Source: Clostridiales bacterium (GTDB taxonomy: Bacteria > Bacillota > Clostridia > Christensenellales > Aristaeellaceae). Taken from it: 33,167 nt of DNA. Positions 1-33,167 of the stretch are shown here, piece by piece. Position numbers and translations under genes: made by a program. The stretch lies in NCBI GenBank assembly GCA_012523405.1, contig JAAYIN010000097.1, positions 1 to 33,167 on the forward strand, written 5' to 3'. Position 1 is the first letter of the stretch, and each line of letters opens with the position of its first letter. The notes below the pieces were generated by a model, which was not told the DNA's origin, made no database searches, and saw only the letters and a list, made by a program, of their open reading frames with translations.

Positions 1-349
1 ATATACTCCACAATTGCTTTTTTATTACGCCCTACCGTATCCACATAGTATCCTCTACACCAAAAGTGTCGATTCCCGTACTTGTATTTTAGATTTGCGT
101 GCCTATCAAATATCCCATGAACTGTGCTACGCTTAAACTTGGCGGTATGCATACTAGCATATGGATGTGATCTGGATATGCTTCCGCTTCCACTATTGTC
201 ACACCCTTTTGTTCACATAGTTTTCTCAATATTTGTCCTATATCCACTTTTATCTTCCCATAGATTTCTTTCCTCCGATATTTGGGTGCAAATATCACAT
301 GATACTGGCATCTCCATTTTGAATGTGATAAACTCTGTATGTCGGTCAC
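1..349 (-). pseudogene. tnpA: IS200-type transposase TnpA, frameshifted by an internal deletion, runs off the left edge
   Basis: This is a Y1 HUH-family single-strand transposase of the IS200/IS605 group. The N-terminal part reads SLSHSKWRCQYHVIFAPKYR, followed by the HUH metal-binding motif HIHMLV. The frame stops shortly after FMGYL. A second frame then continues with FDRHANLKYKYGNRHFW and ends at the window edge with AIVEY, where the catalytic Tyr of the family is expected. The missing stretch is the usual LKGKSSLMI-like segment between FMGY and FDRH. The likely start is GTG at 349, because AGGAGGG lies 6 bases upstream and longer starts have no ribosome binding site. The copy cannot make a full-length protein without frameshifting. 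Family assignment is firm; the deletion mechanism is inferred. Confidence 0.85.
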
Positions 350-353
350 GACA

Positions 354-408
354 AACCCTCCTTTTGCTTGATGCGGTCGGCAAACCTGCATCAAGCAAAA
401 GGAGGGTT
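354..408 (-). promoter_or_regulatory. Hairpin sequestering the tnpA ribosome binding site
   Basis: A perfect 21-base inverted repeat (354-374 and 388-408) encloses a 13-base loop. The arm at 354-374 contains the complement of the tnpA Shine-Dalgarno (356-361), so folding of the mRNA would hide it. A 5' untranslated hairpin that limits transposase expression is known for IS200-type elements. It probably also marks the subterminal region of the element's left end, though the exact IS end is not visible. Confidence 0.75.
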
Positions 409-447
409 CCTTGTATCTAGAGATATTACGCTAAAGCTCCATAAGGA

Positions 448-479
448 AAAGCCCTGAAGCAAATACGCTTCAGGGCTTT
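448..479 (-). terminator. Intrinsic terminator of the SdrD-B-like gene
   Basis: A 13-base perfect stem (448-460 and 467-479, loop 461-466) lies 66 bases past the stop of the minus-strand gene ending at 546. Read on the minus strand it is followed by TTTTCCTT. The U-rich tail fits minus-strand termination better than plus-strand. Confidence 0.7.
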
Positions 480-545
480 CGTAGGGCTCTGGTTGATCAG
501 GGAACAGTGAATCATTACGTTCCTTGTACAGCAACCCTTTTTTAT

Positions 546-3500
546 TTATAGCGGACCTTCTGCGTTTCTCTGCGTCCAGTCCCTTGTGGTCTGCTGGTCA
601 AGTGTCAATTGCTTGCCTTCAAGCAGCACATACCCAAGATCAAAGTTCACATTCTTGCTCCCGCTTTCCACTGAGAACTCATCGCTTCTAGCCTCAGTGC
701 CATCGCCTGATGTCAAGCAGCTGCTGATCATTCGAAGCTCAGGAATGATCATTGTAATGCCAAGTTCAGGATACGCCTCTGCCTTGAGCACATAGGAGCC
801 AGGGTATACATCATCAAACAAATAGTAGCCGAATTCATTGGTCACCATTTGGTACATGATTTCATCATTTTGCAACAGCGAGATCGTTATGCCCGCGAGC
901 TTTGGTTCTATGCCGTCCACCAGTCCATTCGCATTCTCGTCAAGCCATGCCTGATCACCAATCTTAGCGGGCTTGATATATACGATGTTTTGGCCTAGCA
1001 GATGATCTGCCATCTTCAAGCTGAATGCTTCGCTCATTCCTGCGTCCCCTGTCACCTCCGTGATCACCGATGTTCCCGCCTGATAGTTAGGATCGTCAGG
1101 TCTCACAAACACCATACTGGAGGGAAGTTCTGCTTGCAGGTAATACTCATCCGGCCATAAGCCATCAAAGCGATACGAGCCGTCCTCGCCTGTCTCCACC
1201 GTCTGCAAGGGCGATGTGGAATTCCCTGCAAATAGCTTCACCCATGCGCCTGCAACCGCAGATTTTACATTATTTTCCTCAAACCATAGCTTGCCGCCAA
1301 TGCTTGTGCGGGAAACAATACCGGTCATCAAGCTGGAAACCGCCTGATCCTCAGCCACCTCAATGCCCTTTTGCTCCATATAGGAAGCATTTTGCGCGAA
1401 GGTAGAGGACGCATCGCTAGCAGGCTCTGATTGACTGGGAAGCAAGAAGCGCGCCGTATACTTTCCCGACCGAACATTTGTGAAGGTAAAGCCCTGCTCA
1501 TCTGATGCTGTGCGTTTGACGACAACGCCTGTCGTCTCGTCAATTAGTTCCACAGTGAGCTTGCTTAGCAGCGATTCCTCGCTAGCGCGTACGCCATCCT
1601 TGTTTTCGTCCAGCCATACCACACCTGAAATAGTGCTCGGCTTTACGATGCCAATTTGTTTTTCTTTACGGCTGATGAGTGCTTGCCACGAGCAATCGGT
1701 CGTAACTGATTGCTGCGCTGCCAGTACGATGTTTTCTGTATCGATGCTATGGCTGATGATATATCCATCGGGAAGCTCCACCGATAGCTTGTAGCCTGCG
1801 GGACGTAAGCCCACGATGCTATAGCTGCCATCCGTGCCGCTCACCGCCGTTAGCTCCTCTGCGCTGTCACTGTCAGGTGTCAGCGTGACCGTTACGCCTG
1901 TCATGGTCTTCTCGCCATCATCCAACATGCCATTGGCATTGACGTCACGGAATGCCAATCCGTCAAAGCTGCCAAGCGTCACTGCACCAACCAAATAACA
2001 TTGATACGCTTCGCCCATTTTCACGGTGAAGGGCTTGGTTGTTGACTCAAGACCCTCGCCTTCCAATGTGTTTCCGCCATCAACAACATTTGCCATTACG
2101 GCATGTTGGGGAAGCAGATACGTAAGTGTATATTCCCCGGGCATCACGCCATCGAAGAAATAGCTGCCATCCTCATTGATCTTTGCCGTCAAATCAATCT
2201 CACTATCACTTGACAGCAAGCGAACGCTCGCATTCACATAACCGCCTTCGCCTTCATCCTGCAAGCCATTATCATTGAGATCATCAAAGAATATACCTGT
2301 GAGGGTGGAGGAGGGAAGCATGCCCGCGTTGATATCCTTAATCTCTTGTGCCATGGCGATCTCTATGGTGTCAGTAACGCCATACTCGCCCACAAGCATC
2401 GTTACATAGCTGCCGCCTTTTTCCAACGGACGCAGGCGGGTGAACCCATAGTCCTTCTTGCGCTTGACCTGAATGCTATATTCACCAGGCATAATACCGT
2501 CTAGGGTATAGACACCCTTGGCATTGGTCGTCGCGCTTGTGACAATCCCGCCCGCTTGATCAATCAGCTGTACTTCTACACCTGATATTTTCTTCTCATT
2601 GCCGCCTAGCGAACCATTATAGTCCTTATCCTCAAAAACAGTACCGCTTACGGTTGCACCCAGCGCAACACCGATCACTACATCACAGGATTCGCCGCTC
2701 ACGATGGTCAAAGGTCCTATGACCTGATCTCGGCGATTGCTCTTTTGTTCAAATTGGTTGTATTGACCGGTTGTGTCCTGCGGTACGATGGTGAATATGG
2801 ACTTATCATCAGGTAACAGCGCGCGCAAACGATAATCGCCGCTTCTGAGCGCTTCCACTTTGAAGCTGCCATCCTCGCCCGTTACCGCTTTGCCGGTCAC
2901 TTCGGAAACATTGCCCTTTGTGACCTCAATCTTTATCTTTTCATAAGCTGGTTCGTCCTCATCATAGATGCCATTGTAGTTCACATCCAAGAACGCAATG
3001 CCTTGAATAACGCCATTTTCAATCATACCGATGTACATATCGGTGATGTTTGCAGACTTCTTGAGGGAGTATTCGCGCTGCGTTGTCGAGCCAGAAAAGA
3101 TGCTTCGCAAGTCACCGCCTGTCCTTGAATAACGAGCATACAGCATTGAATCTGGAAGGTCTGCTGTGATGGTATACATATCATCCTGTAGGTTGGAAAA
3201 GCTATAGTTACCCAAGTCATCGCTCAGGGTTTGCAGGTTTGCGCCGGTGCGTTTGCCTGTTAGGTACAGCGTAACCCCTGCAACGCCCGGCTCGCCTTCA
3301 TCGTAAATGCCGTCGTTGTTCATATCCTCAAAGACGATTCCGCCAAATGAGCCCACGGTTTTGGTTCCGATCGATGCCGCGACCTCTTTGCCTTCTTCAA
3401 ATGTAAAGGTCTTGCTGGTTGCTACATCGCCCTCAGCAAATGCGCAGCTATCCCCTGTTTCGGGAGACTCACCGACTGCTGTGAATGCATAACCGCTTGG

Positions 3501-4181
3501 CAATGTCACGCGCAGCGTATGTTTTCCCGCTTGCACCTGCTCGATGTGCGCAACGCCGCTCATATCGGTCACTGCTGATCCAATCACAACATCGCCCGAC
3601 ATCACTTCCACCATTACCTCGCCAACCGCACGGTCTCGCTTTGCCTGTATGCCATCTGCATCATTATCCAAAAATGCGGTAAAAGTAAGCGATGCGGGCT
3701 TAGCAAGTGCAATATCTGCAACATCGGTAAGCTGGTCGCCGATGCTCAGCTTTATGCTTTGGCTGCACATCTGCTGCTCATCATCCGCTTTGTTGGTAGC
3801 TTGTCCCACCGCAGCCACAAAGAACTCTGCTGAATTTGTTCCAGATAGCACGCGATATTCGCCTGCCTCCAGTGCATCAAAAGCATATTTACCATACTTA
3901 TCCGTTGCCATTGTCTCTATTTCTTCCCAGTTGTCATCACTTAGGCGCTCAAGCGTCACGTTTACGCCTGTGATCAGCACCTCATCTGCGTCTCTGAGCA
4001 GATTGGCGTTCTCATCAATAAACGCGCAACCGGAAATGCCCGCCTCATCAATGCTTGACGGAGGGGCAGCGCTTGCCTCGCATCTGGTAAATGGCATGCA
4101 CAGCACACCTAAAATGAGCAAACAAACCATGATTGCTTTCACTATGATCACACTGTTATTTTCTCTTGCGGTGAAGTTCAT
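546..4181 (-). CDS. Secreted SdrD B-like repeat protein, ten repeats, no cell-wall anchor
   Basis: A 1211-residue surface or secreted protein. Residues about 12-37 form a signal peptide (hydrophobic core VIIVKAIMVCLLILGVLCM). Ten tandem beta-sandwich repeats of roughly 115 residues follow. Most open with a Ca-binding-like motif such as DMNNDGIYDEGEP, DVNYNGIYDEDEP or DLNDNGLQDEGE, and then have a GxYxFxxLxxGxYxL strand typical of SdrD B/Cna B-like domains. The motifs begin near residues 57, 173, 287, 400, 519, 635, 747, 859, 969 and 1082. Repeat 9 has lost the acidic loop. The C-terminus ends in AEGPL, with no LPXTG, no membrane helix and no cell-wall-binding repeats. ATG at 4181 is preferred to TTG at 4184 for its spacing from GGAGG/GGGGG upstream. 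The repeats probably act as a stalk or adhesin; the ligand is unknown. Confidence 0.85.
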   Translation of the reverse strand: MNFTARENNSVIIVKAIMVCLLILGVLCMPFTRCEASAAPPSSIDEAGISGCAFIDENANLLRDADEVLITGVNVTLERLSDDNWEEIETMATDKYGKYAFDALEAGEYRVLSGTNSAEFFVAAVGQATNKADDEQQMCSQSIKLSIGDQLTDVADIALAKPASLTFTAFLDNDADGIQAKRDRAVGEVMVEVMSGDVVIGSAVTDMSGVAHIEQVQAGKHTLRVTLPSGYAFTAVGESPETGDSCAFAEGDVATSKTFTFEEGKEVAASIGTKTVGSFGGIVFEDMNNDGIYDEGEPGVAGVTLYLTGKRTGANLQTLSDDLGNYSFSNLQDDMYTITADLPDSMLYARYSRTGGDLRSIFSGSTTQREYSLKKSANITDMYIGMIENGVIQGIAFLDVNYNGIYDEDEPAYEKIKIEVTKGNVSEVTGKAVTGEDGSFKVEALRSGDYRLRALLPDDKSIFTIVPQDTTGQYNQFEQKSNRRDQVIGPLTIVSGESCDVVIGVALGATVSGTVFEDKDYNGSLGGNEKKISGVEVQLIDQAGGIVTSATTNAKGVYTLDGIMPGEYSIQVKRKKDYGFTRLRPLEKGGSYVTMLVGEYGVTDTIEIAMAQEIKDINAGMLPSSTLTGIFFDDLNDNGLQDEGEGGYVNASVRLLSSDSEIDLTAKINEDGSYFFDGVMPGEYTLTYLLPQHAVMANVVDGGNTLEGEGLESTTKPFTVKMGEAYQCYLVGAVTLGSFDGLAFRDVNANGMLDDGEKTMTGVTVTLTPDSDSAEELTAVSGTDGSYSIVGLRPAGYKLSVELPDGYIISHSIDTENIVLAAQQSVTTDCSWQALISRKEKQIGIVKPSTISGVVWLDENKDGVRASEESLLSKLTVELIDETTGVVVKRTASDEQGFTFTNVRSGKYTARFLLPSQSEPASDASSTFAQNASYMEQKGIEVAEDQAVSSLMTGIVSRTSIGGKLWFEENNVKSAVAGAWVKLFAGNSTSPLQTVETGEDGSYRFDGLWPDEYYLQAELPSSMVFVRPDDPNYQAGTSVITEVTGDAGMSEAFSLKMADHLLGQNIVYIKPAKIGDQAWLDENANGLVDGIEPKLAGITISLLQNDEIMYQMVTNEFGYYLFDDVYPGSYVLKAEAYPELGITMIIPELRMISSCLTSGDGTEARSDEFSVESGSKNVNFDLGYVLLEGKQLTLDQQTTRDWTQRNAEGPL

Positions 4182-4353
4182 CAAATGCCCCCGCCTCCGC
4201 TACATTATTCTTGTCTATACTATATAATATACCATTTTACATAGTAAATGATACCCATCGGTTTGTCAATGAATGATGCATGATTGTGACAAGTAGCGAT
4301 CCATAGCGAAGATGAACAAAGAATGAAAAATAACAAACGAAGTTGATGAAGCG

Positions 4354-4381
4354 TTGACATGTCAAGCAGTCGTGATATAAT
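4354..4381 (+). promoter_or_regulatory. Sigma-A promoter of degV
   Basis: A consensus TTGACA (4354-4359) and a consensus TATAAT (4376-4381) are separated by 16 bases. A TG dinucleotide one base before the -10 gives an extended -10. Transcription would start about 45 bases upstream of the degV ATG. Confidence 0.8.
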
Positions 4382-4430
4382 AAAACAAGTATGTAACACT
4401 TTTCCAAATCAGAAAAGGGAGGAACAGAAT

Positions 4431-5291
4431 ATGCCAGAGGATCGAAAAACAGTTATCGTAACGGATTCCTCCTGCGATTTAAATGATGAACAACTCGCGC
4501 AATACGGCATTCGAATGATCTCTCTTCGCGTAGTTTGTCAGAACGCAGAATACCGCGATCGAATCGATATCACTGAAGACGAACTCTACGAACTGCTAAC
4601 CAAAGAATTGCCCAAGACCAGTCTCCCGCTGCCTGAGGATGTAACGCTCCTATATGAAGAGCTTGCACATGAAGGCGTGACGGATGTCATTCACATGTCC
4701 ATTTCCACTGGGCTCAGCGGCACCTATAACATGGTTCGCATGATCACAGAAGATTTTAAGGATCGTATGAACATCCATATGGTTGATTCAAAAACGCTCT
4801 CCACAGGTCTTGGCATGATGGTGCTGGAAGCCGCCAGAAAACTCGAAGCAGGCGCAACGCCTGAGGAAGCAATCGAAGCGGCCATGACTGTTCGCAAGTC
4901 GCAGCTGGGCATGTTCGTTATCCGCACCCTTGAATTTTTACGCAAGGGCGGACGAATTGGCCTTGTCGAGGGCATGGTTGGCAGTCTGCTGCAGATCAAA
5001 CCTATCATCTTTGTTAATGATGAAGGCGTATACCAGACCCTCGTCAAGGCACGTGGGCATAAATCAGCCATTGATACAATGGTCAATGAAGCGAAGCGTT
5101 TCTTTGGTGATTCGAAGGTAACACTCTCGGTCGTTAACGCCAAGGCCTACGACGATGCTGTAGCGCTCCTTGAGCGGCTCAAGGGAGAGATGAACATCGA
5201 GGATAATGCGTTCATTTCATCCATCAGCCCTGTTTTGGCCATCCACACCGGTCCCGGTCTCCTTGGCATTGTTGCCAATAAGGCGGAGTAG
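4431..5291 (+). CDS. DegV family fatty-acid-binding protein
   Basis: A 286-residue DegV/FakB family protein. Members bind a fatty acid and present it to a fatty acid kinase (FakA) for phosphorylation and entry into phospholipid synthesis. Visible family motifs are VTDSSCDL near the N-terminus, the MSISTGLSGTYN ligand-binding segment, and EFLRKGGRIG. The length is normal. ATG at 4431 is chosen because AGGGAGG lies just upstream; an earlier in-frame ATG at 4359 overlaps the promoter and has no ribosome binding site. It is a single-gene unit, and its 3' end overlaps the convergent Cys-rich gene by 68 bases. No fakA is in the window, and the fatty acid preference cannot be told. Confidence 0.93.
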   Translation: MPEDRKTVIVTDSSCDLNDEQLAQYGIRMISLRVVCQNAEYRDRIDITEDELYELLTKELPKTSLPLPEDVTLLYEELAHEGVTDVIHMSISTGLSGTYNMVRMITEDFKDRMNIHMVDSKTLSTGLGMMVLEAARKLEAGATPEEAIEAAMTVRKSQLGMFVIRTLEFLRKGGRIGLVEGMVGSLLQIKPIIFVNDEGVYQTLVKARGHKSAIDTMVNEAKRFFGDSKVTLSVVNAKAYDDAVALLERLKGEMNIEDNAFISSISPVLAIHTGPGLLGIVANKAE

Positions 5292-6237
5292 CGCAAGGCT
5301 GGGGATAGAGCGGAATCTCAGGGCAGTCGCGTTCGGGTTTGTGCATCATGCAGGGCTCAGGGCGCACCATGAATATATCCAGCGAGATTTGAAGCTCGGC
5401 TTCAAATACGCAGTCCTCAGAATAGCACTCCGCTGCGCACAGGCGCACACAAGGCGAGATAAAGATGCTATGGCGCCAGCAGTCAGACATGGAGCATGAG
5501 GGACGCAGGCTTGCTTCCACTTCCACAACTGCGGTTGCATCATAGAGCTTGCCGCAAGAATCACATACTTGGCAGCATACAGGAATGCACACTTTAAAGC
5601 ATAGTCTGCCTTTCGAACTTTGATTTTCTAGCGGTGTCCACCATGGTTGGGCGCCGCTTTGTTGTACCATCACAAGCTTGAAGGGCGGCTGCGCGCAGTG
5701 GGGCAGCCCTTCGATTTTCAGCTGAGTGCAATGTCTGGGGATGTTGATCCTTTCGGATGCAACGATCTTTTGAAGCAGCACACCCTCAGCTCTTTCTCTC
5801 TTTTCCATCCTTGGCGGGGTGCATTTCTGCGGATAGGTCACAGGCATGGTTGGCATACAAGACTGAATCGGTCTTGTCTTGGGCCAACTGGGTTTGCCGC
5901 AGGGCTTCTGCTTTTCGCAGGACGGCGGCGGGGTAGGCCTGCATGGTTTGTTATGATCAATGCACATTTCAGGCATGATCTCATCACATTCATGCATATG
6001 ATGCTCACAGGGCATCTGGATGGGACGACAGGGTTTGGGAGCGGGGCTTGGGCGCTGATGTTCGCAACCGTTCATCCATTCATCGTGGCAGGGCTGGGGA
6101 CGCGGGCGAGTTGGCTCGCAGGTATTCATCCAGTCGTCCTGACAAGGCTTATGTGTATGTTCGTGCTGATGATTGGGATATTTTTCAGGTGATCTTCCTT
6201 CACCGCATACATGACAATCGCAAGGCGGGTGTTGCAT
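5224..6237 (-). CDS. Cys/His/Pro-rich protein of unknown function
   Basis: A 337-residue protein with about 35 cysteines. The N-terminal 130 residues are low complexity and rich in Pro, Cys and His, including HQHEHTHKPC and a duplicated unit (PC-Q/H-D-D/E-WMN-x-CE). The C-terminal half looks folded: ERINIPRHC, then CFKVCIPVCCQVCDSCGKLY, then alternating hydrophobic strands ending with ISLDIFMV. There is no signal peptide or membrane helix. The start is ATG at 6237, 7 bases after AGGAGG. The Cys/His content suggests a metal-binding or disulphide-crosslinked structural protein. A spore-coat role is possible, given that the host carries yunB, but nothing in the sequence proves it. Its last 22 codons overlap degV convergently. 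Confidence 0.75.
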   Translation of the reverse strand: MQHPPCDCHVCGEGRSPEKYPNHQHEHTHKPCQDDWMNTCEPTRPRPQPCHDEWMNGCEHQRPSPAPKPCRPIQMPCEHHMHECDEIMPEMCIDHNKPCRPTPPPSCEKQKPCGKPSWPKTRPIQSCMPTMPVTYPQKCTPPRMEKRERAEGVLLQKIVASERINIPRHCTQLKIEGLPHCAQPPFKLVMVQQSGAQPWWTPLENQSSKGRLCFKVCIPVCCQVCDSCGKLYDATAVVEVEASLRPSCSMSDCWRHSIFISPCVRLCAAECYSEDCVFEAELQISLDIFMVRPEPCMMHKPERDCPEIPLYPQPCATPPYWQQCQGDRDRCGWPKQG

Positions 6238-6257
6238 CACAATTCCTCCTATGATTA

Positions 6258-6300
6258 AAAATAGCCTGACAGTAAGCGTATTTGCTTACCCGTCAAGCTA
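6258..6300 (-). terminator. Probable terminator after the MBL-fold gene
   Basis: On the minus strand an imperfect stem (TGAC-x-GGTAAGC, loop AAATAC, GCTTAC-x-GTCA) is followed by GCTATTTTTA. It lies between the stop of the MBL-fold gene and the start of the Cys-rich gene, so it would separate the two units. Confidence 0.5.
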
Positions 6301-6329
6301 TCCTATGCATTCAAATGGCAACCGTGCGA

Positions 6330-7199
6330 TTATTGAAGATCAATATTGGATGCGGTTGCAACACCATTGGTCAGCTGCACCAGCACGCCGATTTGAGCAT
6401 TCTGTGTGACTGCGACCCCTGCCTGAATATTCCACAGGCGTGTCATCACCTTTGGGTCCGGTGTGTCGGGTTCTTCAGCCGTACTGGTTGAGATCACTGC
6501 CCATTGCGGATTCACAGTGTATACAAATGTATCGCTTGAGGAATCATCTTCACCATGGTGCGCTACCTTTAGCACCGTTGCTTGAGGGATCAAGCCTGCA
6601 TCCAGCAGCTCTTGCTCCTCTTCAAGCTCCATATCGCCTGTCAGCAATATGTTGCCCTGCGGGGTTTGCAAGTCCATCACAAGCGAGTTGTTGTTTTCAT
6701 TCTCAGCGTCTTTGCTTATCGGACCTAGAACCATGAACACCATATCGTCCTGCGCCCTCACTTCATCCCCAGCGGAAAGCCAAGTAAGCGGGACATCATA
6801 TTTTTCTGATGCTTCAAATACCGGATGTTCATCAGCATCAGATTCGCTGTTGATGCTACCGGCATAGAGCATTTGAACCTGAATATCGCTCTTGAGCAAT
6901 TTTTTGAGGCCGCCGACATGATCCTTGTCCGTGTGCGTAATAATCACGCCGTCAAGGCTTGTCACCTCATAAATTTCCAGTGCTCTCTCCAGTGCATCAA
7001 AGCTTCCCTTTGAACCTGTATCCACTAAAAATCGCTTCTCGCCAAGGAAGATAAGTGCGGCGTCTGCCTTTTCCACATTGATAAATAGCGCACTTACTCT
7101 CTCATTCTCAAGCGTAGCTGCAGTTGCAAATGAAGCGGCTAACGAGAATGTAAAAGCCACCACAAAGATCACAGTTAATATTCTGCGAGTTCTTTTCAC
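6330..7199 (-). CDS. Secreted ComEC/Rec2-like metallo-beta-lactamase-fold hydrolase
   Basis: A 289-residue secreted protein. After an N-terminal signal peptide (ILTVIFVVAFTFSLAASFATAA) comes a metallo-beta-lactamase fold. It has the metal-binding motif THTDKDHVGG, NNNSLVM, the TGD motif (LLTGDM) and VAHHGEDDSSS. This set matches the family found as the C-terminal domain of ComEC and as free-standing ComEC-like hydrolases. The competence membrane channel domain is absent, so it is probably an extracellular nuclease or phosphoesterase-like enzyme; the substrate is unknown. GTG at 7199 is preferred because GGAGGTGA sits 8 bases upstream. The alternative ATG at 7214 has its GGAGG only one base away. 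It is a single gene with its own promoter. Confidence 0.85.
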   Translation of the reverse strand: MKRTRRILTVIFVVAFTFSLAASFATAATLENERVSALFINVEKADAALIFLGEKRFLVDTGSKGSFDALERALEIYEVTSLDGVIITHTDKDHVGGLKKLLKSDIQVQMLYAGSINSESDADEHPVFEASEKYDVPLTWLSAGDEVRAQDDMVFMVLGPISKDAENENNNSLVMDLQTPQGNILLTGDMELEEEQELLDAGLIPQATVLKVAHHGEDDSSSDTFVYTVNPQWAVISTSTAEEPDTPDPKVMTRLWNIQAGVAVTQNAQIGVLVQLTNGVATASNIDLQ

Positions 7200-7222
7200 T
7201 TTAGTCACCTCCATTCCTCCCC

Positions 7223-7250
7223 ATTATAGCCTATTGGCTGATAAAATCAA
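7223..7250 (-). promoter_or_regulatory. Promoter of the MBL-fold gene
   Basis: On the minus strand TTGATT (7250-7245) and TATAAT (7228-7223) are separated by 16 bases, just upstream of the gene's ribosome binding site. Confidence 0.6.
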
Positions 7251-7282
7251 ATGTCTCCATTTACCGTCTTCCTACAAAGACC

Positions 7283-7311
7283 GTGACATCTCCAAATAAA
7301 TGGTGTATACT
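7283..7311 (+). promoter_or_regulatory. Promoter of uppP
   Basis: GTGACA (7283-7288) and TATACT (7306-7311) are separated by 17 bases, and the ATG lies about 35 bases downstream. Each box differs from consensus at one base. Confidence 0.6.
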
Positions 7312-7347
7312 GCTTAATCATTGCCCGAAAGAAAGGAACGAAAAACT

Positions 7348-8196
7348 ATGAGTATTTTAATGGGTGCATTGCTTGGTCTTATACAAGGACTAGCTGAGTT
7401 TCTCCCCATTTCATCAAGTGGTCATCTCAATTTATTACAAGCGCTTTTCGGTATCAATATGGAGCATCAGCTGCTCTTTAATATTCTTTTACATGTGGGA
7501 ACACTAGTCGCTGTCGCCATTGTCTTTTGGAAGGATTGGATCGATATGCTGCTCCATCCAATCAAAAACAAGACGCTGCTGCTGCTGTTTATCGCCTCAC
7601 TGCCCGCATTGTTTGTCAAGATTCTCTTTGATGAGCAAGTGGATTATCTGGAAACGCATAACGTGATACTGGGCATTTGCTTTTTAGTGACGGGCGTCAT
7701 GCTCATGCTGACCCAGTGGCTCTCCCAGCGCAATGCGAAAAGGCAGGTTGAAAAAACGCAGGTTGGTTATGGCGAAGCAATTGCTATGGGCTGCTTACAG
7801 GCAGTCGGCATTCTCCCAGGCATCAGCCGCAGCGGTTCAACCATCTTTGGCGGCGTGAGCGCAAAGCTCAACCGCGAAACGGCTGCCAAATTCAGCTTCA
7901 TGATGAGCGCACCCGCGATTGTTGGCGGACTGCTCAGCGAGGGTATGGCAGTGATGAAGGAGGGAATCACCATCGGCAACGATCTTCCCGCTATCATCGT
8001 CGGCATGATCGTAGCAGGCGTGAGCGGCTACTTCGCCATTCGCTTCTTCCTAAAGCTCATCAGCAAAGTTACCCTCAATTGGTTTGCGCTATATGTCAGT
8101 GTGCTTGGCGTTCTCGTCATCATTTTGCAGCTCACAGGCGTTATGGTAGATCCGCCTGCACAAGACATTGTAAACATCGTTGGTATGCTCCATTAA
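7348..8196 (+). CDS. uppP: Undecaprenyl-diphosphatase (BacA/UppP family)
   Basis: A 282-residue integral membrane enzyme. It dephosphorylates undecaprenyl diphosphate to the monophosphate, recycling the lipid carrier for peptidoglycan and other wall polymers and often giving bacitracin tolerance. Both signature motifs are present: GLIQGLAEFLPISSSGHL near the N-terminus, and LPGISRSGSTIFGG in the middle. Several hydrophobic helices follow. The length is typical. ATG at 7348 is chosen for its spacing from GAAAGGA; the upstream TTG is weaker. It is a monocistronic unit ending at a bidirectional terminator. Confidence 0.96.
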   Translation: MSILMGALLGLIQGLAEFLPISSSGHLNLLQALFGINMEHQLLFNILLHVGTLVAVAIVFWKDWIDMLLHPIKNKTLLLLFIASLPALFVKILFDEQVDYLETHNVILGICFLVTGVMLMLTQWLSQRNAKRQVEKTQVGYGEAIAMGCLQAVGILPGISRSGSTIFGGVSAKLNRETAAKFSFMMSAPAIVGGLLSEGMAVMKEGITIGNDLPAIIVGMIVAGVSGYFAIRFFLKLISKVTLNWFALYVSVLGVLVIILQLTGVMVDPPAQDIVNIVGMLH

Positions 8197-8228
8197 TTAA
8201 GTTTTCCATGCTTTGTATACAACAAAAA

Positions 8229-8257
8229 AGCCCGTGCCTGATTTGCAGGCACGGGCT
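8229..8257. terminator. Bidirectional terminator between uppP and the acidic-tail membrane protein gene
   Basis: A perfect 12-base GC-rich stem (8229-8240 and 8246-8257) has a 5-base loop. On the minus strand it is followed by TTTTTTG, a strong terminator for the gene ending at 8265. On the plus strand it is followed by CTCTGTTTT, a weaker tail that would serve uppP. Confidence 0.85.
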
Positions 8258-8264
8258 CTCTGTT

Positions 8265-10559
8265 TTACATATCTAGTTTTTGGCTTCTGCTTTGACGTGA
8301 ACGCCGTCCAGCAGCGCGTGAAGGCTGATCCTCATCATCGGGCGAATCCTGTGTATCATCTGATTCATCCTCTTGATCCGCGAGGCCATCATCGTCGTAA
8401 TCGTCATAATCACCATCATCTGGCTCGTCATCATCATCAAAATCCGAATTGCTCAGCTCCGTCTGATCATAACCTGCCTGATAGGGATCATTATAGTCAA
8501 AACCATCATAGCCCAGTTCATCGTCATATGCCAGGGGCGCTGTGAGCTCCTCATCATCGCCTGCATCCACGTAGCCATCCGTATACCCGTCGCTTTCTTC
8601 ATCCAAAGCCTCTGCAACATAGGCGTTGCCTTGCTCCTCATCTTCAAGCTCTTGGTCATAGGGCGCTTCATACATCACATCATTTTGATCAAGATCATCG
8701 TATGTGCCAAGATCACTGGTCATTTCCTCATCGTATAGGCCTTGACCAAATGCGCTGTAATCGTCCTCTTCTTCATCCTGTTTTGTTGCTGCTGCAACGC
8801 TTCGAGCGTATTTCATATGAGGAAGCTCAAGCTCTGCCTCATCAATATCCTCCAGCACCAACGCGGTCTTTACATTCTTGTCCTTGTCCTCTGCTTCTGC
8901 GGGTTTTTCTTCTACTACGTCTTCCTCAGCAGGTGCATTATAATCACGGCGTTTTGCACGATCCAAGTGATCAACTGCATTCTTGGATGCACGCTTTGCG
9001 TCTGCGCGGCGCTTGGTCGACATGATCAAGAGCACACCAGAGGCAACGAGCAACAGTCCTGCAATAATGAGAATGGGTGTTAATATGGACTGAATCGTCT
9101 TTGGCACTGTGCCAATGCTGCGATCGGTGATCGGAGGAACCGTTACAGCGCTGAAGGTGGGTTCAGCAGTTGGATCTGGCGGCGGTGTGGGCGTTACGGG
9201 TGCAGGGGTCGGAACGGAGAACGCGATCTGCACTTCGTTGCTCTGGAAGGTGAGGTAATTTTCAATCGGATCAAGCGCTGTGGCTGTAAAGCGATATTTA
9301 CCCGCCATAGAAAGCGTTGTATCGCGCGTAAGCGTACGTGTTTCGCCTGCAGGAATCGAATCAAAGGTATAAATCTCGCTATCGCCGTGGGTGACCTTTA
9401 CTTTTTTCGCTTCCACGTTGCTAATGTTGGCAAGCTTCATTGTGAAGCGAACCAAGCCGGGATTGTCAAACACTTCCGTGCGGTCGGCTGTTGCCGTAAT
9501 GGTTAAGACTAACACATCGGAGGGATCGACTGCCTTGACTGTTACCACGCCGGTTGATGTTGTGGTTTCAGTGCCTGTGCTGTCGATGGCTGAAATATTG
9601 AACTGATAGTCAGTGCTCTGCGTCAGCGTGATTTCTTTTTCAAGCTTGATGGTCTTCCCCTTTTCGATTTTCTCGTTGGGGAAAAGATCATTGCCGATGG
9701 TTGCATCTGAAACTTTGATATTGCTATAGTCTACGCTGCCCGTATTCTTAAGCTCAAGTGTCAGCGTTACCTTGTCATTAATGGCTACACCCTTAGCGCT
9801 TGCGGTCAGGGTAGCGACAAGCTTGGAGTCTCCATACGCGATGCTTGCAGCATCCTGCGTATAGGTCTTCTTTTTGTCGTTCACCTCATAGGTGATCGTT
9901 GCGCCGCTGGTCAGGTCTTTTTTCTTCATCGTAACGGTATATTTGACCGTCGCGACCTTGCCTACCGGCAGTGATTCGATGGTTTTCTTTTTGCTGTTAA
10001 TATCCGACTTTTCCTGAATGGACAAGTTGGATATATCGGTTGTACCGCTGTTTTTAATATTATAAGTGATCGTAACGTCCTGCCCGTTGCGCGCAGTCGT
10101 ATGGCTGATGGTGCGTTCCACCGTAATGCCATCCTCAGCGCTCGAGCGAGTGATCGTACCTTGAATCGTCTTGGTCTCTTCTACAGCTTGGCCGCTCTCT
10201 TTATAGATATTATACTTGATGAAATACGATACTACGCCGCTGTCCAATGTACTATCATTGACTTCATACGTTCCTTCCCAAGAAACGCTCTCGCCTGCCT
10301 TTAGCAAGGCAGCACCATTTGTGCCAAAATCGGAAACGATTTGAGCATCAGGATCATATAGCACAACAGGATCCTTCATGTCCTCATCCGTTGCGTTGGA
10401 CAAGGTGATATTGACCTCAATTTCACCTGGCCCTGTTAGGCCGGTTGGATTCAGTTGAATTTCCGAGACAATTGGCCCATCCTCCGCTACCGCTGCGCAT
10501 CCGCAGAATAGAAGCGCCATAACCACCATGCATAGGACTAACACCTTGCGTTTCATCAT
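8265..10559 (-). CDS. Single-pass membrane protein with Ig-like repeats and a long acidic cytoplasmic tail
   Basis: A 764-residue protein. A signal peptide (residues 1-25) ends in LLFCGCAAVA; Cys21 could be lipidated, although LFCGC is a poor lipobox. The outer region (26-445) holds about four beta-sandwich repeats of the CARDB/DUF11-like or BatD-like kind, with recurring phrases such as TITYNIKNSGTTDISNLSI and LTLELKNTGSVDYSNIKV. A Pro/Thr-rich linker leads to a single membrane helix at about 489-514, followed by a basic stop-transfer segment. The remaining 250 residues are mostly Asp/Glu with scattered Tyr and end in a basic RRSRQSRSQ tail. The cell role is unknown; an envelope sensor or scaffold is possible. 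It is a monocistronic unit with a clear promoter and terminator. Confidence 0.85.
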   Translation of the reverse strand: MMKRKVLVLCMVVMALLFCGCAAVAEDGPIVSEIQLNPTGLTGPGEIEVNITLSNATDEDMKDPVVLYDPDAQIVSDFGTNGAALLKAGESVSWEGTYEVNDSTLDSGVVSYFIKYNIYKESGQAVEETKTIQGTITRSSAEDGITVERTISHTTARNGQDVTITYNIKNSGTTDISNLSIQEKSDINSKKKTIESLPVGKVATVKYTVTMKKKDLTSGATITYEVNDKKKTYTQDAASIAYGDSKLVATLTASAKGVAINDKVTLTLELKNTGSVDYSNIKVSDATIGNDLFPNEKIEKGKTIKLEKEITLTQSTDYQFNISAIDSTGTETTTSTGVVTVKAVDPSDVLVLTITATADRTEVFDNPGLVRFTMKLANISNVEAKKVKVTHGDSEIYTFDSIPAGETRTLTRDTTLSMAGKYRFTATALDPIENYLTFQSNEVQIAFSVPTPAPVTPTPPPDPTAEPTFSAVTVPPITDRSIGTVPKTIQSILTPILIIAGLLLVASGVLLIMSTKRRADAKRASKNAVDHLDRAKRRDYNAPAEEDVVEEKPAEAEDKDKNVKTALVLEDIDEAELELPHMKYARSVAAATKQDEEEDDYSAFGQGLYDEEMTSDLGTYDDLDQNDVMYEAPYDQELEDEEQGNAYVAEALDEESDGYTDGYVDAGDDEELTAPLAYDDELGYDGFDYNDPYQAGYDQTELSNSDFDDDDEPDDGDYDDYDDDGLADQEDESDDTQDSPDDEDQPSRAAGRRSRQSRSQKLDM

Positions 10560-10593
10560 GTATATCGGGTGGAAAAACCACCCTTCCTCCCTT
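10554..10593 (-). promoter_or_regulatory. Hairpin between Shine-Dalgarno and start codon
   Basis: The only good Shine-Dalgarno (GGAGG, 10590-10586) is 26 bases from the ATG at 10559, too far by normal rules. A 6-base stem with a 5-base loop (GGGTGG, TTTTT, CCACCC; 10583-10567) sits exactly between them. Looping it out leaves 9 bases, a normal spacing. The start therefore probably depends on this fold. Confidence 0.55.
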
Positions 10594-10699
10594 CGGCATG
10601 CCGTCGACCGCTATTGGTACAAGCAAAGATCATGGTTATTATTACCAGAAAACCGCTTGATGATTCCACAATCAAAAAATTTTAGAATATATCTATGTT

Positions 10700-10728
10700 A
10701 TTTTATTGCAAAATCATTAACATGTCAA
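10700..10728 (-). promoter_or_regulatory. Promoter of the acidic-tail membrane protein gene
   Basis: On the minus strand a perfect TTGACA (10728-10723) and TAAAAT (10705-10700) are separated by 17 bases. It leaves a 5' leader of about 135 bases before the start codon. Confidence 0.7.
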
Positions 10729-10796
10729 GTCAACTGTTGATTCTGTTGATCACCATATACCAAACGAAAGAAAGGGCTGTTTTATTGCATTTTCTC

Positions 10797-11453
10797 TTAT
10801 GGAACAAGGTTTAGCATGTCTTCTTGATCAGTCACATCTACAAAGCTCTCAGGAACCTCCCCAACAATGATGCTCTCCGCAATCGGAATCGAACTTTTTA
10901 CATCTACTTTTTGCGAACCCGTGGGGACAATCAGGCTGACAGTCGTCCTGAGGGAGAGGAAAATTTTATGCCTTGTTTGGTTGATGCCAGCCGATTCAAA
11001 CTGCGTTTCAAAGCTTGTGCTTACCGCCCCAATGGGCAGAATCTGCACAGAAAGCCTTGGTCCAAAGCCCGCCAGAAACCGCACCCCCATTGCCGCGCCA
11101 AGCGGAACGCTCACCGTTTGGTTTTCAATGCTATTGAGCTCCTCCTCCGCCATCAATGCTGTTTTAGTCGCTATCTCGTTCATTCGCATGGTGTTTGCAC
11201 GAAGCATTGTCACCCGTCCCTGCGAATCCAGCTGTGTGGTGATCAGTTCATCATAGCCAACACCCTCCTCAATCACCTTTTGCACCGCACGGTTTACCGT
11301 TTCAATCGCAATCGAATACGCTCTGGCATATGCCATATCCAGTACCGTCTGGCTTAAATTCTGTTCAAACGAAATCCACAGCGCTGCCATCACCAGCGCC
11401 ACCAATACCAAAATACGCCAGCCTCCGCGTTTTCCAGCCTTCTTTGCAGTCAT
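10797..11453 (-). CDS. yunB: Sporulation protein YunB
   Basis: A 218-residue YunB family protein, a membrane-anchored sporulation protein. In Bacillus subtilis yunB is a sigma-E gene needed for normal spore formation. One N-terminal membrane helix (ILVLVALVMAALWISF) is followed by the family's conserved stretch: ARAYSIAIETVNRAVQKVI, then YDELITTQLDSQGRVTML, then VPLGAAMGVRFLAGFGPRL. The length is close to family members. ATG at 11453 is chosen because GAGGAAGTGAT lies just upstream and the membrane segment begins soon after. The longer start at 11510 would add a non-family segment. It is divergent from the PBP gene. The gene indicates a spore-forming host. Confidence 0.9.
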   Translation of the reverse strand: MTAKKAGKRGGWRILVLVALVMAALWISFEQNLSQTVLDMAYARAYSIAIETVNRAVQKVIEEGVGYDELITTQLDSQGRVTMLRANTMRMNEIATKTALMAEEELNSIENQTVSVPLGAAMGVRFLAGFGPRLSVQILPIGAVSTSFETQFESAGINQTRHKIFLSLRTTVSLIVPTGSQKVDVKSSIPIAESIIVGEVPESFVDVTDQEDMLNLVP

Positions 11454-11549
11454 TTTGATCACTTCCTCGTTGCATTGATATGCAGTATTTCTGAGGAAAA
11501 CAACCACCAAGCATTGTTACACTGCAGTATGGCACGCGTGCCCCCAGTA

Positions 11550-11558
11550 TGGTATAAT
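11550..11558 (+). promoter_or_regulatory. Extended -10 promoter of the PBP gene
   Basis: A consensus TATAAT (11553-11558) is preceded by TGG, giving an extended -10 element. No good -35 is visible 16-18 bases upstream. It lies 37 bases before the TTG start. Confidence 0.6.
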
Positions 11559-11594
11559 AAGCTGTACTAGTTTTATATATTCGGAGGTATCACC

Positions 11595-14405
11595 TTGTAT
11601 CAAAATCCTGATGAACAATACAATGCGCCACAAGATGCCTATACAGATCAATATGAGGAGCAGGACTCCGAGCAGTATTACTCCGATGAGCCTGCCGATC
11701 CTGACATGACGGACGATCAATTTGACCAACCCAAACGGCGCAGCATTTTTAAACCAAGGCTCAAAAAGCCAAACTTTGCTTTTTCCGTGCTTGTGAACGC
11801 AGTCCGCATTTTCGCCGTGGTCATCGTCCTTTGCGGGCTTGCCTTAGGCGGCGCGGTGCTCGGCATTGCAAAGGGCTATATGGAAACCGCACCCACGCTT
11901 GATCTTGCTCTTTTGGATGCGCAGGATCGTACGTCTTTTCTCTATGACTCCTCAGGCAATGTCATCACTGACTACAAAGGCACAGAAAACCGCGTTATGG
12001 TCAATATCTCACTCATGCCTGAGAATCTTCGAAATGCATTCGTTGCAGTTGAGGATATGCGCTTTTACTCGCATAATGGCATCGACATCAAGCGCATCAT
12101 CGGTTCTTTTGTGAATAACTTTGTATCGGGCTCCCAGCAGGGCGGTTCGACCATCACCCAGCAGCTGATTAAGAACACCGTCTTGAGCAACGAGCTCAGC
12201 TACAAACGAAAAATCCAAGAAGCATATCTCGCGATGCAGCTTGAAACCAGATATTCCAAATTGCAAATTCTTGAGTACTATCTCAACACCATTTATATGG
12301 GCGAGAACTATTATGGTGTTCAGGTGGCCGCAGAGGGTTACTTTGGAAAGGAATTAAGCAACCTTACGCTTCGCGAATGCGCCATGCTTGCAGGTCTGAC
12401 CAATAACCCCTACTACTATAATCCGCGCCGTAACTTCTATGTCCGCACATCGGAGACCACAGATTATGAAAAGCTTACCAATGACCGCACCGATTACGTG
12501 CTCAGATGCATGTATGAGAACCAATTCATCACCCAGCAGCAGTATCAGGAAGCGCTGATCACCACATCCGCAAGCGTTCTTGAATCCTCCACCACGCAAG
12601 GCGACGGGATGTATGAATATGCTCACTATGTTGAGTATGCGGTTAGGGATATTGTGGATTGTTTCCTAGAGCTTGACGGGCTTGAGGACACGAGCGAAAA
12701 CCGCTATAAGATGGAAAACAAGCTGCGCACAGGCGGCTATCACGTAACGCTCGCGATTGATACCGAAATCCAATCAATCGTTGAGAGCACCCTAGAAAAC
12801 GCAAGCTATCCATCCCTTCGCGATCCAAGCGATAAGATTTACCGTGGGAAAAACAACGATGGTACTTATGACGAAATCATACAGCCGCAAGCCGCTGCCG
12901 TTGTGTTGGATTACCGCACGGGCGAGCTCAAAGCCATTGTTGGTTCGCGCTCAAAGGTAACCCAGCGCAAAACCTTAAACCGCGCCACAGATATGAATAT
13001 GCCGATCGGTTCGACCATCAAGCCCATTGCGGTCTATGCACCTGCGCTTGAGCTTGGTTACTCCCCCGCCTCGATCGTCTACAATATTCCCGTTCCCATC
13101 ACAGGATGGACAGGCGCCGATGGCAAAGATACATGGCCCAAGAACTATGGCGGCGGCAATTACGAAGGTCCCCAAACACTGCGTGAAGCTATGAAAAAGA
13201 GCCGCAACGTATCTGCTGCGCAAACCCTGGTCAACCTCGTCGGCGTTGATCGTTCCGTCGATTTTCTGCTTCGCATGGGTGTTGACCGCGACAATATTGA
13301 TGCAACGCCCTTTGGGCTATCACTTGGTTCCAGCGGCATTACGCCCTTGCAGCTAACGGTTGCTTATGGCGTGCTTGCCAATGGCGGCGTTTATCAAGAG
13401 CCCATCTCATTTCTGGGCATATCAGACAGCAACGGCAACGTGGTATATGACAGCCATGCCCAGCAAGACAGGCGGCAGGTATTCCGCCCATCCACTTCAT
13501 GGATGATCGTGGATATGCTAAAGCACGTCGTCAGCAGCGGCACAGGCTCAAAAGCACAGATCAGCGGACAAACCGTCGGCGGCAAAACGGGTACAAACTC
13601 CGACTCTCGCGGCATTACCTTTTCAGGTGTCACAGGCTGGTATTCCTCCGCCATATGGGTTGGTCACGACAACTATAAACCTCTATCCTCCAACACCACA
13701 GGCAGCGGAGGCGCTATCCCGATCTGGGTTAGCTACATGAAGGAAATTCACAACACAAAGAACCTCAGCAATCGCGATATCGTGGAAGCAAGCGCTGAGG
13801 ATGTGGGACTGGTAAAAGCCACCACATGCGCAGTCAGCGGGCAGCTCGCAACAGATGCCTGCCGCAATGATACAAGGGGCTATGGAACCGTAACGGACTA
13901 TTGGTATGAACCAACCGTCCCCACTGTCTATTGCCAGATGCATCAGTCCATCGAGGTTTGCTCTGAAAGCGGGCAGCTCGCAACGTCTTTTTGCCCAAGC
14001 CTTACAACCGCCGGTGTAGTCGTTATTCCAAGCGGTCACCCGCTCAGCAACTATGCTAACGATCCGGACTATGCACCCGTGATTGCTGAATACCTCGGCA
14101 CCGCAAGCACACTCGGCTATTGCTTCTATCACCAAGAAGGCTACGAGCAAAGCGATGACAACAACTGGTTTGACGATGGGGGCAGCAGCGCCAGCAGTGA
14201 AAACGAGCTAATGCCTGACGCAAGGCAGCTCTTGATCAACGCCTATGATCAAACCTCCAACATGGACAGCACCTCGTCAGCATATTTTGACATTCAAAAC
14301 GCCATATCCAATTTGGAAGGCGTGATCAGTCAAAGCAGTCCCAGTACCTCAGATATTGCATCCGCCATGGCCGTGCTCACGCAGGCCATGGCCTCAGGTT
14401 ACTAA
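11595..14405 (+). CDS. Class A penicillin-binding protein (bifunctional transglycosylase/transpeptidase)
   Basis: A 936-residue membrane enzyme that polymerises and crosslinks peptidoglycan. An acidic cytoplasmic N-terminus (1-46) is followed by a basic segment and a membrane helix (about 66-94). The GT51 transglycosylase domain has the catalytic Glu in VEDMRFYSHNG (E153), then GGSTITQQLIKN. The transpeptidase domain has STIK (nucleophile S473, K476), SRN (536-538) and KTGT (664-667). A Cys-containing C-terminal extension follows, with two repeats of the form SGQLAT-x-x-C, then an acidic Ser-rich segment. The start is TTG at 11595, with GGAGG 7 bases upstream and no better in-frame ATG. Calling it PBP1A (ponA) is reasonable, but the paralogue cannot be fixed here. 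Confidence 0.95.
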   Translation: MYQNPDEQYNAPQDAYTDQYEEQDSEQYYSDEPADPDMTDDQFDQPKRRSIFKPRLKKPNFAFSVLVNAVRIFAVVIVLCGLALGGAVLGIAKGYMETAPTLDLALLDAQDRTSFLYDSSGNVITDYKGTENRVMVNISLMPENLRNAFVAVEDMRFYSHNGIDIKRIIGSFVNNFVSGSQQGGSTITQQLIKNTVLSNELSYKRKIQEAYLAMQLETRYSKLQILEYYLNTIYMGENYYGVQVAAEGYFGKELSNLTLRECAMLAGLTNNPYYYNPRRNFYVRTSETTDYEKLTNDRTDYVLRCMYENQFITQQQYQEALITTSASVLESSTTQGDGMYEYAHYVEYAVRDIVDCFLELDGLEDTSENRYKMENKLRTGGYHVTLAIDTEIQSIVESTLENASYPSLRDPSDKIYRGKNNDGTYDEIIQPQAAAVVLDYRTGELKAIVGSRSKVTQRKTLNRATDMNMPIGSTIKPIAVYAPALELGYSPASIVYNIPVPITGWTGADGKDTWPKNYGGGNYEGPQTLREAMKKSRNVSAAQTLVNLVGVDRSVDFLLRMGVDRDNIDATPFGLSLGSSGITPLQLTVAYGVLANGGVYQEPISFLGISDSNGNVVYDSHAQQDRRQVFRPSTSWMIVDMLKHVVSSGTGSKAQISGQTVGGKTGTNSDSRGITFSGVTGWYSSAIWVGHDNYKPLSSNTTGSGGAIPIWVSYMKEIHNTKNLSNRDIVEASAEDVGLVKATTCAVSGQLATDACRNDTRGYGTVTDYWYEPTVPTVYCQMHQSIEVCSESGQLATSFCPSLTTAGVVVIPSGHPLSNYANDPDYAPVIAEYLGTASTLGYCFYHQEGYEQSDDNNWFDDGGSSASSENELMPDARQLLINAYDQTSNMDSTSSAYFDIQNAISNLEGVISQSSPSTSDIASAMAVLTQAMASGY

Positions 14406-14412
14406 TCACAAG

Positions 14413-14456
14413 CAAATCGAAAACCCCTGCCAAGATAGGCAGGGGTTTTCGATTTG
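14413..14456. terminator. Bidirectional terminator between the PBP gene and the pilus operon
   Basis: A perfect 19-base inverted repeat (14413-14431 and 14438-14456) has a 6-base loop. The GC-rich core (CCCCTGCC) is flanked by A and T runs on both sides, so it can stop transcription from either direction. It ends the pilus operon and the PBP gene. Confidence 0.9.
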
Positions 14457-16328
14457 TCACGGTTCCCATTTTTCAAATAAATAAAAGGTATACAGGCAGA
14501 GTTTGTCCCAGTCTTCAAGCTTCACTCGCAGCAAGCCGGGCTGGATTTGACTGAGAATCCCATCTTTGTCCGTCTTGCAGTAATCATCCTTTAGGAACGG
14601 ATCGAGGATATATACATACGTATCATCCACGGCTGCCAGCGTGACATAATGTCCGCCTCCTGTAAACGGGCTTCGCTTCCCGCCCGTCACCGCCGCCGCC
14701 ATGCCGCCGCGGCGCAGCACACTCACCGCATCCTCCGCTTCTTTGCTCACCATCAATGTGAGCGCATATGCATCGCTCACTCGCTTCATGAATACGGGCT
14801 TTGTGCCATAGGCAGAGGTGCGCGATTTTTCATTCCATTGGTTATTGCCTGTCGCGAAGTTTGCAATGGCAACGGGCAAATAGTTTTGATATTCTGCCGC
14901 CATCCTCAGGGTATGCTGCGGGTGTTTATGATTGCAGAAATACTGGTTCACAGAGCAATTGCAAAAGGTGATCCCTTCTTCTCTGCCCGAGTAATAGGAC
15001 AGCCACCACAGGTTTTCTGCATCCACCAAATTGGCAACCACCATCGCCATGCTCGTAGGTCCGCATCCGCCCGTTCCAAATCGGCGAGACTTTCCGCTGC
15101 CGCGCGATTCGTAGCGCATGGTCGCCCATGTCGGATCATTCTGCGCATAATACTGCATTGCGCCTCTGCCCGGCACATCCACCATGCCGCTTGTACCGCT
15201 GTCCAGCGATGCCTGCATCACAGAGGAGATTTCCGGTGCCTCATAGGCAATGGGACGCATGCGCAAAAACAGGATATAGCGTTCATTGCGATCATCATTG
15301 GTGCAGGTGCAAAGCGCCATTACCTGATCGCCCCACTGGGGCCGCACGGACGACGTAATCAGGGACTGCGCCCCAATGGTTTGCATGAACTGATCAAATT
15401 CGCCTTTGCCCTCAAAGTGCTTTGTATGCCACGAGTCTTTTTCATCAACCGAGGAGCGAATACAGCCAAAGGCCTCCAGCCGATAATCGTAGTACGGTGT
15501 TAACAGATAAAGTGTTTGATGCTCCTCATAATAGGCTTGATCCTGATACTTGGGAATGCTGGCGAACATCGTATCGTCCCTGCGGTTATGCCCATAAACA
15601 TAGGTGACCATATCCGTAAAGTATTCAGAATTTCCGCTGTCCATAAAAATGGCACCATTTCGGTTGGTAGCGCGCGTATACAAACGCGTGAGATAATACT
15701 CGTTGTCCTCGCCCTGTACAATGGGGTAATTGATCTGCGTCCCTTCCCCGAGAATCCACCCGACAACATCCTCATTGATCTCCTGCAGACCCCCGAAATC
15801 AACCACATACCGTGTTTTCTCCTCCACAGCGCCGCCCACCAGCGGCAGGCGGGGAGTTGGCGCGGGCGTAGGGGTTGGGGGCTGGCTAGGGGCTATGGAG
15901 GCGGTTTCTCTTGGGGTAATGTCCGTATGATTTTGCGTGGATTGGGTCGCTATTGATGCACTCAGCGAGGGTAATGCGGCGGTAGGCGGAGGGGTCGGCA
16001 TGGGCGTCACCGTATCAGCGCCTTTCGTCTTTCCCTCCGCCCGCTCGATCATTTCCAAAAGCACTTCATCCTCCTCGACGCTTTCTTCCTCAAGCTCGGC
16101 ATCTGGGGGCAATGTGCTCATCACTTCCTGCGGGACAGGGTTTTGCGCCGGATCGCCTTCATAAACAAAGGACTCAAGCGCATGAAAATCCTCATTCGCC
16201 TGCTCTCGTTCTTTTTTTTCATCAATAAAAAAGGAGACCATCGTGCATGCTGCCGCGAGGCATAACACCACCGCGGCAACAATCAATCTTTCTGCAACGC
16301 TCCAAGGCTTCCGATTCTTCTTACTCAT
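14457..16328 (-). CDS. Class B-like sortase fused to a C39-type cysteine peptidase domain
   Basis: A 623-residue membrane-anchored protein facing outward. One N-terminal helix (about 13-35) is followed by an acidic then Pro/Thr-rich linker (50-165). A sortase domain (about 170-365) has class B-like features: the GWI-x-GTQINYPIVQ-x-DN-x-YYL entry, YVYGHN with catalytic His247, ALCTC with catalytic Cys342, and Arg350. A second domain (about 390-605) is Peptidase_C39_2-like: QNDPTW (Gln396), GGCGPTSMAM (Cys422), GGGHYVTL (His560), LDP (Asp576). Both sets of catalytic residues are intact. A Cys/His-rich loop lies at residues 456-472. The start overlaps the LPQTS pilin stop as ATGA, so translation is probably coupled. 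Sortases of this class usually end after the first domain. The fusion is seen directly; its reaction is not known. Confidence 0.9.
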   Translation of the reverse strand: MSKKNRKPWSVAERLIVAAVVLCLAAACTMVSFFIDEKKEREQANEDFHALESFVYEGDPAQNPVPQEVMSTLPPDAELEEESVEEDEVLLEMIERAEGKTKGADTVTPMPTPPPTAALPSLSASIATQSTQNHTDITPRETASIAPSQPPTPTPAPTPRLPLVGGAVEEKTRYVVDFGGLQEINEDVVGWILGEGTQINYPIVQGEDNEYYLTRLYTRATNRNGAIFMDSGNSEYFTDMVTYVYGHNRRDDTMFASIPKYQDQAYYEEHQTLYLLTPYYDYRLEAFGCIRSSVDEKDSWHTKHFEGKGEFDQFMQTIGAQSLITSSVRPQWGDQVMALCTCTNDDRNERYILFLRMRPIAYEAPEISSVMQASLDSGTSGMVDVPGRGAMQYYAQNDPTWATMRYESRGSGKSRRFGTGGCGPTSMAMVVANLVDAENLWWLSYYSGREEGITFCNCSVNQYFCNHKHPQHTLRMAAEYQNYLPVAIANFATGNNQWNEKSRTSAYGTKPVFMKRVSDAYALTLMVSKEAEDAVSVLRRGGMAAAVTGGKRSPFTGGGHYVTLAAVDDTYVYILDPFLKDDYCKTDKDGILSQIQPGLLRVKLEDWDKLCLYTFYLFEKWEP

Positions 16329-17530
16329 TGGTTTTTACGGCGACGGCGGTATAGCAGCATCGCCAGTATGCATGCCGCTCCCATCAGCACAAATGCAGCC
16401 ACCACATATAGCATCATGTCGCTCTCATCGCTCGTTTGAGGCAACGCACCAAGCGGCGTACCGTAATCATCGTAATAGACCCATTCCTCGTCAACATAGC
16501 GCACGCTGACAGGCACCAAAGGTTGAGGCGAGGGCGAGGGCGTAGGCGGCGGGGTAATAAAGGAGGTAGTAACAGGCGGCGGGGTGATGTTTGGATCAGG
16601 TGTGGGCGTTGCATGGATATTGGTAATGGTGAAACCATTCTTGTCATACTTTGTTTCATACCCGTTTACCCCTACCTCACGCACCAGATAATCATAGCGA
16701 TTGCCGCTGCTATCATAGCGCACCAAATCATAGAACGTGAACTTCCACTCGTTCCCAACTCCTGCCATATCCACCGTCAAATAAGGCGTCGTGTCGTATT
16801 CCAGCGCACTGGACAGCTTCTGATACAGATGGATTACAATGTTCTTGGGGCGCAGTGCATCCGCGTCGCTTGAGTCCTTCCAGCTCTTTGTCACCACCAA
16901 GTTGATATAGGACGGATAGCTTGGCACAACCGGCGGATCAGTCGGAGGCAAGGTGATGAGCGGCGGCGTTGACGGTGCAGGGCTCGGCGTTGGGGTTGGG
17001 GTAGTCTCTAGTTTTGGGAATGCTTCAATCGTTTCTGCCCAGTGAGTGCTTGAGCTGTTCATCACAGGGATCGCCACCAGAAATGGCGCGATGAACTCGA
17101 ACTCGTCTGCCATTCCTTCCGACTTCGTTTGTCGGATATAGTAGATACCATGGGCAAGGCTTGACCAAGTCGCCTGTCCGTTCGCATCCGTGGTCATGCT
17201 TACACCTTCCAAGCTATTTGGTTTGGCAAATACTGCCGCCAGCTTTTCTATGACCGCAGTGCCTTTTTCGATTGTGAAATTCTCAAATGATATGCCCTGC
17301 TGCGTATAGGGCTCGATCGCCTCAAATTCGCCTGTTTGCCCCGACTGCTTTGTGCGTCCAATCTGGTAGACCGTCAGCGTTGCCCCCTCGACCGGCGACC
17401 CTTCGAATTTCAGGCTGACATTCACCATGCCCATTCTCTGCCCTATTGCAATGGCAGGCAAAAGCGCGGCGCAAAGCATCAGCAGGCACAGTCCAATGGT
17501 TAATGCACGTTTCATTTTCACACCACCCAT
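16325..17530 (-). CDS. Minor pilin or pilus base protein with LPQTS sorting signal
   Basis: A 401-residue wall-anchored protein. The signal peptide is followed by a SpaA/Cna B-like domain (about 35-170) and a Pro/Thr-rich linker. A second Cna B domain (about 205-310) starts INLVVTKSWKD and includes YLVREVGVNGYET, whose Glu is the usual isopeptide catalyst. A second Pro-rich linker leads to the C-terminal signal: LPQTS (363-367), a hydrophobic helix, then RRRRKNQ. LPQTS replaces the usual LPXTG and is closer to class B sortase motifs such as NPQTN. The start ATG at 17530 uses AGAAGG, which lies inside the stop region of the preceding sortase gene. A later ATG at 17515 is possible. The gene overlaps the downstream sortase-C39 gene by 4 bases. 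Confidence 0.87.
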   Translation of the reverse strand: MGGVKMKRALTIGLCLLMLCAALLPAIAIGQRMGMVNVSLKFEGSPVEGATLTVYQIGRTKQSGQTGEFEAIEPYTQQGISFENFTIEKGTAVIEKLAAVFAKPNSLEGVSMTTDANGQATWSSLAHGIYYIRQTKSEGMADEFEFIAPFLVAIPVMNSSSTHWAETIEAFPKLETTPTPTPSPAPSTPPLITLPPTDPPVVPSYPSYINLVVTKSWKDSSDADALRPKNIVIHLYQKLSSALEYDTTPYLTVDMAGVGNEWKFTFYDLVRYDSSGNRYDYLVREVGVNGYETKYDKNGFTITNIHATPTPDPNITPPPVTTSFITPPPTPSPSPQPLVPVSVRYVDEEWVYYDDYGTPLGALPQTSDESDMMLYVVAAFVLMGAACILAMLLYRRRRKNQ

Positions 17531-17534
17531 TTCA

Positions 17535-18356
17535 TCACCTTCTACCCTTTTGCTTGATCAGCAACACAATGAATAATAACAACAGCACGCCCGCTACGCC
17601 AAAAATCAATTCTTGCTTATATCGAATGTAGATGGGCTGTATTGCTTCCTCTGCCGTCTCCGCTTCTTGGATAACCTCTCCCTGCAATGCCCCGCGAACC
17701 AAAAGCCTATGCGAGTTCACTCCGTATGGCGTGCAGGTCATGAGGGTTACATAGTTCTTATCCCGATCAATCACCAGAGATTCTACTTCCTCAGGAAGAA
17801 TGACCTTGATGTCATCCACCGTATATCCCCATGCACGATTGAGCACATGGATCGTAAACGCGTCACCGACTTCAAGCTCTGCAAGCTCGGTAAACAGTCT
17901 GGCAGAAGGAAGCCCTCTATGTGCTGACAGAATTGAATGAACGCCTTCGCCCTCAATCGGTAACGATGTTCCGGGTAAATGACCCACCATCCTTTGCAGT
18001 ACATCTTCCTCCACCGTATGTGCAATTGTCAGGTTCACGTCAATTTTCGGTATTTCAATATAACCCATAATGCCATCATCATTGGGGTTAAGGGTTGATA
18101 GATAGGTTGGCATTTCTTCGTCAGCCAATGAAGACAGCGACCCCTTTTCGCGCAGCTTTTGATTATACTGTTTTGCTTGATCAAGTATTTCTTGATTATG
18201 CGCCAAATTATCCAAATGTGCTTGCTCATTGTAGGTCTGGATCGCACGGCTTTGGGTGAAGGAGTTAATATAATTTGAAATGGTAGGATACAGCAGTATC
18301 ATCAACCCCAGCACAAACACAAGTATTAACATGATATTAAATAGCTTTTTCTTCAT
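17535..18356 (-). CDS. Class C (pilus-polymerising) sortase
   Basis: A 273-residue transpeptidase that joins pilin subunits by cleaving LPXTG after Thr and passing it to a Lys of the next pilin. N-terminal (about 6-28) and C-terminal (about 248-267) membrane helices are typical of class C. The catalytic set is His146 (LSAHRGLP), Cys208 (TLMTCTPYG) and Arg217 (NSHRLLVRG). DGIMGYIEIPKI opens the core. The DP-aromatic lid motif usually found before that core is not visible; the segment reads SSLADEEMPTYLSTLNPN. It lies directly downstream of the major pilin, with a hairpin between them, and its stop is 4 bases from the next start. Confidence 0.93.
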   Translation of the reverse strand: MKKKLFNIMLILVFVLGLMILLYPTISNYINSFTQSRAIQTYNEQAHLDNLAHNQEILDQAKQYNQKLREKGSLSSLADEEMPTYLSTLNPNDDGIMGYIEIPKIDVNLTIAHTVEEDVLQRMVGHLPGTSLPIEGEGVHSILSAHRGLPSARLFTELAELEVGDAFTIHVLNRAWGYTVDDIKVILPEEVESLVIDRDKNYVTLMTCTPYGVNSHRLLVRGALQGEVIQEAETAEEAIQPIYIRYKQELIFGVAGVLLLLFIVLLIKQKGRR

Positions 18357-18374
18357 CGTAAACTCCCATCATTC

Positions 18375-18405
18375 CCTATCGGGGGAGTGTTTCTCCCCCG
18401 ATAGG
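18375..18405 (-). promoter_or_regulatory. Intercistronic hairpin between major pilin and sortase
   Basis: A perfect 13-base inverted repeat (18375-18387 and 18393-18405) has a 5-base loop and a run of five G:C pairs. No U-run follows on the minus strand. It lies between the pilin stop and the sortase start, so it more likely stabilises or processes the pilin mRNA, or partly attenuates readthrough, than terminates fully. Confidence 0.65.
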
Positions 18406-18433
18406 ATGATTCGCGCTTGGACATCGGTTGATA

Positions 18434-19984
18434 TTATACGTTTTTCTTGCGATTCCTAGAAATAAGGAGAATGACTACACCAGCCATAATGACAATACCA
18501 ACGATTGTGAAAATCGTAGTACCAATTCCGCCCGTGGGGGGCAGCGCAATACCCTTTTTGTTTTCCACTTCGAGATGATAATACTGGGAACCATTCTTAA
18601 GTAACTCACTACTTCCATCTTGAACGATTTCGATTTTGGTATAACCGTCGACAGCATTATATCCACTGGGTGCATTGATTTCCTTAAGGTAGTATATGCC
18701 CTCGTCTAAGCCTGTGATATACAGCAGACCATTTGCATCAACAACAAGGTCTTTGCTTCCAGCTATACTTAGCTTATATCTATTTATGGTATTTCTTTTT
18801 GGTTCAAGATCCAAAATGGCAATGTCCCGAGAATCGGTTGTACTCTTAAATAATAACGGTTCGTTTATTATTTTTCCATCTTTGTCTGTAGCGTATAGCT
18901 CGAACGTCGCACCTGGAAGCAGTTCTTTTGTTTTTGTTCCATCGCCAGCCATATGGTATTTGACCAGCTCAAAACCAAACGTATAGACAGGAACCGTCTT
19001 TTTTTCTCCCTCTGTTACTGTAGTAGGCGTGGTTGAGTAATACAATTGTGCAGCGTTGTTGTTTGCATCCTTTACCATTGAAACCTCATCATTAATCAGC
19101 ACATCGTAATTAACCGTGATTTTTCTACTTCCGCTATCCGCAAAAGGTAGGGTTTCGTAGTTGAATTCAATAGTAAATGTAGGACCACTTTCCTCACCTT
19201 TAACAACTCTGTAGTGATCTAGATTAGTTAGTGGTTCATCCCCAAGCTTAATAGTAAAGTTGTCACTAATCGGCTCCTTAATTATCAATTCAAGACCAGC
19301 TGATAAGGTATCAATGATATTGAATGTGACATTTTCGTAGTCCGAAGAGTACACAGGCACGGTTGTTGTGATTTCAAAAGGAACAATACTGCCGACACCG
19401 ACACCATTATCTACAATCTCGTCTTTTTCAGAGATCGTTTTTTCGATAATTGGGCTTTCTGATTTCAATTCAAAGTCGTTACAGATCAGTTCCCCGCTAA
19501 CAGGCTTCACTGATAAACCAACCGGTGAGTATATAGTAGCTGTGCCTTCAATTATGAGTATGTATTCGCCCATAGCTAGTTCCAGCTCCACGGCTGCCGG
19601 TTTTTCCGCATCGTTATACACCTGAGCATATGCTTTGTAATCTTCTCCAAAGGTTTTATTATTTTTCGCTATTAAGAACTCGATATAAAAAGCTTCCAAA
19701 GCTTCTTCGCTAAGAGTTTCAGAAAACTCATGTGCCAGACCATACTTGGGTACAGCCCAAGCTTCTATTTCCGTTGCCCACTTGACACCCGGGTTCACAA
19801 CCATATGCAAATCTTCACTATACGTGACGTCCATAATCTTATATGCATAAGCGGTTGCCTTATCGTCAATTTGGGGGATTTGCACTGTCATCGTAGAATC
19901 TTTAGTAATCTCCGCCAACGCCCCGCCGCAGATAGACAGCAGCATAACCAGTACCAATAGCAAGCTTGCTAGTTTCTTCATCAT
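18434..19984 (-). CDS. Major pilin, SpaA-type, LPPTG-anchored
   Basis: A 516-residue shaft pilin (residue numbers here count from the ATG at 19990). A signal peptide ends near GGALA. An N-terminal domain reaches about residue 170 and is followed by FELKSESP, the place of the pilin-motif Lys (Lys176 is the candidate linker). A middle isopeptide domain starts PIIEKTISEKD and ends near NNNAAQLYYS. A C-terminal Cna B/SpaA domain starts FGFELVKYH and carries the E-box YYLKEINAPSGYN (Glu437). The sorting signal is LPPTG (483-487), a hydrophobic helix, then RNRKKNV. ATG at 19984 is preferred because AAAGGA is 6-7 bases upstream; ATG at 19990 is too close to it. It is followed by the hairpin and the class C sortase, the usual pilin-sortase order. 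Confidence 0.93.
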   Translation of the reverse strand: MMKKLASLLLVLVMLLSICGGALAEITKDSTMTVQIPQIDDKATAYAYKIMDVTYSEDLHMVVNPGVKWATEIEAWAVPKYGLAHEFSETLSEEALEAFYIEFLIAKNNKTFGEDYKAYAQVYNDAEKPAAVELELAMGEYILIIEGTATIYSPVGLSVKPVSGELICNDFELKSESPIIEKTISEKDEIVDNGVGVGSIVPFEITTTVPVYSSDYENVTFNIIDTLSAGLELIIKEPISDNFTIKLGDEPLTNLDHYRVVKGEESGPTFTIEFNYETLPFADSGSRKITVNYDVLINDEVSMVKDANNNAAQLYYSTTPTTVTEGEKKTVPVYTFGFELVKYHMAGDGTKTKELLPGATFELYATDKDGKIINEPLLFKSTTDSRDIAILDLEPKRNTINRYKLSIAGSKDLVVDANGLLYITGLDEGIYYLKEINAPSGYNAVDGYTKIEIVQDGSSELLKNGSQYYHLEVENKKGIALPPTGGIGTTIFTIVGIVIMAGVVILLISRNRKKNV

Positions 19985-20081
19985 TTCCATTCCTTTCTTT
20001 TGTAAACAAAGTTCTTGGGTTCATCCGTTTCATCTGTTATTTCGCCTATATGGGATCGGAAACGAAGTGTGACATTTCGTT

Positions 20082-23000
20082 TCATACCACCATCCTTTTT
20101 TTACGCCAGCTCCATGCGAGCATGAGTCCAGCTATCAAAGAAAGTAATAATCCACAGGCTGTAAACCAATGAGTACCCATTCCTCCTGTTACAGGCAGCT
20201 CAATGATCTTTTGATTGGCGAGGGTGAATGCATCTTTCTCGCCTTGGAGCGTGATGCTTCCGCCCTCAGGGGCGATCTGCGTGGCAATCGCAGTGAGCGT
20301 TCCATCCTCATCGGACTTGACAATCTCGATTTCCCATTGATTTCCGCTGCCCAGATATCCGCTAGGTGCCTTGGTTTCCTCAAGCAGGTATTTGCCTTCT
20401 GCCAGTCCCTCATATACGAACCTCGTGGGGTCTGTTGATATGTTTGCTATGGGAACCTCAGAGCCTATCGGCGTAAGCGTGAACTCTGCTCCCGTTAGCG
20501 AAATGGTTGCTCCTTCAGGATCTTTGGTTTTTTTAACCTTTGTAAACGCGAAATCCATGACGGTTTGATTGATGGAAACACCGACACGCGGCGGAGAGGT
20601 CAGCTCCTTGTTTTGATTTCCTTTTTCATCTGCCGTATTCCAATAATATCCAAAGTTATTCCATGCGACCAAGCCCGCCTTTGCATTTTCGCCTAATGTA
20701 GCATTAAAGGTGATCATAAGCGTCTCGCCCTGTTTTAGCGGGTATGTGCTCATTAGCCTAAATGACCTCGCGCCATCAAAATATGTGCTGCTCCACTCCC
20801 CTGCATCCGCCTCCAAGTACTCCTCTTGGTCAAAACCATCCGCTTTGATCGAGTAGTACATCTGATACTGAGTGACTTCAAGTTTGGCGGACGTTCCATC
20901 CATGTGCGACACATAGACAGCAGGCATAGTTTTGAATTGGACATCAAAGGTACTGCCGCGTTCAGATGTCACATGCACTGGGTTTTTATCATCACTATGC
21001 GGTAGATTATCAATGATGGTGATGGTTGGCACCGTACTTTCGCCTACATTTTGCAGGTATAGCTTGTACTCCACTTGATTGGCTGCCGGATCTACAAGGA
21101 TGTAATTCGTCCCAGCAGCGCTGGCTTGATCACTGGACGCTTTATTGGAAGCATTGTTGTATTCCGAAACTTCCTTCCACGAAGACATCCCTTCTCCGCT
21201 GAATACATTGATGGCATCCTTGGCCGTGAGCGTGTTATACATATCCTCAGCGATATCGCCGTCCGCGCCCGGTTCACCCTTGGAATACTGCGCAAAGGAG
21301 CTTACCGTTTTCACAACAGCCGTATTCAGATGTCTTCCCGCATAATAATTGTTATCAACACGTTTGGTTCTCACTGTTAATGTAGCCGTTTTCCCGGGCT
21401 GAAGTGTGATTGGATGACCTTGGGCGCATGTCAGCAAATCAAACTCATACGAGCGCGCCGCCACAGCACCGTCGTCCCCCATCAGCTCGGTTGCGGTCGG
21501 AATATCAAGTTCGTACGTCTCCCCGTCTTCAACCTTCAGAATCGCGCTGAAAACCTCGTAAGGATGATCCATGATATCTGTAATACTATCCAGCTCGATT
21601 GGGTTTAGACCATCATTTGACACAACCACATCCCATTCATGATGGTCATCGGGCTTGATAATCGTCCTCGGGGTTACGTCATACCAGTTGTTACCATATC
21701 CGCTCGGTGAATACTTCTTAATGTTCTTGATGATACCCGGATAGATTTCACCCGCTTTGGTTGGGTAAATCGTAACCGATGATGTGAAGGTGGTTTGATC
21801 ATTCTCTTCGTCATACCAATTTGTACAATTCCCATCATTGGGATTACCGCCGCTGCTGGTCTTTGACGTGACATCCAAATCGCCCTGCGACGCAGCACCG
21901 TCAACCGTTACCTTCATCTGATTGACTAATGGATTGACAAGGCCGGTGTCTATTTTGCAGAGAATTGGGAAGGCAAAACCACTCACGACGTCTTTTCCAT
22001 TTGCTTGCGTAACCGCTGGTATGACCAGACCCTTCTCGCTATTTTTCAATGTAAATATCAAAGGCTCTTCACTTTCTCTAGCGACGGTGACACCAGTGAT
22101 CAGATTAAATGTCACATTGCTATTGTTGACATCGACATAATTTTTCCCCCAATAATTTGCCGAATGTGAATACCCCCAATTAGTAGTCCACTCATCGCCT
22201 GTCAGCAAACCTAAATATGTTACCCCAGGCGGCAATACATCCTCCACTTGACTGATGGTCATGTCGCTCTCTCCGGTATTAAACACAGAGAGGTAGTAAA
22301 CCACACAACTTGTATCCATATAGTGGCTCAGGCTCAGTCCCTTATCCTGTGCCTCTCCAACGCCATCACTATCACAACCCGCTAAATGCCTTACCCCTTT
22401 TTGGATATAGAGCTTCGCCTTGTTCTCTGGTAGAACGATGTCATGCGTGACCGATTTTTCCTCATTGCCATAAACCATCGTGTTCTTTACATGCGTAACA
22501 TTATTGCGTTTTAATGCCTCACAGTATGCATGCCATCTTGCTCCGCTTGGATACTTGACGGTGATATAATGGGTATAGGTAGTCTTTGCAGGTACTGTCA
22601 TATGTTCAAATGGAAATTTAAACTTATCTATTATATTGATCTGATCAAACAGACTCATCTGCCCTGTCTGTGTAATCACAGCATCGTCGGAAGTCCCAGT
22701 GGGAGCTTTGTATTCAAACGCTCCATAGGGATTGGGCAGAACATCGATAATCTTTCCCGTCTCCACAGCTAAGGACTTTTCGGTGTTGTTTGTGAAGGTG
22801 AGTTCATAGGTTACCTCTGCCCCTTCTGATAGCGACAGTGAATCCAGTCTTTTCTCGTCATCCGTTCCTTTTCCGACAATGATCTTTTTGTCGAAATCAA
22901 CTCTCGTATCTGCAAATTTAATCTCGTCTTTGACTTTTTTATCGGTATTAGATTTAACTTCATTCAATTTATCAACGGGCACGGCCTCCACTAACGCGTA

Positions 23001-26000
23001 GACAATCCATTCAACCTCATAGCCATGTTCCAATGTTCCGATTGGCAATATCATAGAAGGCGTGCGATCATCATTGTGGATGCTGCCGATTGCCGTAGCA
23101 TTGATCTGGGAAGACGGTGACTCGATAGTTCTCACGCAATAACCGATTGAATACGCATCATCATTCTGAAGTCTATTCCCCGCCTCATCAGAAAACACAA
23201 GACCTGCCGGAAGCGTATCAGTAAGCTGCAAGTCATTCAGCGGCTCTGCTGGTTTACCATTATGCTTTGCGACAATGGTAAACTTAATGACATCTCCCAC
23301 TCGGTAAGCTTTGTCCTCATGCTCTTTTGTGAGCGTAATATTAGGCTCTTCAAATGTCACATTCACGTTGACTTTCTTATCCTTATAGTGAAGCCAGTTG
23401 GTGAGTATCGAATTTGGGCGGTGTTTGAATGCTGCATTTAGCTTCGCCTTCAAAATGATGGTTACTAATTCTCCCGGTTCCACCTTAGGAATAGACCATT
23501 GAATTGTTGTTACATCATTCGCGCTTGTATAATCCACATCCACCGTACAGCTAGCATTCGTAGGTGTACCTACGGTTGGTTTTGCACCATTGACGCCAAG
23601 GAAGTATTGGTAAGGCACATTGGTCATATCCCGCACTACTTCATTGCCGTTTTGGTCAAGCATGATAAGACCCGCAGGGAGAATATCTTTTAAGCTTGCA
23701 TTTTTAATTGCCGCATAACCCACATTCTCCAACGTCAATGTATACGTAACCGTATCGTGACCTGCGCTCATCGTAGCTTGATCAACAGATTTACCGATAT
23801 CTCCCACAGGTGCTTCAACCTTCACTTCACCACTGTCACCTTCGTAATCATGTGTAGTTGATTCCCACTCGTTTATGATTGTTGCGCCTTCCCTCTGGTC
23901 GTTGTGTCTGACCATCGCATCAAAATTAAATGTGATTTGCTCCTCTTTTCCAATCTTGACAATCGTCCATGTGATGGTCGTTTCTTCATTTTCAACCGTA
24001 ACTTTCACATGGACATTTACTGAATTTCCAGCCTTATCTATTGCTGTAATGGTCGTTTCATACCCCGTAAAGCCCGACTCGTGCGGATCAATCTCTACCT
24101 GTTCACCATGATCGTCTGTGTAGACATAATGCAAACCATAGGGCAGTTTATCCTTGAAAATGACATTCTCCGCATCAACTCCGCCAATGTTTGCAGCAGA
24201 CAATGTGTATGTAATAATTTCGCCGTCTTTGTATGGTGCGTCGCCTTCTTTTTGAGATGGTACTTTTGTCAGCTTGAGGTTAGGTTTACGGATTTCGACG
24301 CTTTCTACAGCCTCTCCGCCTTTATTCGAAGTGAGCTTGTTTTTAATGATCGGATTATCTGCATTAGGTTCTTTATTCACAACCGTCTCCGTCGTGATAT
24401 GGACTTTTCCATTGGCGGGTATTTCATTTGAAAACTTCCATGTCAGTTTTGTTTCACCCGCTGCTCCTTGCGAGAGCCTCAAGGTACAGGTCAGCTGCGC
24501 ACCTGATTCATCGGTATAGATGTATTCCATCGTTTTCTCAGGAGTATGTGTCTGCCCTTCATAGTAGAACGTTAATTGGGATGGCAGCGTATCATACAAC
24601 TCCAGATTCTGTATGGATGTGGTTTCATTGTTGGTGAAGCAAAGATCAAACCATATATGATCACCCTTTTGATAATGCTTGTTTTCGTCAGCAACCGCCA
24701 CTCCCTCTTGGGTGACGTTCCACTTTTCGAGCAATATATCGGGCTTCTTTACAATTATCGTATCGCTTGCCGCATCGTTATCGTTTGTTCTTGCATAGTT
24801 ATATAGATGTCTCGTGTTCTTGTCATTCCAATACTCCGTTAAGGGGATTTCTTCTATTCTTACCGGTATCTCAATATTCATTGACCCCTTACCAGGAATC
24901 GTACCAACATCCCAAGTCAGCGTCTTACCATCAATTTTGCAGGTATAGCCGCTGATTTGATGGGTTCCATTTGCAAGCGGATTTCCATCTGCATCAACAA
25001 AGTGCAAATAGGATGGCAGGTTGTCCGTAATGACAACATTCGTCGCTGCAACGTCCTTTATATTGGATACAACCAACTGATACCTGACAATATCGCCTGC
25101 GAGGAAGTGATCTACGTCTACGTCCTTTTTCGTATGCGTTTTGCTCAACGTTAGATCTGTTCTACTATAGTAAACGGTAACTGTGTTACTGCGTTGGGTT
25201 TCGAAGCATGCTGTGTTCTCAAAGTAAGTAATGTCATTGGATATATTCGCTCTTGTTGTCACCTCAAACGTTTTGGTGCTCGTACCATCAACCTGTATGG
25301 TTTCTTGAGGCCATGTAATTTTGGTAACATTATTATCGATCGTCCAGATGACGTCTGCGTCTGTAAACGCTTTTTTCTGTTGATCCGTCAACATCAAACC
25401 GATGGGCAGCGTATCCGTAACAGAACCCGTTTCCGCTTTAGCACCTTTGTTTTTCACGTGCACTGTATAGGTGAAGCTCTCGCCCGCGACTATCTTTAAC
25501 TTCTCTGCCGCTTTCGTCACTTCAATCACTGAGTCTGCCTTTGGAATCACAACCTTTACATTAGCATCAGAACCTATCGGCGGGTCAGCATTATATGGAA
25601 CAGCTACAAAGTCCACTTCATTGTTGATGAACACATCGCTGCCGCTATTAAAGTCATCTGCCACAACCAAAGCCTCTGCATTTAGCTCCGCAGACAGCGC
25701 GACATGCTCCATTTCCGAATCATTCTTAGCATCCGCATCGCGCAATAATTGATTTAGCATTTTGATTTGATAGGTAATTTGATTGGACGAATTTTTTGTC
25801 ACGCTGATCACTTCAGCATTCGCAGGTAGATTAGTAAATTCGAAGATGGTGGTTGCCCCGAGCATTAGTTTATTGCCTTGAAAAACCGCCCCCGCTGGGA
25901 AGGTAACCCCATCAGGTAATGTCAGGGTATCGGTGACGGTAACGTAGTCAGTCCACACATCTCCGGTATTTCCGGATGAATTATTTTTGGTATTTGCAGA

Positions 26001-26705
26001 GATAGAATATACTATTTTCCCGCTTAAAGACGGAATGCCAGAAGGTCTTTGGAACTGAAGATCGTTGGTTTGCTCTTTATGAACCGCATCCCACGCGAAC
26101 GTTCCAATCCACTCCGCTTTCGCCTCTTCTCCCGCTCTGTCATTTGGTCCAGCATCAACGATGCTCGGTTCTAATACCAAGCTCTGATATGTCCCTGACA
26201 CGCCGTTATTGACATAAAACGGTATCCCAATCGTCTTTACATCGCCCGGCTCTCTTGTAAACTCAAGATAATATTCACCGTTTTCAATAACCATGTAGAT
26301 GTCTATACCGTTATCGTTAAATATCTTCTGCCCAGTTGCCGTTGGCGTTGTAAACTTGGTTGAAAAATGTATCTCAGGATCAAAACCATCGAGCTTTACT
26401 CGAAAGGTACGCGGCTCCATGCCAATCGTAGCATCTACGTCTACCGTCACCCTAAACATCATGAGATCCCCAACCTCACCCTTGACTGAGCCAACATAGG
26501 TTTGTACAATCGCTTCACTTACCTGCACAGAAATCGTCGCTACAGAATCATCGGAACTTTCCTGTATACTTTCCAGGCTCTGTGTGCCGACAAAAAACGG
26601 TTCAGAGGAAGAAATGTCCTCTGCTATCACCATTTCGCAACATGGCACAGTGATCATCAGCACCACCAGCGCCATGGACACTAACTTATTGATAAATTTT
26701 TTCAT
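20082..26705 (-). CDS. Giant DUF11-repeat adhesin, LPVTG-anchored, probable pilus tip or ancillary subunit
   Basis: A 2207-residue wall-anchored adhesin. A signal peptide (about 1-29) is followed by a non-repetitive N-terminal region (30-390), the likely binding end. Then come about ten DUF11/isopeptide-type beta-sandwich repeats starting near residues 395, 517, 657, 811, 972, 1123, 1290, 1432, 1658 and 1870. Many share the pattern TYTLTLxNxG...DxLPxGL, for example VTDTLPIGLML, ITDNLPSYLHF, LKDILPAGLIM. Repeats 7-10 are more divergent. A Cna B domain (about 2052-2165) has LLEETKAPSGYLG. The sorting signal is LPVTG (2170-2174), a helix, then WRKKRMVV. The ATG at 26705 follows AGGAGG by 7 bases. 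It lies between the PT-rich protein and the major pilin. The ligand cannot be read from the sequence. Confidence 0.92.
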   Translation of the reverse strand: MKKFINKLVSMALVVLMITVPCCEMVIAEDISSSEPFFVGTQSLESIQESSDDSVATISVQVSEAIVQTYVGSVKGEVGDLMMFRVTVDVDATIGMEPRTFRVKLDGFDPEIHFSTKFTTPTATGQKIFNDNGIDIYMVIENGEYYLEFTREPGDVKTIGIPFYVNNGVSGTYQSLVLEPSIVDAGPNDRAGEEAKAEWIGTFAWDAVHKEQTNDLQFQRPSGIPSLSGKIVYSISANTKNNSSGNTGDVWTDYVTVTDTLTLPDGVTFPAGAVFQGNKLMLGATTIFEFTNLPANAEVISVTKNSSNQITYQIKMLNQLLRDADAKNDSEMEHVALSAELNAEALVVADDFNSGSDVFINNEVDFVAVPYNADPPIGSDANVKVVIPKADSVIEVTKAAEKLKIVAGESFTYTVHVKNKGAKAETGSVTDTLPIGLMLTDQQKKAFTDADVIWTIDNNVTKITWPQETIQVDGTSTKTFEVTTRANISNDITYFENTACFETQRSNTVTVYYSRTDLTLSKTHTKKDVDVDHFLAGDIVRYQLVVSNIKDVAATNVVITDNLPSYLHFVDADGNPLANGTHQISGYTCKIDGKTLTWDVGTIPGKGSMNIEIPVRIEEIPLTEYWNDKNTRHLYNYARTNDNDAASDTIIVKKPDILLEKWNVTQEGVAVADENKHYQKGDHIWFDLCFTNNETTSIQNLELYDTLPSQLTFYYEGQTHTPEKTMEYIYTDESGAQLTCTLRLSQGAAGETKLTWKFSNEIPANGKVHITTETVVNKEPNADNPIIKNKLTSNKGGEAVESVEIRKPNLKLTKVPSQKEGDAPYKDGEIITYTLSAANIGGVDAENVIFKDKLPYGLHYVYTDDHGEQVEIDPHESGFTGYETTITAIDKAGNSVNVHVKVTVENEETTITWTIVKIGKEEQITFNFDAMVRHNDQREGATIINEWESTTHDYEGDSGEVKVEAPVGDIGKSVDQATMSAGHDTVTYTLTLENVGYAAIKNASLKDILPAGLIMLDQNGNEVVRDMTNVPYQYFLGVNGAKPTVGTPTNASCTVDVDYTSANDVTTIQWSIPKVEPGELVTIILKAKLNAAFKHRPNSILTNWLHYKDKKVNVNVTFEEPNITLTKEHEDKAYRVGDVIKFTIVAKHNGKPAEPLNDLQLTDTLPAGLVFSDEAGNRLQNDDAYSIGYCVRTIESPSSQINATAIGSIHNDDRTPSMILPIGTLEHGYEVEWIVYALVEAVPVDKLNEVKSNTDKKVKDEIKFADTRVDFDKKIIVGKGTDDEKRLDSLSLSEGAEVTYELTFTNNTEKSLAVETGKIIDVLPNPYGAFEYKAPTGTSDDAVITQTGQMSLFDQINIIDKFKFPFEHMTVPAKTTYTHYITVKYPSGARWHAYCEALKRNNVTHVKNTMVYGNEEKSVTHDIVLPENKAKLYIQKGVRHLAGCDSDGVGEAQDKGLSLSHYMDTSCVVYYLSVFNTGESDMTISQVEDVLPPGVTYLGLLTGDEWTTNWGYSHSANYWGKNYVDVNNSNVTFNLITGVTVARESEEPLIFTLKNSEKGLVIPAVTQANGKDVVSGFAFPILCKIDTGLVNPLVNQMKVTVDGAASQGDLDVTSKTSSGGNPNDGNCTNWYDEENDQTTFTSSVTIYPTKAGEIYPGIIKNIKKYSPSGYGNNWYDVTPRTIIKPDDHHEWDVVVSNDGLNPIELDSITDIMDHPYEVFSAILKVEDGETYELDIPTATELMGDDGAVAARSYEFDLLTCAQGHPITLQPGKTATLTVRTKRVDNNYYAGRHLNTAVVKTVSSFAQYSKGEPGADGDIAEDMYNTLTAKDAINVFSGEGMSSWKEVSEYNNASNKASSDQASAAGTNYILVDPAANQVEYKLYLQNVGESTVPTITIIDNLPHSDDKNPVHVTSERGSTFDVQFKTMPAVYVSHMDGTSAKLEVTQYQMYYSIKADGFDQEEYLEADAGEWSSTYFDGARSFRLMSTYPLKQGETLMITFNATLGENAKAGLVAWNNFGYYWNTADEKGNQNKELTSPPRVGVSINQTVMDFAFTKVKKTKDPEGATISLTGAEFTLTPIGSEVPIANISTDPTRFVYEGLAEGKYLLEETKAPSGYLGSGNQWEIEIVKSDEDGTLTAIATQIAPEGGSITLQGEKDAFTLANQKIIELPVTGGMGTHWFTACGLLLSLIAGLMLAWSWRKKRMVV

Positions 26706-26726
26706 TGTTTTGCCTCCTAGCGCTCA

Positions 26727-27953
26727 CTATTGAAGGATCACACGCCAAAAGCGCATGTCATTTTCCTCAGTTAACATAAAAGTGCATGAGCTATCTGTCC
26801 CGCCATCTACATCATTCCAGCTTTCAGGATGCTCGGCGCTTGCCCACTGCCATTGGTAGGCGAAGGCATCGCCTTCGCTCTGGACAACGGCACTCAGCAC
26901 GACTGTATCGCCAAGCTGATATATGATGCCCTCTTGCTGGGGCTGGATGATAATGGCGATCATTGGCTGCAAATCGGTGGGCTCAGAAGTAGGATCGGGG
27001 GTTGGGAGCTCGGTTGGTTCGGGCGTTGGCTTTGCATATGCCGCATAAGCCGCTTCAAACACCGGATATCCGCGCTCCGTCCATCTTTCGTTTCTATATT
27101 GATCCCGAATGTCATCTCCAAATGAAAATGCACCTTCAAAGCAATCTGCATCCATATAGCCTTCCAGAACGCCCTCTCCATCAGAGAAGAAAACCTTTAT
27201 TGCATCCGTCCGTCCGTCACGCTCTGCATATTCAGTTGCTAACAAGAAGCTTCCCTTTGCGCTGAGCGTACCCATTTGTTTTTTGAGATTCTTTGCAGCA
27301 TAAACAGGCATATGACCATGAGCTGTCACAATATATACAAAGCTGCCCGATTGCAAAGCTTCTTTGATTGTCGACGGTATGATCGGCTCTTCCGTCGGAA
27401 CTTCCGTAGGCTCAACCGTTGGCGTTTCGGTTGGTTCTTCGGTTGGCACCTCAGTCGGTTCTGGTGTTGGGGCTTCCGTTGGCACCTCAGTCGGCTCGGG
27501 TGTCAGTTCTTCGGTTGGTACCTCAGTCGGCTCGGGTGTCGGTTCTTCGGTTGGTACCTCAGTCGGCTCGGGTGTTGGAGCTTCGGTTGGCACCGCAGTC
27601 GGTTCTGGTGTTGGGGCTTCCGTTGGTGCTTCGGTTGGTTCTGGTGTTGGGGCTTCCGTTGGTGCTTCGGTCGGTTCTGGTGTCGGGGCTTCCGTTGGCA
27701 CCTCAGTCGGTTCTGGTGTCGGGGCTTCCGTTGGCTCTGACTCATCAGCTGGTTGAGATACGGACGTAGAGTTTTCTTGGTCGCAAAGCATTTGCTCACT
27801 GCTCTGAGAGATGATCTGAATCACCGTTGATTGCGATTCTTCATTTCCCATATCATGTGCAGCAGCCGAAACCATATTTGTACTGCTCATAAGTACCAAC
27901 ATCGCTAAACCTACACAGATCACTGCGCGCACTAGAGTCGCTCTATTTCTCAT
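26727..27953 (-). CDS. Secreted PT-repeat protein with SH3-like and Ig-like domains, first gene of the pilus operon
   Basis: A 408-residue secreted protein (residue numbers count from the ATG at 27959). A signal peptide (VRAVICVGLAMLVLMSS) leads to a short Ser/Gln-rich stretch, then about 115 residues of PTEAPTPEP-type repeats (75-192). An SH3-like domain (about 198-275) contains PVYAAKNLKKQMGTLSAKG and DAIKVFFSDGEG. A second PT-rich linker precedes an Ig-like domain (about 335-410) with YQWQWASAEHPESWNDV and FWRVILQ. The Ig domain stops at the point where a last strand would usually follow, so it may be slightly truncated. There is no sorting signal. ATG at 27953 has the best spacing from AGGAGG. 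The stop is only 21 bases from the adhesin start, so the two are cotranscribed. The role is unknown. Confidence 0.85.
   Translation of the reverse strand: MRNRATLVRAVICVGLAMLVLMSSTNMVSAAAHDMGNEESQSTVIQIISQSSEQMLCDQENSTSVSQPADESEPTEAPTPEPTEVPTEAPTPEPTEAPTEAPTPEPTEAPTEAPTPEPTAVPTEAPTPEPTEVPTEEPTPEPTEVPTEELTPEPTEVPTEAPTPEPTEVPTEEPTETPTVEPTEVPTEEPIIPSTIKEALQSGSFVYIVTAHGHMPVYAAKNLKKQMGTLSAKGSFLLATEYAERDGRTDAIKVFFSDGEGVLEGYMDADCFEGAFSFGDDIRDQYRNERWTERGYPVFEAAYAAYAKPTPEPTELPTPDPTSEPTDLQPMIAIIIQPQQEGIIYQLGDTVVLSAVVQSEGDAFAYQWQWASAEHPESWNDVDGGTDSSCTFMLTEENDMRFWRVILQ
27384..27737 (-). repeat. Tandem 36-base repeats encoding Pro/Thr/Glu-rich linker
   Basis: About nine to ten imperfect 36-base units encode variants of EAPTPEPTEVPT. 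Near-identical units sit side by side, so copy number is likely to vary between strains by slippage. The product is an extended, probably glycosylated or protease-tolerant linker. Confidence 0.85.
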
Positions 27954-28145
27954 TCTCATAACCTCCTGATAACTAATCGATTCGAAAGCCGCACCATTTT
28001 GATTGTTCGTACTTTTCTTGTTCCTTGATCATCAACCACTTCGCGGTATGCCGCAAAATCACCGACACGATTCTCCGCTGGTTTGTACTCCATTTTATGT
28101 ATATCATGAAATAACGCTGGATGCAGCTTGCACATTTTCAATCTC
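27954..28145 (-). other. Long 5' leader of the pilus operon
   Basis: This is the region between the proposed promoter and the first pilus gene, about 190 bases. A small in-frame ORF on the minus strand (ATG at 28094, residues MEYKPAENRVGDF...) ends with a stop that overlaps the ATG at 27959. It has no ribosome binding site and is not called as a gene, but a translated leader is possible. No riboswitch was recognised. Confidence 0.35.
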
Positions 28146-28174
28146 ATTATACCTTTGACAATCGCCATTTGCAA
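28146..28174 (-). promoter_or_regulatory. Candidate promoter of the pilus operon
   Basis: On the minus strand TTGCAA (28174-28169) and a consensus TATAAT (28151-28146) are separated by 17 bases. It is the best promoter-like match upstream of the first pilus gene and points into the operon. Confidence 0.6.
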
Positions 28175-28188
28175 ACAATACGTATTGT
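28175..28188. promoter_or_regulatory. Perfect 14-base palindrome abutting the -35, candidate operator
   Basis: ACAATACGTATTGT is a perfect palindrome that touches the -35 hexamer of the proposed pilus promoter. The position suits an activator or repressor dimer. No regulator gene is in the operon itself. Confidence 0.45.
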
Positions 28189-28189
28189 C

Positions 28190-28769
28190 ATAATTCGTTG
28201 TATCTGCTTGCTTTTACAGCAATACAACACACATTTATTAGGTGTTAATCCATGCTGTATTCCAAGCAATATATATGATTTACTTCTCTATCATCAAATG
28301 ATCAAAACGCATATTTATGCATTTCAAAATCGCCATTGCGGCATTCATTCATCTTAAGCAACCAAACGCACAGCCTCTTTGATTTGTTTGCTTTCCCGCA
28401 TACATCTCATATGGGTTCTCTCAATTTAGATCATCTATTTTCTTTAACACGTCTGATTTTGTATTTCTTTGTCAAATATTTATAAGCGAATGGTCATTCG
28501 TGTGAAATATTTAAAGTCTGTAAACTCTGCCATCCGAAGGCATAAGAAAAGAGCGCTCTCCAAATGGAAAGCACTCTTTTTCTTCATTACATATTGTATA
28601 GTCCTCCCTGCAGCGCAAGGCATTGGGTCATATCCAGTGATTTGTTTTCTTCACAAAAATACATGTTGCATTTCGTGTTGCATCGTTCGCTATTTCGGTG
28701 GTTTGTTTGGCATATCAAATTCCAATCACAACACTGAAATCGAACGTGAACGCTTACTGGAAAACAAAA
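28190..28769. other. Intergenic AT-rich region, no gene seen
   Basis: Open frames here are short, have no ribosome binding site and encode nothing recognisable. The only clear structure is a stem at 28547-28561 and 28566-28580. It is fully paired on the minus strand if two G:U pairs are allowed, and is followed there by TTTTCTT. It could stop readthrough from the MerR gene side before the pilus promoter. Confidence 0.5.
28547..28580 (-). terminator. Terminator-like hairpin upstream of the pilus promoter
   Basis: 15-base arms (28547-28561 and 28566-28580) with a 4-base loop form two mismatches on the plus strand but G:U pairs on the minus strand. A T-rich run follows on both sides. Minus-strand use would insulate the pilus promoter from upstream transcription. 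Confidence 0.5.
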
Positions 28770-28905
28770 ATGGGGCTGTTGCAAAACAGCCGTTATCTTA
28801 CAAAATAGTAGTAAATACATACAAAAATCCACCTGCGAATCAAGTAATTTGCAGGTGGATTTTTGTTGCTATTGTCTTTTGAAAAGACTTCTGCAACAGC
28901 CCCAT
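28770..28905. mobile_element. 136-base MITE-like element with 14-base terminal inverted repeats
   Basis: Perfect 14-base inverted repeats (28770-28783 and 28892-28905; core GGGGCTGTTGCA) enclose a second perfect 16-base hairpin (28821-28836 and 28851-28866) with A/T flanks. It has no coding capacity. The end sequence GGGGCTGTTGCA resembles IS ends, so this may be an internal-deletion derivative of an insertion sequence that keeps both ends and its transposase terminator. A clear target-site duplication was not seen. Confidence 0.55.
28821..28866. terminator. Bidirectional terminator-like hairpin inside the MITE-like element
   Basis: 16-base perfect arms with a 14-base loop include ATCCACCTGC/GCAGGTGGAT and an A-run or T-run on each outer side. 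It can act in both directions. Confidence 0.6.
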
Positions 28906-29022
28906 AGATGGTGCGAGTAATCATAAGGGGCATAGAAAAACCCAGTGTTTTCAGTGGTTTGCGGGTAAACAGACGATGTTAAAATCATAAAAACTAAATA
29001 TTTACCGCTGAAACGTAATGCC

Positions 29023-29056
29023 AACCGTCTTTTCATAACAGAAAGGGCGGTTTTTT
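29023..29056 (+). terminator. Terminator-like hairpin before the ACG-start small ORF
   Basis: AACCGTCTTT (29023-29032) pairs with AAAGGGCGGTT (29042-29052), with one bulge and a G:U pair, followed by TTTTTT on the plus strand. It would end a transcript from a gene that is no longer recognisable upstream. Confidence 0.5.
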
Positions 29057-29081
29057 ATATCCAAAATAGGAGGAAATAAAA

Positions 29082-29282
29082 ACGAACTATTATCAGTGCT
29101 ATTACGCAGAAACATTATCCCTTGCTGAGAAGGCCGCAAGCACATTTACAAACAACCTAAGGAGGCTTTTTGAGAATACACCAGACCATTATGACGAGTA
29201 CGTTAGCATGGTCTTCACTCTATTTGATGTTCACAACAATATTGTCTTATCACAACAGGCTTATTCCTTAACTCTGGATTAG
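29082..29282 (+). pseudogene. Small ORF with ACG in place of the start codon
   Basis: A 66-codon open frame begins at ACG, 8 bases after a perfect AGGAGG (29069-29074), where an ATG would be expected. The peptide continues NYYQCYYAETLSLAEKAAS, later DHYDEYVSMVFTLFDVHNN, and ends LSQQAYSLTLD. The composition looks like a real soluble helical protein. I do not recognise the family. The most economical reading is a remnant of mobile-element cargo whose ATG has mutated to ACG. Weak initiation at ACG cannot be excluded, and the 3' end may also be truncated. It lies convergent to the MerR gene, 38 bases from its stop. Confidence 0.45.
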
Positions 29283-29320
29283 CGAAAATCTTGCAGTTAG
29301 CGTAGAAATAAATTAGGTCA

Positions 29321-30148
29321 CTATGCAATATGATTTTTTATGTACAATAGGTTATTCTCTAAGGCATCTAATCCGATGACTCTAAGTTCAATTAGCGGGT
29401 CATGGGTATCGTATTCACAAGCAAACACTTCTGTTTCAATTGCTAGAACATATTCAAACGCTTGATAAATTTCCGGGAAAAATGAAGGGGCATTTAATAC
29501 TGAAATTCCTTTTTGTTGGACACAGGAGTAAGTTCCAGCAGGGAAAAAATGTGCAGACTCGGGACATTTATCACCTTCGACTATATGTATATCCATAAAG
29601 GTATACATTTTAGTTATGCTGTCAGAAGAGAAACAACAACTCCCTATGTCGAATCCCATATCCAGAGAAAGACATTTTGCTTCATCTAACAAATTGCCTA
29701 TATTAGTACGATTTTGCAAGGGGGAGGCGGGTTTTATCTCTCGAATGAGTACACCCTTTTCTGGCATTATTCGAGAAAAGGGCACACCAATTCTTTGTGA
29801 TTTTGAGCGCTCCATATCTGCAACGGCTAAATCAATTTTCATTATTGTTCTTTTTAGTGATCGAATTTTATCCTCGGCAATCGCTCTGCTATCTTCAATT
29901 AAGGTATCACAATGCAAATACTGTCCATCCATATGGGTGCAGAATTGCTTTAAAGGTAGTCCGAAATCAATATAATACTTAATCGCTGTAATGAGTGGGA
30001 TTTGTTGATAACTAAAGTACCTATATTTGCTTTCCGGATCGGTATATTCCGGCTTTAGTAGCCCTATTTCTTCGTAATACCTCAGTGACTTAATATTGGT
30101 TCCTGTCAATTTCGCCATATTACCAATGCTAAATAAATTCTCTTTCAT
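29321..30148 (-). CDS. MerR-family transcriptional regulator with GyrI-like effector domain
   Basis: A 275-residue one-component regulator. The N-terminal winged-helix domain reads FSIGNMAKLTGTNIKSLRYY, followed by EEIGLLKPEYTD and YRYFSYQQI. A coiled-coil dimerisation helix lies at about 80-115, and the effector domain at about 125-275 resembles the GyrI-like ligand-binding fold of BmrR/BltR. Such regulators twist an over-long promoter spacer when bound to a drug or other ligand. The target here is unknown; no efflux gene is adjacent, and the divergent gene is an RluA-type enzyme. The ATG at 30148 follows AAGGGGA closely, so spacing is short. The region is AT-richer than the pilus locus, in keeping with transfer. 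Confidence 0.88.
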   Translation of the reverse strand: MKENLFSIGNMAKLTGTNIKSLRYYEEIGLLKPEYTDPESKYRYFSYQQIPLITAIKYYIDFGLPLKQFCTHMDGQYLHCDTLIEDSRAIAEDKIRSLKRTIMKIDLAVADMERSKSQRIGVPFSRIMPEKGVLIREIKPASPLQNRTNIGNLLDEAKCLSLDMGFDIGSCCFSSDSITKMYTFMDIHIVEGDKCPESAHFFPAGTYSCVQQKGISVLNAPSFFPEIYQAFEYVLAIETEVFACEYDTHDPLIELRVIGLDALENNLLYIKNHIA

Positions 30149-30267
30149 TTCCCCTTGACTCTCCTACCGTGGTATACTTTACAATTTATTATAACCTATA
30201 TTTATGATTAGTCCAGCATTTTATAATGAAATTTAGAGTATGAGCAATCAAAAAGGAGACCTTGTTT

Positions 30268-31245
30268 ATGAACATAAGCAAAAGATGGGATGTGCAAAAA
30301 GAAGAGGTCGGTATTAACCTCCATACATATTTTCGGGGGAAGATTCCGTTGTTACCCTCATCATTAATTTATAAATATATTCGCACCAAGAAAATAAAAG
30401 TAAATGGTCAAAGAACTACGCATAATTATAAACTTCAAGAAGAAGATGTAGTTCAAGCTTATATTGGTGACGATTTTTTTCAAGAAGTCACGAAAGAAAA
30501 TGCTTTTTTATATGTGAAAGACCATAAACTGTCTATTGTCTATGAAAATAAAGATTTGCTCTTAGTTGACAAAAAACCAGGCACTTTGTGCAACCAATCA
30601 GATGATGAATTATTTTCAAGCCTGCAAACACAAGCACAAGCGTATCTTTATTCAAAAGGAGAAATAAAGTTGGAGTCAGATTTTCTGCCATGCTTATGTA
30701 ATAGACTGGATAGGAATACAGGTGGAATTGTGATTATTGCAAAAAATCCTGAAAGCAAGAATATTATTGATGAAAAAATACGCTGTCATGAGATAGATAA
30801 ATACTATCTATGTATTGTACATGGAAAACCTACATTAAAAAAAGGAATATTAGAGCATCAGCTTTTTAAAGATGAAAAAAATAATATAGTGACAGTGTCG
30901 AAAAAAAGGCGCGTTGGTACAAAAACGGCAATAACAGAATACGAATTACTTGAAAGTAGTGATGGTCTTAGCCTAATACAATGCAGATTAATAACTGGTA
31001 GAACGCACCAAATCAGAGCCCAGATGGCTTACATAGGACATCCGTTGCTTGGAGACGGGAAATATGGCAGAAATAGCATGAATAAAAACTTTGGCATATG
31101 GTCGCAGCAATTATATTCATATAAAATATTGTTTTCTTTCAAAAATGAGGCGGGTATATTAGAGTGTTTAAATAATAAGAGCTTTACTGTTCAGAGTATC
31201 CCTTTTAAGGCGTCCTTGTTTACAAAAAATATAGAGGCATTGTAG
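30268..31245 (+). CDS. RluA-family pseudouridine synthase
   Basis: A 325-residue enzyme that converts uridine to pseudouridine in RNA, by family most likely 23S rRNA or tRNA. The N-terminal 70 residues form an S4-like RNA-binding domain (IYKYIRTKKIKVNG). The catalytic motif is CNRLDRNTGGIVIIAKN with the nucleophile Asp. GRTHQIRAQMAYIGHPLLGD is the conserved C-terminal motif. The length fits the RluA/RluD group. ATG at 30268 is chosen because AAGGAGA is 8 bases upstream; TTG at 30262 is too close. It is divergent from the MerR gene and AT-rich in codon choice compared with the envelope genes. The exact RNA site cannot be assigned. Confidence 0.93.
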   Translation: MNISKRWDVQKEEVGINLHTYFRGKIPLLPSSLIYKYIRTKKIKVNGQRTTHNYKLQEEDVVQAYIGDDFFQEVTKENAFLYVKDHKLSIVYENKDLLLVDKKPGTLCNQSDDELFSSLQTQAQAYLYSKGEIKLESDFLPCLCNRLDRNTGGIVIIAKNPESKNIIDEKIRCHEIDKYYLCIVHGKPTLKKGILEHQLFKDEKNNIVTVSKKRRVGTKTAITEYELLESSDGLSLIQCRLITGRTHQIRAQMAYIGHPLLGDGKYGRNSMNKNFGIWSQQLYSYKILFSFKNEAGILECLNNKSFTVQSIPFKASLFTKNIEAL

Positions 31246-31683
31246 TTTATATATTTACTGTAAGTGATTCAAATGATTCAGCGTGTTCTAGGTATAAAAC
31301 AAATCCGAACCCTTTGCCAATCGCAATGATTGGTAAAGGGTTCGGATTTGTTGTGTTTGCCCATACGGTATAATTACGACAAAGGGGAAACCCGCATAGA
31401 ATCAGGGTTTTCAGGAATTAGGTCTGATTTTCGCTCTTTTCCCAACGAAATTCACCGTTAAATTCAGCCCCTTGGAAAGTGAGGTGGCATGCTCACGACA
31501 AAAATGCTATTATTATGGAGGCTTACAAGATATAAACGACATAAAAGCACTATATCACGGAGATAGAGGGCTAGTCCGCCCTCTATCTCGCCATTACAAT
31601 TACTTACCATGAAGTAATGTATCTCCACGATCAGGATTCGCCCGCAAGCAGTTGCCCTTATATTAGGGCGTTCAGCTGCAAAA
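31246..31683. other. Intergenic region with three hairpins, no gene seen
   Basis: Besides the strong terminator at 31298-31352, it holds a perfect 12-base stem at 31560-31589 with no T-run, and a stem near the rubrerythrin stop (GCCC, TTATATTA, GGGC around 31657). No ORF with a ribosome binding site is visible on either strand. Confidence 0.5.
31298..31352. terminator. Strong bidirectional terminator after the RluA-family gene
   Basis: 25-base arms (31298-31322 and 31328-31352) with a 5-base loop and only one non-Watson-Crick position. The GC-rich core is ATCCGAACCC, with T-rich sequence on the 3' side in both directions. Confidence 0.8.
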
Positions 31684-32661
31684 TCAGTATTTTATAAATT
31701 TAGCCCCCGGAACGCCGCAAATACAACATTTTTCAGGAACAAATTTTTCGATGTTTCCGCAAACAGGGCAGAGGTAATAAAAAACTTCCTCCGTCTGGTC
31801 AAGGGCCTCTAATGCATCTTGATAAAGCCCGGCATGAACCTCTTCCGCTTTCATGGCAAATTTAAAGGACATAAGAGCAGCCTTGTTTCCTTCTGCCTCC
31901 GCTTCTTTTACGAAATCAGGATACATCTCCTTATATTCGTAGGTTTCTCCCTCCACCCCATCTTGAAGATTATCTGCTGTTGAACCGACTTTCCCCGCCA
32001 CTTCAAAGTGTTTTAAGGCATGAATGGTTTCGGCGTCCGCTGCGGCTCTAAACAATTTTGCTGCATTCATTTTTCCGTCTTTTTCGGCTTTGTTGGCATA
32101 GGCTGTATACTTTCTGTTTGCTTCGGATTCTCCGGTAAATGCTGCCATCAGGTTTTTAAGAGTCTTGTTTTCGCTCACTTTTTTATCCTCCTCATTTTTA
32201 AAAACTTCTAATAGTTTTTCAACATTTTCTTTGGGGAACCCTTCCGGGTACTTTTGACCAAGAAGTGACTGAAGGAATTCCTTAGCGTTCTCACTTTGCG
32301 GCAGCATATAACCCGCTTCACGGATAATATCCTCCGCCATAATATGATTGGATTTTTCGATGGCAATAGCCAGCTTTCCGGGAAGTCCCGCAGCGATGTT
32401 CTCCTGCTCCGATTTACTGCGCATCAGCGCTTTGAGCGCATGAATAATGGGCTCCGTTTTGTCCTGCTGCTTCGGATATTCTTTCGGCACCATAGAAATC
32501 GCGCCGGACGGGCAGGCATCCGCACAGTCGCCGCAGCCGATGCATCTGGTGACATCAATGATGCTGTTTTCCGTATCGGTCGCACCGGTAGGGCAGACAT
32601 AAAGGCATAGACAGTCCTTTGTGCACAAGCGTATACTTCTCACTGCGTATTTCTCAGCCAT
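31684..32661 (-). CDS. Ferredoxin-rubrerythrin-rubredoxin fusion protein
   Basis: A 325-residue cytoplasmic redox protein, probably a peroxide-reducing rubrerythrin with its own electron carrier. An N-terminal ferredoxin-like domain (1-60) carries Cys 13, 17, 19, 23 and Cys 40, 43, 46, 50. The second set has normal CxxCxxCxxxCP spacing, while the first is CxxxCxCxxxCP. A helical linker (70-155) of unknown role follows. The ferritin-like diiron domain (about 165-290) has GESEANRKY, AETIHALKH and EEVHAGLY, giving the Glu/His ligands. The C-terminal rubredoxin-like zinc/iron ribbon has CPVCG and CCICG. The start lies 2 bases past the upstream stop, with GGAGG inside that gene's end, so the two are translated together. 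The domains suggest NAD(P)H- or ferredoxin-driven peroxide detoxification in an anaerobe. Confidence 0.92.
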   Translation of the reverse strand: MAEKYAVRSIRLCTKDCLCLYVCPTGATDTENSIIDVTRCIGCGDCADACPSGAISMVPKEYPKQQDKTEPIIHALKALMRSKSEQENIAAGLPGKLAIAIEKSNHIMAEDIIREAGYMLPQSENAKEFLQSLLGQKYPEGFPKENVEKLLEVFKNEEDKKVSENKTLKNLMAAFTGESEANRKYTAYANKAEKDGKMNAAKLFRAAADAETIHALKHFEVAGKVGSTADNLQDGVEGETYEYKEMYPDFVKEAEAEGNKAALMSFKFAMKAEEVHAGLYQDALEALDQTEEVFYYLCPVCGNIEKFVPEKCCICGVPGAKFIKY

Positions 32662-32663
32662 TT

Positions 32664-33167
32664 TTATTGCCTCCCCTCAATCTTTTCAAATTTCCAATTA
32701 GGCACCTTGCAAACAGGGCAAATCTCCGGTAAGGTGTCCCCTATGTAAATAAAGCCGCAGATGGTGCAGACATAAACGCCGGTATTCTCCAGCATTGCGT
32801 CGCCTTCTTTTTGATACCTGTTTATAATAGATTTCAAAATTCGAGTAACTTTTTCGCTCCATACCAAAGCGCGGAGCGCGCCTCTATCCTTGACATCAGA
32901 TGCCACGGCATTGGTATTCGGAAAACCCTCTGCAAGATCTTTCTCAATCAACTCAAGCAACTGAGCGAATTGCGGACCTTCAGCCGGCGCAGATATTGAT
33001 TTAAAATAACCGGCCAGTTCATTAAATAGAGCTGCTTCTTCAGGCTTGTACTGTTTTTCGCATCCCCGCGCAAGATTCGTGCAAAGCGCACTTACCTCTA
33101 AGGGAGACAGCTCCTTCATATCTGTAGATGACTCAATTACAGATACAGATACCTGCTCCTTTTGGGG
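32664..33167 (-). CDS. Rubredoxin-domain protein, 5' end beyond the window
   Basis: At least 151 residues. A helical N-terminal region (ELSPLEVSALCTNLARGCEK) is followed by a C-terminal rubredoxin-like ribbon with YVCTICGFIYIGDTLPEICP and CKVPNWKFEKI. It probably passes electrons to, or senses redox state with, the fused rubrerythrin gene that starts 2 bases after its stop. The frame is open to the window edge, and the ATG at 33119 has no ribosome binding site, so the true start may lie further right. The family outside the ribbon is not recognised. Confidence 0.8.
   Translation of the reverse strand, partial: PQKEQVSVSVIESSTDMKELSPLEVSALCTNLARGCEKQYKPEEAALFNELAGYFKSISAPAEGPQFAQLLELIEKDLAEGFPNTNAVASDVKDRGALRALVWSEKVTRILKSIINRYQKEGDAMLENTGVYVCTICGFIYIGDTLPEICPVCKVPNWKFEKIEGRQ

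Follow-up and report, generated by a model that had tools for sequence, protein, structure and literature searches.

A class B sortase fused to a C39-type cysteine peptidase domain at the end of a pilus operon in a gut Clostridia bacterium

Introduction

The sorting motif of class B sortases is NPQTN. To our knowledge, the coupling of cell-wall opening to the anchoring of surface proteins is little understood.

In the pilus locus of C. perfringens VR-10B, a class B sortase may anchor the putative base pilin, and a C39 domain is not mentioned in the available part of that report (PMC8088525). For the class B sortase of B. anthracis, residues beyond the pentapeptide are described as critical for activity in the accessible portion of a second study (PMC11987632). 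Members of the Peptidase_C39_2 family (PF13529) are single-domain proteins in the available sections of a classification of papain-like enzymes (PMC10318531). PF13529 also stands on the phage-lysin-associated domain list of a mining study, as given in an excerpt of it (PMC10541714), which is a weak hint at wall peptides as substrates.

Here we describe a protein of a gut Clostridia bacterium in which a class B sortase and a C39-type domain share one chain (SrtB-C39). The gene lies in a 33,167-nt stretch of DNA, referred to as the window. The sortase half shares with the class B sortases of S. aureus, B. anthracis, L. monocytogenes, C. perfringens and C. difficile (SrtB) a family-model score above the cut-off, the His, Cys and Arg residues and the predicted fold, and a Thr before the Cys is common to it and to the known enzymes (PDB 1ng5, 2oqw, 5jcv, 5b23, 4ux7). 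Unlike these, it is followed by a second catalytic domain, it has natural relatives without the sortase His and Cys, and the signal linked to it, LPQTS preceded by a conserved element of 15 residues, differs from NPQTN. The C39 half has the same Gln-Cys-His-Asp order as Peptidase_C39_2 proteins such as the putative C39-like peptidase 3erv. Unlike the described members of that family, it is fused to a sortase and carries a CxC-x6-C-x3-H loop. As at the VR-10B locus, a pilus locus is combined with a class B sortase, but the window has a class C sortase too. An NF033902 major pilin and an NF033745 class C sortase are shared with SpaH/EbpB-type pili; in contrast to those, the window operon ends with the class B sortase fused to C39. 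In the literature searched, with subscription papers and preprints outside its scope, we found no description of the sortase-C39 architecture or of natural pseudosortases; the inactive sortase in the available part of PMC3516528 is a laboratory mutant.

Results

Domain architecture and active sites

The fusion protein is encoded by an open frame of 623 aa (Table 1). A sequence-only reading of the window had placed it at 14457-15821, an interval that lies within the frame but covers residues 170-623 only. The single N-terminal helix and Pro-rich linker of that reading were borne out: the structural model has a helix at residues 11-52, followed by a Pro/Thr-rich spacer to about residue 165, the sortase domain (170-352) and the C39_2-like domain (383-623). 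The sortase half matched the NCBIfam class B sortase model TIGR03064 over residues 170-352 (175.6 bits, cut-off 153.75, E 9.5e-52). The C39 half matched Pfam PF13529 (Peptidase_C39_2) over residues 392-577 (32 bits, cut-off 24, E 2.1e-7). Both scores exceed the curated cut-offs, in agreement with the earlier claim that the two domain types lie on one chain. The two complete active sites of that claim, H247/C342/R350 and Q396/C422/H560/D576, were also found, all seven residues being present in alignment columns that are conserved among relatives.

In the whole-chain model (mean pLDDT 78.3), a long helix at the N-terminus leads into a spacer of low confidence, and the two domains that follow are better predicted. 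The best 19 PDB matches of this model were class B sortases (1ng5_A, E 2.1e-21), and the best 50 were all sortases, which makes this search uninformative for the C39 half. That half was modelled from 65 aligned sequences (pLDDT 96.2, pTM 0.93). Its best 50 Foldseek matches were mainly papain-like and C39 structures, all weak and with one row at E <= 0.001; they included PaJOS (E 9.8e-4), 3erv (E 2.2e-3) and the PCAT peptidase (E 4.8e-3). The sequence-only reading had allowed that the C39-like part might not score as a C39 fold; the profile score and these matches, weak as they are, speak for the fold. In the model, C422 is at a helix start, H560 at a strand start and D576 after a strand, giving the papain order Gln-Cys-His-Asp. 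PF13529 matched 62 of 65 C39 domains at E <= 0.01. At the same threshold PF03412, the model of the double-glycine leader peptidase C39, gave no match to the window C39 half and matched 9 of the 65 relatives. The ABC-transporter fusion of those peptidases is likewise absent from the window protein, the partner here being a sortase. By profile, catalytic residues and predicted fold, the sortase half is a class B sortase and the C39 half belongs to Peptidase_C39_2.

The C39 half also carries a metal-site-like loop which, judging from its pattern of Cys and His residues, probably binds Zn(II). The pattern C-x-[CH]-x5-7-[CH]-x3-18-H was found in 59 of 67 C39 domains, with His as the third ligand in five. 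The ligands were wholly or mostly gone together in the sister pair G119/G120 (loci L050 and L117), where the C39 catalytic residues are kept, and in three distant stand-alone proteins (L152-L154). Partial loss was seen in L140, L150 and L151. Other genera of the family commonly have stand-alone C39 relatives; Q, C, H and D were intact in all 38 that were examined, a choice among the matches listed. Stand-alone genes with the loop (L042, L043, L141 and others) often adjoin a yebC-like gene; as a clue to a partner gene, these recurrent neighbours were uninformative.

Table 1. Features of the SrtB-C39 locus in the window.
Feature	Position	Strand	Remarks
SrtB-C39 fusion gene	14457..16328	-	623 aa; helix, spacer, class B sortase, C39_2-like domain
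Class B sortase half	15273..15819	-	residues 170-352; H247, C342, R350 intact
C39-like half	14460..15182	-	residues 383-623; Q396, C422, H560, D576 intact
Metal-site-like loop C456-x-C458-x6-C465-x3-H469	14922..14963	-	sequence pattern; putative zinc site
410-aa protein, PT disordered repeats	26727..27959	-	first gene of run; putative operon member by its 21-nt gap
2207-aa DUF11-repeat surface protein, LPVTG	20082..26705	-	possible tip protein
SpaH/EbpB-type major pilin, 518 aa, LPPTG	18434..19990	-	NF033902, 116.3 bits vs cut-off 95
Class C (pilus polymerase type) sortase, 273 aa	17535..18356	-	NF033745, 246.3 bits vs cut-off 160
Cna_B / pilin D1 protein, 401 aa, LPQTS	16325..17530	-	probable base pilin
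Extended sorting signal of Cna_B protein	16328..16492	-	DEEWVYYDDYGTPLG-ALPQTSDES, hydrophobic stretch, basic tail
Hairpin, terminator-like operon end	14406..14459	.	-35.7 kcal/mol, z -11.0

Distribution of the fusion

A survey of 308 genomes from one Clostridia family found, among the matches listed, 29 fused proteins in 20 genomes and four genera. They come from 14 of the 17 genomes of the window's genus, from G018, from four genomes of a second genus and from G140. The window's own genome encodes three sortase-C39 fusions. Since the window belongs to a draft assembly of 130 contigs, of which it forms one, a frameshift, a misassembly or a chance joining of two genes had to be considered, as the sequence-only reading had itself pointed out. 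The reading frame runs uninterrupted across the sortase/C39 junction in each of the 29 fused proteins among the matches listed, from the 20 genomes and four genera. Such recurrence leaves an artefact with practically no probability, and the fusion of a sortase and a C39 domain on one chain is real. The search for the architecture in genomes suggested by that reading thus found that it recurs, with a pilus operon as the window gene's neighbourhood.

The fused-locus set comprised loci over 4500 bases and four named ones; G120 (L117) was added later and identical cores were merged. The G140 fusion is cut by the contig start and has Asp at the Cys position of its sortase half; it was left out of the counts of 14/14 sortases and of the sortase tree. 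In G018 (L031, 7606-9543), one stop lies within the C39 half and the frame continues beyond it, as in a pseudogene or an assembly error; the C39 piece beyond this stop was left out of the trees and residue counts.

A scan of named genomes gave 21 loci, 19 covering both halves, in Clostridia-type metagenome-assembled genomes. Seven of the 21 are labelled as coming from the hindgut of ruminants, and one as Candidatus Limiplasma stercoravium. Outside the family, no fusion was among the matches listed when genomes were drawn from the order (396, C39 half only), the class (391) and the phylum (398), one wider-taxon draw scoring at most three candidates per genome and another using E 1e-55. Within the family, two further genomes with matches extending beyond the sortase half, G302 and G313, proved to have plain sortases when their sequences were fetched. 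A search for a mobile origin found no relative in viral contigs and, for the C39 half, none in plasmids.

The pilus operon

SrtB-C39 is the last of six same-strand genes (Table 1), with gaps of 21, 91, 77, 4 and -4 nt; in the final overlap, an ATGA, the stop of the Cna_B/pilin D1 gene overlaps the SrtB-C39 start by 4 nt. The strong hairpin sits between SrtB-C39 and a convergent penicillin-binding protein gene. A major pilin, a class C sortase and LPXTG-type accessory pilins occur together here, as is characteristic of SpaA/EbpB-type pilus loci. By analogy with known pili, the likely roles are base pilin for the 401-aa Cna_B protein, polymerase for the class C sortase and wall anchor for SrtB-C39. 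The linked pilin scored above the cut-off of the general LPXTG model TIGR01167 (17.5 vs 15.9 bits) and below that of TIGR03063, the sortase B sorting domain (14.7 vs 18.15 bits). The latter result bears on the substrate and not on the membership of SrtB-C39 in the class B sortases.

Two other regions of the minus strand were noted outside the pilus operon. One encodes a 1212-aa surface-type protein with ten SdrD_B-type repeats (546-4184). The other holds two adjacent rubrerythrin-type genes (31684-33119), one with 4Fe-4S domains.

Reciprocal loss of the two active sites

Fourteen of the 28 complete sortase halves retain the catalytic His, Cys and Arg (sortase-live). His and Cys are gone from the other 14 (sortase-dead), 12 of which keep the Arg. 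C39 Q, C, H and D are kept in 14/14 sortase-dead fusions. Over all 29 fusions, 26 retain the C39 Cys and three have Ser in its place (codon AGC in G016, AGT in G014 and AGC in G015), and none has both sites broken. Within the sortase-live set, C39 is thus changed by Cys to Ser in three of 14 and by the stop of G018 in a fourth; these are four of the five clade-1 proteins, whereas Q, C, H and D are kept in all nine clade-2 proteins. The reciprocal loss suggests that the two halves have separate jobs, and the Ser replacements and the stop indicate that a live sortase can do without C39 catalysis beside it. One live copy is present in each of the 14 genomes that carry a sortase-live fusion, and seven of these genomes also hold one or two sortase-dead copies.

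The half that has lost its site diverges faster at the sequence level. Over the 91 pairs of the sortase-dead set, mean identity is 31.4% for the sortase vs 45.7% for C39. For the Ser-bearing proteins compared with clade 2, the corresponding values are 43.5% vs 34.5% (G016), 42.0% vs 33.9% (G014) and 43.5% vs 40.1% (G015). The window protein, with both sites intact, gives 46.2% vs 46.5%.

The sortase-dead proteins also differ outside the active site. The spacer is 109-312 aa long in the 13 sortase-live proteins measured (that of G120 is cut) vs 2-43 aa in all 14 sortase-dead ones. The N-terminus is a hydrophobic helix in the live set and signal-peptide-like in the dead set, anchors and signal peptides being called by eye on hydrophobicity alone. 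Among the 51 positions that are conserved across the live set, F178, W191, Y212, G225, G246, T277, P278, F287 and W300 are kept in 13-14 of 14 dead sortases, and Y201, L216, N222, G232, H247, M254, K303, C342 and T343 in 0-1. We considered the dead sortases as receptors for sorting signals and rejected this, because several live-conserved positions near H247 and C342 and on the N200-Y201 strand, which we take to include groove-lining residues of the sortase half, are lost. As scaffold positions are kept while these surroundings are lost, a scaffold role is the likelier one.

The sequence-only reading had proposed that the C39 domain hydrolyses failed sortase acyl-enzymes. Its site is intact in 14/14 sortase-dead fusions and in 38/38 stand-alone relatives, and such hydrolysis therefore cannot be its general job.

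An extended sorting signal linked to the sortase site

An LPXTG-type gene lies directly upstream of the fusion gene in all 11 sortase-live loci with upstream sequence vs 0 of 14 sortase-dead loci. The scan used a regular expression, and 1.2 to 11.4 kb was seen upstream of the 14 dead loci; the sole match there, a 66-aa frame 8.9 kb off (L058), was taken as chance. Ten of the 11 linked proteins end in DGEWxYIDDYGxPLG-xxPxTGDE, with variations, followed by a hydrophobic stretch and basic residues. The pentapeptide lacks its Pro in G015 and G018, where the preceding element is kept. In G009 (L035, up to 8217), the adjoining LPXTG-type protein ends in an aberrant IPDTRDKQ, and a complete copy of the signal is found on the same contig, about 9 kb further upstream. 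The sequence DGEWYYIDEYG resembles choline-binding repeats; that identity was dropped, no such Pfam match being found.

A profile of ten tails gave 18 strong matches in 13 of the 308 genomes. Twelve of these are among the 14 genomes that carry a sortase-live fusion, and one is among the 294 others. In the two misses, G119 and G120, no more than 1.1 kb of sequence precedes the fusion gene, and in the one extra genome, G116 (66% complete), the tail is 93 bases from the contig end. In the window's genus, the signal was found in 9/9 genomes with a live fusion vs 0/8 without, and the profile search there dropped from E 4.3e-23 to 1.1e-4 at the next match. It is missing from all five genomes of the genus whose only fusions are sortase-dead and C39-live, indicating that its presence goes with the sortase site rather than the C39 site. 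Profile rows came from ten of the 13 signal-bearing genomes; G009, G011 and G116 contributed none, nor did five further copies in G002, G006, G009 and G015. Fisher tests gave p = 9.6e-19 (308 genomes) and 4.1e-5 (genus), values that ignore relatedness, and with shared profile rows and related genomes the association is weaker than they imply. The Pro loss in G015 and G018 and the G009 neighbour without the signal are odd for a tight enzyme-substrate pair. The need of the B. anthracis enzyme for residues beyond the pentapeptide, as reported in the available part of PMC11987632, fits an extended signal.

Another proposal of the sequence-only reading was that the C39 domain trims sorting signals. 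As a general job this is disfavoured by the five signal-free, sortase-dead-only genomes, a verdict on the family that does not extend to the window's own protein.

Proposed roles of the two halves

We give somewhat better than an even chance to a reading in which a wall-anchoring sortase for a dedicated extended signal and an independent envelope-directed cysteine hydrolase share one chain. The membrane-tethered class B sortase would attach dedicated surface proteins to peptidoglycan, in the window the upstream Cna_B base-pilin-like protein, by recognising DGEWxYIDDYGxPLG and then xPxTGDE. The C39 half would be a separate papain-fold cysteine hydrolase that cuts a cell-envelope peptide near the membrane and does not serve the sortase chemistry. 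The stem or cross-link peptides of peptidoglycan, of which the stem peptides were already a proposed target in the sequence-only reading, are its most likely target, although we put this at a little under even; a surface or secreted protein is a possible target instead. The paralogues that lost the sortase site and the long spacer, and probably the membrane anchor too, would be secreted pseudosortase-peptidases in which C39 is kept. The three pilus-linked relatives with Ser for the C39 Cys would be sortases with a C39-fold appendage.

In a tentative extension, which we regard as possible but well short of probable, SrtB-C39 is a single-chain wall-insertion machine. C39 would open stem peptides beside the site of base-pilin delivery, making acceptors or room. 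Duplication, death of the sortase and loss of anchor and spacer would later have yielded a secreted wall peptidase, with the sortase fold as its scaffold.

The C39 half might instead process the sortase's own substrate, cutting in or near DGEWxYIDDYGxPLG before, during or after anchoring and so maturing or shedding the pilus. This is suggested by the presence of both halves on one chain, by the adjoining substrate gene and by conservation of the element before the pentapeptide in 10/11 linked proteins. We consider it unlikely, however: the signal is missing from the five genomes of the genus whose only fusions are C39-live and sortase-dead, the C39 domain occurs alone too (38 examined), and the element is kept in G014, G015 and G016 despite their C39 Ser. 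Those same replacements, the stop in G018, which brings the total to 4/5 clade-1 proteins, and the faster C39 divergence in G014 and G016 would fit a C39 half that is drifting towards a catalytically idle structural or binding module in the pilus-linked proteins. The window C39 site is complete and not accelerated, and all four residues are kept in 9/9 clade-2 proteins, which makes such drift quite improbable as an account of the C39 half.

Enzymes with papain-like folds can make amide bonds as well as break them, and phytochelatin synthase and CtaG act by acyl transfer. Acyl-enzyme structures of phytochelatin synthase, and CtaG, are among the Foldseek matches of the C39 half, consistent with a ligase or transpeptidase through which the wall or pilus gains a peptide or has one exchanged. 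These matches are weak and mixed with proteases, though, and the gene neighbourhood suggests no acceptor, so that we give a bond-forming C39 half very little credence. The family comprises a natural series, from proteins with both sites live to others with a live sortase or a live C39 half alone, and a dedicated extended signal, which make the role of each half testable by comparison of these proteins. It also supplies sortase-fold proteins that lack the sortase His and Cys, a kind that we did not find described in the literature searched.

Number of losses and an older locus

In the sortase tree, the 28 fused halves lie on one side of a branch and 11 stand-alone rows, including one gene fetched twice, on the other (98/97), making a single fusion event likely. 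On the C39 tree two label changes are required, although a test did not reject a single origin (p-AU 0.356). The sortase-dead proteins group together in the sortase tree (98/93); in the C39 tree they do not, but their monophyly is not rejected there either (p-AU 0.219). For the loss of the sortase site, the sortase tree points to one event, and there are hints of several in the C39 tree and in synteny. The window protein is sister to G014+G016 in both trees, so the Cys to Ser change appears to have arisen separately in G015 and in G014+G016.

At many loci, including L027 (11009-13351), L034 (6530-8842) and L039 (6388-8802), the fusion gene is followed by a P-type (E1-E2) ATPase gene, and a glutamine synthetase gene is often next. 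We know of no functional link between the fusion, the ATPase and glutamine synthetase. The ATPase gene lies 7-436 nt after seven live and six dead copies, and its presence beside both suggests that the ATPase locus may be the fusion's old home.
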